Assembly (NCBI GenBank): GCA_029204225.1
Contig: MU832207.1
Location: 1 to 64,000 of the forward strand
Direction: 5' to 3'
DNA length: 64,000 nt
Source: Diphasiastrum complanatum
Lineage: Eukaryota > Streptophyta > Lycopodiopsida > Lycopodiales > Lycopodiaceae
Part shown: positions 1 through 64,000 of the stretch, one piece after another
Layout of the letters: every line of letters starts with the position of its first letter
How positions within the stretch are numbered: the first letter of the stretch is position 1
The notes under the pieces: model-generated
What the model was told of the DNA's origin: nothing
Database searches by the model: none
What the model saw: the letters and a program-made list of their open reading frames with translations, nothing else
Translations under genes and position numbers: made by a program

Positions 1-915
1 TTTTTGTGAAGGCATATTCAAAGTCGTGATTCTCTTGTAACTCCACCATGGAGTTCAGATGCGATCACTGGGACATTGTCCGACTGAATCACTCCTACAG
101 TCCTCCTGAATGTAGTCAGGCACCGCTGATCTATCGGTTATAAAATTATGCACCTATTCAACATAGTTTCAACTAAGGTGCGAAATTAAAATGAACAAGG
201 AAAACTTATACAATGGAAAAACTCATAGGGACACATTTTCATTCGAGATCAGACAACAACAAGAAAATTAATCTATATTGATCTTATCTCTGATTCTTCA
301 AGCAATGCATGCAAATCACGCAGTGCATTGGCGTGGGAAAAACTTGATTCTCTCATGAGTAATCGTCTCACTTTATTAGCAGATAGCTAGATCTACATAT
401 TCTAGACAAAATTGTCTTGGCACGCAGGTGGACATGTATTCAGTAATTTTGTCTTGATTGCTTATTAGCATCAGACTACTTCATCATTGCTACTTGTCAA
501 ATATCATCCAGTAAGTATATAGTCGTTCTCTGTAACTTTTAGATTAGAGTAATTAAGCATCTACAACTAATTAGAAAATTACAAGAGTGGCAGATTATCC
601 ATGACCTAAAGTGTATCTACTGAGTTATGCCATCAAGATCAGACATCTGTACTTCTGGATACTTGCATAATCTCGTTGGTACTCTTTGGAGCGTCAAGGA
701 CATGAGAAGGTTTTGCGACGTTGGGTTTCATTTCCGTTTCTATCGTTGGTTTTGTTTTTTTGTATTGGACCGCAAAAGGTTCTCGTGCCAGACCACAAAA
801 GATTCTTGTTTTTTTGGCTTTCGTGTTCGTGAACCGTTCGTCTTTGTGTTTCGTGTCAGGGCGGATTGCTGAAAGCTAGCAAAGCTTTGTAGTTAGAAAA
901 CATTTTGTTTCTTCA
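1..915 (-). repeat. 3' LTR of defective copia element (left part beyond window)
   Basis: This stretch aligns with 3883-4822. Shared landmarks are the 'atcactcctayagtcctcc' block near 90, the 'agcatctacaactaat' block near 560 and the end 'cattttgtttcttca' at 901-915. Since the pol fragments between the two copies read on the minus strand, this is the 3' LTR. Its other end lies before the window. The two LTRs differ at many positions, so the insertion is old. Small open frames inside it are not genes. Confidence 0.8.
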
Positions 916-945
916 GTTCAGCATCCCAAGATCCTCTAGGATTTT

Positions 946-1935
946 CTAGGTGTATCTGGACTGGTGAAGGTATACCTTACCTCCCTCATAGTCTCTTTCA
1001 ATTTGCAAGCCTAGGTAACACCAAGCTTTTTCCAAATTCATGATCTCGAAATGTTTCGAGATGTCTTCTTTCACTTCAGCAATCAGCTGCTCACTCTTGC
1101 AAAGTATTAGATTGTCATCCACATACACAGCCACAATGATGATCTGTCCGTCTATGACTCTGACATACACATTGGAATCAGCCAACAGTGGCTTGAATCC
1201 TAATGATTTCAGGGCTTGATCCTTCTTCTTGTACCATTGTCGAGCTGATTGTTTCAATCCGTAGATACTTCTACACATTCTGCATGCATAGTTAGGAAAT
1301 GAATTTGAGACATATCTTGGAAGTTGATCCATATAGACCTCTTCGTCTAATTCGCCATGCAAGAAGGTTGTCTTCTCGTCCACAATGTGGATCCTGAGAT
1401 CATAACCACTTGCATATGCAAATAATAGTCGTAGGGATGAATGTTTGACAACAAGAGAGAAGGTTTCAGAGTAGTCAATACCATAGCTTTGAGAAAACCT
1501 CTTCGCTACCGATCTTGTCTTGTATTTTGAGACACTCCCATCCGGTCTGTACTTGAGCTTGACAAGCCATTTGTATTTGATAGTCTTGCGCTTATGTGGT
1601 AATGGCTACAACGTCCATACATAGTTCTTCCTCATGGACTCTATCTCTTTATTCATGGCTTGGATCCATCTGTCTTTCTCTTGACATTCAATCGCTTTCT
1701 TGAAAGTTTGTGATTTGCCACTAAATCCATAGAACTCTTCTGATGTACAAGCGGAGCTGCCTGGCACGTATCTTGCTGGCAGTCTTCGTGGTCTTGTTGA
1801 CCTTCTAAGAGATCCTCCTGGGACAATAAAGCCTTTGCCTTTGTCTACTCTACTAGGTCCGGAACCATTCTGGTTTATAGGAACTATAGCAATAGGCTGC
1901 CTCTCAAATCTTTCATCTTCAGATTCGTCACTCAA
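946..1935 (-). pseudogene. copia reverse transcriptase, truncated, one internal stop
   Basis: Copia-type reverse transcriptase that would copy element RNA into cDNA. Reading leftwards it begins in the acidic linker (RRSTRPRRLPARYVPG), then the pre-RT block ending YVWTL. A TAG follows at about 1604. The frame then stays open through KYKWLVKLKYRPDGSVSKYK, GIDYSETFS, FLHGELDEEVYM, YGLKQSARQWYKK and the catalytic YVDD. It ends at QSRYT with another stop about 30 bp before the LTR. The palm is nearly whole but the thumb and all of RNase H are missing, so the LTR begins in the RT tail. The protein cannot be functional. Confidence 0.85.
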
Positions 1936-2069
1936 ATGGGAAGCGACTCAAATATCTTTGTTTTTGTGTTCGTCCTATGCTCCTTCTATCACTAGTGGCA
2001 GGTCATAGTACTGTCTCTCCAAAACTTCATAGCTGACAGGATCGTCATTGGCCATTGTCCTACTCTCAT

Positions 2070-2534
2070 CAAATCATAACTTGTGTGGTGTCGTGTGAGG
2101 AACACCAGACTTACCTATCCTATTTTGGATGTATGCGGCTGTGACTCCAGAATCTTGATTGTTCTGTAGGAGTCTTTGACGAATGGATTGCCCGAATCGT
2201 TCAAACATGCATCACAGGTGGTCGAACTGATTGCATTCAAGATGCTAACCCCTATTATTGCTCCATGATGGCTTGCATGGTAAAGTGCCATTGAGTTCAT
2301 GTGGCATAGTCTTTTGTGCCACAGAGTTTTTGGCGAGTCATCATGAGTCTGATGCACTTGATCTGCAGGTAGGCATACCTTCAGATGATATAGATTACTC
2401 TTTCTTCTGCCTTGAGCGACTAGGGTTCTAGTATTGACATCAACCATGTTGCATGCTTTGTCAGAAAACGTCACACACATCCCTGCATCTGCTATTCTTG
2501 CTACCGAAAGCAAGTCTTGCTGCAGTGTAGACAT
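2070..2534 (-). pseudogene. copia gag_pre-integrase remnant with integrase core deleted
   Basis: The segment LWHKRLCHMNSMALYHA...CDACLNDSG is the zinc-binding gag_pre-integrase (HHCC) domain that precedes copia integrase. Upstream, LLSVARIADAGMCVTFSDKAC is the usual protease-integrase linker. Soon after the second CxxC the frame jumps to SGVTAAYIQNRIGKSG (about 2070-2150), which is the integrase C-terminal side. The DDE catalytic core is therefore deleted. This element could move only if helped in trans. Confidence 0.8.
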
Positions 2535-2672
2535 GAACAGAACATCTTCGAGTCATCTATTTCTGTCGTTGTTGTTGAGCCATAGTGAACCAATATCGTT
2601 CACTCGATGTTTAGATCCATCTCCAAGAACTATGAATCTTGAAGGATCCGCGCTTCCAAAATCAGACATTAT

Positions 2673-3302
2673 TCATCTTGATGTCACAAAGTGTGAAGTG
2701 GCTCCTGAATCTAGGATCACCTCATGTGTGTCAAATGTTGACACTGCACACATGTCTTCACAAATATAGGCAGTCGAACAGTTTCTGTTCGATCTTTCTT
2801 CGCCCATTTTTGAGCTCTTAGGATCCTCGACATAGGATAAACTGTTGTTGTTCTCCTGTCTGTTCTGTGCTAATTTGTTTCTTGGGTTCAGGCAACAATC
2901 CATGACTGCATGACCCTTCTTGTGACAGTGGATACACTCAATCTTTGGATTGAGCCAACATATATCAACTGTGTGTCCGTCTCTTCTGCATCTCACGCAA
3001 GTCTTCTTTTCTCCACCTTGTTGCTTCGACCTCTCTTTGATCTCCCAGTTGCCTTTACTAGTCCCCTCTGCTTGTTGGTCATGATCCTGCCTTTGATTTG
3101 ACTCCCTCTTAGGCTTAAATTTTTTTTTGGATTTTTCTTTGTTGTCATAGAGGGCCTGGTCAAAGCCATCTTTGTGATCAAGATGTTCTCTAGCCTCGAC
3201 TTCCTCTCGAATCTCAACAATTGCCTTTTTGAGGTTCATTGTAGGATCTTTTGCGAACAGGGTTCTCATCATCTGGAAAGATCTGGGTAAGGCTCTCAAC
3301 AT
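2673..3302 (-). pseudogene. copia Gag C-terminal half, two zinc knuckles, protease start
   Basis: A lysine-rich linker is followed by two CCHC knuckles (CVRCRRDGHTVDIC and CIHCHKKGHAVMDC) that bind genomic RNA in Gag. After about 70 residues the retropepsin motif VILDSGATSHF appears (DSGA instead of the common DTGA, normal for copia). Gag and protease are fused in one frame as usual. The frame is broken from the N-terminal Gag part at about 3303-3467 and from the downstream pol part near 2672. The presence of two knuckles suggests a Tnt1/SIRE-like lineage only loosely. Confidence 0.85.
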
Positions 3303-3767
3303 GTATGTGAGCTACTTCTCAGTTGACACTTCATTCTCTGCTTCAGTGTTATATAGTGATAGAAACAAATCCTTCATCTTTCTTACGAAAGAAGTGAGAT
3401 CTTTCCCATCCCATTGTAGATTTATTAGCTGATCTTCCAGTATCATTATTTGACTTCTTGATTTCGTCTAAAATTTTGTGAACAGTGCATTCCACATCTC
3501 CTTAGCTTTGGAGAGTGTGGCCTGGTCAAGTGTGAGACTATTTTCGATGGATGAAGATAGCAAGGCTACTGCCTTGTCATTCTTCTCCCTCCACTCGCCT
3601 AATTCCTTGCCTGATGTTGTAGGCATCTCCTCTGTGCCATCCACCCAAGGGAATAAACCTACGCCCTTGAGTATCAGTAATGTCTTAACCTTCCAAGCTA
3701 GAAAGTTAGATCCTGAAGAATCAAGAATTGTAAAGATCTTGCTCTGTATGCTGCTAATTGAAGCCAT
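3303..3767 (-). pseudogene. copia Gag N-terminal domain
   Basis: MASISSIQSKIFTILDSSGS begins a copia Gag (UBN2/DUF4219 type). NFLAWKVKTLLILKGVGLFPWVDG is the typical 'W..K....L...G...W..' block. The Met at 3767 is the natural start, 100 bp after the primer-binding site. The frame ends after WNALFTKF. Further Gag (LPRSFQMMRTLF) resumes in another frame after a shift near 3460 and continues into the knuckle-bearing part. It is not translatable as one protein. Confidence 0.8.
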
Positions 3768-3866
3768 TACTCTCGAAGTCTGTTCTCTTGTTGATGGTTG
3801 TTCGTCTGAATGCTTGGCCTCCTGGCTCTAATAGCTTGTTGGCTACGTTAGACTATGACAAGGTAG

Positions 3867-3878
3867 ACTCTAATACCA
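3867..3878 (-). promoter_or_regulatory. primer-binding site (initiator Met tRNA type)
   Basis: The reverse complement reads TGGTATTAGAGT, a two-base variant of the TGGTATCAGAGC primer site common in plant copia elements. It lies 4 bp from the LTR edge at 3883. Confidence 0.75.
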
Positions 3879-3882
3879 CTGA

Positions 3883-4822
3883 TGCGAATGAATCGTAGTT
3901 ATGAAATAGTCGCAAATAGTTCGGATGGAGTATAAATGTGATCGTTGGACACTGTCAGTTGTATCACTCCTATAGTCCTCCAGAATGTAGTTAGGCACTG
4001 CTGATCTATGTTTATAAATTAATGTAGCATTCAACAAAATTTCAACCAATGTGCAGAATTAAATGAGCAAGAATGATCCAGACACACAAATAATAGTAGA
4101 CTAATTTGCATTCAAGATCATACATAATAAAAGTGATATGTGTGCAAACAACTACAAAATCATCTATTGATTTTCTAATTGTTCAGGCACTGCATGCAGA
4201 TCCACAGTGTGTGTTGGCATGAGAGAAATTTAGTTCTCCCATGAGTAATGTCTTGCTTACTAGCGGACTACTTGGATCTTTGTGGATCCTGTCTACAAAA
4301 AATTGTCTTGCACGTAGGCGAACTTCTGTTTTGTATTTTCATCTTGATTACTTACTAGCATCAGACTACTGCATGTGTATATGTATGTATATATTTTATC
4401 AAGTATTATCCAGAGAGTATATAGTCGCTCTATGTAACTTTTAGATTAGAGTAATTAAGCATCTACAACTAATCAAAAATTACAAGAGTGGTAGATTAGC
4501 CATGACCTAGAGTGTATCTGTTGACGTCATACCTCAGATCATATATCTGTACTTCTAGGTACTTGCATGATCTTACTGGTATCTTTTTTTTTGGAGCGTA
4601 AGGGTAGAAAAGATTTCACGATGATTTTTGTTTCATGTCGTTTGAGTTTCTCGTCATCTGACTTTCTCCTCCTGGATCGCAAAAGATTCTCTTTCACGAA
4701 TCTTTCGCATTTGTGTCTTCTCGTCAGAATGTTCATGAATCTTTCGCGTTCTTGAACACTTTCGTCAGGCAGAGGGCTGAAAGCTAGCAAAGCTTTGTAA
4801 ACAGAAACATTTTGTTTCTTCA
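3883..4822 (-). repeat. 5' LTR of defective copia element
   Basis: This 940-bp block starts TG and ends CA on the plus strand and aligns with 1-915. Its interior border is set by the primer-binding site at 3867-3878 and its outer border by the shared 'cattttgtttcttca'. The flanking target duplication cannot be tested because the partner end is outside the window. Confidence 0.8.
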
Positions 4823-4929
4823 CCGCCAAAGTGGTAAGGTAGTTTTCCATCATACCCAAGATACATCATATGTTTAAGTGCAAGTCCATAGTGGAGCTTA
4901 TGACATGGCATTTGAGCAATTGTTCATCA

Positions 4930-5631
4930 GACAATATTATGAGGATCCCTGTTAATTGTCTAGCATGGAAGATGTGGATGCTACTTGGCATGAGTTTAGG
5001 GATGAGCCTCGCCATTTGCATCTGTGGTTGGCTATGGATGGTGTGAATCCATTCGGATTGTGCTCCACATCATGGTCCACTTGGCCAGTTGTCCTTGTAA
5101 ATTACAACATTCCCCTTTGGCTAAGTATCAAGAAGGGGCACCTAATGCTTGCCCTTCTTATCCTGAAAAAACACAAGGCCAAAAATATGGATGTGTATAT
5201 GAGCTAAAGATTCTATGGCAAGGAGTTCAAATGACCGATATATCAAGACCACGCAAACGAAGAGATTTTGTGGTAAAGGGGATCTCGGATGTGGACGATG
5301 CACGACTTTCCTGGATATGGAAAATGTTCCAGTGAGATATTGTTGCTATTAGTTTATGGTATTAAATCTAACGTGTATTTGGAAATTTTCTTTCGATTCA
5401 AACATTACACTCACAATTAAGTCAGTTGTTTTGTTTCAATGCAGGGCTCTCAATGAGTGGCTACAATGCATGTCCCATTTTTGGATAGTATTTGCAAGCA
5501 CATCACTCACAACATCTACGAATGATGGTTTATGAGGGCCACACTCGATACCTTCCACCCAATCACCCTCTACGTGATGGAATTGTTGGTCAACGTCCAC
5601 ATGCCATGAAGGTACTATTGAAATTATCAAA
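4930..5631 (+). pseudogene. CACTA (En/Spm) Tnp2 transposase fragment with intron
   Basis: The protein fragment reads DEPRHLHLWLAMDGVNPFG, STWPVVLVNYNIPLWL and LMLALLIL. After a frameshift near 5200 it continues ELKILWQGVQMTD. These blocks are diagnostic of the Tnp2 family of plant CACTA transposases. An intron-like gap follows: donor gtgaga at 5332 and acceptor tgcag ending at 5444. The next exon starts GLSMSGYNACPIFG and includes RYLPPNHPLRDG, again in Tnp2 order. Stops and frameshifts and the absence of the rest of the roughly 1000-aa protein show a dead fragment. No CACTA terminus is visible, so the extent of the original element is unknown. Confidence 0.8.
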
Positions 5632-5644
5632 TTCTAGCTTAAGA

Positions 5645-6450
5645 TCTATGATATTATGTATGTAACTTGATCCCACATGCGTGGAGCCTATTCCCACATG
5701 TGGATGATAGTCATAAATGCATTCAATTTTAGTTATATAGAAAATGTCTTGATTTACGCAATTATGAACTAGTGAAAAGCTCATCAAGTAGGAAGGTGCC
5801 ATTTGGCACCATTTTACTTGTTGATCAAGAATTCCCATGTGAATAAGAGAAGGTTCCCACATGTGAGAGACTGTTCCCATGTGTGTAAATATCTGGAAAA
5901 TATCAATAGCTTATCATAGAAGTTGGTCTTGCAAATTCCTATAAGTTAGGAAAATTACCTCAAATCAAGCAAAATCATGGTGAGGCAATGGCATCAAGCT
6001 AGGAATCAAAGAGGTGGGTGCTTATCTAGCATTGATTGGTGGATCAAAAGTGATGTGGCATTCCCCCCCACACATGCCAGGCCTACTGAATTAGTATCAG
6101 GTCAAAATGTACTTGATCTGTATATAGATCATCATTGTGAATATGAAATTTGATGAGAGATCTTGATTTGGAGACAAAACCTTCTCATTTTCACTATTTG
6201 TGTTGTGATTTTTTGCATTGAATGCTTTCCATAGTGCAAGTACTTCACTCTCTTCCACTTTTCATACAGTGATAGAGTTTCACATTTGTGAGGCCTCTCT
6301 TTAGTTAGTTTGATCAATTTACAAGTTGTTCTTGCTAGTGAGGTGCTAATTTTTTGTCTAGATCAAGATCTAGACATTAGGTTTGTTTTGCATAAATACA
6401 CACATTTTCTAATAGTCTAAAGAAATATAAAGAAATTCATAATAGACTCC
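5645..6450 (+). repeat. diverged LTR, related to the LTRs at 52882 and 56908
   Basis: Blocks such as 'gatcccacatgcgtggagcctattcccacatgtg' and 'gttcttgctag...tgtctagatcaagatctaga' match, with many changes, the left and right parts of the 837-bp LTRs at 52882-53718 and 56908-57744. It appears to be the left LTR of an old element. The interior of that element resumes at 10708 after a copia inserted at 6451. Confidence 0.55.
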
Positions 6451-7302
6451 TGACAACACAAGTGTTCGACCACCTCATCTATTCAGCATTTGCCACATCG
6501 AACATTTCGATGACTTTGACTTTCGACCACTCAGCCATTCTACCACATCAAAAATCTTGTCATCTCGAACATTTTCTATTCAAATACATTGAACATTTCG
6601 ATGACTTTGGCTTTTAAGCTCACAAGCTGGTCATCTGTCAATCTCAAGTCGAGCTTGAAAGTCGAGTATTGTCTTAATCTAAGTTGCAATGTACAGATTA
6701 ACCATTCTTTTAATTAGCAACCCATCTGTACAAATACCCATCAACTTATTAGTTGTAAGGTTTTTGAAGACATGACAATAGCTGAATCGTCGATCTACAC
6801 AATCGACAATCGAACGTCCAGAGCGCAATTGTTCTGTTGTCTCTGTCTATTACTATAGAGTATTGTCTTAGAAAGAACACGACTCTATTTGCATTCAGAC
6901 TATTATCATTCAAGACTAATTAATATTCATTTCATAAATCTGAGTCGTGTATGCTTTGATTGAATTCTTATTTGATTTATGTTCAAATATATTCATGCTC
7001 GTAAATAAATTTTCATAGATTAAACTATTCGTGCAACTGATAGCATAAGTCGAATTTGTTGTTCTAATCACTGTTCCTAGATGCTTTACGCTTTCACACA
7101 TGAAATCTAAATCTATAACTCAGTGAATTTGTGCATGGCTATGGAATCGAGTCTTTCAATCCAATGACTTCAAAGTTGTGATCAAGTAAGATAGATTTCA
7201 ATTCGTTCAAATCTGGTCTAAATACGATAGACATAGTAACATGTATTGAGGATTCTACTCGTTTCTCATTGATACGACGTGCATTGCCTTTGAATCCCAA
7301 CA
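6451..7302 (+). repeat. 5' LTR of inserted copia element
   Basis: The block starts TGACAACAC and ends CCCAACA. Its last 370 bp (6933-7302) are repeated at 10348-10707. A primer-site variant TGATATCAAAAC follows immediately at 7303-7314. The interior coding region lies downstream on the plus strand. Confidence 0.75.
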
Positions 7303-7314
7303 TGATATCAAAAC
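7303..7314 (+). promoter_or_regulatory. primer-binding site, degenerate
   Basis: TGATATCAAAAC directly follows the LTR end and matches the initiator-tRNA primer site TGGTATCAGAGC at 9 of 12 bases. Confidence 0.6.
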
Positions 7315-7504
7315 TTTAGCTTGGTATCGAATCATTTAGATATTTTTATTAGAACATACGTTATCAGAAATAATAATTTTGATGTAGTGTAGATTTTTTC
7401 TATAATTGTTTTTAGTCATACAATCTACTATCTGCATACACTCATCTTGAAATTCTAGATGAATTCGCAACCATAGTCTACCCTAATGGTAGACAAAATT
7501 GATA

Positions 7505-8024
7505 GTTCGAATTACCACTCATGGCCAAAGAACTTTGGGAAATAGTCGATGGCATTGAACTAATTCCTAGTGTCGATGAGCAAGCGATTTCCAAGTGGAA
7601 GCTTAGGGATGGCAAGACTTTCACCTTGATCACCCTTAACATCTTCGACACACAGATTGGCCATATCAGATAAGCCCAATCCTTGATAGAAGCTTGGGAT
7701 ATATTGAATACACTATACAAAGTGAGAGATGTCACTTTGAAGCTATATCTGAGGAGAAAGTTCTTCTCTCTCAAATTGTCAGAAGGTGATTTTGTTCAGA
7801 ATCACATTAATGAATTTAAAAATCTGTTAGAGCAGATGGTGGCAATAGGTTCAATGATCGAAGACTTTGATGTTGTAATGACCTTGTTGTCAAATTTGCC
7901 ATCCTCATACGAAAACTGGGTGATGGTGATTACCACACACTTAGATATAACATTGTCCAGAGTCATAATTATGCTTCTACAGGAGGAGACAAGGAATGGA
8001 GTTCACGTTGGAGACAACAGCTGA
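7505..8024 (+). pseudogene. copia Gag (UBN2-type) remnant
   Basis: Translation gives LMAKELWEIVDGIE, an in-frame stop near 7671, then SLIEAWDILNTLYKVRDVTLKLYLRRKFFSLKLSEGDFVQ (interrupted here by no further stop) and LPSSYENWVMVITTHLDITLS. These are the ordered helices of the UBN2-type copia Gag. The zinc knuckle and the protease that should follow are missing: the next recognisable block at 8260 is already gag_pre-integrase. The copy is non-functional. Confidence 0.8.
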
Positions 8025-8259
8025 CACAAAATCGAAGGTGAAGGTCCTGTCAAGCTGAATTTTCAGAATGGAATATCAAAACTGATATCGAATGTAGTCA
8101 GTCGAATTATAAATTTAGGACATAGGGTAGAGTTTTAGACAGATCCCTATCAAATTCTGGATAAGAGCAGGAGAGTTCTCGCACTCAAAAGTGGCAGGGA
8201 TATCTCTATAGGCTTAGTCATTGTAACTGATCATGCTTTAAACAGTTCAGCATCTATCA

Positions 8260-9283
8260 ATAAAGAATTGACTTGGCATCATAGAGTTGGTCACCTTAAT
8301 CATGTATCAATAGGTAACATGTCTAGACATTCTTCCGTTCAAGATTTAGACTATAAAACTATCGACCTTCCTGTCTACCAAAGTTGTATCATAGGAAAGC
8401 AGACAAGAAGGCCATTTAAGTCGAATCAAGAACACAATTACAAATTTGCTAGACATTGTACATAATAATATATGTGGTCCAATGCAAATACCATCATTGC
8501 TTGGTGCAAAAATTTTTATTACTTTTATAGATGACTATTCTAAAAAAAAAACTGCTGTATATTTTTTGAAGCACAAATCTGAAGCTTTCAAATTTTTCAA
8601 TAAGTACAAGGAAAATGCTGAGGTGTAGACATGCAAGAAGATTAAAGCACTAAGGATCGACAATGATGTTGAATACATCTTGAACGAATTCAAAGACTAC
8701 TACTCAGGCAACGACATTGGACAACAGTTCAATATTTTCTATTCTCCACAATCGAATGGACTGGCAAAGAAGAAGAATAGGACCTTAGTCAAGTCTGCCA
8801 AATGCATGATAACTCTCGCTTCATTGCCCAAATTGTTATGGCAACATACTATTTCGACAACAGCTCACGTACAAAATCGATGTATAACTAAAGGCCTCCC
8901 TGATAGCAAAACTCCTCATCAAGTCTGGACAAGATTCAAGCCTTCATTGAAGCACTTGAGAGTATTCGGATGCACTGCATATGCTCATGTCCCGAAGGAC
9001 AATAGAGGAAGAGCATTCATTCAAAACTATTTTTGTTGGCTACTGTGCTTCTGATGGAATGTATATACTGCACAATATAGAAACCTGTAAAGTTTTTACT
9101 AACAAGGATGTGACTTTTATTGAAGATCAATTTATTGATTTGAAGGACAAGGACCAAATGAAGTCTACAATTTTTGCCTCGACAACTGATTCTCTTCGGA
9201 AGACAATTTCCATTCCTTCTAGTAGTCACTCTGTACAATCAGTAGACCCAGAAGAAGAAGAAGAAGCTATAACTCAAGGGTAG
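8260..9283 (+). pseudogene. copia gag_pre-integrase and integrase, frameshifted
   Basis: ELTWHHRVGHLNHVSIGNMSR and the following zinc-finger-like CxxG segment form gag_pre-integrase. LDIVHNNICGPMQIPSLLGA, FITFIDDYSKKK and LRIDNDVEY carry the integrase core aspartates. SPQSNGLAKKKNRTLVKSAK is a decayed form of the usual PQQNGVAERKNRT block. KHLRVFGCTAYAHVPKD and FVGYCASDGMYI are the C-terminal part. Frame changes near 8455, 8630 and 9030 and a stop at 8626 break it into four pieces. Order and spacing are those of a normal copia. Confidence 0.85.
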
Positions 9284-9399
9284 TCGAATCAGCCGACACA
9301 AAATTGAGTTTCGTAGCCAAAAACTCAGCCTATCCGATACATTGATGAGTTCGCTCACTATTCTATTCAAGAGCCAACCACAGTTGAGGAAGCTATGTC

Positions 9400-10345
9400 A
9401 TACTACCAGCAAACAGAAAAGTAATCGACTGCAAATGGATCTTCAAGATCAAATATAATGTAGATGGCAGTATCAACAGAAGGAAAGCTCAACTTGTGGC
9501 AAGGGGATTCTCATAAATTCCCAATATCGGCTACTTAGAAACTTTTAGCCTAGTCATCTAGGCACACCTCCGACTGCTACCGTAGCAAATCTTGAGGTAT
9601 ACCAAATGGATGTACAAACAATTCTCTATAGAGTTATCAAGAAGGATATCTATATGATCCAGCCGGGAGGATACATCCTCAATGGTTGAGAAGATCAGAT
9701 ATGCAAACTCCAAAAATCTTTGTACGGTCTCAAGCAATCATCCAAAGCATGGTTCCATCAAATCAACACATTCATAATTGATCATGGATTCGAACCTAGC
9801 TCGACAGACTGTAATGTCTATTTCAAAGCTATAGATCAATTCTTTGTTATCATCACAATCTACGTGGATGATATGTTGTTGTTCAACAACAATATCAAAT
9901 TGACAAAGGATACTAAGAGGATTCTATTCCAAGAATTTGAGATGACAGATCTTGGAGAGGCACACTATTGTTTGAGATTCAAATCCACAGAGACAGAAAC
10001 CGAAGACTTCTCTACATCACCTAGCAAAGGTACTTCCATAATTTGTTGACAAAATTCAATTTTATCGATTGCAAGTTTGTGCATAATCCCCATGGATCCA
10101 GGTCTTAAATTATCCAAGGAACAATGCCCTCAGACCAATGAGGAGAAGGCCAAAATGAAGAGATACTCATATCAATCAATTATCGGATCCATGATGTATG
10201 CAATGATATCTACCAGACTAGATCTTGCATACGCCATCAGTTCCTTGAGCCAATACATGACCAACCCTGATATGATCCACTAGAAAGCTCTTTTTAGAGT
10301 AATCATATATGTACAAGCTACTATCTGTATCTGCTATGGTGATGT
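9400..10345 (+). pseudogene. copia reverse transcriptase remnant, RNase H missing
   Basis: Blocks in order are VIDCKWIFKIKYNVDGSINR, then a badly decayed fingers region to about 9700. SLYGLKQSSKAWFHQI, IITIYVDDMLLF (catalytic YVDD), FEMTDLGEAHYCL and MMYAMISTRLDLAYAISSLS follow. The frame then fails at 'MIH*KAL' and ends where the partial 3' LTR begins at 10348. All RNase H and the polypurine tract are deleted. At least four stops or shifts are visible. Confidence 0.85.
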
Positions 10346-10347
10346 TG

Positions 10348-10707
10348 CATAAATCTGAGTCACGTATGTTCTAATTGAATGCTTATTTTATTCATGTTCA
10401 AATAGATTCATGCTCACAAATAAATTATTCGTAGATTAAACTATTCGTGTGATTGATAGCATAAGTCGAATTCATTTTTCTAATCACCGTTCCTAGATGT
10501 TTTAAGTTTTTGCACATAAAATCTAAATCTATAACTCAGTGAATTCATGCATGGCTATGGAATCGAGTCTTTCGATCCAGTGACTTTGAAGCTCTGATGA
10601 AATAAGATAGATTTAGATTCGTTAGAATACGACAGACATAGTTACATGTACTGAGGATTCCGCTCATTTCTCACTAATATGACGCGCATTTTCTTTGAAT
10701 CCCAACA
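10348..10707 (+). repeat. partial 3' LTR (last 360 bp)
   Basis: This block aligns with 6933-7302 and ends with the same CCCAACA. The 5' half of the LTR is absent, removed together with RNase H. No 5-bp target duplication is visible when flanks 6446-6450 (actcc) and 10708-10712 (tatta) are compared. Confidence 0.8.
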
Positions 10708-11301
10708 TATTAGAGCCAAGTACAAGAGGCTATGAAATTCATCAATGAACATACCCAAAATTAATAAGTTTTGAGTTTTTGAACTAATCTTGAGAGGGTG
10801 AGCTAGAAGTGAGTGGTGGCATCAAATTTTTTTGGATCAAATTTAGTTGTGGGCTGCATGTTATTGTTCACACATGTGAGGCCATATTGGACCTGTCTTT
10901 TGAGTGCCTAACTTTGAATTTATCTTAAAATTCACACACACATCCAATTTTCAAGATTTTTGGTGCATTGTCTAAATCTAGCTTCATAGTTTCCATGTCA
11001 ATGATTAGATCTTGGAATGGATCATCGATGTGAATGTTTAGAAGCTCAGTTTAGCAGGCCCAAAAAATTCATTTTTCAAATCTTGATAGGGAGTGATAAT
11101 AACTAGAGAGTTGATTGTCAAAAATCATAGATCTAGAGAGTGATTTGCTAGATTTTGGTGTTGATCTCATTGAACCATCATCCAAGCTTTGTGCCAGTTT
11201 GATTGGGCTAAGACTAGAAGCATTTTAAGTGCTAGAAGTATACCTTGGATCATTCCATGTAGAGAAATCTTTGTGAATTTCAAGAGCTAAATCATTCATA
11301 A
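10708..11301 (+). other. retrotransposon leader with degenerate primer site
   Basis: Begins 'tattagagccaagtacaagagg', a shortened counterpart of the primer site and leader at 53719 ('tggtatcaaagcctagtaca'). The phrase 'tgggctgcatgttattgttcacacatgtgag' matches 'tgggctgtaggaacccttttcacacgtgtgag' near 53875. It is therefore the leader of the old element whose left LTR is at 5645-6450. No coding signal is seen in it. Confidence 0.6.
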
Positions 11302-11809
11302 TGGCATCCATGGGTGGATTTTTGCTAGAAGCCAATGAGAGGCTTACATCCACTAATGATTCCATATGGAAAGTGAGAATGGAGTCACTCTTGGTGCTCC
11401 ATGATCTCTATGACATTGTCCAAGAATATTCCTCTAGGTGGGCAAGAGCAAATTAGATACAAGAAAAAGACTAGCTTGGCCTTACATTGCATCAAGATGA
11501 ATGTGAGCAATGAATGACCTTTTGAAAGAGGTGTCATCTTGTATCTCATCCAAGGAGGCTTGGGATTCATTAAATGGCATTTATGAATCCAATAACACTT
11601 CAAGGATACTCATGCTTAGAAATCAAGTGCTTCAAAGAAGGGATGTGGTGAGAGTGCACAACTTAGAGTATGTGCTTAGAATCAAATATTTGAACAAAGA
11701 ATTAGCATCAATTGGAGAGAAAATCCATGATAATGAGCTAGTGAAAGTCATTTTAAATAAACTTGGTGATGAATACCAAGGAGGCCAAGGACAAGCATGG
11801 CACATCTAG
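11302..11809 (+). pseudogene. copia Gag remnant
   Basis: MASMGGFLLEANERLTSTND at 11302 is a convincing Gag start, followed by SIWKVRMESLLVLHDLYDIV. Stops occur near 11454 and 11480. The frame resumes as DLLKEVSSCISSKEAWDSLN, MLRNQVLQRRDVVRVHN and LNKELASIGEKIHDNELVKV. It is truncated after DEYQGGQGQAWHI. A vestigial zinc knuckle (KLKCFFGGKK) follows in another frame at about 11840. Its nearest relative in the window is the Gag at 35050. Confidence 0.8.
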
Positions 11810-11936
11810 TTCCAAAGGAAAGACCAAGAAGGACAAATTGAAGCTCAAATGTTTCTTTGGTGGAAAAAAATAACATTTTGCTTCCGAGTGCTTCAATAAG
11901 AAGAATGCTTAAGAGAAGGACAAGCAAGGGAATCTT

Positions 11937-12477
11937 GTGCTTGAGGAGGAAAAGGGTGATTGCAATTCATCCTTGATGGCATCTACAACACCAATGTCAA
12001 GCAAGGACATATGGTGGATTGATAGTGGAACTAGCTCCCATATGTCACATCAAAAGGAATATTTTTCTACCTTACTCTTTTATAATGATTCTAAGAAGTT
12101 CATATTCACTACAAGTGATCAAGAATGTAAGATAGATGGCATAGGATCTATTCCATTATGTCTTGGATCTTCAAAAAGGATATCTGGATAATGTTCTTTA
12201 TGTACCATCCATCACAAGAAATTTGTTGAGTGTTGGACAACTTATGGATAATGGACTAGATGTACACTTCAATCATAGTATTTCTTCCATAATAAAGAAT
12301 GATAAGTGCATTGCTAGTGGCATTAAGCAAGGAAGATTGTTCAAGTTGGAAGCTATTGTTGTCATTGGAAGTGTGAGCATGGAAAGGGAGGAGCTTTCTC
12401 AAGTGGAGTTATGGCACAAGAGATTAGGCCATCCTAACTATCAACCTATGGAGTCCATGATTTCCATGGAAGTGTGA
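11937..12477 (+). pseudogene. copia protease and gag_pre-integrase
   Basis: IWWIDSGTSSHMSHQKEYFS contains the retropepsin active-site DSGT. After a frameshift near 12165 the frame reads DNVLYVPSITRNLLSVGQLM and then VELWHKRLGHPNYQPMESM, the gag_pre-integrase start. The second half is tandemly duplicated (see 12367-12568), which shifts the frame. Confidence 0.85.
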
Positions 12478-12568
12478 GCATGGCAAGGGACGAGCTTTCT
12501 CAAGTGGAGTTATGGCACAAGAGGTTAGGCCATCCTAACTATCAAGCTACGGAGTCCATGATTTCCAA
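12367..12568 (+). repeat. 101-bp tandem duplication inside gag_pre-integrase
   Basis: The block starting 'ggaagtgtgagcatgg' at 12367 is repeated from 12468 with few differences. The peptide GSVSM(E/A)R(E/D)ELSQVELWHKRLG is therefore encoded twice. Because 101 is not a multiple of three, the duplication shifts the reading frame. Confidence 0.9.
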
Positions 12569-12579
12569 GGAGCTGCACT

Positions 12580-12935
12580 CGGGATTCCCAATTCCATATC
12601 TTATTCACTCGGATGTACATTCATTTTCACATGAATCTAATGGTGGAGCTTCTATGTATGTAACCTTCATAGATGATTGTTCAAGATACACATGGATCTA
12701 CATTTTTCCAAAGAAAAGCTTAGTATATGATTCCTTTGTAAAATTTAAATCTCTTGTTGAAAAGCAACTTAATGATAGCATCAAAGTATTAAGATGTGAT
12801 AATGGAGGAGAGTACATCTCCAATAGCATGAGATATTTTTGTGAGGCTAATGGCATTAAGGGAGAATTCACATGTACTTACAACCCCCAACAAAATGGGA
12901 TGGCCGAGAGAAAGAATAGATCTTTGTGTATTATA
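12580..12935 (+). pseudogene. copia integrase N-terminal part and core
   Basis: PYLIHSDVHSFSHESNGGAS, YVTFIDDCSRYTWIYIFPKK, IKVLRCDNGGEY and YNPQQNGMAERKNRSL are the ordered blocks of a copia integrase core, including two of the three DDE acidic residues. Right after NRSLCIIES the frame jumps without a stop into SLMYAIICTRPDIAFAVNSL, which is the end of reverse transcriptase. The C-terminal integrase and almost all RT are deleted. Confidence 0.85.
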
Positions 12936-13604
12936 GAATCTCTTATGTACGCCATAATCTGTACTAGGCCAGACATAGCCTTTGCAGTCAACTCTCTCAG
13001 TCAGTTTATGACTAATCCTGGTGTAACACATTGGAAGGCTCTTATCAGAGTCATGAGATATCTTTGAGCTACTATGTACTTTTGCATTTGTTATGGAACA
13101 GTCGACGACAACAAACTCAATCTACTCAATGGTTAGACAGATGCAAGTTGGGCAGGAAATGTAGACACTCGTAAATCCACTTCAGGATCTGCATTCTTCC
13201 TCAACAATGGTCCAATTTTTTGGAACAGTCGCAAACAATCTTCGATAGCTCTATCTTCCATTGAATCAGAGTATATCACAGCCTCTCAGGCTACAAAGGA
13301 AACAATTTGGTTGAGGAACTTACTCTCAGATATCAGTCTGAATCAATATGCTCCAATGACATTATTTTGTGATAATCAAAGTGCCATTGCTTTATCAACA
13401 AATCCTAGATTTTATTCTAGGAGTAAGCACATTGAACTGAAGTATCATTTTGTTAGAAGCAAAGTTCTCAACGAAGAGGTTAGATTGCAGTATTGTAGAA
13501 CGCAGGATATGACAACAGATATTTTTACCAAAGCATGAAGTTTGGAAGCACACAGAAGATTCTATGTAGAACTAAGTTTGAAGGTCAAGGCATTCAAGGA
13601 TTCA
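12936..13604 (+). pseudogene. copia RT tail and RNase H joined in frame to integrase
   Basis: SLMYAIICTRPDIAFAVNSLS and VTHWKALIRVMRYL are the RT connection. After a stop near 13065 RNase H reads TDASWAGNVDTRKSTSGSAF, ALSSIESEYITASQATKE (catalytic E) and CDNQSAIALSTNPRFYSRSK. It ends at about KHIELKYHFVRSKV...MTTDIFTKA. The piece resembles the element at 6451-10707 and the one at 22400 more than the Gag and protease upstream. The gene is thus probably a recombinant, or cDNA strand-transfer, chimera. Confidence 0.8.
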
Positions 13605-13985
13605 AATTAAGGGGGAGTATTGGATTATTCTTCTTCTTACTAATCGACTAATCAGTTTTAATCTTTATCCATTGTCTATTTAGTTTTGTAGATTTTCTCG
13701 GTTTTTTCGTATTTTTCGCTTGTCAGAAGTTGCGAGTAAAAACGTAGAGTTGCATTTTTTGCATTTTTCAAAGTGCCTCAAATGTTAAGGAAATGACTCT
13801 AGCAAAGTGTAGGGCTATCCTAAATGAGATTTAGGGACACTGTCGGGTTTTTTGCAAATTGCCGACATTGTCGTCTTTTTGAGACACTGTCGCCTATGGC
13901 TATTTTAGTTCATTTATGCAGAGTGACAGTTTTGGTTCATTTATGCAGACAGATTGTTTACGGCCAATTTCCACCACTTATCAGT
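13605..13985 (+). repeat. polypurine tract and 3' LTR start
   Basis: AAATTAAGGGGGAG at 13605-13617 is the plus-strand primer. It is followed by TATTGGATTATTC, a variant of the TGTTGGAATTTA start of the LTR at 24951. The downstream '(c/g)gacactgtcg' repeats near 13840-13890 resemble the 'gcgacact' repeats of the LTRs at 21593 and 24951. The right end is not clear. Confidence 0.6.
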
Positions 13986-14700
13986 AATCACTGAGAAGAA
14001 ACCCACTCCTAATGTAGGTTAGGTCAAGTCAAGAGAGTTGGTCATGTCTATTTGGTGGTCATCCCTACTTTATAGGACCTACACCTAAGTTTAAGGTGAA
14101 AATTTGACCAACTAGCTACCTACCAAGCATAACTCTAGGATCTAGGCTAGGGTTTCATTTTAGGGCAAGAAGAGTGAGTTAACTTCCTTATTACATGCTG
14201 GAAATCCACCTAACTCCAAGAAGGAAGTCGAATTTGCTATGTATTCCAAGCTCCCATAGTGAGAAGATAGAATATTTTTGGAGCTCATTGGCAATCTCAA
14301 GCTAGTTCACTATGTACATTGAGTTTTTGTGATCCGAATGAAACCAAAACAATTTCTACTTGTTTCTCAGGTTGAAGGCTATACTACAGCCTGTAGTACA
14401 CATGTGTGGTCTCGAATTTCAATGTTGATCAATGCTTTTGATTGTTAATGCTTGTTGTTTGTCAAATTGCCAATCTAGATCAACTTTTTTGTGTCTAGTT
14501 TTTTGATAGATTGTTAAGCAAGCATCCAATCACTCTTGTGGATCTTTTGTACATCCATTTATGGTCCTAAAGTATAGTACTTTCACAGCTTCGTCTCAGA
14601 ATGTATGCATTTCCGTATTTCTTCGCGACTAATTATTTGTCTAGTGATTCGCTGTGAAGTTTTTAGCACGTGTGAACTTTAACACACACCCTACAGGATC
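13986..14700 (+). repeat. diverged LTR-like sequence, right end of old element
   Basis: The segment 14330-14580 matches the 3' half of the 837-bp LTR family: 'tacacatgtgtggtctc', 'gtgtctagttttttgatagattg', 'catccaatcactcttgtggatcttttgtac'. It is the probable right LTR belonging with 5645-6450. The part before 14250 shows nothing I recognise. Confidence 0.45.
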
Positions 14701-15373
14701 TTACTGAGGTGTTTTGATTGCACAAGATTGATCAAAGAATAGTATGCTTGAAAAATCTTAGGCAAGAGCACAATGGCATACATCTGATGAAAAAATCTAA
14801 TTCTTCACTATGAGAAATGAATGTCAGAAATAATTCTAAGTGTTCAGTATGGGAAAAAGAGGCTGCTCTCAAGTAGAGAGAGAAAATCAAGCATAGAAAA
14901 CTCGAGTAGAGAGAGAATGAGTCCAAAACACCAAAGTCTCAATATTCACAATATGGCAAAACATGCCCAGCTTTCCCTACATGAGAGAGACTCAAATTCC
15001 TATAGTGGAGTTGCATGGAAAGTCCACTTAACTGAACTAATTCACCTACACATGTGTAACTGCATGCATGTATGTTGCATGTATTGCATGTCAACTCATA
15101 AAACTGCCTAGACATGTGTAGATCACAAAAACTACTTTGTATGTTGCATGCACTGATTGCATGTGACTTGCATGCATACAATATGACTTTGCATGTTATT
15201 TAAACTACTGCATGTCATCAAAATTGAACCTATCTAACTCAAATCCGAGCTACACTAGAAGGATATGTGCTTAATTCACACTCCTTTTATGTACAACATG
15301 AATTTTATTGGAAATCACCATGGACATGGCCCCAAACTCGAGATAGGAAGATAGTATTTTAATAATATTCACA
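14701..15373 (-). repeat. 3' LTR of minus-strand copia (left border approximate)
   Basis: The interior border is firm. On the minus strand, TTTTAAGGAGGAG (a polypurine tract at about 15374-15387) is followed by TGTGAATATTATTAA, the LTR start. The left border is not determined because the 5' LTR of this element is not in the window. The block is rich in tgcatg and acatgtgt words. Confidence 0.55.
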
Positions 15374-15429
15374 CTCCTCCTTAAAATTTATGTTCCTATC
15401 AACATAGATTTTGAAATTAGGCCAAGGTT

Positions 15430-15935
15430 TTACCTCATCTTCATAAAGACATTCTTGAGTAGGGGTTTGGGGAGAAGATCTGGAACACAATCTGAAGATG
15501 TAACATGTTCCAATGAGATCTCTCTCCCAATGACTTTTTCTCTTACAAAATGATGAGCCACTTCAATATGCTTGCTCCTTGCATGAAAGACTGGATTATT
15601 TGCAAGAGCCTTAGCAGAAATGTTATCATTCTTGATAACTGGAAGATCTTCATCTGCATAACACTTTAGCTCCAAAAGTAGTCTTTTGATCCATAAAACC
15701 TCTTTTGTTGTGGTTGTAAGAGATTTGTATTCAGCTTCACAAGATGATAAGGAAATAGTTGCCTGCTTCTTTGATAGCCAAGAAATGAAGTTCCCTCCAA
15801 GAAATATAGTGTAAGCACTTGTGGATTTTCTATCCAACCTATCTCCTGCAAAATTTGAATCTGAAAAAGCAATCAAAGTCAGATCTTCTCCTTCGTAGTA
15901 TAATCCATAATCCAAGGTAGAAGATATATACTCAA
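15430..15935 (-). pseudogene. copia RNase H
   Basis: Reads IAFSDSNFAGDRLDRKSTSA (first catalytic D), WLSKKQATISLSSCEAEYKS (catalytic E), and NPVFHARSKHIEVAHHFVRE. It ends SDCVPDLLPKPLLKNVFMKM. The third acidic block, normally CDN, reads IKNDNISAKAL, so it is altered. The domain is otherwise full length and is followed by 55 bp and a polypurine tract. Upstream RT is broken, so the piece is not a working gene. Confidence 0.85.
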
Positions 15936-16800
15936 GACTCTTTTAGCCAACTTCCAATGATATAACTTTGGATCCTACATGTGTTGACTTAGCTTATGAG
16001 CACAAAAGCTTAGATCAGGCCTAGTCACTGTTAACCACATAAGTGAGCCAATAAGACCCTATAGAGAGTGATGTCTTCAAAGAATTTTTCATCATCTTTC
16101 ATAGGAACCTTTACAGTATGCTCCATAGGTGTATCTATGTCTTTCTAGTTTCCATATGGAATTTCTTGAGCATGGAAAGTGCATATCTACTTTGGTTTAA
16201 AAATGCATGACCTTTTCAAAAATCTATTTCAAGGCCTAGAATATAGTGAAGAACTCCTAAGTCCTGCATCTTAAACTCGGTACCAAGTGCATGCTTAGTT
16301 TCTTCAACTAACTTTTCATTGTTTCCACAAAGAGTAACATCGTCTACATAGATGAGAAGTATAATTACAAAGTTATCTACAAACTTATAATATAGAGAAG
16401 GGTCATATTCACTTAGACAAAATTCGAGTGATATGAGATGGGAGTTGAGCCTTGCATACTAAGACCTTGGTGCCTATTTCAGTCCATACAGACTTTTGAA
16501 CAAAAGACAAACTTTTGATTCATCACCTTCCTTTACAAAACCTGGAGGTTGCATCATGTAAATCTCCTCCTAAGGTAACCATTGAGAAATGCATTAGAAA
16601 CATCAAGCTGGAACATACTCCATTTGTGAAAACATGCAAGAGAGATGAGTATTCGAATTGTTACCATCTTTGCAATTGGTGCAAAGGTGTCTTCATAGTC
16701 AAGACCTTTGTGAGTAGCCTTTGGCACAAAGTCTTGCTTTATACTTATTGATAGATCCATCATGATTATACTTGATTCTAAATACCCACTTACATCCAAT
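15936..16800 (-). pseudogene. copia reverse transcriptase, heavily frameshifted
   Basis: On the minus strand, GLDYEDTFAPIAKMVTIRILIS and MFQLDVSNAFLNGYL mark the fingers. A decayed YGLK block and a catalytic YVDD block (nucleotides around 16350, 'tcgtctacatagatgag') follow, then the RT connection near 16050. Several stops and shifts separate these blocks. The upstream half (KWVFRIKYNHDGSINKYKAR) is in the long frame at 16699-17508. Gene order RNase H, RT, IN from left to right confirms minus orientation. Confidence 0.8.
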
Positions 16801-17508
16801 CACATGCATGTTGTTTGGTGGCTCCACAATCTCCCATGTGTTGTTTGACATCAAGGCTTCAAACTCTTGGGCCATTGCTTCAACCCAATCTTTGGATTGA
16901 AGTGCTTCTTGAACATCCTTAGGCTCTTCATCTAATATAAAAAGTGCATGATAGGAAATTTCACCTTCCACTTGCCTTCCTTCAGCATCATATGTGAGCC
17001 TACTTGGCTCAGATCTTGCTCGTGTAGATCTTCTTGGTGTGGTAGCTTGAATTTGCTCCTCCTCAAGCCTCGGCCTCACCTCTTCTTGAACAACATCAAG
17101 ATTGATGATTGATCTTGCATGAGACTCCTTGACTTGTGCATCATCCAAGTTAAACTTCTGATCTTCATAAAAGATCACATCTCTACTAACAACATTCTTG
17201 TCAGTAGAGGGTAAATAAACTTTGTATGCCTTTTTGGTAGATGCATATCCTACAAAAATTCCTCTTACAGCACTAGGATCTTTCTTCTTCCTAGTTTCTA
17301 GAGGCATATGCACAAAGCATACACAGCCAAACATCCTGAGATGATCTACCTTAGATATTTTCTTATATAACATCTCAAATGGTGTCTTTCCTCCTATTGC
17401 AAGATTTGAAAGCCTATTACAAAGATAGTTTGCACATGCAACTACCTCTCCCCAAAATTCTTTAGGCAGAGAAGCTTCTAGCCTAATGGCTTTTGCACAT
17501 TCACACAA
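16699..17508 (-). pseudogene. copia integrase C-terminus, linker and RT start (269 aa open)
   Basis: The frame reads CECAKAIRLEASLPKEFWGE, then HLRMFGCVCFVHMPLETRKK, then RGIFVGYASTKKAYKVYLPS; these are the integrase C-terminal blocks. An acidic linker with RRSTRARSEPSRLTYDAEG follows, then KDVQEALQSKDWVEAM, TWEIVEPP and CKWVFRIKYNHDGSI, which begin RT. It stays open for 269 codons and ends CAKGYSQRS, where the RT frame shifts. Integrase continues upstream to about 18130 with one shift, so this copy is less decayed than most in the left 20 kb. Confidence 0.85.
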
Positions 17509-18130
17509 AGTTCTATTTTTTCTCTCAGCAACTCCATTTTGCTGAGGAGTTTATGAACAAGAAAACTCTCTTTGAATACCCTCTCTCTCAGAAAAGTCTT
17601 TAAACTTATTGGAAGTGTATTTTCCTCCACTATCACTTCTCAAAGCTTTCAACTTGAAAGGAAACTGCTTTTCTACATAAGCTTGGAAAGTAAGAAAAAC
17701 ATCATAGACCATGGCTTTTAAAGATAGCATATAGATTCAAGAATATTTTGTATAATCATCTACAAAAGAGACAAAGCAGTTGGCTCCTCCTTTGCTCTTA
17801 GTTGATGAGAAATGAACATCAGAGTATACAAGTTCAAATGGTTGCTTTGTCTTGATACTTGATCTAGGAAAAGGCCTTTTGTGTGACTTTGCCAGCACAC
17901 AAGCTTCACAAGGTAGAAGCTCCTTTGACAATGTCTTTGGTAGACCAACAACTTTTCCTTCTTTGACCATAGATTGCATGGCTTTGAAATTGGGATGACC
18001 CAATCTCTTGTGCCACAGATCCTCCTGTAGAACCTAGGTCTCATAAGCAATATCTAAAATGTTAGCACTTTCCCTAGAATCGTGAAGAGAATCATCGGTA
18101 GACATTTTGAACGTGAAGAATTTCCTTCGT
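17509..18130 (-). pseudogene. copia gag_pre-integrase and integrase core
   Basis: DLWHKRLGHPNFKAMQSMVK and CEACVLAKSHKRPF form the HHCC zinc domain. ELVYSDVHFSSTKSKGGANC and FVSFVDDYTKYS begin the catalytic core. After a frameshift near 17735 the frame reads LKALRSDSGGKYTSNKF and TPQQNGVAERKNRT, with a stop just before TPQQ. At 18130-18145 the reading stops abruptly and DNA-transposon sequence starts, so Gag, protease and the 5' LTR are absent. Confidence 0.8.
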
Positions 18131-18144
18131 AGATGTAATTTAGT

Positions 18145-20650
18145 AGTTATGTTCCTACCAATTTGTGTCCAGATTTTAAGTCCGTAACTCATCTTCTCAA
18201 ATTTGTATGTGAACGAAATAGTGGATTACTTGGATATTGTCAAAGGTTGAGTGAGATTGAAATGCATAGCATATCTTGTCTTAATCAGCAATTCCAGTTT
18301 GCTAATCAACAATTGCAACGTGCAAATCAGCAATTGCTTCATTATGTCCAACACACTAGTGCTGAAAACAATGCACTCAAGAATGCTATGTCATAGTTGA
18401 ATGCTACAGTCACTACTCTTTGGGGATTAAACCAAGAAATGTTAGAATCCATGGAAAAGTTGCGATCCGCGAGTTTAAAATCTGTTGTTGATATAAAAGT
18501 TATCAAAAAAGCAATGATGGAGAGGAAAAGAAAGAGAGTACCGATGAAGAATATTGATGACTTATCTACACATAGCGGCAAATAAAAAAAAAAGAATTCG
18601 AGTATTCAAGTATGTTTTCATATAAACTATTTATTTGATTTGTATATGTCATTTAAGTTTGATTTGCACTTGATAACATGGATTATTTATTTATTAAACA
18701 TAATTTGAGTTTCATATGTTTGTTGCAGATCATGTTTGGTGACAAAGAACTATTTAACAAATCGTTCATGCATTGGATCATCTTTAAGTCATGTTTTACC
18801 AAGAAAGTCAGCAAAGGAAATGATGAAAAATGCTTGGTTTGAAAAAATAAAAAATGAAATTGCAGAGACTATTTTGATTAAAATTCAATCATACTTGGAT
18901 GCAAATGTGATTGTGGATGCATGTGATGTTTTCGGAATTAGCAAAAATGTTTATTTTACTTTTTTTAAAATAGTTAAAGAAGTTTTTTCTCAAGTGATGG
19001 TGAAGAGAAGTTATCTTCCACGTCCATATCGGCTAAGATTCGCAAAAAATTATTATAATGACGGAATGTTCAAAGTAGTTGGCCAACCACTTCATATAAC
19101 TGAATTATACAAATCAGAATATGGTGAGCTCAATTACAACGATTGCAATAATATTTTTCTTGATATTAAAAACGTTCTAAAATACATTATTCGATTTTAT
19201 AAACTAGACGAACATCAAGTAAATGGAAAGATCATTATTGTAATAAAATTGGATGAAACTGAAATTATCAAGGGTCAGAAGTTGGAACGTGTGAGTGTCA
19301 CTTTGATGAACAAAATTTTCGAAATAGATGATCAAATGTTTAGTGTTCAATCGGAAAATCACATATGGTGGTTGGCGGCATTCCAGGTATACATTTCAAT
19401 TTTTATTTAAAGTATCGTTATTAACATTTTATACCTTGCTATTTTTTATTGACATGTCATGCATTACTTGCTTCTCTACAGGTCTTGAAAGATGACCACA
19501 AAATACTTTTATGGATATTTTCAAGAACAAATTATGGCGAGATTATAAAGAGACATTTGGAGGGTGAGAAATTTACAGTAAAAAACCATGGAAGTTTTCA
19601 AATTCAATGGCATCTTGCAGGGGATTTGAAAACATTAAAATGTATGTATAATGTCTCTCATGGGGCAACATCAGAGCATCCATGTTTTTATTGCATGAAG
19701 GATTGCTACAATATGAATTTGGGACGATCAAACACTGGCCCAACATGCGAAGCTGAAGATCCAAATATGAAAAGAGTTCTATCAATTTCATTAAAAAATG
19801 TTCACATATGCACTTTGCATGTTGAGGTTCATATTATTGAGAAACTTATTTACTTCTATATTTTCCTAGTGTGGAATCATAAACTGGATTTTGTGGCTAA
19901 AGTAGCAATTAGGAGGTTGAAAATAGTTTTGTCAAATGCAGGACTACATAAAGGGAATGCCACGATTGAAAAAAGTGACAGACTCTCCGAAAAAAAAGAA
20001 ACGTTCCTAATAGGCCATCAATTGAAGGTTCTAAAACAAGAAGATTCTTATCCAATCACACATGCAAAGAATCAAGTGTCAAATACAAAATTTGGAGAGA
20101 AATTGTTCAAGCCACACGAACACTGGAAGAAAGTAATTGAGTGGAAAAGGGACAAGTGTGGACCAACTTAGACAAACTCATAGGTGTAATCAGGAAAGAA
20201 AACCTATCATCAGAAGATATGAGGACTTCGCAAAATCATTGCACCACATTTCTAAAATCTGTACATGATTGTTGGGAAAAAGACAACATTACACATTACA
20301 TGGTGTTAATCTATGTCATTATCTGGTGCTTATCTCATTCAGGCTTATATTTTTTTCTATTGATGTAACTAATCAAAAATCTTGTTTGCAGCACATCCTT
20401 CTTCATCATGCAACTTATTTTGCAAAGGGATATGGGAGCTTAAGTATCTAGTCATCACAAGGCATGGAAAAATCTCATTGGCAAGCAAGAGGAGTATTTC
20501 ATAGAGCTACAAATCATGGAGGACACAATTCAAGAAATAAATATTTAGTTCAACTTTTTCAGTGGTTTTATAGAAGAGGACAATTTAGATATCAAGCAAA
20601 AAACTCACCAAATGTTATGATTTTTTGAAAGGCATTCAAATTCATAACAA
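18145..20650 (+). pseudogene. DNA-transposon transposase-like gene, copy C
   Basis: Three exons are seen. Exon 1 (18145-18583) starts inside CPDFKSVTHLLKFVCERN and encodes Q/N-rich and coiled-coil heptads (QQLQRANQQLLHYVQHTSAE). An intron ends at a tgcag acceptor before 18729. Exon 2 (to 19386) begins MFGDKELFN and includes LPRPYRLRFAKNYYNDG, KIIIVIKLDETEIIKGQ and ENHIWWLAAFQ. A gtatac donor and ctacag acceptor bound the intron 19387-19481. Exon 3 holds WHLAGDLKTLKCMYN, HPCFYCMKDC, NVHICTLHVEVHIIEKLI and, after frameshifts, GMEKSHWQARGVFHRATNHG. This order (acidic KxDE, GDxKxL, HPCxxC, CTLH...EKL, G.EK) resembles transposase-like proteins of repetitive elements in cnidarians and fish; the superfamily name is uncertain. 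The 5' end is cut by the copia junction. Confidence 0.65.
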
Positions 20651-20696
20651 AAGAGAGATCCTTGTAATATATCAAAAATCTATTACAGAAAATTGT

Positions 20697-21592
20697 TTAA
20701 TTATCATCATCATCTTCTTCAAGATTCAGACGGAAGATATTGTCATGAAGGTCATATGGATCCAAAAATTCTAGATTTTTTCTTTTGTTCATATTAGTGT
20801 AACCCAAATAAAGGGCCATTGTAGATGATCTTTTTGTAGTCTCATTGGGAGTATAACCCAATATTTTAATTGCCAAATCCCTTTTCACAAAAAATATTTT
20901 ATATGTTTTTGCGTACATATGGTCTCCTAAACAAACTGATAATGATTTGATGGCCATAATGATGGTGGTAGCATATAGATTAAAAGATAAATGATATACA
21001 AATTTTATTATTTTAAAAGCTTTTGAAATATTGAGATAGAGACACATCCTTTCTCCCGGCTGATACACCTCAGACACCTCCATGTCTCGTACCAAAGGCA
21101 TCTATTTCAATAGCATCCTGTAAACGAGTAAAGAAAATAAATTTAGAATGATACATAACACTACAAACTCATATTTTAACACAATGTTTGAAATAAGAAA
21201 ACTGAACAATATCAATACCAATATAATATCTACGTACCAGATCATAATCATCGTATTCAACGACATTTGCTCTCCTAATGTCATGTCCTCCAATGGCCTC
21301 TACATTTTCGAAGGGGATATATCGAGTCCTTGGAGAATATGGAATACCAAAAATTTCTCCTCTGTAGGCAAACTTTTTTCATAGGCTTTAGATTTTCAAT
21401 CATGGTCTCAAAGGCCTCATTGCCACATTTTCAATTGCCATCTTTATCATAGGCTATCTCACTTTCAAGGTCATCATATGTGTAATCAACAATGTCAGAA
21501 AATTATAATAAATTTTGTGCAAAAATTGAGAGGATTTCATTCTCTCCCAAATTCAAAACATCTTCTATATCACTAAATGAAGTATAACTCTC
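20697..21592 (-). pseudogene. unrecognised acidic protein gene convergent to the transposase
   Basis: The minus strand reads SFSDIEDVLNLGE and YDDLESEIAYDKDG, then (frameshifted) FAYRGEIFGIPYSPRTRYIP and GGHDIRRANVVEYDDYDL. A gtacgt donor near 21239 suggests an intron. The next exon is open for 134 codons: GMLLK, a stop, MPLVRDMEVSEVYQPGERMC, LNISKAFKIIKFVYHLSFNL, and an acidic end LEEDDDDN. I recognise no family. It starts against the LTR at 21593, so its 5' end is lost. It lies tail to tail with the transposase-like gene 50 bp away and may be another gene of the same transposon, which is inference only. Confidence 0.4.
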
Positions 21593-22390
21593 TGTTGGAT
21601 TCTAATCTAACTCCTACTCATCCCAACAGCCTTTCTTTCTTCTCTAATTTTGACTCTCTCAAATGCAACTTGTAGAAAATGAACTGTTTTCTAACAGTCT
21701 GCATATTTGAACTAATTGTTGCCACAGTCTGCATTTTTACTAGGATTTTTCCACTGGCAAAAAACCCGACACTCAAAACTGTCACTATTTTTCCTACCTT
21801 CTTGAGCAACTAATTGTTTAGCGACACTTATTAAGTTGTTTTTGGGCCATTCAGACACTTCTAGAAAAGCAACACTTTTTTGTGAAAAATACGACACTGC
21901 ATTTTTACATGCAATTTTTGATAGATGACAATTAGGAAAAAATGCAACACTGTATTTTTACATGTAGTTTCTTACAGGCAAAAAAAGCAAAAAATGCGAC
22001 TGCATTTTTCCTCGCAGTTTCTGATAGGCGACAATAAAAAGTGAAATACTCGACACTATAGTTTTACACGGGATACTACACAGGTGACACTGCAAATTTA
22101 CACGAGATTTTACATAGGCGACACTCTGCAAAAATACACAATATTCCATGTACATACTGTCTATGTCTTCACGCTCCAATAATAACTGTTTAATTAGGCA
22201 ATTAATCAATTGTTAAGTAATCTTGTAAATGTAAAGTTAGAATAATGCAAGGTCTTCCAGCTGCTATAAATGTAAATGAGCGATTGAAGACAAATATGTG
22301 AGCAATCAGATCAGATAGATCATATCATTTTAAGTGTCATCATAAGTTATCTGTCAGAGATAAAAAGACCAGAACGGGTTTTACAGTAGA
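21593..22390 (+). repeat. 5' LTR of copia, truncated at its right side
   Basis: Starts TGTTGGATTCTAATCTAACTC and aligns with 24951-25720. Both contain a series of 'gcgacact' and 'tttttacatgcag' repeats, one dispersed every 40-60 bp. The alignment stops at 'ttacagtag' (22390). There the sequence jumps into gag_pre-integrase, so the LTR end, primer site, Gag and protease are deleted. Confidence 0.8.
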
Positions 22391-22394
22391 ACTA

Positions 22395-23165
22395 GATTTC
22401 CAAGAGGACAAGCCAAAAGGGCAAAGTCCATTTTTTCACTGATACGCAGTGACTTATGTAGTCCTATGGGCATACCCTCCTTGGGTCAAGCTCTGTATTT
22501 TACTATTTTTATTGATGACTATTCCCGATTTACCAGGGTCATGTTCATAAAGAACAAGTCAGAAGCATTCAATAGCTTCAAGGAATTCAAGAAATATGTT
22601 GAGAATCAAATTGGTCAGAGAATCAAGGCCCTACGGTCTGATTCAAGGGGAGAGTACTTATCAAATGAAGTGAAGGACTACCTATCTTTATGTGGTGTGC
22701 ACCATCAATTTACTACGAGCTATACTCCACAACAGAACGGAGTAGCTTAACAGAAGAACCGAACACTGTTGGAAACTGCACGATCCATGACAGTCAACGT
22801 GCAATTGCCTCAAAACTTTTGGGTAAAAGCAATCTCTACGGCCTGCTATTTGCAAAATTACTCTAGCACTAAAGCAGTTGATTCCAAGACACCGTTTGAA
22901 GCCTACTACGGCTACAAACCAAGTTTGAAACACCTACGTGTTTTCAAATGTCTCTACTGTGCACAAGTGTCGTCTGATCTAAGGAAGAAGGTAGACCTAG
23001 TAAGCTACAAAAATATTTTCATCGGCTATTCAACATCACACAAAGCATATCGTGTATACGATGTTGTTATGGGCCAGAGTTCTCAGTCAGTCGCGACGTT
23101 GCCTTTCTTGAAGACAACTATCACGATTTCAAGCAGAAGTAGCCAATGCAAGAGCATGCCATAGC
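22395..23165 (+). pseudogene. copia integrase
   Basis: After a short decayed gag_pre-integrase tail come FTIFIDDYSRFTRVMFIKNK, IKALRSDSRGEYLSNEVKD and YTPQQNGVA (stop) QKNRTL. KHLRVFKCLYCAQVSSDLRK and NIFIGYSTSHKAYRVYD follow. The catalytic D and D residues and the PQQNGVA block remain; a TAA interrupts VAEQKNRT near 22748. The frame stays open otherwise for about 230 codons. The downstream linker to 23400 is frameshifted. Confidence 0.85.
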
Positions 23166-23399
23166 AGTTCCATCCTCCATCGATAGGCAATGACTGTTCA
23201 GACAATGGAGTTCATCCCTATGGCTCCACTTACCGTCGATGGGCCTAGACCCACGATTGTTCAACCAAAAGATGCTAAGATCTCAGTCATTTACCAAGGA
23301 GAATCGTCTACTCAAGCACCTGCACTCAAAAGGTCTGCAAGACAATGATAGATCGCTTCGTCCCTCAAGCTTTCATCAGTCATGACAAACCTGCCATTG

Positions 23400-24330
23400 T
23401 AGTAGAAACTATGTCAATGTCCGATGCAGACAAATGGAAGGATGTCATAATGCTGAGTATCAGTCTCTAATGAAAAACAAGACCTGGAGTCTTGTCAATC
23501 CTCCTCCAGGTGTAAAACCAATTGACTCCAAGTGGATCTTCAAGCTGAAGCTTAAACCAGATGGATCAATATCCAAATGGAAAGCTAGACTGGTTGTTAA
23601 AGGATTTGAATAAGTATATGGGATAGACTACACTGAGACCTTTAGTCTAGTGGTAAAACATCAGTCTATTCGTATATCTTATTGGCTATAGTTGCTGCAG
23701 AAGATCTGGACATTCACCGTTTTGACATCCCGACAGCATTCCTACACTAATATATACAAGAAGACATGTTCATCTATCAACTAAAAGATTACGTCCTTGA
23801 AGGCAAGGAGCATCTAGTATGTAAATTGCATAAGGCATTATATGGTCTAAAGCAAGCTCCGAGAGCCTGGTACGATAGAATAAATCATTTCTTGTTGCAA
23901 CACGGCTTTACCTTCTATTCCATAGATTCTAATGTATATCTCAAGTGTAAGGGTCAAGCTATGTTATAATAGCATTATACGTTGATGATTCCTTAATTAT
24001 CAGTGATTCAAATCATTTAATATAGGAAACCAAAGCTCTGCTTTCATTAGAGTTTGAGATGACTGATTTAGGCCCAGTCCATTACCTTCTCAGTATGGAG
24101 ATCACCAGAGATCGCATGAGCAGAAGGATCACTATAAGCCAACAATCTTACCTAACCAATGTACTTCGTAGATACGGCATGGAGGATTGCGAACCCATGG
24201 ATACTCCTATGAATCCAAGATGCAAGCTATCCAAAGACATGTGCCCTAGAATGAAGGCAGATCAACAAAAAATGTGCAAGTACCCCTCTCAGTTAGTCAT
24301 AGGTTCTATCATGTACTCTATGATCTGCAC
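23400..24330 (+). pseudogene. copia reverse transcriptase
   Basis: Blocks present are KPDGSISKWKARLVVKGFE, GIDYTETFSLVVKHQS, LHKALYGLKQAPRAWYDRIN, the catalytic ALYVDDSLII (near 23975), EFEMTDLGPVHYLLSMEI and PMNPRCKLSKDMCP. Stops or shifts occur near 23480, 23610, 23750, 23968 and 24025. At IMYSMICTWQFMFNP about ten residues of the usual 'RPDIAYAV' motif are missing. Not functional. Confidence 0.85.
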
Positions 24331-24939
24331 ATGGCAATTCATGTTCAATCCAGACCTACAACATTGGAAAGCCCTGCAAAGAGTTCTAAAGTACATTCAA
24401 GCCTCAAAACACTATGCCTTGAGTTACAACAGTAACACAGAGGCTACACTCACACTGACTACCTATTCTGATTCAGATTGGGTAGGAGACATGGATACTA
24501 GAAAATCCACATCAGATTATATTTGTTTCCTTGCAGGAGGACCCATTTCATGGAACAACAGAAAGTAGAAATGCATTTTGTTGTCCTCTATGGAATCTAA
24601 ATACGTTGCAGCTACATCAACAGTGAACGAGACCATTTGATTGAGGAGGCTACTGTAGGATCTGCAATTCCCACAATTCAGTCCAACAATACTCCAGTGT
24701 GACAATCAAAGCTGGATAGCTCTATCTCTGAACCCACGTACTCATGCTAGAACTAAACACATAGAAGTTCAGTTCCATTTTCTTAGAGAGAAAGTTCAGA
24801 ACCTAGATGTTGTACTAAGTTACTGTCATACAGATAGTATGTTGGTTGATATTTTGACAAAGCCATTGTCTAGAGATAAACATTCTACCTTAGTAGAAAT
24901 GATAAATATTAATTGTAGATTAGATTCATACCAGTTAGC
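24331..24939 (+). pseudogene. copia RNase H
   Basis: YSDSDWVGDMDTRKSTSDYI (catalytic D), a stop after WNNRK, then LLSSMESKYVAATSTVNET (the usual E is now K), LQCDNQSWIALSLNPRTHAR and KHIEVQFHFLREKVQ follow. The domain ends at MLVDILTKPLSRDKHS and is full length but carries stops at 24567 and 24640. A polypurine tract follows directly. Confidence 0.85.
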
Positions 24940-24950
24940 TTAAGGAGGAG
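24940..24950 (+). promoter_or_regulatory. polypurine tract
   Basis: TTAAGGAGGAG immediately precedes the LTR start TGTTGGAATTTA. It would prime plus-strand DNA synthesis. Confidence 0.8.
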
Positions 24951-26191
24951 TGTTGGAATTTAATCTAACTCCTCATCATCCCAACAACTCTTCTTTTTTC
25001 TTTGATTTTTACTCTCTCAAATGCAACCTGCAGAAAATGAACTATTTTCTAACAGTCTGCATATTTGAATTAATTGGCGCCACAGTCTGCATTTTTACTC
25101 AGGTTTTTTCACAGACAAAAAACCTGACACTCGATACTGTTGTTATTTTTTCTACCTTCCCGAGCAACTAAGTGTTTAGCGACACTTCTAGAAAAGCGAC
25201 ACTTTTTGTGAAAAATGCGACACTACATTTTTACATGCAGTTTTTGACAGGCGACAATCAGGGCAAAATGCGACACTATATTTTTACATGCAGTTTTTGA
25301 CAGGCAAAAAAGACATAAAATGCGACACTGTATTTTTTTCGTAGTTTCTAACATGCGACAATAAAAGGCAAAAAATCCAACACTGCAGTTTTACACGGGA
25401 TACTACACAGGCGACACTGCAGATTTACACGGGATTTTACACAGGCGACACTCTGCAGAAATACACAGTATTCCATGAACAGACTATCTACGTCTTCATG
25501 CTCCAATAATAATTGTCTAATTAGACAGGTAATCAATTGTTAAGTAATCTTATAAATATAAAGTTAGAATAATACAAGATCTTTCAGCTGTCATAAATGT
25601 AAATGAGTGATTGAAGACAAATATGTGAGCAATTAGATCAGATAGATCAAGTCATTGTAAGTGTCATCATAAGTTATCTGTTAGAGATAAAACGACCAGA
25701 ATGGGTCTTACAGTAGCTAACTCAGTAGAGTTAGTGATCATAAAGAGAGAGAGAAATATTCAGAACGTAACAATTGTTTTGATTCTATAAGTAGGATCAT
25801 GCGCTTATCAACATGATTGTATTGTGATCTGATCGTTGTGTTTATAACTTATTATATAGATTCGCTATTGTTCTACACTCTTTGCATTCTTATTGAATGA
25901 TAAATCTCACTCCTCTTACATAAACACTATTGTCAGAGAATTGTATGGCTTTCGCCAATACCTAAACTAATTCTACATTCTCTTCATACTAGGTTATCAG
26001 TACTAGAGAATTGCATGGCTGTCTCAGACCCCTAATCATTTTCGCAATTTCTCTTCACGACAGTCTACGACTCCTACGCTGATAATCTGATTCAACGCAA
26101 AGAACAGCTTACAAAAATCCATTCTCTAAGTAATCCACGATCCTGCTATTAAGAATTTTTGTTTTTTCAATTGACCAAAATCCAAACGTCA
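24951..26191 (+). repeat. LTR (about 1.24 kb) followed by a primer site
   Basis: The first 770 bp align with the LTR at 21593-22390. The rest, to 'aacgtca', is the part missing from that copy. A perfect core primer site TGGTATCAGAG starts at 26199, followed by about 100 bp of leader. Having a polypurine tract on the left and a primer site on the right, this LTR served as 3' LTR of one unit and 5' LTR of another, or marks an LTR-LTR recombination. Confidence 0.75.
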
Positions 26192-26198
26192 ACCGAAG

Positions 26199-26210
26199 TG
26201 GTATCAGAGT
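26199..26210 (+). promoter_or_regulatory. primer-binding site
   Basis: TGGTATCAGAGT matches the initiator Met tRNA primer site at 11 of 12 bases, 7 bp after the LTR end. A second similar string (tggtattagagc) occurs near 26244. Confidence 0.7.
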
Positions 26211-26367
26211 TGATAAATTAACAATCCATCCGATCCCACAGATTGGTATTAGAGCCCACACTCTCATTATTTATAAAATATACGAGAATATTGAGTAGAG
26301 TTAATTAATTAACAAGAGATGCATATGGATGAAAATCAGAAAGGATTATAGAACGAGGGAGAGTTTT

Positions 26368-26840
26368 CTAATAATCTGAAGTCATAGATACTTCAGCTTC
26401 AACCCCTATATCAGTATATGCATCATCTACATCAATTGGTGCAGATGCAAATACTTCAATCATTAGAACAATAGAAGATTCAACAGACTCATCATCTGGA
26501 ATTTCAGCAGATATGTAAAAGACAAAAGCCATTATTTTGATTAGAAGACGACATATTCTTTTGTGGATACCACAATATATATATATTTTGAAATGATCAT
26601 GCAGGTTAGAGTACTTTCTATTGTATTTATGCTTAGAGGATGGTTGGGAATGCACAAGGTCCTAAGACTCTCTATATTAAGAAGAGAAAGTAAATTATAA
26701 CAGTTCTCATAAACTAGCTTATCGATATCAAAGGATGCCAAAAAAATATTGAAAAAATACTCTAATTTCTCAGATGGAATATTACTGGCATTCAAAAAAT
26801 CTAGAAGTTTGTTATCTGAGGACATGGAGGAACTAGCCAT
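26368..26840 (-). CDS. putative two-exon gene with SAM-like domain
   Basis: From the Met near 26828-26840 the minus strand reads MASSSMSSDNKLLDFLNASN, then IPSEKLEYFFNIFLASFDID, then LLSLLNIESLRTLCIPNHPL. The spacing of hydrophobic residues (FL...I....Y...F....DI..L......L..L.I..L..L.I) resembles a SAM domain. This is my inference from pattern, not a firm match. A gtactc donor near 26598 and a 'ccag' acceptor near 26502 would join a second exon, DDESVESSIVLMIEVFASAP, ending acidic at VEAEVSMTSDY. No pol motif is present. It lies 1.7 kb upstream of the histone-like gene, divergent from it, and may belong to transposon copy A. Confidence 0.35.
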
Positions 26841-26849
26841 ATTGAATCT

Positions 26850-28501
26850 GATATCGGTTCAACACAACTAAATGATTTCGGTTGAGAACTGAACAACAGT
26901 GCGCATATTGATCTGATATCGTTTTCATGAGACTAAAATTTTTCAGATGAGCACACATCAAAAGAGACTGATATTGCTTCAGCGTGTCTGAATGAATCCG
27001 ACCGTGCACTGTAGGTGAAGGCGCACGTCGATTCAATATCATGAGCGAGAAAGAAAACAAAATGATGGAGTTCAGAATAAAAGATCACGAAATCAAAATA
27101 TGGAGAGTGGTGTCCATATTTATATCCTATTCTTGTTGATCACATCCATACATTTGTCCAACAGTGAATTGAGGACGCCTATATTTATCTACCAATTAGA
27201 GTGAGACAAATTTGTACCTCCATCGGAATACATTAAATAGTCTATCACTAGATTCTCTGAATCATCATTAGCACTGACCCTAAAATTTGTACCTATGCTG
27301 GAATGCATTAAATAATCTATCACTAAATTTTCTTTTGAGATAATTATTTATCCAGATATATTTTCATAAGACGGAGCATTTTGAAAGAGCCAATATCGAT
27401 TTCATGTGAGAGGAGAAGTGCTTCACCAGAATAGATCAAATAGACGTGCGTTGATGCAATATTTCAGTATGACGAATTGGATATCAGATTAGCGCCGTCA
27501 CAAAAAAAAAAACAAATTAACTTGGACTTCGGACGGTGATTTGATATTGGAATGCATTGTGAATCATCAAAACTTGTTTCGGGAGATTCCTCATACATCC
27601 AAAGCTAAAAAAAAATTGCCAAAGCAAACTTTGATGGTTCATAATGCATTCCAATATATTTTAACTGCATCTCAAATATCGGATCAGCACACCTGGGAGA
27701 AGAAATGGATTTTTTACTTGGACTGCGTGTGTCGAATCGCTATTGCAAGAAAAAAAGATTTTTGAAAATTGTCAAAATTATTGGATTGCATTTTGAATGA
27801 TCAAAGCTTATTTCAAAAGATTCTTCATACAGTCGAAAGCTAAATAGAATCTATCGAGGCAGCTTTGATCATTCATAGTGCCCTCCAAAATCGGTTCAGC
27901 GCACGAAAATAGCCTCTTTGGTTTACACATGCAATATATGCCCGTCGATTTGCTATTGGATGAAATAATGGCCATTGTAATTTTTGAAATTATGATGATT
28001 GGATATAAAAAAAGGTTAGATATTTATAACATAACCTTTTCAATTTCAAAAATTAATTGTAGATGTGACAATATTTCTCCATATTTACATTACCATGCAT
28101 TTCCATCATTACGATCGTCATTAGCCATATCGACTAATTATTTTGATGACCAATGGATATTTAATTGGATTTGATTGACAAGTCTTTGAATATCTCGAAG
28201 TAATGATCACTGTAATTCGAGCCTCGGAATTCCAACCACCACGTATGCAATCATTTTGAATATATACTATATATACAGATGGACGATGCTTAAATTTTTT
28301 TTGCTTAAAGTTCCTATCGTTCTCTACTTCCATGCAGTATCAATTTAGCGTGTCCAAAGTAACCTACTTGCTTTTCAGTTTTACTCACGCGTGCCCATCC
28401 GCTCTCAAATATCGGTTTGGTTTCGATTCATGTATCTGTTCTACGTGCTTGACCTAAATTCTGATCATGTGTTCTCCTTGCTCGCGTGCTGATCCGATAT
28501 T
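26850..28501. repeat. cluster of dispersed ~18-nt motif (copy A, upstream side)
   Basis: Variants of GCGCGTTGATCCGATATT or its complement occur at 26850-26867, 26899-26920, 26970-26988, 27021-27040, 27391-27410, 27444-27463, 27480-27497, 27675-27692, 27887-27905 and 28483-28501. Orientation is mixed. No coding region is convincing in this 1.6 kb. Repeated binding sites of this kind are typical near ends of DNA transposons; the binding role is inference. Confidence 0.6.
27547..27893. repeat. two related foldback units
   Basis: Unit 1 (27547-27657) has arms 'ggaatgcattgtgaatcatc' and the complement of 'gatggttcataatgcattcc' around a ~50-nt loop. Unit 2 (about 27784-27893) has arms 'gcattttgaatgatcaaagc' and the complement of 'gctttgatcattcatagtgc'. 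The arms of the two units resemble each other. Both lie in the motif-rich zone upstream of the histone-like gene. Confidence 0.6.
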
Positions 28502-28509
28502 GAATAGTA

Positions 28510-30562
28510 ATGACATAGACTAAGCAAACAACACGAATCCATCCTGGTGAAATCCTAATCACAAGAGGAGGTCAGGAAAATTCTCCACCATCGTCCCATC
28601 CACCACCACCTCTTCCTAGGCCAAGGGGCAAACAAAAAGACCCTCCTTGACTGAAGGATATTCAAAAGCTATAGAAGACCAATAATCTTCTGATTCTGAA
28701 AGCTCAAATACAGAGATCCATTAGACAGGTTACAAGAAGTCTATTTGCAGATGTGAGATTGACTGTAATGGAAATTGAGACGTTGTGCACACTGCATATG
28801 AGGATTTCCAAGTGAAACTTTTTTCAAATAGTGTTGTTGCAGTTGTCCGTGCCAAGAGGGTGACCATCATGCCCAAGGATTTCAACGTTGTGTTCAGGCT
28901 ACGAGACACATATGACAAAGTTGCTGAGTACTTCAGACCAGTTCCATTCTCTCCTCCAAAACAAGATTCAGAGAAAAAAAATCGAAAGCAATCTCAACCA
29001 TCTGGACTTGTTTTTTGAGTACAAAGTGGGAGTGTTTCAAAAAAGAGGAGGTCTCATGAACCTCTTAATAAAACACGAGATCTCAATCCCCATCTTCTCC
29101 GCCTAAATCTTCCTCTCCTGATAAATCTCCTCCTCCATCAAAATCTCAGTCTCCTCCTACCCTTACAAATATTAGTTCCCCCCTCCAGTTTTAGGAAAAG
29201 ATTTAGATGATTTTGTAAATTTAAAAAGCAAATCAATTTTAAATGACAATTCTTTGAGTAGCTTGTCTGTATTACTTCCTTCACACCCTGCACTTGCTTT
29301 TGTAAATACTCCTAAATATGTATAGTATGACCAATTGTTAAACACATATCTTAAAGTTCTAGGTCCTCTATATAGTTTTAAGATACCAAAGACCAATGTT
29401 GGGCTTTTCCTTTCTAAAATAGATACAGGTGAATTGAAAAATAGGAATAAAATTCTAGGCAACAATGTAAAAGGGGGGGCAATTCAGTACTAGATGGAGT
29501 TTTTTCGGACCCGACTGTTTATAGATGTAGCATTGTTTTCGCTTCAATTCATGGCTGCTTTTGATTTTCCTGATTTTAAAAGTCTGCACAATGATATGTT
29601 CGAATACGTTAGACTAGGGACTCCAATTCTTGTGCTCCCATACATAACAAAGTAAGTGTATTTTTATCATATTTTATTAAGTTGAATTTTTTATATGAAT
29701 TTTGATTTCACATTCATTCTCATAAATTTATTGTTTTCTGATTGTAGTGATCATTGGAGCTTATATGTGTTGTTCTTATATGTCAATGATGAGGGTGTGT
29801 GTAATCCAGTTTGTTTAAAGATGAACTCTATTACACACACACACAAAATTGCCAGGAGCCATATCCAGAAAATACTGGAACTCTTTCTAGTACCACATGC
29901 AATCGCATGTACGAAGCTGAAAATGGTTGATGCTGAGGTAAAAATGTATCAATATCGATTCAACGTGCCCTTGTAGTTATTGCTTGGTTTCTTTTCATAT
30001 CGTGCGCGTTGATCCGATATTCAAACAATATTTTCTGGATATCGGTTTGACGCACATTTGTTTTTGTTGTAGATTTTATTATAACCTCTTGTGTGTTGAT
30101 TCGATATTACATAATGTTAAAATTTTGTCACTAACTTTTGTTTATATTTGAATACTGCAGTCCTCCCAGCAAGTTGATTTTGTCAGCTGTGGTTGGTATA
30201 CGGTATGCAATGCCAAATTCTTTTTCAATTGGCTTGCACTACAAGATGAACTTCCTAATATGAAGAGGTAATCTATACCTGATAATTTCTAATAACTAAT
30301 ATTCGATTAATAACATTTAATTGTATTTTTGTTTTCTTTTTATAATCACATTCCTAGTAACTAATCTTTGATTAATAACATTTAACTATGTTTTTGTTTT
30401 TTTCAGTTTAAATGCCCAAAAGTCTCTCCAATGGAGATAATGCACTTCAGACAGAAGACCATAAACCTTGTGATCGAAAATTCATATCCAGTTGCAGTGG
30501 TAGCATGTTCTTCACCCAAGCTACTTCCAATTGGAGAAATGGATGTAGAGATCATAGATTAG
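28510..30562 (+). pseudogene. histone H3-like / Ulp1-like protease fusion gene, copy A
   Basis: The start ATG (28510) is placed by alignment with copy B: M-T-stop-T-K-Q-T mirrors the H3 tail. A proline-rich stretch follows, then LKDIQKL-stop-KTNNLLI (H3 aN), IQRSIRQVTRSLFADVRLTV (a1/L1/a2) and, after a frameshift near 28775, VRAKRVTIMPKDFNVVFRLR (L2/a3; H3 has HAKRVTIMPKDIQLARRIR). A Ser/Pro linker leads to LFIDVALFSLQF, a clean GTAAGT donor (29652) and an exon DHWSLYVLFLYVNDEG...CLKMNSI (29748-29937). The next exon, 30161-30267, is SQQVDFVSCGWYTVCN, and the last is 30407-30562. His, Gln and Cys match the C48/Ulp1 catalytic layout; the usual Asp is Asn. Stops and frameshifts make it a pseudogene. 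It would be nuclear and chromatin-directed, by inference. Confidence 0.7.
29938..30160 (+). repeat. motif-bearing intron of the fusion gene
   Basis: This GT...AG intron holds four copies of the ~18-nt motif (29951-29970, 30002-30021, 30038-30056, 30091-30108). Copy B has three in the corresponding place (40781-40887), so the array sits inside the gene in both copies. A further copy lies at 30932-30949. Confidence 0.6.
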
Positions 30563-30964
30563 CATGAGTCACAACTTGAGGAATAATTCTCAAGTTCAAA
30601 CTAATAAAAAGTTGGTCTCCCTTGATGTGGATGAGGCACATGTACAGAAATTTTTAATAGAAATATATTTACACTTTTCTATGGTTGTTCTTACATGTTT
30701 GTTTTCCTGTTATTAATCCAGATTATTATTGATTCAACTTCAATTACTATGGTGTTCCTACATGTTTGTTTTTCATAGCCTTGGTCTGCCTTGTCTTTAT
30801 CATGGTTTTTTTGGATAAGTTTAGAAGGTGATCTCAGTGAACCTTTGCCACAACCAATCAAACATGCGACATATGTTCACACAAATTTGTTATGGTAAAG
30901 CTTCACTGAGATAATCTTCTGAACAAGGGCAAGTGTCAATTCGATATTTGATTGTAGTGGTCAC

Positions 30965-31110
30965 TGGAGTTCAAGTGCCCGAAGATCTCTCCAATGGAGA
31001 TAATGCATTTCCTGTAGGAGACAATGAATCTTGTTATCAAAAACTCATATTATCTAGTTGTAATTACATTGTGTTCTGCACCATGGAAATGGAGATCATA
31101 GAAATGAAAA
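30965..31110 (+). pseudogene. duplicated last-exon fragment of the fusion gene
   Basis: FKCPKISPMEIMHFL at about 30973 repeats FKCPKVSPMEIMHFR of the last exon at 30407, and is followed by NLVIKNSY against NLVIENSY. It starts with 'gtagtggtcactggag', resembling the start of the DHWSLY exon, so pieces of two exons are joined. It is a scrambled remnant, not a gene. Confidence 0.6.
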
Positions 31111-31425
31111 AGCCTCATAGAAAAAGTGGTTCATATATTTTCAAAAATGATGTATACAAAAAATTGTATTTTTTAATACAAAATTCCATTGTTCATAATC
31201 TATGGATCTTCAATTTCGATGGATGTTCCAATGTCTTTGCATTTAATATGCTCTTCTTGCCTTACTCTTACCTGCACAAGAGAAGTTGTTTTAGTTAATA
31301 TATTTTTTGAAACGGATTCAATTAGAATAAGAAAAGAAGGAATATTTTCATATGACATAACGTATCTTTACACCATTCAATCAAAATTGATAGTATTGAG
31401 GTAGATCGAATTACAACATGTCTGA

Positions 31426-31926
31426 TCAAATGTGATTGAGACACCAATCTTTCTCAACCTCAACCATTGCAAGAATGTTGTCATTTATTTTCATTGTTAT
31501 TTGAAGTTGCTCTTGAGGGTTTATTCCAAAATCTTGATCAAGTGGTTTCCAAACATTTTTGCATTTAATCCAACTTCTATAATACAGCAGCAAAGTGAGC
31601 ATTTGTTTTTCGATGTGATATCTAAATGTCCTTGATGAGTAACATACTCTGCACTCAACTTGTTGATTTTGTTTCATATCCCAACTAGCATCCAACAACT
31701 CGGCGATTATTTCAGCACTCAAGTCCTTACAAATAAACATTGTTTTCATTCTCCGAACATTGCATTTGGAAAAAAAATCAACAAAAATAGTAAAACGTAG
31801 ATACCAACTTAATCTATTATTCTTTGATCCAGCGTTACATTTTAATATACTCTGAATATCAATATATCGTATAGATTGAAAACTTTCTAAAATTGCTGCA
31901 TCAGGAGAAATCCATTCCTCACTCAA
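31426..31926 (-). CDS. unrecognised open frame, 166 aa
   Basis: The frame starts MSEEWISPDAAILESFQSIR and is open upstream as LQPYPLPDFL, so the Met may be internal. It contains six cysteines, including KCNAGSK, CNVRR, ECRVC and KCKN, without a clear zinc-finger spacing. It ends MVEVEKDWCLNHI. No domain is recognised and there are no pol motifs. It lies convergent with the fusion-gene remnant and could be another gene of transposon copy A or an unrelated fragment. The lack of stops over 166 codons in AT-rich DNA is the only support. Confidence 0.35.
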   Translation of the reverse strand: MSEEWISPDAAILESFQSIRYIDIQSILKCNAGSKNNRLSWYLRFTIFVDFFSKCNVRRMKTMFICKDLSAEIIAELLDASWDMKQNQQVECRVCYSSRTFRYHIEKQMLTLLLYYRSWIKCKNVWKPLDQDFGINPQEQLQITMKINDNILAMVEVEKDWCLNHI

Positions 31927-32029
31927 AAAATCTGGTAGAGGATATGGCTGTAATCTACTAACTAAACCAGTTTAATCAAGAAAATAGGTGTGATCATAAA
32001 ATATGTCAAAAATTATGAACTCTTGCAAC

Positions 32030-32759
32030 TTTGTTGCGAAGCGACTTGAAGCGATACGAAGTGACACGAAGCGAAGCAAAGTGAAGTTTGAAGGACGAAG
32101 AATTCACAAATGTCAAACATACCTTGAAAATCCTAAAGCACGAAACAAAGCAAAGTCAAAGGACGAACAATTCGCGAAGGTCAAACATACCTCGAGGACC
32201 AAAAGACACGACACGAAACAAAATGAAAAGAAAACAAAGGAAAATATTCACGCTGTCAACTGGCAGCTCAATGGACATGGTGTCTTGTACTTCACGCTCA
32301 GCTGAAATAGTTAGTAATAACAGAAAATAACTAACTAGTTGATTAGTGCTAACTACTCTTGTAATTTTTTGTTTAGCTATCTTGTAAACTCCACACAGTG
32401 GAGATATAGACACAATTTTGGATCAATATAAAAAAAAGAAGAGTGTAGAGCAGAAAAATAAAAGAAAAAAAATAGATAGAGAAACAAAAATAACTGTGCA
32501 TGAAAGTCTGCCAACGAGAAGAATACAATGATGGAGCTAAGTGTCAGGCCGCCAACAAGCGAAACATTGATTATCTCGCTCAAAACTTGAAAACTGATAA
32601 TACAACTGCTCTCTTCTCCATCTCATTGTTTTCGTTGTCTTGATTGCTAGAATGATTTATGTTTTGTGATCTGTAGTCGCATGCTTGGGATCTTGAAATC
32701 TTCCGCAAAAGAAAACTGAACGAAAAGAATTTGTTCATGAAACCAATCCGTTCACGACA
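32030..32759 (+). repeat. LTR, left border approximate
   Basis: Ends 'ttcacgaca' immediately before TGGTATCAGAGC (32760-32771). The central blocks ('ctggcagctcaatgg', 'aactaactagttgattag', 'atcttgtaaactccacac') are repeated in reverse complement at 38700-38880. The first part is built of degenerate 'gaagcgaagc' repeats, so the left border is hard to set. Confidence 0.7.
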
Positions 32760-33079
32760 TGGTATCAGAGCATTGAGGTTATCACAAAATCACAAAACAT
32801 TGACTATTCCAAATCTACATGCAAATGTTGAAATTTTGATTATGCAATCTATTAGCCACCATTTAGGCTGATCCAATGATCTGAAAATCGGCCAAATCTA
32901 GTATGTGAAATCAAAAATCAGAATTGATCAAGTTTATAGACCTATATAGGGTTTTGATCTACAAAAGATCCAATCTACAAAAGCAAAAACTCGATTTTGG
33001 TGTAGAATCCCCTTTAGCATGCTCTAGACTTGATATCTTCACCAAATCATTGACAAATTTGATTTACTGCTAAACACAA
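32760..33079 (+). other. primer-binding site and short leader
   Basis: TGGTATCAGAGC at 32760-32771 is a perfect primer site. The following 300 bp show no coding signal. The stretch ends where an oppositely oriented primer-site/LTR junction begins at 33080. Confidence 0.7.
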
Positions 33080-33400
33080 GCTCTGATAGCATGTGAAAGT
33101 TTTCAGATCCTTAAGATCCAATCAACTTGAAAGATCTTTGGTTAGAAAGAGAAATACACTACCAATCTCACGAATGTAGAAAAATCAACATCTACACACA
33201 AAATGAGATGCAAACACTAATAGAACTTGATCAAAATTGAATAATATGATAAAGTACTATTGCTATCCATACAAAACCAGCAAGCTACTACACCAAATCA
33301 TACACAACCTTAATAGACAACTCCAAAGATCTATCATTTTGATCCATAATCATTTTAGGGATTATATTTTTAGATGATGCAAGGACGTGACTTATTTGGT
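33080..33400 (-). repeat. primer site and partial LTR, minus orientation
   Basis: The minus strand shows TGCTATCAGAGC (33080-33091), abutting sequence that starts 'tgtgaaagttttcagatcc' on the plus strand. The latter resembles the LTR edge at 61158 ('tgtgaaaaactcagatcc'). Only about 300 bp of LTR remain before integrase coding sequence starts. Confidence 0.5.
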
Positions 33401-33404
33401 TTGG

Positions 33405-33687
33405 GTTGCTCACGATCTTGAATGACCACCCTCATATTTGATGTTTTTCTCAAGTTCAAGAATGTTTTGGAGAGTCAATTCAACATGAAGATCAAGTGCT
33501 TAAAGTTGTCAAATGAAGAGCTATCATCAAAGTTCAAAAAGAGTTTTGTGTGGCACATGGGATCAAGAGGGAGCTTTCAAACTCAAAGGTTCTACATGGT
33601 GTGGAAGAGAGGAGGATCAATCTTTTTGAAAGAGCTAAATCCATGAGGGTGAATGCAAATCTTCCTAAGTCATTTTGGGGTGAAGCT
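33405..33687 (+). pseudogene. host copia integrase, left fragment
   Basis: The reading frames give FDVFLKFKNVLESQFNMKIK, then (shifted) GIKRELSNSKVLHGVEERRI and FERAKSMRVNANLPKSFWGE. These correspond to the integrase core end and the block usually reading ERKNRT..ESAK.MR...LPK.FW. The reading stops exactly at GEA, where LTR element B starts. The continuation (LMCANFSIG...) is found at 45704, 12 kb away. Two frameshifts are present. Confidence 0.8.
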
Positions 33688-34460
<773 letters not shown>

Positions 34461-34472
34461 TGGTATTAGAGC
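34461..34472 (+). promoter_or_regulatory. primer-binding site of element B
   Basis: TGGTATTAGAGC lies directly after the LTR and differs from the common initiator-tRNA site by one base. The following leader (34473-35049) shows no coding signal. Confidence 0.85.
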
Positions 34473-35049
34473 TTGTTATGAGAGGATCAAGCACATCTAT
34501 CAAGGATTTGGTGAAGATATCAATGCTAGAGCATACTAGATTGACTTCTAACCAAAAATTGAGTTTCTTGCATATGTAGATCGGATCTTTTGTAGATCAA
34601 AACTCATATTAGGTTATTGAACTTTATGAATTCCAATTTCACACCACACTTATTGGAAATAGCCAATTTTGGATGCATTAGAAAGTCTCACTTGAGGCTA
34701 CAAGATTCTATATCAAGTTTTAGGCAATTGCATGTAGAATTTGAAATATTCATTTTTTGGTGATTTTGTCAGAACCCTAAGTTTGATTGGATCTCTATTT
34801 TTTGAGGTTACTGAACGTTATTAGAGTGTGTTTCAATCTTAGGAAGTGGCAAGAGTCATTAGATTGAGGATAGATCATAGGTTGATCAAGATTTCTACAT
34901 TCTATGTGTTGTTTTGCTAGATATAAGTGCTAGAAGAGAATTGAGAGGTTCCATATCTTTGTGATTATTTTTGGAAAAATTTGTTGTATTTCAAACGAGT
35001 GATTTGTGCATTGGAATAAGTTGAAAGAGAAGGATCAGGCCATTTCAAC

Positions 35050-35836
35050 ATGTCTACATCAAGTGGATACATGTTGGAAGGCAATGCTGGGCTTTCATTG
35101 TGGAAAGTGAGGATGGAATCACTTCATGAGATAAATAATGTTTTGGATATTTTTATAGGTTTGGAGGAGAGGCCAGCAACACAACAAGAACAATTTAAAT
35201 GTGACAAGAGAGCTAAAAGAGCTCTACACATGATAAAGATGAATGTTACCAATGAACTTGTCGAGGAAATTGGTAAGTGTACTTCATCAAAGGATGTTTG
35301 GGATTAATTAAATAAGCTTTATGAATCCAAGTCTACTTCTAGAGTGTTGACTCTAAGAAGGCTTATCTTTCAAAGTTTGCAAAAGAATGAAGAGATTCCA
35401 AATATTTATGTTTTGAGAGTGAAGTCTTTGAATGATGAGTGAGCTTACATTGTGAGAGCATTAAGAAAGGAGAGCTTGTTCAAGTTATTCTTAATGGTTT
35501 GTTGGATGCTCATTCTAACATTGTACAAAGTCTTGCCATTCAAAGAACTTTGCCAAGTTTGATTGATCTTAAAGAGATCTTGATCAATGAAGGATATAGG
35601 CTTCAAGCAAGAGGTGGATCTTCATCAATATCTCAAGTTGGAGAGGAGGCTATGTTCATCAAGGGCAAAAGCAAAAGTAAGTGGCCTAAAGGGCAAGATC
35701 AGGGGGAGGCTTCTTCAAATGACAAAAGGAAAGATAGATCAAAGCTCAAGTGCTTCTATTGTGGCATCAAAGGACACTTTGCGAGTGCTACAAGAAGAAG
35801 AGAGATCAAGGAAACAAGCAAGGTATTCTTACTTAG
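35050..35836 (+). pseudogene. element B Gag
   Basis: MSTSSGYMLEGNAGLSLWKV is the start, 590 bp after the primer site. KRALHMIKMNVTNELVEEIG and CTSSKDVWD (stop) LNKLYESK follow the UBN2-type Gag pattern. After a frameshift near 35440 it continues KKGELVQVILNGLLDAHSNI and ends in one zinc knuckle, CFYCGIKGHFASATRRR. Here the last Cys of CCHC is changed to Thr. The MITE at 35837 separates this from the protease part. Confidence 0.85.
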
Positions 35837-36207
35837 TAGAGGAGTTCTAAATCCAAAAAAGACCCTTTGTAAAGATTCTTTTTATATTTTTTCTTAAGTT
35901 TTTCTTATACATGGACCAATCAAAACACTCAAATTCGAAATCTACGTAACGTAACTTTTTGAGTTCACATTTTGATTCCACTCTAAAAATGGCATAACTT
36001 TTTAGTGGTAAGTCCAAATTTAGCAAAGTTTGGTGCATTGAAAAGTGCTCAACAAGGCTTTCCAGTGATTTGTTAGATGACATACTTTTGAGATATGATT
36101 AAAAAGTTATGGCAAGTCAAAAGTATTAGTGCTATAATATTTTAATAATATAAAAGACATCTTGCACGAATTCTTAAAGGGTCTTTTTGGAGCTCAAAAC
36201 TCCCCTA
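35837..36207. mobile_element. MITE-like element with ~40-bp inverted ends
   Basis: The left end 'gagttctaaatccaaaaaag' followed by 'accctttgtaaagattc' is mirrored at 36168-36207, whose complement reads 'gagttttgagctccaaaaag' then 'accctttaagaattcg'. The right edge 'ccctaatg' is the same as in the transposon at 40137-45043. The ~370-bp interior has no coding potential. It sits between the zinc knuckle and the protease of element B and thus postdates it. A clear target duplication is not visible. Confidence 0.65.
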
Positions 36208-36925
36208 ATGCATGTTGAATATGGTTTGGATGTTCAAAATTCAAATGATGATTCTTTTGTGATGTCTTCATCTATGGTTGCTAATGATGGAGATTTAGAT
36301 CCATGATGGATTGATAGTGGAGCAAGTTCACACATGACTTTTCACAAAGAGTACTTCACTTCTTTGTTGACATATGAAGATGACAAGAAGGTGATCTACA
36401 CGGCCAATGATGGTGAGTGTGCAATCAAAGGGATTGACACAATTCCTATTTCTCTCTCTACAAATAGGAATGTTCATTTGAAGGATGTTTTGTTCATACC
36501 TTCCATTATCAAGAATTTAGTTAGTGTGACTCGATTGCTAAGTAAAGGTTTCAAAGTTGAGTTTGATGGAGATGCTTGCATGATCAAAAGGATGGATATC
36601 TTGATTGCAAAAGGTAAAATAAAAGGAAAATTGTTCAAAATAGATGCTTGTATTATTTCTAACCAAATTGGATTTGTGAAGTGAGCAAATACCTATTCAA
36701 GAGATTTGGCATAAAAGGATGGGGCACTTCAACTTCAAGTCACTGGAGGTAATGGCTAAAAAGCAAGTTGTAATTGATTTTCCAAAATCCTTAAGTAGCA
36801 TCAATCATGTTTGTGAATCTTGTGTTTTGTCAAAGTCACATAGACTTCCTTATGCTAGATCTACAAAGCCTTTTCAAGTTGTACATTTGGATATTCATGG
36901 AATTACTACAACTAGCAATGGAGGT
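36208..36925 (+). pseudogene. element B protease and gag_pre-integrase
   Basis: After the MITE the reading VQNSNDDSFVMSSSMVANDG leads to a stop and WIDSGASSHMTFHKEYF, the retropepsin active site. LKDVLFIPSIIKNLVSVTRL is the usual linker. After a frameshift near 36680, IWHKRMGHFNFKSLEVMAKK and CESCVLSKSHRLPYARSTKP form the zinc domain. It ends in FQVVHLDIHGITTTSNGG, the first integrase strand, where a minus-strand copia remnant replaces the rest of integrase. Confidence 0.85.
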
Positions 36926-38312
36926 GTGTTTACGATTCATGAATCGTTCGTGCTTTGAGTCAAAGACACGTTGACTGTCACAAATTGTTCTCGTTTGACC
37001 TTTGTGTCTTGTTCATGCTACGACAAAGTTGTAGAAGTTCACCATTTCTGATATCCCCTCTTGAACCTTGCAGCTTTGTTCATTCAATCCAATTGCCTCA
37101 CTTTGCTTGATAAAGAGTGGCTTGTCAAGCGATTTCGTGAGGAGATCTGCAATCATACTTTCTGATTTTATGAACTGGACCTAGAGCTCTCCTTTCAAGA
37201 TCAAATCTCGAATGTGATGGTACTTCAAAGGAATGTGCTTCATCTTTGAATGGAAGACAGGATCATGGGACAGATAGATGGCACTCTGAGAGTCCATCAT
37301 CATCGTGCTTGGTCCGTATCCCGATTGCCTCATTCGCCACTTTTGAGACTGCAACATACTCAACTTCGCAAGAAGATTGAGCTACCAGGGTTTGCTTTTT
37401 GCATATCCAGCTGATTGCAGTTTCACACGCTATTGTACATCCACCAGTAATGAACTTGTTGTCATCTTTGTAGCTTGCCCAGTTCGCATCACTGTAGTGA
37501 TGTAGCTTGAATCCTTTCTCTTCGTTTCTAGATCTATAGGTTAATCCAATATTCTAGGTACCCTTCAGATACTGTAGGATTTGTTTGGCCATTTGCCAAT
37601 GTGCTAGACCAGGATTGGAACATAATTGGCTCAATGAGTAAAAAGAGAAGGCCAGATCCGGTCTGGTACATCAAAATCTCGATTAAGTTCTAGTAGGATA
37701 TACCTGTCATCTTCTATCCTTCCTCTTCTGTTTTTGGGCAATCCTGTTTCGTGAGCTTGGCTCCAACTATCATTGAAATCATCCACAAAAATGGTCAGTA
37801 TCAAAAAATTCTTTCCTACTCTTTTGATGTAGACATTATAGTCTGGTTGAGTAGGGTTGAAGTCTAGAGACTTCAGAAGACCATCAAAATTTTTGTACCA
37901 GGCCCATGATGTAGACATTACAGTCTGATTGAGTAGAGTTGAAGTCTAGAGACTTCAAAAGTCCATCAATCTTTCTTCCTCTAGATCTCCGTGGAGAAAG
38001 GCTATTTTCACGTCAATTTTTGGTGAATTTTCAGATTGTTGGACAAAACGATGATCGCCATTGCATGCTCATCCTTTCTGATCCATTCAGCTTTCCTCAG
38101 ATCTCCCTCTGGAGGCTGCACCTCTGAGAGCTCATTCACCGACCAGATGTCTTCGCCCTTCAAGAGTGTTTTGATTTGGAATTTCTAGATTCTGTAATTT
38201 GCACCATCAGGACTAATTGCTACTCTAGTCTAGATTGTTGTAGCCATATTGTGTTGTCTGGAGGAATCACTGCTGGGATATCAATAGTGATAACCTGTAC
38301 GCTCTAATACTA
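36926..38312 (-). pseudogene. inserted minus-strand copia remnant (RT and RNase H)
   Basis: Minus-strand blocks: RT pieces near 37918 (YKNFDGLLKSLDFNPTQPDY) with FVDD in place of YVDD, a further piece near 37600, and RNase H pieces. These include MDSQSAIYLSHDPVFHSKMK (37190-37290) and AVSWRS-type remains upstream. A polypurine-like 'gttcaagagggga' near 37053 precedes a ~120-bp LTR stump. Part of the RT linker is duplicated: 'gtctggttgagtagggttgaagtctagagacttc' occurs near 37840 and again near 37920. A primer site in reverse (TAGTATTAGAGC, 38301-38312) abuts the LTR. Gag, protease and integrase are absent. Confidence 0.7.
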
Positions 38313-38984
38313 TGTAGCAGAAGCTTTTTTATTTTGTGTTCATCTTCTCTCTTCTGATTCACGAACAATTTTTTGTCTTTGAATTTTTTTTTCGTGTGAA
38401 AGCTCTTACAAGATCCCAGACACTCAACTATGCATCACATAACATATTTTATTCTAACAATCAAGAGACATAGCACAAGGCCAAGAGATACACAAAATAG
38501 AAAGACTATATTGTCAGTTTGGTTTTAGAGCGAGATCGTCAGTGTCTCGCTCATTGGCCGATTGACTCTCCTCTTTCGTTGTGTTCTACTCATTGGCAGA
38601 CTTTCATGCATAGCTATAATATTTTTGCTTTCTTACTCTATTCGCTACGTCTCTTTCTGTTTCTTATAGATCTCTATCAAATTCTCATCACACAGTTACG
38701 ATCCAGAGAGGATCATTTATACCTCCACTATGTGGAGTTTACAAGATAGCCAAACGTAGAATCACAAGACTAGTTAACGCTAATCAACTAGTTAGTTAGT
38801 CTCCATTGTTGCTATTCGTTTCAGCTGGGCATGAAGCCCATTGAGCTGCCAACTGGCAGCGCGAAAGATTTCTCTTCATGTGTGTTCGTTCTTTTTGTTT
38901 CTTTTCGTAGTTTTTGTTTTGCGTCCATTTTGCGGTTTGCAGTCCTGGAGGTGTGTTTACGATTCGCGATTGATTCGCGAATCA
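38313..38984 (-). repeat. 5' LTR of the inserted copia remnant
   Basis: Bounded inside by the reversed primer site (38301-38312). Contains the complements of the blocks seen in the LTR at 32030-32759 ('ctccactatgtggagtttacaagatagc', 'gagctgccaactggcag'). The host reading resumes just after 38984. Confidence 0.7.
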
Positions 38985-39390
38985 ATAGGACCAAGGAGGA
39001 TCCATCTTCAAGGAAAGGTATATTTGTTGGATATAGTGAGGTGAGTAAAGCCTACAAGGTTTACATTCCTTCTACTAATAACTTGGTGATTATTGGTAGA
39101 GATTTCATTTTTGATGAGGGGAACATTCCAAAAGTATCTTCAAGCATTATTGATGGTGATGTGGATGGATCTAACATTTTTTATGTTGATGAAAAAGATC
39201 CTACTTTAGATGGTGATGATGATGGACCTTCATCAAGTCAAAAGCCAAGGAGAACATCAAGGGAAAGACAAACAACTTCAAGGCTCCATATAATAAGCAA
39301 GTGGAAGTGATTCATTTTGTTTTTCTCACATCTTTTGGTGAATCTTCTTGTGTAGATGATGCTATCCAAGTAGATAAATGTTCTCATGAT
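38985..39390 (+). pseudogene. element B integrase C-terminus and linker
   Basis: RTKEDPSSRKGIFVGYSEVS, then KAYKVYIPSTNN and GRDFIFDEGNIPKVSSSI, are the integrase C-terminal blocks; the intact element at 61806-64000 has closely similar text. The acidic linker (DPTLDGDDDGPSSSQKPRRT) and SRLHIISKWK follow. The reading decays after 'SFGESSCVDDAIQVD', the point where RT should begin. RT does not follow; a different segment does. Confidence 0.85.
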
Positions 39391-40117
39391 TTTTAAGAAA
39401 CTAATGGATCTAGAAAAGATATCTTAGTCAATGGTTTTGATGTTCAAGTGGAAGATCAAGAGGTTGATCTCAAAGGGCTTCAACGACACAAAAGAGAAAG
39501 TGGTAATTTGGAGCTAATCAAGAGCATCAATTGGCAAAGATGTTATGGATCTATTTTGCAGGTTGTTGAAGACTCAAGTAAGGTCAAAGGAGCAACAAAT
39601 AAGTGTTTTTCAATTTTACGTTACTTGTTCTATCTCATGTTTGTTGTACTAGAATTCTTGGATGGTTTTGCTAACAAAAATGAAGCTATTTGAGTCTCAT
39701 TATGTCACTCATTGATGATCAAGTCATCAAGTGATGATGGCATCTTGTGGCAAGATGGAGATGGAGGCTCATTCATGGAGTTTCATGGTGGATACATATC
39801 AAGAAAGGACAAAGAGAGAGGATCCAAAAAAGAAAATGGTTATCACTCACATTTATTGTCTGGTTGTTGTAATCTTCCATAGAGTTCAAAGTTGATAGCA
39901 TGGAGAAATCATCTCATTTACATTCTATTTGGTTCTTCATGTTCTATTCACATCTTGACATGTAAAATTGATGTAAGAAATAGTGAAGCATCCCAAGTAG
40001 ACACTATTATATATATCAATTATGAAAGCTACTTTAGAACCTTGGAAAGGAAGTCTATACTTAGGATGGAGATCATTTTAAAGTTGGATCAAAATTGTAT
40101 TGTTAAGCTAAAACTAG
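39391..40117 (+). pseudogene. non-pol module replacing RT and RNase H in element B
   Basis: This ~730-bp segment occupies the place of RT and RNase H. Its conserved peptides are VEDQEVDLKGLQRHKRESGN, LELIKSIN, HSLMIKSSSDDGILWQDGDG, SWRNH-like text and RNSEASQVDTIIYINYESYF. It ends with RKSILRMEIILKLDQNCIV and KLVEGRV next to the polypurine tract. The same order is found at 48539-49290 in another element. The RNSEAS part is also related to ISEASKVDTYVHKQVV at 56120 and 58500. I recognise no domain. Stops interrupt it here. Confidence 0.55.
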
Positions 40118-40129
40118 TTGAAGGGAGAG
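40118..40129 (+). promoter_or_regulatory. polypurine tract of element B
   Basis: TTGAAGGGAGAG ends where the 3' LTR starts (TGTAAAA, 40130-40136). The LTR is then interrupted by the DNA transposon and resumes at 45044. Confidence 0.8.
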
Positions 40130-40136
40130 TGTAAAA

Positions 40137-40177
40137 CATTAGGGGATATTAGAACTCAAAATGGGCCCTTTGTCAAG
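40137..40177 (+). repeat. left terminal inverted repeat of copy B
   Basis: Pairs with 45003-45043 over roughly 40 bp, best in CATTAGGG and CAAAATGGGCCCTTT. Confidence 0.8.
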
Positions 40178-40585
40178 ATGTTGTTTTTGATTTCGCATGC
40201 TTTCAACGCTTATGTGTCCCAATGAATGGTGTCCATCTGTGACGAACTATAATAGTGGTTGACGGACGAAAATTGTATTTAACTTTCCCAGCCAAATTTT
40301 CGTGATTTTCAAATATCCCGCCGGGCAGAATAAACAATTGTGATTGGACCACAGTTACTGCCCGAATACTCTTATGCTGCCCGTCATTGTTCACTCGAGG
40401 TTGATTTGACGTCAATAGTCATAAATTGTGGTTAACTAATCATTGTAGTTAAGGAACTTCTTGTCATTCATAGGTATACCTCTCATTTTCTTCATTCTAT
40501 CTCTCATTTTCTTGTCATTCTTAGGTTTACCTCACAATCTCTACATTCTCTTCGATCTCAGCCTGCATACTCATATTTTTGACTA

Positions 40586-40795
40586 ATGGCTACACATAAT
40601 TGGAGACCAAGAGGAACCATTGATGCAATCAATATTTGCAATGAAAAAAATGCAGAAGATCAATGGATACCAAGAATATATCAAAAATATCAATGGATCT
40701 TGATGCATCCCTCTGCAAAAGGCTCATTCCGAAAAAAAAAAAGATCGAATAACATATATAGAAGCTCAACAAAAAACAAGCGCGCATCGAATTGA
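40586..40795 (+). CDS. short open frame downstream of a GC-richer, promoter-like region
   Basis: MATHNWRPRGTIDAINICNE starts a 69-codon frame running to KNKRASN. It lies on the opposite strand to the two main genes. The preceding 400 bp are richer in G and C and have a clean CT-rich leader, unlike the surroundings, which suggests a real 5' end. No family is recognised. It is probably the truncated first exon of a third transposon gene. The missing protease exons of copy B should lie in this area, so a deletion joined the two. Confidence 0.35.
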   Translation: MATHNWRPRGTIDAINICNEKNAEDQWIPRIYQKYQWILMHPSAKGSFRKKKRSNNIYRSSTKNKRASN

Positions 40796-40887
40796 TATCA
40801 AAAAGTTTTGATTGAATATCAGATCAGCGCGACACATTGGAAAAATAAACCAATCAATAACTACAAGGGCGCGTCGAACCGATATTG
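40781..40887. repeat. three copies of the dispersed ~18-nt motif (copy B)
   Basis: At 40781-40799, 40814-40833 and 40869-40887, alternating in orientation, in the intron position that corresponds to 29938-30160 of copy A. A shorter match is at 42357-42370, right before the H3-like start codon. Confidence 0.6.
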
Positions 40888-40899
40888 AGAAATTTATAC

Positions 40900-42343
40900 C
40901 TCTGCATCAACCATTTTCAGCATCGAGTATGCTTTTGCATTTGGTATTGAAAAGAGTTCCAGTATTTTTTGTATATGGGTCCTGGCAATTTTGTGTGTGT
41001 GTGTAATAGAGTTCATCTTCAAACAAACTAGATTACACACACTCTCATCATTGACATACAGGGACAACACATATAAGCTCCAATGATCATTGAAATCAGA
41101 AAACAAGAAATTTATGATCAATGTGAAATCAAAATAATAAAATAAAATCTGAAAAATAGACACTTACTTTGTTATGTATGGCAGCATGAGAATTGGAGTC
41201 CCCAGTCTGACGTATTGGAGCATATCATTGTGCAAACTTTTGAAATCAGGGAAATCAAATGTTGCCATGAATTGAAGGGGAAACAATGCAACATCTATAA
41301 ATAGTGAGGTTTGGAAGAAATCCATCCAATCTCCTACATTGTCCCCTAGCATTTTATCCCTACTTTCTAGTTCACCAGTATCTAAACTAAAAAGGGGGAG
41401 ACCAGCATTGGTCTTCGACATCCTAAAACTGTATCGAGGACTAAACCTTTAGGATACATGTTTAACAATTGGTCATACTGTACATAGTGCAGGGGGTAAC
41501 AGAAATAACACTGATAAACCACATAAAGAATTGTCATTTAAGATTGATTCTACCTTTACACTAATAAAATCATCTAAATCGCTTCCAACAATAGGAGGAG
41601 AGGAACTAATATTTATGGGTTTAGGAGGAGGAGGAGATTTAGGAGGTGGAGATTGGTTAGGAGAGGAAGATTTAGCAGAAAAAGTTAAAGATGGAGTGGA
41701 AGGAGAAGAAGGAGACTTAGGAGGAGAATGCCTAGAAGAAAGAATTATATTCAAAGGATATGGCTTGGAAAAATCCCTTGCTTTAGATGGAGGGTCTAGA
41801 GACCTCCTCTTCTTTGAAACACTCCCGATCTGTATATGAACAAGAAGCTGGGTTGGTTGAGATTGCTTTCGTTTTCTCCTCTCTGAATCTTGTTTTGGAG
41901 GAGAGGAGGGAGCAGGTCTAAAGTATTCAGCAAACTTGTCATATGTGTCCCGAAGCCTGAACACGATGTTGAGATCTTTGGGCATGATGGTCACTCTCTT
42001 GGCATGGACAGCTGCAACAACAGTATCAGAAAAAAATTTTCACCTGAAAATTCTCATATGTTGTGTGCAGTGCCTCAATTGCCATTACCGTCCATCTCAC
42101 ATTTGTAGATAGACTTTTTGTCACCTGCCTGATGGACCTCCGTATGTGAGATTTCGAAATCAAAAAATTATTTGTCTTCTAAAGCTTCTGAATATCCTTG
42201 ATCCAGGGTGGGTCTCTTCTTCTGTCCCTTGGCCTAGGAGGTGGTGGTGGTGGACGAGGTGGTGGTTGTGGATTTTTCTGACCCGCACTTGAAATTGGTA
42301 TTCCACCTGAATGCCCTTGTGCTGTTTGCTTGGTCCACGCCAT
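40900..42343 (-). pseudogene. histone H3-like / Ulp1-like protease fusion gene, copy B
   Basis: The Met at 42343 opens MAWTKQTAQGHSGG, against ARTKQTARKSTGG in H3. A poly-Pro stretch then PPWIKDIQKL-stop-KTNNFLI corresponds to the H3 aN helix. IRRSIRQVTKSLSTNVRWTV and MAIEALHTTYENFQVKIF are a1-L1-a2. After a one-base shift near 42030, VHAKRVTIMPKDLNIVFRLR gives L2-a3. A 120-residue Lys/Ser/Pro linker (SPPKSPSSPSTPS) follows. Then come NVGDWMDFFQTSLFIDVALF, a gtaagt donor (41167) and DHWSLYVLSLYVNDES...CLKMNSI (41086-40900). The acceptor AG before DHW is mutated (CAA), and the exons with the catalytic Cys are missing. The H3 part is the better preserved of the two copies. The protease assignment rests on copy A. 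Confidence 0.75.
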
Positions 42344-42481
42344 TACTGTGTAGTAGCGAATCAACGCGCGATAATGTTAATTTCAGGATCAGACCTCAGT
42401 TCAAGTGCGTCAAAACGATACTTGAGCTAAACTATTACATTAGCTGGTAGCAGATGGGCACGATGGTTGTCCCTTTTTCAC

Positions 42482-44885
42482 TCAATTATTACCTTCCAAT
42501 GTTCGTGTGGCTTGAACGATTTCTCTCCAACTTTCGTATCTGACAATTGATTCTTTACATGTGTGATTGGATAAAAATCTTCTTGTTTTAGCACCTCCAA
42601 TTGATGGCTTATTAGGAACACTTTCTTTTTTCCCTAAGAGTCTGTCACTTTTTTCAATCGTGGCATTCCCTTTATGTAGTCCTGTATTTGACAAAACTAT
42701 TTCCAACCTCCTAATTGCTACTTTAGCCACAAATTCCAGTTTATGATTCCACACTAGGAGAATATGCAAGTAAATAAGTTTCTCAATAATATGAACCTCA
42801 ACATGCAAAGTGCATATGTGAACATATTTTAATGGAATTGGCAGAACACTTTTCATATTTGGATTTTCAGTTTCTCATGTTGGGCCAGTGTTTGTTGATC
42901 GTCCCAAATTCATACTGTAGCAATCCCTCATGTAATAAAGACATGGATGCTTTGATGTTCCCCCATGAGAGACATTATACATACATTTTAAAGTTTTCAA
43001 ATCTCCTACAAGGTGCCATTGAATTTGAAAACTTCCATGGTTTTCAACTGTGAATTTCTCACCCTCCAAATGTCTCTTTATAATCTCGCCATAGTTTGTT
43101 CTTGAAAATATCCATGATAGTATTTTATGGTCCTCTTTCAAGACCTCTAGAGAAACAAGAATGCATCACATGTCAATAAAAACTGGCAAGGTATGAATTA
43201 TTAATATAGATATTCTAAATGAAAATTGAAATGTATACCTGGAATGCCGCCAACCACCATATGTGATTTTCCGATTGAACACTAAACATTTGATCATCTG
43301 TTTCGAAAATTTTGTTCATCAAAGTGACACTCACACGTTCTAACTCCTGACCCTTGATGATTTCAGATTCATCCAATTTTATTACAATAATGATCTTTCC
43401 ATTTACTTGATGTTCGTCTAGTTTATAGAATTGAATAATGTATTTTAAAACATTTTCAATATCAAGGAAAATATTATTGCAATCGTTGTAATTAAACTCA
43501 CTATATTCTGATTTGTATAATTCAGTTATATGAAGTAGTTGGCCAACTACTTTTAACATTCCGTCATTATAAAAATTTCTAGCTAATCTTACCCGATATG
43601 GACGTGGAAGATTAATTTTCTTCACCATCACTTCAGAAAAAGCTTCTTTGACTATTCTAAAAAAAGTAGAATAAGCATTTCTGCTAATTTCAGATACATC
43701 ACATGCACCTTGTATCACATTTGTATCCAAGTACAATTGAATCTTAATCAAGACAGTCTCTACAGTTTCATTTTTTATTTTTTCAAACCGAGCACTTTTT
43801 ATCATTTCCTTTGTTGACTTTCTTGGTAAAACATGACTTAAAGATAATCCAATGCATGACGATCTGTTAAATAGTTCTTTGCCACCAAACATGATCTGCA
43901 AGAAACATATAAAACTCAAATTATGTTCAATAAATAAATAATCCATGTTACAAGTGTAAATCAAACTTAAATGACATATACAAATCAAATAAACTATTTA
44001 GATGACAACATGCTTGAATGCTCGGATTTTTTTTTTTTATTGCCGCTATGTGTAGATAGGTCATCAATATTCTTCATCAGTACTTTGTTTCTTTTCCTCT
44101 TCATCATTGTCTTATTGATAAATTTTAGATCAACAGCAGATTTCAAACTCTCGGATCGCAACTTTTCCATGGATTCTAACATTTCTTGGTTTGATCCTCG
44201 AAGAGTAGTGACAGTAGCATTCAACTCTGACATAGCATTCTTGAGTGCATTATTTTCAGCACTAGTGTGTTGCACATAATGAAGCAATTATTGATTTGCA
44301 CATTGCAATTGTTGATTAGCAAACTGTAATTGTTGATTTAGACAAGATATGCTATGCACTCCAATATCTTGCAACCTTTGACAATATTCAAGTAATCCGC
44401 TATTTCCTTCACATACATATCTGAGAAGATGAGTTAAGGACTTAAAATCTGGACAGAAATTGGTAGCTGGATCATTAGGATAAATTGATCCATCCACCCA
44501 CAAATCTATATTCATATGATTATTCATTCTCAATTCTCTAACTATTGCTGCAGCATTCTCTACAGCTTTCGTATTTTTCTTGATAATTGGAGTGCATTCC
44601 ATAGAAAAAGCAACATGCAAATGGAACATTGCCATTGTTAAAACTACAATCATGTAAATGAATCTACCTACAGTAAATCAATATGAATAGATCTAGCATT
44701 CCTTACTTTTGTAATGTTTTTGTCGCATTGAAGAATCGTCTCACCTCGTATTTCACTATAAGCATACAGTGATTTCAAAAGTTTTGCCTCTCCCGCTTCA
44801 GTTTTTGCATTGAGCACACCAAGATATTCAGTCTTAAAGCTCTAGTCCCGAATTTGGGAACGAGCATGAAGAGAAGTTATTACAT
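42482..44885 (-). pseudogene. transposase-like gene, copy B
   Basis: Candidate first exon 44885-44715 (VITSLHARSQIRD, LLKSLYAYSEIRGETILQ). The Met at 44635 (MAMFHLHVAFSMECTPI) matches the start in copy D. The exon continues with NFCPDFKSLTHLLRYVCEGN, Q-rich repeats and coiled coil (one TAA near 44290), KRKRNK (basic), to 43994. The next exon, 43891-43241, has NLPRPYRVRLARNFYNDGML, KIIIVIKLDESEIIKG and ENHIWWLAAFQ. The third, 43144-42482, has WHLVGDLKTLKCMYN, HPCLYYMRDC and YVHICTLHVEVHIIEKLI. Putative catalytic acids are D in KLDE and D in GDLK. The first Cys pair is kept as C-Y in this copy (HPCLYY). The C-terminal part seen in copy C is missing. It would bind the element ends in the nucleus. 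Confidence 0.65.
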
Positions 44886-45002
44886 CTCATGCTAAACTAA
44901 CTATTGTCTGAAGTTAACCATATTAGTTAAACATCGGGCAAGGCCAGAAACTTGAAAAATGACGACCAGAAGTTACCGGTTTGCATTCTCTCTCTAAAGT
45001 AA

Positions 45003-45043
45003 TTTCTTAAAGGGCCCATTTTGAGCCCATATTTTCCCTAATG
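45003..45043 (-). repeat. right terminal inverted repeat of copy B
   Basis: Contains AAAGGGCCCATTTTG and ends TTCCCTAATG. The same end occurs at 51480-51521 (copy D) and 36168-36210 (MITE). Confidence 0.8.
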
Positions 45044-45699
45044 GATTTCAACTAGTTTAGTCAAGATTGTTCATAGTTTGATAAATTGCCAAATACACAA
45101 TTGAGGCCAATTTTCATATTAGACTTAGAGTTTGACTTTTCAAAGTTATATTAGTCTAAAAGAAATTGAATAAACACTCTTGGAAAGTGTGGGAAACTAT
45201 AGAACACGAGTTTTTGGTAGATTCAATTTGAGTAGTAGAGACATTGAATATAGTCACAATAATAGTAGGGTTTTTCATTATGGAGGGAAACCAAAGTTGA
45301 AAGTTAGGTTTGCACTTGTTATAAAAGGAATTCACTCATGGGAAGAGAACAAATTCTCTCTCTCTCTTATCTCATTTCATGCCTATACATGGTTCTCTTT
45401 GGGTCATATATCCATTGGTGCACTATATTGGTGATATCTTGCAATCTTGTGTGTAGAATGTTTATTTTATGCTATTTTTGGATCCACACGTGTGAAATAA
45501 AATAGCTTACTATTTTTGTATGGACTGAAACTTCATCATATCTTATGGTTGATGTTTGATCATGTTCTTAATGAGTTTGCATCTCTTTCATTAAGTAGAT
45601 GTTGATTTTTTCACATTGGCAAGATTGGTAGAGGTGATCTATTTTTAACCAAAGATTAGGTTATGGATTTGGATCTCAATTGATCCCAAATTCTTCACA
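45044..45699 (+). repeat. 3' LTR of element B (main part)
   Basis: Continues the LTR begun at 40130-40136. It aligns with 33695-34460 throughout, ends ATTCTTCACA, and is followed by 'gaact', comparable to 'aagct' before 33688 if one base was lost. Coding sequence of the split host integrase resumes at once. Confidence 0.9.
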
Positions 45700-46209
45700 G
45701 AACTTTGATGTGTGCTAACTTTTCAATAGGTACTCAAATGAAGACTTGATGATAAGACTTCATTTCAGGTCTTTTCTGGTAAGAGACAAAGCTTGGAGCA
45801 TTTTAAGATCTTTGGTAGTGCTTGCTATGTCAACTCATCTTTTGGATTCTTGAAGGAAATATTTTTTGGCTATAGTGAAGTAAGAAAAGCTTATAGGTTT
45901 TATGTTCCTAATTCAAAGAAAGTTCACATTTCTAAGAATGTTGACTTTGAAGAAGAGAATGTGGATAAGCTTGATGTTGTTGATGTTGATCAATCTAACA
46001 TTTTTTATGGTGATGAAGATGGTTCTTTGGAAGGTGATGGTGGAGATGACTCTCCTAGTCAAGTTCTAAGAAGATCCTCAAGGGAAAGACAAAAGCCATC
46101 TAGGCTTACATATGATGAGAAGGATAAGCAAATTGAAGGTACAAACTTTGCTTTACTCACATGTTTTGGTTCATCTTCTTCTATAGATGATGCTATTCAA
46201 GTGGATGGT
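45700..46209 (+). pseudogene. host copia integrase C-terminus and linker, right fragment
   Basis: LMCANFSIG at 45705 continues the reading interrupted at 33687. MEHFKIFGSACYVNSS and FFGYSEVRKAYRFYVPNSKK are integrase C-terminal blocks. The acidic linker with LRRSSRERQKPSRLTYDEKD and LTCFGSSSSIDDAIQVDG leads towards the RT position. Stops lie in the first 60 bp; thereafter 142 codons are open. The frame is entered at 46210 by a short LTR element. Confidence 0.85.
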
Positions 46210-48533
46210 TTTTACAAGTAGAGGTGAGGAAGTCCTCCAAATCCAAGGTAGAGCCTCCAAATGTCCTCCAAGCAACCTGCAAGCTTCAAGATGCTCCCCA
46301 ACTCCAAGCTAGGATGCCTCCACCTGCAAGTAAGGATCTACAAGCCTCCAAGGATCTCTCCTCCACCTGTGTCCCTACTCTTTAAACACAAAGATAGATA
46401 ACAAGCTGGCCTCAAGTATTCACCACCCAACCATAGCTAGATCCAAGATCCAAGCAAGACCTATCTAGCACCCCCTTGCTAACCATAAACAAATCACAAG
46501 CATACCACAACACATTTACTTCCAATCATTCAATCTTATTGTTTGTAAGCTCAATCCAAGCCTACTATTTGCAAGCTTAATCCAAGCTTAAGAGGAAAAC
46601 ATCAACAAGCTACATTTGCCTTAATCAAAAGCAAAAATGAAAACCAAATCTTTATGTAAACTACAATCAACTAATACAAGCTAATGTTTACATAAAGTTC
46701 CCATTCCAATTCTATTTGTCATTTCAAAAGCAACCAAAGTTTTTACATTTCTCACTATTCTAGATTTCCAAAACCAAGAAACTAGTGTCTAGAAATGGAT
46801 AACTAATGAAGCTTTATGAAAACTTCAATTTTCAGATCTGATTCTCATATTTACAGGTCTAAAAATCAAAACTTCAAAATGACAAAAAAATAGAATTTCA
46901 AAACTTGTTTTATGCACAAAGTTAGACTACCATTCCCTTCCTACATTGTCATCTTCATGAAACTATGAGATATAAAGGTATAACTAATGAAGTTTGAATG
47001 AAAACTTCACTTTTCAGATCTGATTTTCAGATTTACAGGTCTGAAAAACAGAACTTCAAAATGAAAATCAGAACTTCAAACACTTCATTTATGCAAAAAA
47101 AACACTAGTTTTGATCAAAACACATAGCTAGAATCAATCTTTTTGCCAAAAAAAGTTTGTGTATGTAGAGGAAGACTTCCTCTACCTATCCCACAAATCT
47201 TTTTTCAGAACTTTTAAAAACCCAAAGCCCACTTTAAAACCTCTCTAACATTATAAAAAATTAGCCCCTAAACAATTCTATAAGCAGCACTACTCTCTTC
47301 CAAAGAGAACTAGATTCATTGGGTACTTCAACTACAAGCTTCCTACAACTAGAAAAGCCTATAATCTTTCCCAAAAAAAAAAATTAGTTGGTGATCTTAA
47401 TAGAACTTGAAGAAGGTTAGAAACGTTACCATCCTTTGTCTAGCTTTGATACCACTTTTACAAGTAGAGGTGAGGAAGTCCTCCAAATCCAAGGTAGAGC
47501 CTCCAAATGTCCTCCAAGCAACCTGCAAGCTTCAAGATGTCCCCAACTCCAAGCTAGGATGCCTCCACCTGCAAGAAAGGATCTGCAAGCCTCCAAGGAT
47601 CTCTCCTCCACCTGTGTCCCTACTCTTTAAACACAAAGATAGATAACAAGCTGGCCTCAAGTATTCACCACCCAACCATAGCTAGATCCAAGCTCCAAGC
47701 AAGGCCTATCTAGCACCCCCTTGCTAACCATAAACAAATCACAAGTATACCACAACACTCCATAGCATACTCAAGATCCAAACCCTACCTATGTCCAATA
47801 CCATAAGCAAGATCCAAACCTCAAGCATACTACCACAAGAAAGCACTCTACACACTAGTAGCATCAGTAGAGCATAAGCCAAGCAAACAAGAGAGATCTC
47901 TCCTCCCCAATGGGCATCCTACTACCCTCATATAGATGGCCCATGGACCCCTCCAATGCACTATGGAGTTCCATACTCATCCAATGAGAGAGAGAGAAGC
48001 CTAGGGGAGTTAAAGAATCTCCAAGAGCCTCCATAGGCTTATGGAATGTCAAGAGACTTTTTCCATAACCTATGACTCTTTGAATGCCTTTCTTGTGGGA
48101 GTTGGGAACTCAATGGACACTTTAGAAGGGCGCCCTCCTACTAGGTCCCATTGCCCAAGTTGTGCAAGTATACTTTGGTCCTAGACCAATAAAGTGATAT
48201 GGTTCAAGGTTGAGGCCCAAGGTTTAGAAAAATAGTCATCCAATGACTTTCTAACACCTCACTAGGTTCCATACCTCCATCCAAAGCATAGACACCTACC
48301 TGCCCTTAACCAAGGACACTAGTACCTTAATCTAAGGCACCTACTCTTAATAGTAAGGGTACCCCTTATCCAAGGGTCACATGTCCCCATACCTCCAACT
48401 AAGGTATAGTCACTTACCTGCCCTTATCCAAGGGCACATACCCTTAATCCTAAGGGTACCTTGCAATATAGCCCCCAACACTAAATGGACTATTAGGGGT
48501 CTGAAGTACTGCTAGTTACATAGGTATGTAACA
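46210..48533 (-). mobile_element. short non-coding LTR element with 5-bp target duplication
   Basis: The target ATGGT occurs at 46205-46209 and 48534-48538. The right LTR (5' LTR on the minus strand) is 47456-48533, starting TGTTACATAC on the minus strand. It is followed by a primer site TGGTATCAAAGC (reverse at 47443-47454). The left LTR is recognisable only over about 305 bp (46210-46515), nearly identical to 47456-47757. The interior to 47442 contains no gag or pol. It has two ~85-bp direct repeats ('taactaatgaag...cagatctgatt' near 46800 and 46980). Such elements are mobilised by proteins of other copies (TRIM/LARD-like). Confidence 0.8.
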
Positions 48534-48538
48534 ATGGT

Positions 48539-49282
48539 GGCTTTTATGGAATGGAAGCAACTAGTGGATCTGGAAAAGAGGACTTATTCAACAAATTCAA
48601 TGGTCAAGAGGAAGATCAAGAGGTTCATCTTGAAGGAGAAACAACACAGAAGAAAAGGTGGCAATTTGGAGCTAGTCAATAGCATCAAAGAGGAGTCAAG
48701 TGACAAAGATACTTTGGATCTATTTTTGTAGTTGTTTGAAGACTCAATTAAGATCAAGGGAGCAACAAGGAAGCTTTGTTCAAGTTTACTTTACTTGTTC
48801 TATTTCAAGTTTGAGCAATTTCATGCGAATGTGTGCAATTGTCAATATATGGTGAAACTAGTTATATTGTTTTTTATCACTCATTAATGGTCAAGTCATC
48901 AAGTGATGATGATATCTTATGGCAAGATGGAGATGGAGGCTCATTCATGGATTTTCTTGGTGGAGACATATCAAGGAAGGACAAAGATGGAGGAGACACG
49001 CAAGCATTGATTGATTACTGACATTCATTGTCTATTTGCTATTATTTTCTAGAGAGTTCAAAGTTGGAAGCATGAAGGAATCATTGCATTTGCATTCTAT
49101 TTGGTTTTTCATGTTCTAATTACATCTTGATATGTAAAATTGATGTAAGAAATAGTGAAGCATCCAATGGGGACACTATTCTCTATATCAATAATGAAAG
49201 CTATTATAAAACCATAGAAAGAAAGTCTATACTTAGGATGGAGACCATTCCAAAGTTGGATCAAAGTTGTGTGGTAAAACTA
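48539..49282 (+). pseudogene. non-pol module replacing RT and RNase H in the host copia
   Basis: Same arrangement as 39391-40117. The peptides are WKQLVDLEKRTYSTNSMVKR, KGGNLELVNSIKEESSDKDT (stop), YHSLMVKSSSDDDILWQDGD, FLGGDISRKDKDGGDTQAL and RNSEAS. It ends with RKSILRMETIPKLDQSCVV and KLVEEGV against the polypurine tract. The reading is open from about 48833 to 49021 in one frame and is better kept than in element B. The function is unknown. The fact that two differently positioned elements share it suggests it moved as part of a non-autonomous family. Confidence 0.5.
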
Positions 49283-49555
49283 GTTGAAGAGGGAGTGTGA
49301 AAAATATCAACTAGTTTTGTTTAGTCAAGTTGAGTTTATTTGGCAATTTTGAGGCCAATATGTATTTTCAACTTAGAGATAGACTTTATAAACTTAATAA
49401 GGCCCACGAATAGTGAAATTACTATTTTTGGAAGTTGATAAGGTCGACTTTGGACCTACTCTAATTGGTTAGTAGAGATACATTGAATCTAGTCATGCTA
49501 GGTCTAGGTTTGAAAGAGATCTAGAAACTTCCATTAGTAGATAAGCTTGTGTAAG
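49283..49555 (+). repeat. polypurine tract and truncated 3' LTR of host copia
   Basis: GTTGAAGAGGGAG (49283-49295) is followed by TGTGAAAAATATCAACTAG, an LTR start of the same family as 33688 and 61810. The LTR breaks off near 49555, where antisense integrase sequence begins. Confidence 0.75.
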
Positions 49556-49671
49556 AGCATCCAAATAGGGCAAGAAAATCTTGTGTAATCATCTATAAAA
49601 GTATCAAAACAAGTAGCTTCTCCTTTGCTCTTTGAAGAGAAAAAATGAACATCTAAGTGCACAAGCTTGTT
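49556..49671 (-). pseudogene. copia integrase fragment
   Basis: The minus strand reads KLVHLDVHFFSSKSKGEATC and FDTFIDDYTRFSC, the first strands of an integrase core. It is only about 38 codons long, directly followed by an unrelated LTR-primer site, so it is a recombination scrap. Confidence 0.75.
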
Positions 49672-49774
49672 GTGAACTGTTCTTCAGTCTGTTTTTTTGG
49701 TTTCTTGTTCTGAATATTTGTCTCTTGGATTTGATAGCTCTTAAGTTATATCAGCTCCCTGATAGAAGAGAGGA

Positions 49775-50405
49775 GCGCTGATACCACTGATGACAATTGC
49801 TTGAAGCTCGGATGAAGTTTGATTCTGTCTGCTGGTCTACTGCCTGCTAGAACAAATCTACAATCCTCCAAAGAATGGACAGAGATTGCTGACCCACACT
49901 ATAATTTGTTCTAGCATTCAACAAGTTAAAACCAGTATGTGGAATAAAGAATAAATAGCTGGTAATGAATATATAACAATCATACATCAAAGCATTCTAG
50001 ATTATACAACATGTGCATTAAAGCTACTATATTATCAATGATCTCTTTCTCAGAGAGAGCGCTGCATGACAAATCCTCATAGCGCGTCGGCACGAAAGAA
50101 TCTATGTCTTAAGTTGATGTTCCTACTGATTCTCTCAATTTCAATCTACATATATAGATGGGTAGAGAGGACATGTTTAAGTTGATCAGGGATTACAGGA
50201 ATGGCTGGTTACGCACGTCCAATGGTATCCAGATAGTTCGTGGAGTGACATTCTCCTTGTACTTTTTCGATCTCCTTTGTACTTTGAAGCGTGAGGATCC
50301 GCCATCTGTCGATCTTTATGTCTTCTTCGTTGAGTTTCTTTGGGTCCATGAACATTTCATCTTTGTGTTTGGGTGGGTCCCATAGTCCATGAACACTTTA
50401 CCTTT
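49775..50405 (-). repeat. primer site and truncated LTR
   Basis: TGGTATCAGCGC reads on the minus strand at 49775-49786 and the LTR starts at 49791 with the same 4-bp spacer (ctga) as at 3883. Ends such as 'gtccatgaacactttacc' resemble 'tcttgaacactttcgtc' of the LTR at 3883-4822. It is therefore related to that LTR family and truncated on the outer side. The small open frame at 50158-50385 lies inside the LTR and is not a gene. Confidence 0.6.
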
Positions 50406-50499
50406 GGCCAAATATACAAATATGACCAAAATAGTAAAACTAGTTGAAATCTTTCAAAATATTTAGTCATCAAAAATGCACATAACTAGACCAAGGAAA

Positions 50500-51521
50500 A
50501 ACAAGTTTTATTAAACAATTTGGAATCTAACTTGAATGATAATCATACTTGAATGCTTAAATTCTTTTCTTCTGATTGTCATTGTGTAAGGATAATTCAT
50601 CAATATTCGGTATCTTTTTTTTTTTTTTCTTTTCATTATTGTCTTTTTGGTATCTTCTACATCAGCAACAGATTTCAAACTTTCAAATCATAACTTCTTC
50701 AATGACTGTAACATGATCTGGTTTGAGCTTTGAAGACTAGTGATTAGAGTATCTAGTTTTGATATAGAGTCCTTGAGTGCAAAGTTTTCATTTCTAGTGT
50801 GTTGCACATAACGCTGCAATTGTTGACAAGCACATTGTTATTGCTGATTGGCATATGATAGTTGTGCATTATGCATGCCAAAATCTCACAACCTTTGACA
50901 ATATCCAAGTAATCCACTATGTCCTTCAAATACAAATATTGAAAGATGATTGATAGACTTAAAATTTGGACATTCATCGGGACTTGGATCTTCAAGATAA
51001 ATTGTTTCATCTATTCACAAATCCACATGCTTATGATTGTATAGTCTCAAATCTTTAATCAATGTAGAAACATTTTCTACAATTATTGAATTTTCTTTTG
51101 AAAATGAAATATATTCAATAGGAAGTGTAACATGCAAATGGAGCTTTTCCATTGTTGAAAACTATAATATGTCAAAAGATTGATCATCGTACTTGAGATT
51201 TGTACTGGCTATGTTGAGGACACAATTCTCCCTCCTCATAAAGATTTCAAAAGTGCTCATAGTGCCCTTGCTACATATTTTGCAATGAGCATACCAAGAT
51301 TTGAATATGGCAAAGCATGTAGAGAAATTTTGGCTTATGTTATTACAAAGCATGCTTAAGTTTATTGTCCAAAATAACCACACTAGTTAGAATGCGGGCA
51401 ATACTAAAAACTCAAAAAATCACAACCAAACGTTACCAGTTCGCATTTTCTCTCTACATAACCCCTCTCTAAAGTCAAATTTCTTCAAGGGCCCATTTCT
51501 TTTTCCATATTTTCTCTAATG
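50500..51521 (-). pseudogene. DNA-transposon fragment, copy D (transposase-like N-terminus and right end)
   Basis: The minus strand from 51152 reads MEKLHLHVTLPIEYISFSKE and HVDLWIDETIYLEDPSPDE. It continues CPNFKSINHLSIFVFEGHSG, LLGYCQRL (stop), LQRYVQHTRNENFALKDSIS and LQSSNQIMLQSLKKL, colinear with copy B at 44635-43994. The upstream exon trace (YSNLGMLIAKYVARAL) is also present. The right terminus at 51480-51521 (AAGGGCCCATTT...CTCTAATG) matches the TIR of copy B. The part encoding the catalytic core is missing, the break lying near 50500. Copies B and D are clearly different in sequence, so they are not recent duplicates. Confidence 0.65.
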
Positions 51522-52876
51522 CATATTTTGAGTTAGAGATACACTGTCTCTAGGTCGTGCTTCTAAAGGCATGAAAACTATTTATTGGCTAGAGAGTTTG
51601 GTTTTGGCTGATAAAACATCCTTAGGATCATTCTATTAGATAACTAGTGGAAATGTCAACCACCCTTGTAATGGCATGACAAGATAGAGTAGTGGTGCTA
51701 TATCCCCGTGTTGTTGTTTTCTTGAAACCAATCCTCCATTGAAAAAACATGTAACACTTTGATAACATGTTTGAAGATTACGTAGGATCTCATGCAATAG
51801 ACAGATCACAAATACAATCACTATAGCTCAAGCACCTCAAGCTTTCAAAGATGGCACAACAAAAGTAAATGAATTAACAAAGGAAAACATTAGACATAGG
51901 AAACACACAAACTACATGTCCTTGTCAAGTGTCCTAAGCTAGCTTAGCATGGCCAAATTTGATTGACAAATTCAAGACATGTCCTCGAGTATAACAAGTA
52001 TTGTAAATAACAATGTACAACATATTTTACTATGTGTGGCTACTTAACTAATCCAAGTAGCTAGTTGCGGAATGACTAATATGTTGATAGTGGGTCATGC
52101 CTCGGTCACTACCAAATAAAATAGTAAACTAGATAAATAGTGAATCTAATTCAACTATACAATACTACAGTTTTAGACATCAAATACATTAGACTGAATC
52201 TATTTCTTAACAGAATCTATGTTAAAATTTCCAAGGGGTTGAATTTTTAGCTCACAATGGTATATTCCAAGGAGAGGAAGTCTAAATAAAACACTTTTCC
52301 ATTCAAGATATAGACAAACACTTTTCACTTCAATCTCAAAGCTTTGATAATATGAATCTTAGTAAGAAGATTCACCAAATACTTTGCAAGTGCAAGGACT
52401 TTTTTCCAGCTGACACTTTACTAAGTCAACTCCACAACTCATGATGGAAAAATATGAAATTTATTCAAAAACTACAATTTACACAAAACATAATGTCATT
52501 CCCATTTTATCTCTCTTTTTACGGTTTATTTTCATGAAAGAAGTCTAGACTCTAAGGGACTTAGCATTCATACATATGAAATTCTTGTAGTGATAATTCA
52601 CTTTGTACAGCTCCAAGAATACCAACTTACATTTTGTTTTGTTTTTCTTTCTTTAAAACATTATGTACTCGATTTTAAAAGACCATCCCAATGCATGCAT
52701 ATTTAAGCCTCATAGGGTTCTTTAGAAAAGTGCAATAAATTATTATCTATAGTAGTATCTTCTCCTGAAGATGAGGACACTTGCAGATTCATCCTTCTAG
52801 TCTTCTTGGGAGCTATAGCTGTAGATTACTCCTAGGGGCCTTTTGCTTATGAGGCCTCTTAGTGGAGAGGTTAGTC
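51522..52876. other. intergenic, no gene recognised
   Basis: About 1.35 kb of AT-rich sequence with frequent stops on all strands. The first 30 bp ('catattttgagttagagatac') resemble part of the LTR near 49355. Nothing else is recognised. Confidence 0.5.
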
Positions 52877-52881
52877 CTATC

Positions 52882-53718
52882 TGTGAAAAATGCAAAAATA
52901 AGCTTGGTAGAGGCCAAAAATCATGTATATAGGATGATTACACATGTGTGGAGCCTATTCTCACGTGTGAAAATAGTGTACTTGTCATGTACCATAATCA
53001 TATAGGTTTTACATATGATTTAATTCAAGTTCTAGTGGCTAAAAAGGCCAAAAACTAGTTTTCTAGACATATGACACATGGCATCAATTTATTGATTGCA
53101 TGAGTCACATCCTTTGGTCAGGTGTCATATCACATGTGTAGAGGACAGCTTACATGTGTGGAATAAGCTGAAGTAGGCAAATTTTGACTTCTAGAAGATT
53201 TCCAAGTAGATCTCCATATAGAAGGAAAATGGACCAAAAGTGCTCAAAATAGAAGGTTTTGTCCAAGTGTTAGTTTTGCATAATGAATCATCATATGACA
53301 AAGCACCTTCACACATGTGGGATTAGAGGGATGATCAGTACCACGAGCTCCCACTTATTGTATATATAGAGCCACATTTGGCCATAATCAGTGTGAGACA
53401 CCAATCTTGGTTTTGGAAGCAATTTTGAGTGATTCTCTCCATTTGTCTACATTTGTTTTGATTGTTTTGAGGTTCTATCAATGTGTACTTGATTTTCAGG
53501 TTGGAGTCCGTACTCAGACAATGTTTCACACGTGTGAAACCATAAAGTACACTTACCTTCAATTAGTGATTGTTCTTGCTAGGATTTTGTGTCTAGAATT
53601 GATCTAGATTGATCTTAATCTGAAGTAGATTGATAGATCAAGTAATCTAACAACCAATCCCTCTTGAGGATCAGATTAGGATCCACTCACTCTTGGTCTT
53701 TTTTGTACTTTTTCCACA
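52882..53718 (+). repeat. left LTR of element J
   Basis: 837 bp, TG...CA, directly followed by the primer site. Contains several 'cacatgtgtgg' or 'cacgtgtgaa' near-palindromes. A TATA-like 'tgtatatatagagcc' at about 53358 may be the promoter. Confidence 0.93.
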
Positions 53719-53730
53719 TGGTATCAAAGC
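53719..53730 (+). promoter_or_regulatory. primer-binding site of element J
   Basis: TGGTATCAAAGC abuts the LTR end, one base from TGGTATCAGAGC. The leader to about 55380 has no convincing coding frame. Confidence 0.85.
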
Positions 53731-55380
53731 CTAGTACAAGAGGTTTTGGTGAAATTGATAGGGTTAATCCAAATCAAAGCCAAAATTAGCAGTTTTTTGA
53801 AAAAGTAGCCAAATTTTGTGTAGCAAGTTAGATTTGATAGATATCCTCAAAATTTTTGGTCCAGATCTTGTTGTGGGCTGTAGGAACCCTTTTCACACGT
53901 GTGAGACTGTACAGCTCCGGTTTTGACTAAGAAATTTCAAAATTTTATAGAATTTGACTCACATACCCAATTTGAATGATTTTTGGAACAAAATTGAGCA
54001 TTTTCTATAAAGAATCTAATCGTTTGATTAGTTTTTGGATTAGATCAGCCAATAAATTGATGCTTGAATTAGGTGCATTAATTGATTATCTCTGATTTTT
54101 TGAGTGCATGTTGAAGTTGAGAGAGATTTTGCTAGAAATCATAGATTTAGGAGTGATATGCAAGGTGAGAGGTTGAAATCCATTGTACCATCACTCTAGA
54201 TTTGTTCAAGAGTGATAGGGTCATGTTTAGAAGCATCAATTTGCTAGAAAACATCCTTGGATCTATCCTCCAAGTGAAACCTTCGAGAGTTTCTAGTGCA
54301 TATAGAGCATCTGTGCAAATCTTTTGTAGAATTTGACATAGATTGGCTTCAATTGAAAGGTCTAGAAAAGAGATTGAGATCCAAGTCACATTATTCAATC
54401 CTACTCAATTTGTTTTGAGTGTTTGTGAAGTTTGAAAAGAGTCATTAAGGTGTCTATGGCAAATGTGTAGAGAGAGATCCAATTTTCTAAGAGTTCCTTC
54501 CTTTGTAGAAGGCAAGATCTAGAAGCTCATTTTGTGTTGTTATTGGTGGAGAATTTGTATTCTCCTAGGTGATCAAATCTTTCTAAGTGGCATTAGCTCT
54601 TTGAAGCACAATATCTTAGTGAGAAAAATCACAACTTTTGATTTTGAATTTCATTCCAAGTCTTAAAAGGTAGAGTAATTGATGGAATCCAATATGAGTG
54701 ATTGAATTCAATTTATTGAGCAAAAATTGACATAGCATGTATGAAACCCAAATTAGTTCTATTCAACTTTCTTTGTGAGAGTGTGAGGGTCAATTTGTGA
54801 TCCCATTGGATGTCTATAATGAGGAGGAGTCCATATTTGAGTATTCATGCTTGATTGAGATCTTTGTGAATCTCTAGTTGTCTAATTTTTAAGCTTTGTG
54901 AAAAATTAGTGGTTGTCAAATCAAATCAAATTCATTCTAAATCTCAAGAGTGAGATTATTGGGTCAAGAGTGAATCCAAAAGAAGTGATTAAGTTTGATT
55001 TTCATGTGTTTGAAAGAAAACCCATCTTTTGTTCAAGAATCTCAAGTGTTGAGAGAACTAGTCAAGTGAAAAGGAAAATTTAGGTGTCAAATCTTTTTCA
55101 TATCCATTTCAACTTTCAAAAGAAAGAGTCATTGGCAGTTGATGAGTCCAATAGGAGATTGGATCTGATTTCTTTAGTGATTTGATTCAAAGATTGTGTG
55201 CTTTTGTCTTAGTGATCAAAGCAAAGTTTCCAAGTGACTAGTCATTATTGTGAAGATTGATTCTTAGGTTTGTGAGCTAGATCTTTTGTAGATCATTCTA
55301 GATTATTTAAGATGTTCAAATCTAGTCTCTTGAAAGTCACAAATTACATTTGTAGAATCATATCACAGGTTTTTATTCAC

Positions 55381-55680
55381 ATGGCATCAATAGGTGGCAT
55401 CTTATTGAAGGAAAGAAAGAATCCTGAGTGCAACCTTTGTGGCAAGGGAGGATATTTTTTCTCAAGATACTACAAAAAGAAGACCAGTCCATCCAAGAAG
55501 AACCAAAGCAAGGGGGCCACGATGAAGGATGGAGCTTCAAGTTCGAAATGCAAATACAAGAAGGACAAGTCCAAGAGAAGGTGTTTCCTTTGTGGAAAGG
55601 TGAATGAGGCTTGGAGTCTCACAAGGACTTGCAAGATTTGTCTTCAAGAGTCCATCACAACACATGTCAAATCTTTTGAA
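55381..55680 (+). pseudogene. element J Gag-like zinc-knuckle region
   Basis: Met at 55381 (MASIGGILLKERKNPECNLC) resembles the start MASMGGFLLEANE of the Gag at 11302. It then jumps straight to a knuckle, CNLCGKGGYFFSRYYKKK (CX2CX4HX4C with His and last Cys changed to Tyr). A basic stretch and a second half-knuckle CFLCGKVNEAWS follow. Most of the Gag helical domain is deleted. The frame continues into the unknown coding region without a pol-type protease. Confidence 0.6.
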
Positions 55681-56290
55681 ATTTTTCATTTGGAAGTGCA
55701 TTGTTTGGTTCAAGATGCAAAGATAGATGTCACTTTCATGAAAGTAACTTGGATTTATTTTATGTCCTTGGAAAGTATTTTATTATCCAAGAGAAATCAA
55801 TCAAGAATAAGGAGCAATCACAAAATGAAAATAGTTTCATTTATGCTCTCATGTCAACTTATGAAGAACCATTTTGCTTTGAAGAGATTTTTGTATCTCA
55901 AAGGTGGATTAAGGCAATACTAGTTGAGTGTGATGCTTTATAAGATAGCAAAATATATTTTCCTTGTAAGTTTACATTAGTTATGAAGTCAAGGAAATGG
56001 AAATATCTTCATAATGTAGGATCTTTTGGTTTCAATAAGATCATGAATGATGTGTTCATTCATAAAGATGAAAATTGTAAATTTTCAATCTTAAAGGCAA
56101 GTTGTAAACTTCTTATGAGAATAAGTGAAGCATCCAAAGTGGACACTTATGTCCATAAGCAAGTAGTTAGCCTTATTGAGATGAAAATACCTTTTGATTT
56201 CAATATTGGAAAAATCATGCCAAGTTGTGGTGATTTTTGGACTTATGTTTTGAAATTGATTTTAAATCAATTAGAAGGCAAATGGTAATT
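55681..56290 (+). pseudogene. unknown element-encoded protein, first copy
   Basis: FHLEVHCLVQDAKIDVTFMK, VTWIYFMSLESILLSKR, (shift) IQEKSIKNKEQSQNENSFIY and ALMSTYEEPFCFEEIFVSQR are collinear with the intact frame at 59012-58059. Next comes KSRKWKYLHNVGSFGFNKIM, DENCKFSILKASCKLLMRIS and EASKVDTYVHKQVVSLIEMK. The last 20 codons decay at LKLILNQLEG. Two shifts (about 55800 and 55945) break it. No domain is recognised. Confidence 0.6.
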
Positions 56291-56297
56291 TCATCAA

Positions 56298-56771
56298 ATG
56301 TATGCTCTTGAGTCATGCAAGAGCAAAAGTGATTTGTTCACTCATAGTTTGAAAATTTGTATTGAGCGAAATTGTAAACTCTTTATGAGAGTAAGTGAGT
56401 CATCTTCTAAAGACACTTATCTCCATAATGAGGTATTTACCCTCATTGGATCTGAGATTAGGATGGTAAACAAGCATGAAGATATATTGCAAACACTTTG
56501 TTATTATAGCATGCATAGTCTTGCCAATTTGGATGAGACTAATTCTCTAGATCGTAGTAACATGATGTTAGATCTTTGTGATCCTAATAAATCAAAAATA
56601 AATCTTTATTTTCTCATGGAGGAGCATGCACATGAAGAAGGAGCAAGCCTCAAAGTCAAGCATCTACATGAAACCTGGAAGGAATCGATTTTGGAGGTGC
56701 TAGGATGGTGCAAAGCTCTCAAGTTCATCAAAGATGTCAACATCAAAGAGGCAATATCATGGATATGGTGA
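56298..56771 (+). CDS. unknown element-encoded frame, diverged repeat of the preceding one
   Basis: 157 codons from MYALESCKSKSDLFTHSLKI. RNCKLFMRVSESSSKDTYLH, then NEVFTLIGSEIRMV, is a second, diverged version of CKLLMRISEASKVDTYVHKQ in the preceding segment. The protein module is thus internally duplicated. The remainder (MHSLANLDETNSLDRSNMML, HEEGASLKVKHLHETWKESI) has no counterpart that I recognise. It ends ISWIW about 140 bp before the right LTR. It could be the C-terminal half of the same protein. Confidence 0.5.
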   Translation: MYALESCKSKSDLFTHSLKICIERNCKLFMRVSESSSKDTYLHNEVFTLIGSEIRMVNKHEDILQTLCYYSMHSLANLDETNSLDRSNMMLDLCDPNKSKINLYFLMEEHAHEEGASLKVKHLHETWKESILEVLGWCKALKFIKDVNIKEAISWIW

Positions 56772-56907
56772 TTTTAGATCAACATCAAGCTCATTGGCTG
56801 ATCTTCACACCTTTTGAACCAGCAAAGACCAATTCAGCCCATGGAGTCAAGTTTTAGATCATCATGTTTTTCCATCAAGCTAGATTTACCAAGCTAGATT
56901 TTTGAGG

Positions 56908-57744
56908 TGTGAAAAATGCAAAAATAAGCTTGGTAGAGGCCAAAAATCATGTATATAGGATGATTACACATGTGTGGAGCCTGTTACCACGTGTGAAAAT
57001 AGTGTACTTGTCATGTACCATAATCATATAGGTTGTACATATGATTTAATTCAAGTTCTAGTGGCTAAAAAGGCCAAAAACTAGTTTTCTAGACATATGA
57101 CACATGGCATCAATCTATTAATTGCATGAGCCACATCCTTTGGTTAGGTGTCATATCACATGTGTAGAGGACATCTCACGTGTGTGGAATAAGCTGAAGT
57201 AGACGAATTTTGACTTCTAGAAGATTTCCAAGTAGATCTCCATATAGAAGGAAAATGGACCAAAAGTGCTCAAAATAGAAGGTTTTGTCCAAGTGTCAGT
57301 TTTGCATGATGAATCATCATATGACAAAGCACCTTCACACATGTGGGATTAGAGGGATGATCAATACCACGAGCTCCCACTTATTGTATATATAGAGCCA
57401 CATTTGGCCATAATCAATGTGAGACACCAATCTTGATTTTGGAAGCAATTTTGAGTGATTCTCTCCATTTGTCTACATTTGTTTTGATTGTTTTGAGGTT
57501 CTATTAATATGTACTTGATTTTCAGGTTGGAGTCCATACTCAGACAATGTTTCACACGTGTGAAACCATAAAGTACACTTACATTCAATTAGTGATTGTT
57601 CTTGCTAGGATTTTGTGTCTAGAATTGATCTAGATTGATCTTAATCTGAAGTAGATTGATAGATCAAGTAATCTAACAACCAATCCCTCTTGAGGATCAG
57701 ATTAGGATCCACTCACTCTTGGTCCTTTTTGTACTTTTTCCACA
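56908..57744 (+). repeat. right LTR of element J
   Basis: 837 bp, aligned end to end with 52882-53718 with roughly a couple of dozen substitutions visible and no net length difference. No good polypurine tract is visible in the 20 bp before it. Confidence 0.92.
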
Positions 57745-57749
57745 CTATC

Positions 57750-58058
57750 AAGGGGAACATCTCTAGGTGTGAGATTGCTCTCCATTGTCACAGTTTGCAG
57801 TACCTATCCCTCATTCTAAACAAAAGATAAAAATATTTGGATGTTATGGTTACTTGCTTAGTATGAATAGAAAGCAAAAAAGAAAATCTCAAAGAATAGG
57901 ATCTATGAAGAGTTTGTCAATGCACCAAACAAGATATTACCCAAACCAGTCAAGAGCATACATTTGATGAAATAACCATTTGCTTTCTAATTGATTTAAA
58001 ATCATTTTCAACCTTTTAAGAACATCATCTATGTTCTCAACAGAGACTTCATACTCAA
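57750..58058 (+). other. target sequence of element J, weak coding trace
   Basis: The sequence interrupted by element J continues here from 52876. A 60-codon frame (VPIPHSKQKIKIFGCYGYLL) has a faint integrase C-terminal flavour (IFGCYG). The stretch otherwise shows nothing firm. Confidence 0.35.
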
Positions 58059-59012
58059 CTAGTATGGCTTTACTCCAATTTTGAGATGCAATGATCTCAC
58101 TAAAGCAGATTTATCAAATGACATAGGAGAAGTAAGTATGAGATGTATACCACATGAGGTATGCTCCTCTTTCCCTTGAAATGTGAGCCACATGGACTCA
58201 ACCATGTTTCTTGAGATTCTTTTTGGAATCACAACTTGAGAAGGTCTCTCCTCCTCAATCCATGACATACTTGAACCTTGAGAAGGTTCCTTAAGATCCT
58301 CTTCATGATGCTCCTTTTTGATGGAAATCCATGACCTCCATGTCTCATAATAATCACAACAAGTATGACCATTCAATATGCACTTCCTATGATTATCAAG
58401 ATTACTTATGCTAGAAACATAAGTCCAAAAATCACCACAACTTGGCATGATTTTTCCAATATTGAAATCAAAAGGTATTTCCATCTCAATAAGGCTAACT
58501 ACTTGCTTATGGATATAAGTGTCCACTTTGGATGCTTCACTTATTCTCATAAGAAGTTTACAACTTGACTTTAAGATTGAAAACTTACAATTTTCATCTT
58601 TATGAATGAACACATCATTCATGATCTTATTGAAACCAAAAGATACTAAACTATGAAGATATTTCCATTTCCTTGACTTCATAACTAATGCAAGCTTACA
58701 AGGAAAACATATTTTGCTATCTTTTAAGGTATCACACTCAACTAGCATTGCCTTAAGCCACCTTTGAGATACAAAAATCTCTTCAAAGCAAAATAGATCT
58801 TCATAAGTTGACATGAGAGCATAAATGAAACTATTTTCATTTTGTGATTGATGCTCCTTATTCTTGATTGATTTCTCTTGGATCATAACAATAAGTTTGA
58901 ACTTTTCTAAAGTTCCAAGCAAAATACTTTCCAAGGACATAAAATAAATCCAAGTTACTTTCATGAAAGTGACATCTATCTTTGCATCTTGAATCAAACA
59001 ATGCACTTCCAA
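58059..59012 (-). CDS. unknown element-encoded protein, intact 317-aa frame
   Basis: An uninterrupted frame from MEVHCLIQDAKIDVTFMKVT to MSFDKSALVRSLHLKIGVKP. Residues 1-195 match the broken copy at 55690-56260. The second half (HRKCILNGHTCCDYYETWRS, SQGSSMSWIEEERPSQVVIP, RNMVESMWLTFQGKEEHTSC) is present only here. It is open upstream to about 59040. There is no signal peptide or membrane segment and no known motif. It is moderately Cys- and Lys-rich. The frame lies on the opposite strand to element J, in a remnant of a related element. Preservation over 317 codons in this decayed region is notable. Confidence 0.55.
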   Translation of the reverse strand: MEVHCLIQDAKIDVTFMKVTWIYFMSLESILLGTLEKFKLIVMIQEKSIKNKEHQSQNENSFIYALMSTYEDLFCFEEIFVSQRWLKAMLVECDTLKDSKICFPCKLALVMKSRKWKYLHSLVSFGFNKIMNDVFIHKDENCKFSILKSSCKLLMRISEASKVDTYIHKQVVSLIEMEIPFDFNIGKIMPSCGDFWTYVSSISNLDNHRKCILNGHTCCDYYETWRSWISIKKEHHEEDLKEPSQGSSMSWIEEERPSQVVIPKRISRNMVESMWLTFQGKEEHTSCGIHLILTSPMSFDKSALVRSLHLKIGVKPY

Positions 59013-59052
59013 ATGAAAAATCTCAAAAGATTTGACATGTGTTGTGATGGAC

Positions 59053-59328
59053 TCTATTAGAATTAAAGTAGAATCACTGTGTTACTGTACTGTGGGTCCT
59101 ATCAATGGATAAGGATCAGTTGGCCTCGCCATGAGGCAAGTCAACAGGACACGCGTCCCGCCAACGGCAACCTAGGTCATGCATGGGTTGCCTGAGTGAA
59201 CAACTATATGTACAATGTAATTTCATTTTGAGAAATATAGTTGCTATGTGAGCTTGCTATGGAGAGTGTTTTCTGTCTGTGTTACTATCTAGCATGATCT
59301 GTGTTCTTGTGCAAAGCAAATTCTAAGT
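59053..59328 (+). repeat. 5' LTR of a young copia (element E)
   Basis: The colinear match to element J interior ends at 'gatggactct' (about 59052), giving the left border. A primer site TGGTATCAGAGC at 59329-59340 gives the right one. At about 276 bp it is a short LTR; it holds a TATA-like 'actatatgtacaatg' at about 59204. Confidence 0.65.
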
Positions 59329-59340
59329 TGGTATCAGAGC
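59329..59340 (+). promoter_or_regulatory. primer-binding site of element E
   Basis: TGGTATCAGAGC, the exact plant copia initiator-tRNA site. Confidence 0.9.
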
Positions 59341-60637
59341 TGTACAGGGAATGTACACAGTACAACATCGCCGTTGAAGAGAGCTTCGGGAGAATTGTCT
59401 TCTGAGAGTTCGGGGTTTACGGAGGGTTGAAGACGGAAAGAGAAGCATTGGTGCATGGTTTCTAATTTATAGAGGCTTGCTAAGCTCAGCAGAGAGATTA
59501 TTAGCCTGTGCATAGCATCAGACAGAAAAAAATCTGGTGAGAAATTGACAATTTTGAAGCCAGCTGAAAATTGAAACCAGGCCTGGGATTACGGTTTTTG
59601 TACATAACTGGTGATTTCTTCGCTGTTTGTGCACCGTTTTGGATGCCGTAAGGACAGGAAGGAAGCCAATCACATTGTCAACCAGCCATGGAGAGATTTT
59701 GAGGTTTATATCAGAGATTTGTCTCCAAACAGTTAACCTAGCAGATTTGTAGTAAAAAGGTGAAAAAAAGCCACTTTGTCAAGTTGAGCTAAAATCATCG
59801 TTTCTCCACGGAATTTCTTGAGTGAACACTCTACAGTCTTGGAATCAGTAGGGCGATCCTACTTCAGGTCTCATATTGTGCTCAAAACGATCCACAGGCG
59901 AGTTAGATTAGACAATTTTGAGAGTGGGGAGGCACGGCCGCAGACAGGGAGGTCGCGGGCTATTCGCGCGCCCAACGCGATGGATACTTTAGTGTCTTGA
60001 AGACCATAGCGACTGTAGGAGCGCGGTTCAATGTCCAGATGCAGTTTGGACCTTTGGATGAGGTGTCAAATGCATCAACGGTCCAAAACTTGTGATGAGA
60101 GAGAAATTTGGACCACAAGATTTGGTTCAGCCATTGGATGAGCTTTGAACATGGCCCTGAAGAAGTGAAGTGCATTTTGGCCTTCAACTTCATTAAAAAT
60201 TTTCATACTGAAAGTTGAGTTGGGTCCCTTCACAAGTGAAGAGTGAAGTTTCTTGAAGGTGAAGAAACAGCGCAAAAACTAGAAAAGTCCCTATTTTTGG
60301 ATCCTTTGCCCGTTTTGACTCAAATGAATGGCTATAACCTCCAAACGAAGGGCACTCGGACTGTACCTGCAAGTACGGTACAACAAAACAGAGTGATTGC
60401 AGTGGAGAAAATGTTTGGAGTATGTCAAAATTGATTTCACCATTCCACTGGGCACGTTGTTGGGAGTTGACGACTGAGTGCATTTCGGAAGGCGACGCCG
60501 ATTTGGCTTTTAAATTGGTGGAAAAGCGGCGAGTGGCCTGGTAGGGGAAAAAGTGAAGGTCATTATTTTCAACTTCTGACAAGTTGTCTTCGGCATACTG
60601 TTCTTAGCCTAAGGCAGAAGTTTCAAGCAATTTTGCG
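59341..60637 (+). other. long leader of element E
   Basis: About 1.3 kb between the primer site and the Gag start, GC-richer than its surroundings. Small frames on both strands, up to 129 codons, show no motif and I do not call them genes. Confidence 0.6.
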
Positions 60638-61157
60638 ATGGCAAACATGGGAGAGTCCATTTTGAGTGAAAGTAGCAAATTGGATGGGATTTCCAACTAT
60701 GCAGTGTGGAAATTCAAAATGAAAAATATACTGATGGAGAAAGACGTGTGGGAAGTCATCAGAGGTGATGAGAGAAGACCGCCAAATGAAGCAGACATCA
60801 AAGTGTTCGACAAAAAGATGAGAAAAGCTTTGACCTTCATTAACTTGTCAGTGGGAGATCACATCATTACCCACATTTGTGATGCTATTACACCCAGACA
60901 GGCATGGGATGTGCTAAAGGAGCATTTTGAGACATCAAATCCGTCAAGAATCATGTTTTTGAAGTCAAAGTTGAATAGTGCCCGCACGGAGCAAGGAGAG
61001 CACATTCAGACATACATGACCAGAATCAAGATAATGAGAGATGAACTACATTCTATTGGTGAGTGCATACGTGATGTGGAGCTAGTGCACAATGCATTGT
61101 GTGGCATTGCAAAACCCTATCAGATGTTTGTGAGTGGAATAGCATCAAGAGAAAGAT
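60638..61157 (+). pseudogene. element E Gag, interrupted by element F
   Basis: MANMGESILSESSKLDGISN begins an uninterrupted Gag frame: YAVWKFKMKNILMEKDVWEV, KALTFINLSVGDHIITHICD, ITPRQAWDVLKEHFETSNPS and MLFLKSKL-type text. It continues EQGEHIQTYMTRIKIMRDEL, ending FVSGIASRER at the LTR of element F. All helices of the UBN2-type Gag are present without stops. The zinc knuckle and Pol lie beyond element F, outside the window. Apart from the insertion this copy looks intact. Confidence 0.9.
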
Positions 61158-61810
61158 TGTGAAAAACTCAGATCCAAAAGATGCTAAAGTTTCATAAAGA
61201 TCTTGGCCATGGAAGTTATGCACATCTAGATTGAAAAAATGATAGAAATTGTGATGTTAAGCATACTAAACATCAACTAAACATCAAAATCTGATCATAA
61301 GCTTCCACAAACAGAAACTTGCTGTCCCTGTCCGTACTTCAGAGCCTACAACCTGCATTTCACACGTGTGAAGCCATAGCAACAAAGAAATCACAATTCT
61401 AGTGGCTAGAATGCAAGATATGAACAAAAAAGTGAGAGAGAAGAAGATGGACCTTCAAAGAGCATAACATTCATTCAATAGAATGAAAATGAGATGTGTA
61501 CATACTCGTGGAGATGGCTATTTATAGCAGCCATAGTGCCTCTTGGCCACTTGTCTTATGATAGGCTAAAATTGGGGTCCAATAGGATTCACCCATATAC
61601 CTAGAAATTTGGTCAAATAGGAATGCACCAAATTATGAGCCAATAGAAGAGCTCCACACTCGACCTCCTCTAATTAATGTGACCTCAAAAGTAGTGTACA
61701 CATACTTTGGGCCTCTACATACATGTATGAACCTATCTCTAACTTTTATTTGGCCATAGGCCTACAAAATCTCAAGTTAGGAAAATACTACTAGTTGACA
61801 ATTTTTCACA
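61158..61810 (-). repeat. 3' LTR of element F
   Basis: 653 bp. The plus-strand edges are TGTGAAAAACTC and TTTTTCACA. The interior side abuts the polypurine tract; the outer side abuts the Gag of element E (target side 'aagat', 61153-61157). The partner LTR is outside the window. Confidence 0.88.
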
Positions 61811-64000
61811 CTCCCTCTTCAACTAGTTTTAGCATAGATTTAGAAAGTACACCAAGACTTGTTCTATGCTTGAAAAATAAGTCCTTTCCCAATGCTTTGG
61901 TAAAGATATCAGCCACACATTCCTTTGATGGGACATGTTCAAGCTTGATCTCTTTTGCCAACACTTGTTCTCTCACAAAATGGTAAGCCACCTCGATATG
62001 TTTGCTCCTTGCATGGAAAACCGGATTGCTTGCTAGACTTTGGGCTGAAAGGTTGTCACAAAAGATGATTGGACTCTCTGAAAAATCCAGCAAATGAAGC
62101 TCCATAATCATCCTCTTGATCCACACCATCTCCTTTGTGCATGATGTCAAAGCTTTGTACTCGGCCTCACTAGAAGAAAGTGATATAGTTGCTTGTTTCT
62201 TCGACATCCATGAGATAGCTCCATCACCTATGAAAATAGCATGTGCATTTATGGATTTTCTATCCATAAGGTCTCCTGCAAAATCTGAATCTGAAAAACC
62301 AAATAAGTTAGGTGATGAGCCTCTATAAACAATGCCAAAATCTTTTGTTCCCGAGATGTATCTCAAGATCCTCTTTCCTAGTTTCCAATGTTCTATGCTA
62401 GGATCTTGCATGAATTGGCTTAATCTACCAACACAATAAGATAAATCAGGTCTTGTGATGGTTAGATATATAAGAGAACCTATTAGCTTCCTATAGAGAG
62501 TAATGTCCTCGAAGGATCTTTCATTACCTCTTATAGTTAGCTTTACATGTGATTCCATAGGTGTATCAATAGGATTTGCATCTACCATATGAAATCTATT
62601 GAGAATAGAAATAGCATACTTCTCTTGTGAAATAAAAGTGATTTGAGAAGTTCTAATTACTTCTATTCCTAAGATATAGCTCAAAAGACCAAGATCATGC
62701 ACTTCAAATTCCTTTTTTAGTGCTTTCTTGATATCTTCTATATCTTCCTTGTTCCCTCCACTTAAAATAATGTCATCCACATAAATTAGAAGGATTGTAA
62801 CATCATTAGCACTAATTCTAAAGTAAAGTGAATGATCATACTCACTCATAGTGAAGTTTTGAGAAAGTAGAAAAGAGTTAAGCCTAGCATACCAACTCCT
62901 TGGTGCTTGCTTAAGACCATACAAACTTTTTTGTAGAAAACACACATGATTAGGCTTGCTATGAGAAACATAGCTCTCGGGTTGCTCCATGTAGACTTCC
63001 TCTTCAAGATCACCATTCAAGAAAGCATTAGAAATGTCTAATTGCCAAAGATCCCATCCATAAAGAGTTGCAAGGGAAATGATTACTCTTATGCTCACCA
63101 TCTTTGCCACGGGTGCAAAGGTTTCCTCATAGTCAATGCCATGCTCTTGAGCATAACCTTTAGCCACCAACCTTGCCTTCAACTTGTTGATAGATCCATC
63201 TTGATTTGTCTTTACCTTGAAGATCCATTTGCATCCAATTGCACTTTTGCCCTTTGGAAGCTCCACCAATCTCCATGTGTTGTTCTTCATAAGTGCTTCA
63301 AACTCAAGATCCATTGCTTGGATCCATTCCTCTTCTTGCCTTGCTTCATCTACACATGAAGGTACATCAAAAGAAGTTAGGAAAGCATAGTTGGATCCAT
63401 CCACCACTTGCTTACCTTTGCCATCATAAGTGAGCCTTGAGGGTTTCACTTTATGCCTTGGAGTTCTCCTTGGAATTTGACTTGAAGAGGCTTCTTCAAC
63501 ATCCACATCCAATGTGTCATCAACTCCATTGTCATCAAGCACATTAGTTGCAACAACACCATCATCACTTGAAACAACTTTTGGAATGTTACTTTCATCA
63601 AAAATGACATCCCTACTTGTGAACACTTTCTTGATTGAAGGAACATAAATCCTATATGCTTTGCTTACTTCACTATAACCAACAAAAATGCCCTTTCTTG
63701 AAGATGGATCCTCCTTAGTTCTATCATCAAGAGTAATGTTGAAGTAGCAAATGCATCCAAAAGTTCTTAGAAACTTGACATTAGGCTTCGTACCAAACAA
63801 AGCTTCAAAAGGGGTTTTTCCTTCCAATACAACACTTGGCCATCTATTGCATAGGAAATTTGCACACAACAAAGCATCACTCCAAAAAGGTTTAGGAAGA
63901 TTAGCATTCAATCTCATTGCCTTTGCACTCTCACACAAGGTTCTATTCTTCCTCTCGGCCACTCCATTTTGTTGTGGTGTTCTTGGACATGTGTACTCCC
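61806..64000 (-). CDS. copia Pol (integrase C-terminus, RT, RNase H), open to the window edge
   Basis: Over 730 codons without a stop, running off the window. It starts in EYTCPRTPQQNGVAERKNRT (integrase), then LRTFGCICYFNITLDDRTKE and RKGIFVGYSEVSKAYRIYVP. A linker (RRTPRHKVKPSRLTYDGKG) follows. RT has CKWIFKVKTNQDGSINKLKA, YEETFAPVAKMVSIRVIISL, LDISNAFLNGDLEEEVYMEQ, YGLKQAPRSWYARL and the catalytic YVDD. RNase H has FSDSDFAGDLMDRKS, KKQATISLSSSEAEYKALTS, CDNLSAQSLASNPVFHARSK, HIEVAYHFVRE and ADIFTKAL. All core catalytic residues in view are present. This is the best candidate for a recently active element here. Gag and protease lie outside the window. Confidence 0.95.
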   Translation of the reverse strand, partial: EYTCPRTPQQNGVAERKNRTLCESAKAMRLNANLPKPFWSDALLCANFLCNRWPSVVLEGKTPFEALFGTKPNVKFLRTFGCICYFNITLDDRTKEDPSSRKGIFVGYSEVSKAYRIYVPSIKKVFTSRDVIFDESNIPKVVSSDDGVVATNVLDDNGVDDTLDVDVEEASSSQIPRRTPRHKVKPSRLTYDGKGKQVVDGSNYAFLTSFDVPSCVDEARQEEEWIQAMDLEFEALMKNNTWRLVELPKGKSAIGCKWIFKVKTNQDGSINKLKARLVAKGYAQEHGIDYEETFAPVAKMVSIRVIISLATLYGWDLWQLDISNAFLNGDLEEEVYMEQPESYVSHSKPNHVCFLQKSLYGLKQAPRSWYARLNSFLLSQNFTMSEYDHSLYFRISANDVTILLIYVDDIILSGGNKEDIEDIKKALKKEFEVHDLGLLSYILGIEVIRTSQITFISQEKYAISILNRFHMVDANPIDTPMESHVKLTIRGNERSFEDITLYRKLIGSLIYLTITRPDLSYCVGRLSQFMQDPSIEHWKLGKRILRYISGTKDFGIVYRGSSPNLFGFSDSDFAGDLMDRKSINAHAIFIGDGAISWMSKKQATISLSSSEAEYKALTSCTKEMVWIKRMIMELHLLDFSESPIIFCDNLSAQSLASNPVFHARSKHIEVAYHFVREQVLAKEIKLEHVPSKECVADIFTKALGKDLFFKHRTSLGVLSKSMLKLVEEGV
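61811..61823 (-). promoter_or_regulatory. polypurine tract of element F
   Basis: GTTGAAGAGGGAG on the minus strand. It is part of the coding end (KLVEEGV) and directly precedes the LTR. Confidence 0.88.

What the first reader, a model, noticed from the sequence alone, without database searches (positions are those of the whole stretch)
40900..42343. Histone H3-like protein encoded inside a TIR DNA transposon
Directly seen: a start M-A-W-T-K-Q-T-A, an aN-like block (KDIQKL.KTNNFLI against H3 REIRRYQKSTELLI), a1/a2-like helices and (V)HAKRVTIMPKDLN, nearly the L2 of H3 (HAKRVTIMPKDIQ). This order and spacing over the whole histone are hard to explain by chance. The gene lies between inverted ends of a mobile element on the same strand as its transposase-like gene. 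H3 is an intensely conserved host protein; I know of no plant transposon family that carries one. A possible role (inference) is to mark or open chromatin at the element, or to interfere with host nucleosomes.
Basis: partly seen in the sequence, partly recalled or inferred. Interest (0 to 1): 0.93.

Follow-up and report, generated by a model that had tools for sequence, protein, structure and literature searches.

The report
Jumping genes carrying their own histone
This genome, probably a plant's, holds many copies of a mobile DNA element that carries its own altered version of histone H3, the DNA-packaging protein; the altered histone shows signs of having been kept by natural selection, and it may help the element avoid being silenced by its host.

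Summary
Window 42343-41164 (minus strand) encodes an H3-type histone-fold protein, broken here, inside a 4.9 kb element with terminal inverted repeats (TIRs). It is not a lone captured pseudogene. The genome holds several diverged families of related elements. Two complete ones (8.7 and 9.0 kb) carry the same four genes: a transposase-like gene, an unknown gene (X), the H3-like gene, and a gene with a possible BAH-like (H3-tail-reader) domain. 134 H3-like rows are listed in the genome; all 60 read have such a histone fold. Over six sequences of the A, A2, A3 and D subfamilies the fold evolved with omega 0.103. Private mutations look neutral (1.06-1.29) and shared ones constrained. All 23 tails read lack lysine 9, the plant silencing site, while 22 keep lysine 4. 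My best reading is an element-encoded H3 variant that resists K9-based silencing; that function is inferred, not shown. Fungal hAT transposons with captured H3 genes are the only precedent found. Host CenH3, copy number, expression and relatives in other species could not be tested; origin from H3 or CenH3 is unresolved.

The parts
40137..40171 (+). TIR of element W1, distal end
   Evidence: the repeat finder pair I1; 29 of 35 bases identical to the other TIR, 0 of 20,000 shuffles
45009..45043 (-). TIR of element W1, transposase-proximal end
43994..44602 (-). W1 transposase-like gene, N-terminal coiled-coil part (stop codon inside)
   Evidence: tblastn to family B and A transposase N-terminal parts, E 4.7e-19 and 5.4e-11
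42488..43862 (-). W1 transposase-like gene, core (KLDE, WHLAGDLKTLKCMY and related motifs); no match to the C-terminal exon
   Evidence: tblastn to family B, E 4.2e-61 and 2.3e-81; invariant columns of 3 sequences
41164..42343 (-). W1 H3-like gene: K4-type tail with G at position 9, proline-rich linker, histone fold, C-terminal region; broken by a TAG in aN, a frameshift in the fold and stops near 41450-41475
   Evidence: Pfam Histone E 4.1e-17 on the read-through; PDB H3 hits; end MLPYITK* at 41187-41164
41950..42205 (-). histone-fold part of the W1 H3-like gene
40586..40765 (+). W1 remnant of the BAH-like gene, first exon only (convergent with the H3-like gene)
   Evidence: tblastn to BAH_A1 E 5.3e-8 and BAH_B1 E 1.9e-8
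18154..20658 (+). W2 (second, larger element): transposase-like gene, 91% identical to W1 over 2.0 kb
26263..26661 (-). W2 gene X remnant
   Evidence: tblastn to X_B E 3.2e-7
28510..29652 (+). W2 H3-like gene (MT*TKQTTRI..., fold at 28651-29000; several stops and frame changes)
31372..32001 (-). W2 BAH-like gene, later exon
   Evidence: tblastn to BAH_B3 E 3.8e-50
50536..51521 (-). W3 fragment: one element end plus transposase N-terminal part
   Evidence: blastn of W1 8-61, 55-175 and 393-1049
57791..57883 (-). family-B-like H3 fragment (a2/L2/a3)
   Evidence: tblastn to H3_B, 74% over 31 aa, E 2.0e-9

Best explanation
SHOWN: a lineage of TIR DNA transposons in this genome carries four genes in the order transposase - X - H3-like - BAH-like, and its diverged H3-fold gene shows purifying selection. 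The window copy is a decayed, internally deleted member. INFERRED: while the element is expressed, the protein enters nucleosomes on or near element DNA (residues matching H3 R83, H113, R116 and D123 are kept in 11 of 11 aligned sequences). The element's possible BAH-like protein may bind this tail and bring in or protect the transposition machinery. On this reading it is an element-encoded anti-silencing histone. I put the identity and selection part at about 0.95 and the anti-silencing mechanism at about 0.4; the score below is for the mechanism.
Confidence: 0.42

Rival explanations
1. CenH3-like protein: the element's histone derives from, or mimics, centromeric H3 and steers the element or its copies to centromeric chromatin, or creates centromere-like chromatin.
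For: Three positions match recalled plant CENH3 rather than H3: P for R63 in 7 of 11 TE sequences, A for L65 in 9 of 11 (S in the other 2), T for Q85 in 10 of 11. Family B has one extra residue in loop 1, W1 a W in loop 1. CENH3 tails can also begin MARTK (recalled).
Against: In the tree H3, CENH3 and CENP-A form one side and all TE sequences the other, so the TE histones are not nested in CENH3; but that split has support of only 77. Over 16 diagnostic columns TE residues match CENH3 46 times, H3 51 times and neither 79 times. 119 placed copies pooled over chromosomes do not depart from uniform (KS p 0.12), but a pooled test cannot see centromeres that lie at different places, and local clusters exist. 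Host CenH3 was not found because the genome search did not complete.
Confidence: 0.17
2. Decoy: the protein acts off the element, titrating H3 chaperones, H3K4/K9 enzymes or H4, and so weakens host silencing in general.
For: Tail motif and fold are conserved while the rest differs greatly (about 320 aa before the fold in family A copy L009; a C-terminal region after it in B and W), which fits a protein that needs binding surfaces more than nucleosome geometry.
Against: A decoy needs no BAH-like gene in the same element and need not keep the H3-H3' interface residues. No binding data.
Confidence: 0.2
3. Integration or excision accessory: the histone is a structural part of the transposition complex (for example it wraps the ends) with no role in silencing.
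For: Present with the transposase in the complete elements examined; gene order shared by A, B and W2.
Against: Does not explain keeping K4 while changing K9.
Confidence: 0.13
4. Passive transduplication: a host H3 fragment was captured and amplified, as in fungal hAT elements, with no function.
For: Fungal precedent (PMC3538342, PMC6710886). Many copies, including all seen in the window, are broken; within-family omega is 0.52-0.85.
Against: Omega 0.103 across subfamilies; private changes neutral but shared changes constrained; synonymous-only change in the A-D tail motif; same four-gene set in diverged families.
Confidence: 0.06

Closest known systems
H3L of hAT transposons in Pyrenophora tritici-repentis (PMC3538342) and Pseudocercospora fijiensis (PMC6710886)
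   Same: H3-like gene between the TIRs of a DNA transposon, beside the transposase and (in Pyrenophora) another ORF; many copies; the Pyrenophora H3L also matches neither H3 nor CenH3 fully.
   Different: Fungi; hAT transposase; near-identical (Pyrenophora) or RIP-inactivated (Pseudocercospora) copies read as transduplication. Here no hAT domain was detected, there are several diverged families, a shared four-gene set and purifying selection.
VANDAL / VANC anti-silencing elements of Arabidopsis (PMC5735166, PMC10398659; seen only in a search listing)
   Same: A plant DNA transposon that encodes a non-transposase protein acting against its own epigenetic silencing (the function proposed here).
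   Different: VANCs are sequence-specific DNA-binding proteins, not histones; no MULE domain was hit in the parts scanned here.
Plant CENH3
   Same: Diverged H3 fold; shared P63, A65 and T85-type residues in most TE sequences; some tails start MARTK (recalled).
   Different: Not nested with CENH3 in the tree (split support 77); carried on mobile elements; in most families loop 1 is no longer than in H3.
KDZ transposons with TET/JBP genes in fungi (recalled, not looked up)
   Same: Chromatin- or DNA-mark gene carried by a DNA transposon.
   Different: An enzyme, not a histone; kinship of the transposases was not tested.

Membership tests
Histone H3 (PF00125, H3 type) | Histone-fold profile above the curated cut-off | tested here: met
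   63 bits for the window read-through; 95.2 and 97.8 bits for family B and A proteins; cut-off 26.4. Unjoined window pieces 25.5 and 20.2 bits, under the cut-off
Histone H3 (PF00125, H3 type) | H3 rather than H2A/H2B/H4/CENP-T type, with aN helix and L2 KRVTIMPKD | tested here: met
   The 60 PDB rows shown in each are named H3 (one row and 48 reads 'Histone domain-containing protein'); CENP-T/CENP-S hits stay under their cut-offs
Canonical or replacement H3 (H3.1/H3.3) | Near-invariant sequence with K9 | tested here: not met
   46-54% identity in the fold for 10 sequences, 36% for W1; K9 replaced in 23 of 23 tails read
CenH3 / CENP-A | Groups with CENH3 in a tree | tested here: inconclusive
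   H3+CENH3+CENP-A split from all TE rows with support 77; CENH3 rows were recalled and host CenH3 is missing
CenH3 / CENP-A | Centromere localisation | not testable with these tools
   needs ChIP or microscopy
TIR DNA transposon | Terminal inverted repeats bounding repeated copies | tested here: met
   35 nt at 100% (L016), 35 nt at 86% (L017), 38 nt at 95% (A26), 29 of 35 (W1); in family A five other copies share the left end and two the right end
TIR DNA transposon | Target-site duplication | tested here: inconclusive
   None adjoining the CATTAG/CTAATG ends in 4 elements with both ends; repeats of 3 and 4 bp three bases further out in 2 of 4, which chance could give
TIR DNA transposon | DDE/D transposase | tested here: inconclusive
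   Conserved acidic motifs in 3 sequences but no Pfam or PDB sequence match above cut-off; superfamily unknown
hAT transposon with H3L (fungi) | hAT transposase domain and 8 bp TSD | tested here: not met
   No hAT Pfam domain in the transposase parts scanned; no 8 bp repeat at offsets -4 to 4 in 4 elements
BAH domain (PF01426) | Profile hit | tested here: not met
   No BAH hit up to E 10 for 7 members
BAH domain (fold) | BAH fold | tested here: inconclusive

The most novel reading that the evidence does not exclude
A transposon lineage that builds its own chromatin: it encodes an H3 variant without K9 and, in the same element, a BAH-type reader for that H3 tail, so that element DNA is packaged in self-marked nucleosomes that host K9 silencing cannot write on. 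This would be a selfish histone-plus-reader pair maintained over deep time in a plant.
Probability: 0.25. Interest if true: 0.96.

Novelty: new variant of a known kind. Interest (0 to 1): 0.87.

Why it matters
H3 is among the most constrained proteins known. Here selection appears to have kept a strongly altered H3 on selfish DNA rather than on a host gene, with K4 retained and the main plant silencing site removed. If it works as inferred, it is a direct way to ask whether a parasite can escape silencing by changing the nucleosome itself, and it offers natural K9-less H3 variants for testing what the H3 tail does. It also warns annotators that histone-domain counts in such genomes can be mostly transposon-borne (134 of the 150 rows listed).

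Tried and rejected
Passive pseudogene: disfavoured by the selection pattern. Centromere role as the main reading: not favoured by the tree (support only 77) and not tested well by copy positions; not excluded. Protease beside the histone: no protease profile above its cut-off in the element ORFs scanned (Peptidase_S28 at 12.1 bits, cut-off 25, is noise). Intron as the cause of the window frame break: the obvious GT...AG stretch there is 32 bp, too short for a usual plant intron (recalled), and genes of families A, B and C are open across the fold in one frame. Identifying the transposase: no Pfam match above cut-off, no PDB match, no relative in viral contigs (56 pattern matches, none confirmed). 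AlphaFold of the family B H3-like protein without an alignment gave pLDDT 34 and was not used. X and H3-like genes are flipped between A and B while the order is the same, so a single block inversion does not explain it. Genome identity: 1.745 Gb with rows on contigs C1-C23 of over 40 Mb (C20 length not seen) suggested the clubmoss Diphasiastrum complanatum, from recall only; one search found no paper to check it, so it stays a guess, as does 'plant'. Literature: 10 searches over open-licence PMC papers; bear on the question and listed no plant transposon with a histone (17, 64 and 92 asked other things); subscription papers are not held. Papers: PMC3538342 passages and one section (part 1 of 2); PMC6710886 abstract, outline and one section; PMC11687628 passages; the rest only as search listings. 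Not done: total copy count, host CenH3, TIR census (genome search answered only) and relatives in other species (protein database off).

Full report
WHAT WAS CHECKED. The finding places an H3-like protein at window 40900-42343 inside a TIR transposon. Reading the minus strand from 42343 gives MAWTKQTAQGHSGG..., then a proline-rich stretch, KDIQKL*KTNNFLI, helices a1-a2, and FFSDTVVAAVHAKRVTIMPKDLN. A TAG and a frameshift break it. Read through, it scores 63 bits (E 4.1e-17; cut-off 26.4) against Pfam Histone; the two unjoined fold pieces score 25.5 and 20.2 bits, just under the cut-off, and the N-terminal piece alone has no Histone hit. Against the PDB the 60 shown of 186 matches are all named H3. 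This is not chance.

ELEMENT IN THE WINDOW. The longest inverted pair in 38-52 kb is 40130-40171 / 45009-45050. Trimmed to CATTAG...CTAATG it is 29 of 35 identical, reached by 0 of 20,000 shuffles (the shuffles do not correct for searching many positions). Between the ends, on the minus strand, lie a transposase-like gene (44602-42488) and the H3-like gene (42343-41164); the first exon of a third gene lies on the plus strand (40586-40765). I call this W1. A larger relative, W2, lies on the plus strand at about 18.15-32.0 kb: transposase-like 18154-20658 (91% identical DNA to W1 over 2.0 kb), gene X 26661-26263 (minus), H3-like 28510-29652, third gene 32001-31372 (minus). W2's TIRs were not found. 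W1 shows no match to the transposase C-terminal exon, gene X or most of the third gene, so it is internally deleted. Both copies are broken and share a TAG in aN.

THE LINEAGE IN THE GENOME. The window's assembly has 1.745 Gb in 5176 contigs. A Histone search lists 150 rows (153 matches; 6325 first-look candidates, of which 150 were scored). Thirteen score 163.7-165 bits; five of them were read and are host H3. Three at 82.8-84 bits are intron-containing H3 genes. The other 134 lie at 95.4-109.5 bits, in open frames of up to 417 aa, some with stops. I read 60 of the 134 (20 loci of 10 kb and 40 short ones): 60 of 60 have a diverged H3 fold. Of the 60, 29 match family A and 24 family B at 85% or more, one is C (L021), and six (subfamilies A2, A3, D) lie at 44-69% to A. 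Element surroundings were seen only in the long loci. The true copy number is unknown.

COMPLETE ELEMENTS. Family A: A26 (L026+L030), 8957 bp, TIR 38 nt at 95%; five other copies share its left end and two its right end to within a few bases. Family B: L016:990-9670, 8681 bp, TIR 35 nt at 100%, and L017, 9305 bp, TIR 86%. A26 and L016 both carry four genes in the order transposase - X - H3-like - third gene; X and H3-like each point the other way in A than in B, so this is not one block inversion. Protein identity A to B: transposase 25-28% in the N-terminal part and 41-58% in the core, H3-like 41% over 124 aa, third gene 32-34%, X 26% (E 7e-4, weak). Window W2 has the B order and orientation. 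So the gene set has travelled and diverged together. No target-site duplication adjoins the ends in the four elements with both ends. The transposase has invariant acidic motifs but no Pfam match above cut-off and no PDB match; its superfamily is open.

THE HISTONE. Family B protein (L017): Pfam Histone E 4.3e-27. Family A protein (L009, proline run shortened): 6.9e-28. Fold identity to host H3 is 46-54% for ten A, A2, A3, B, C and D sequences and 36% for W1. Residues matching R83, H113, R116 and D123 are kept in the 11 aligned TE sequences (numbering and roles recalled); W2, not in that alignment, has R at the H113 position. R63-K64-L65 is changed, mostly to P-R-A. In A the fold is C-terminal (about 320 aa lie before it in L009); in B and W it is followed by a linker and a C-terminal region that is related between B and W2 (E 4e-4) and marginally B and W1 (E 0.09) in two-sequence comparisons.

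THE TAIL. Tails read: A 13 of 13 long loci, B 5 of 6 (the start of L022 is broken), C 1, D 2, W 2; the A3 copy L077 has lost its tail. K4 is kept in 22 of these 23 (C has E). Position 9 is D (11) or G (2) in A, D in B, A in C, E or V in D, G or I in W: K9 is absent in 23 of 23. Residues 1-8 are exactly ARTKQTAR in 7 of 23 (six A, one D). Some tails were found by searching for KQT, which favours K4 but not the loss of K9. Between A and D (L075) residues 1-8 are identical while 5 of the 8 codons differ silently, although the folds are only about 45% identical. Family A has an in-frame ATG four codons upstream, so the start is not certain.

SELECTION. In 29 A and 24 B copies, changes private to one copy have a nonsynonymous/synonymous ratio, scaled to a neutral expectation, of 1.29 and 1.06; changes shared by two or more copies have 0.64 and 0.37. 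A codon model over all branches within families gives 0.847 (A) and 0.523 (B). Across six subfamily sequences (A, A2, two A3, two D) it gives 0.103; synonymous sites are saturated in 11 of 15 pairs, the D pair gives 0.215 and the A3 pair 0.514. This is the pattern of an active lineage under purifying selection that sheds neutral copies. Caution: copies were chosen by Histone score, and B, C and W were not in the deep set.

ORIGIN. In an unrooted tree of 18 sequences, H3, plant CENH3 and human CENP-A are split from all TE histones with support 77 only; the A/D side groups with them against B, C and W with 91. Some positions (P63, A65, T85) resemble CENH3. Of 16 diagnostic columns times 11 TE rows, 46 cells match CENH3, 51 match H3 and 79 match neither. 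Origin from H3 or CENH3, and whether by one capture, is unresolved; the shared gene set speaks for common ancestry of A and B. Of 121 copies on C1-C23, 119 with known contig length do not depart from uniform when pooled (KS p 0.12), a test that cannot see centromeres at different places; local clusters exist.

MECHANISM. Shown: element, gene set, H3 fold, selection, tail pattern. Inferred: translation, entry into nucleosomes, resistance to K9 methylation, reading by the BAH-like protein. Keeping K4 but not K9 is what I would expect of a histone that must look like an active H3 end and must not carry the silencing mark; a decoy or an accessory role in transposition remains possible.

COMPARISON. 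Fungal hAT elements with H3-like genes are the nearest precedent: in Pyrenophora 26 near-identical copies that match neither H3 nor CenH3 fully (PMC3538342, section read in part); in Pseudocercospora hundreds of RIP-inactivated copies (PMC6710886, abstract and one section). The present lineage differs in transposase, divergence, gene set and selection, and probably in being in a plant. VANDAL/VANC elements (PMC5735166, PMC10398659, listing only) show that plant DNA transposons can encode anti-silencing proteins. The searches of open papers listed no plant transposon with a histone.

Noticed in passing
window 18154-32001: A second, larger element of the same lineage (W2) with parts of all four genes, not mentioned in the finding; about 8 kb lies between its transposase and H3-like gene.
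   Followed up: partly
families A and B (L026+L030, L016): X and H3-like genes have opposite orientations in A and B although the gene order is the same.
   Followed up: partly
L021:6001-6369 and L021:9084-9329: One locus holds two different H3-like genes: a family C copy and, about 2.7 kb further, a diverged B-like copy.
   Followed up: no
transposase of families A, B, W (alignment A1): Transposase-like protein with conserved KLDE and WHLAGDLKTLKCMY-type motifs and no Pfam, PDB or viral-contig relative found; possibly an undescribed superfamily.
   Followed up: partly
window 42343-42330 and 28510-28520; L015, L020, L027: Codon 2 of the tail (CGG, Arg in family A) reads TGG or a stop in several copies, as would be expected of decaying methylated cytosines.
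   Followed up: no
window 35020-37945: Retrotransposon-like ORFs on both strands, recognised by eye only; a TIR-like sequence at 36176-36210.
   Followed up: no
window 33982-34263; family A 5' region: Long CT repeats (SLSLSL frames), also just upstream of the family A BAH-like gene.
   Followed up: no
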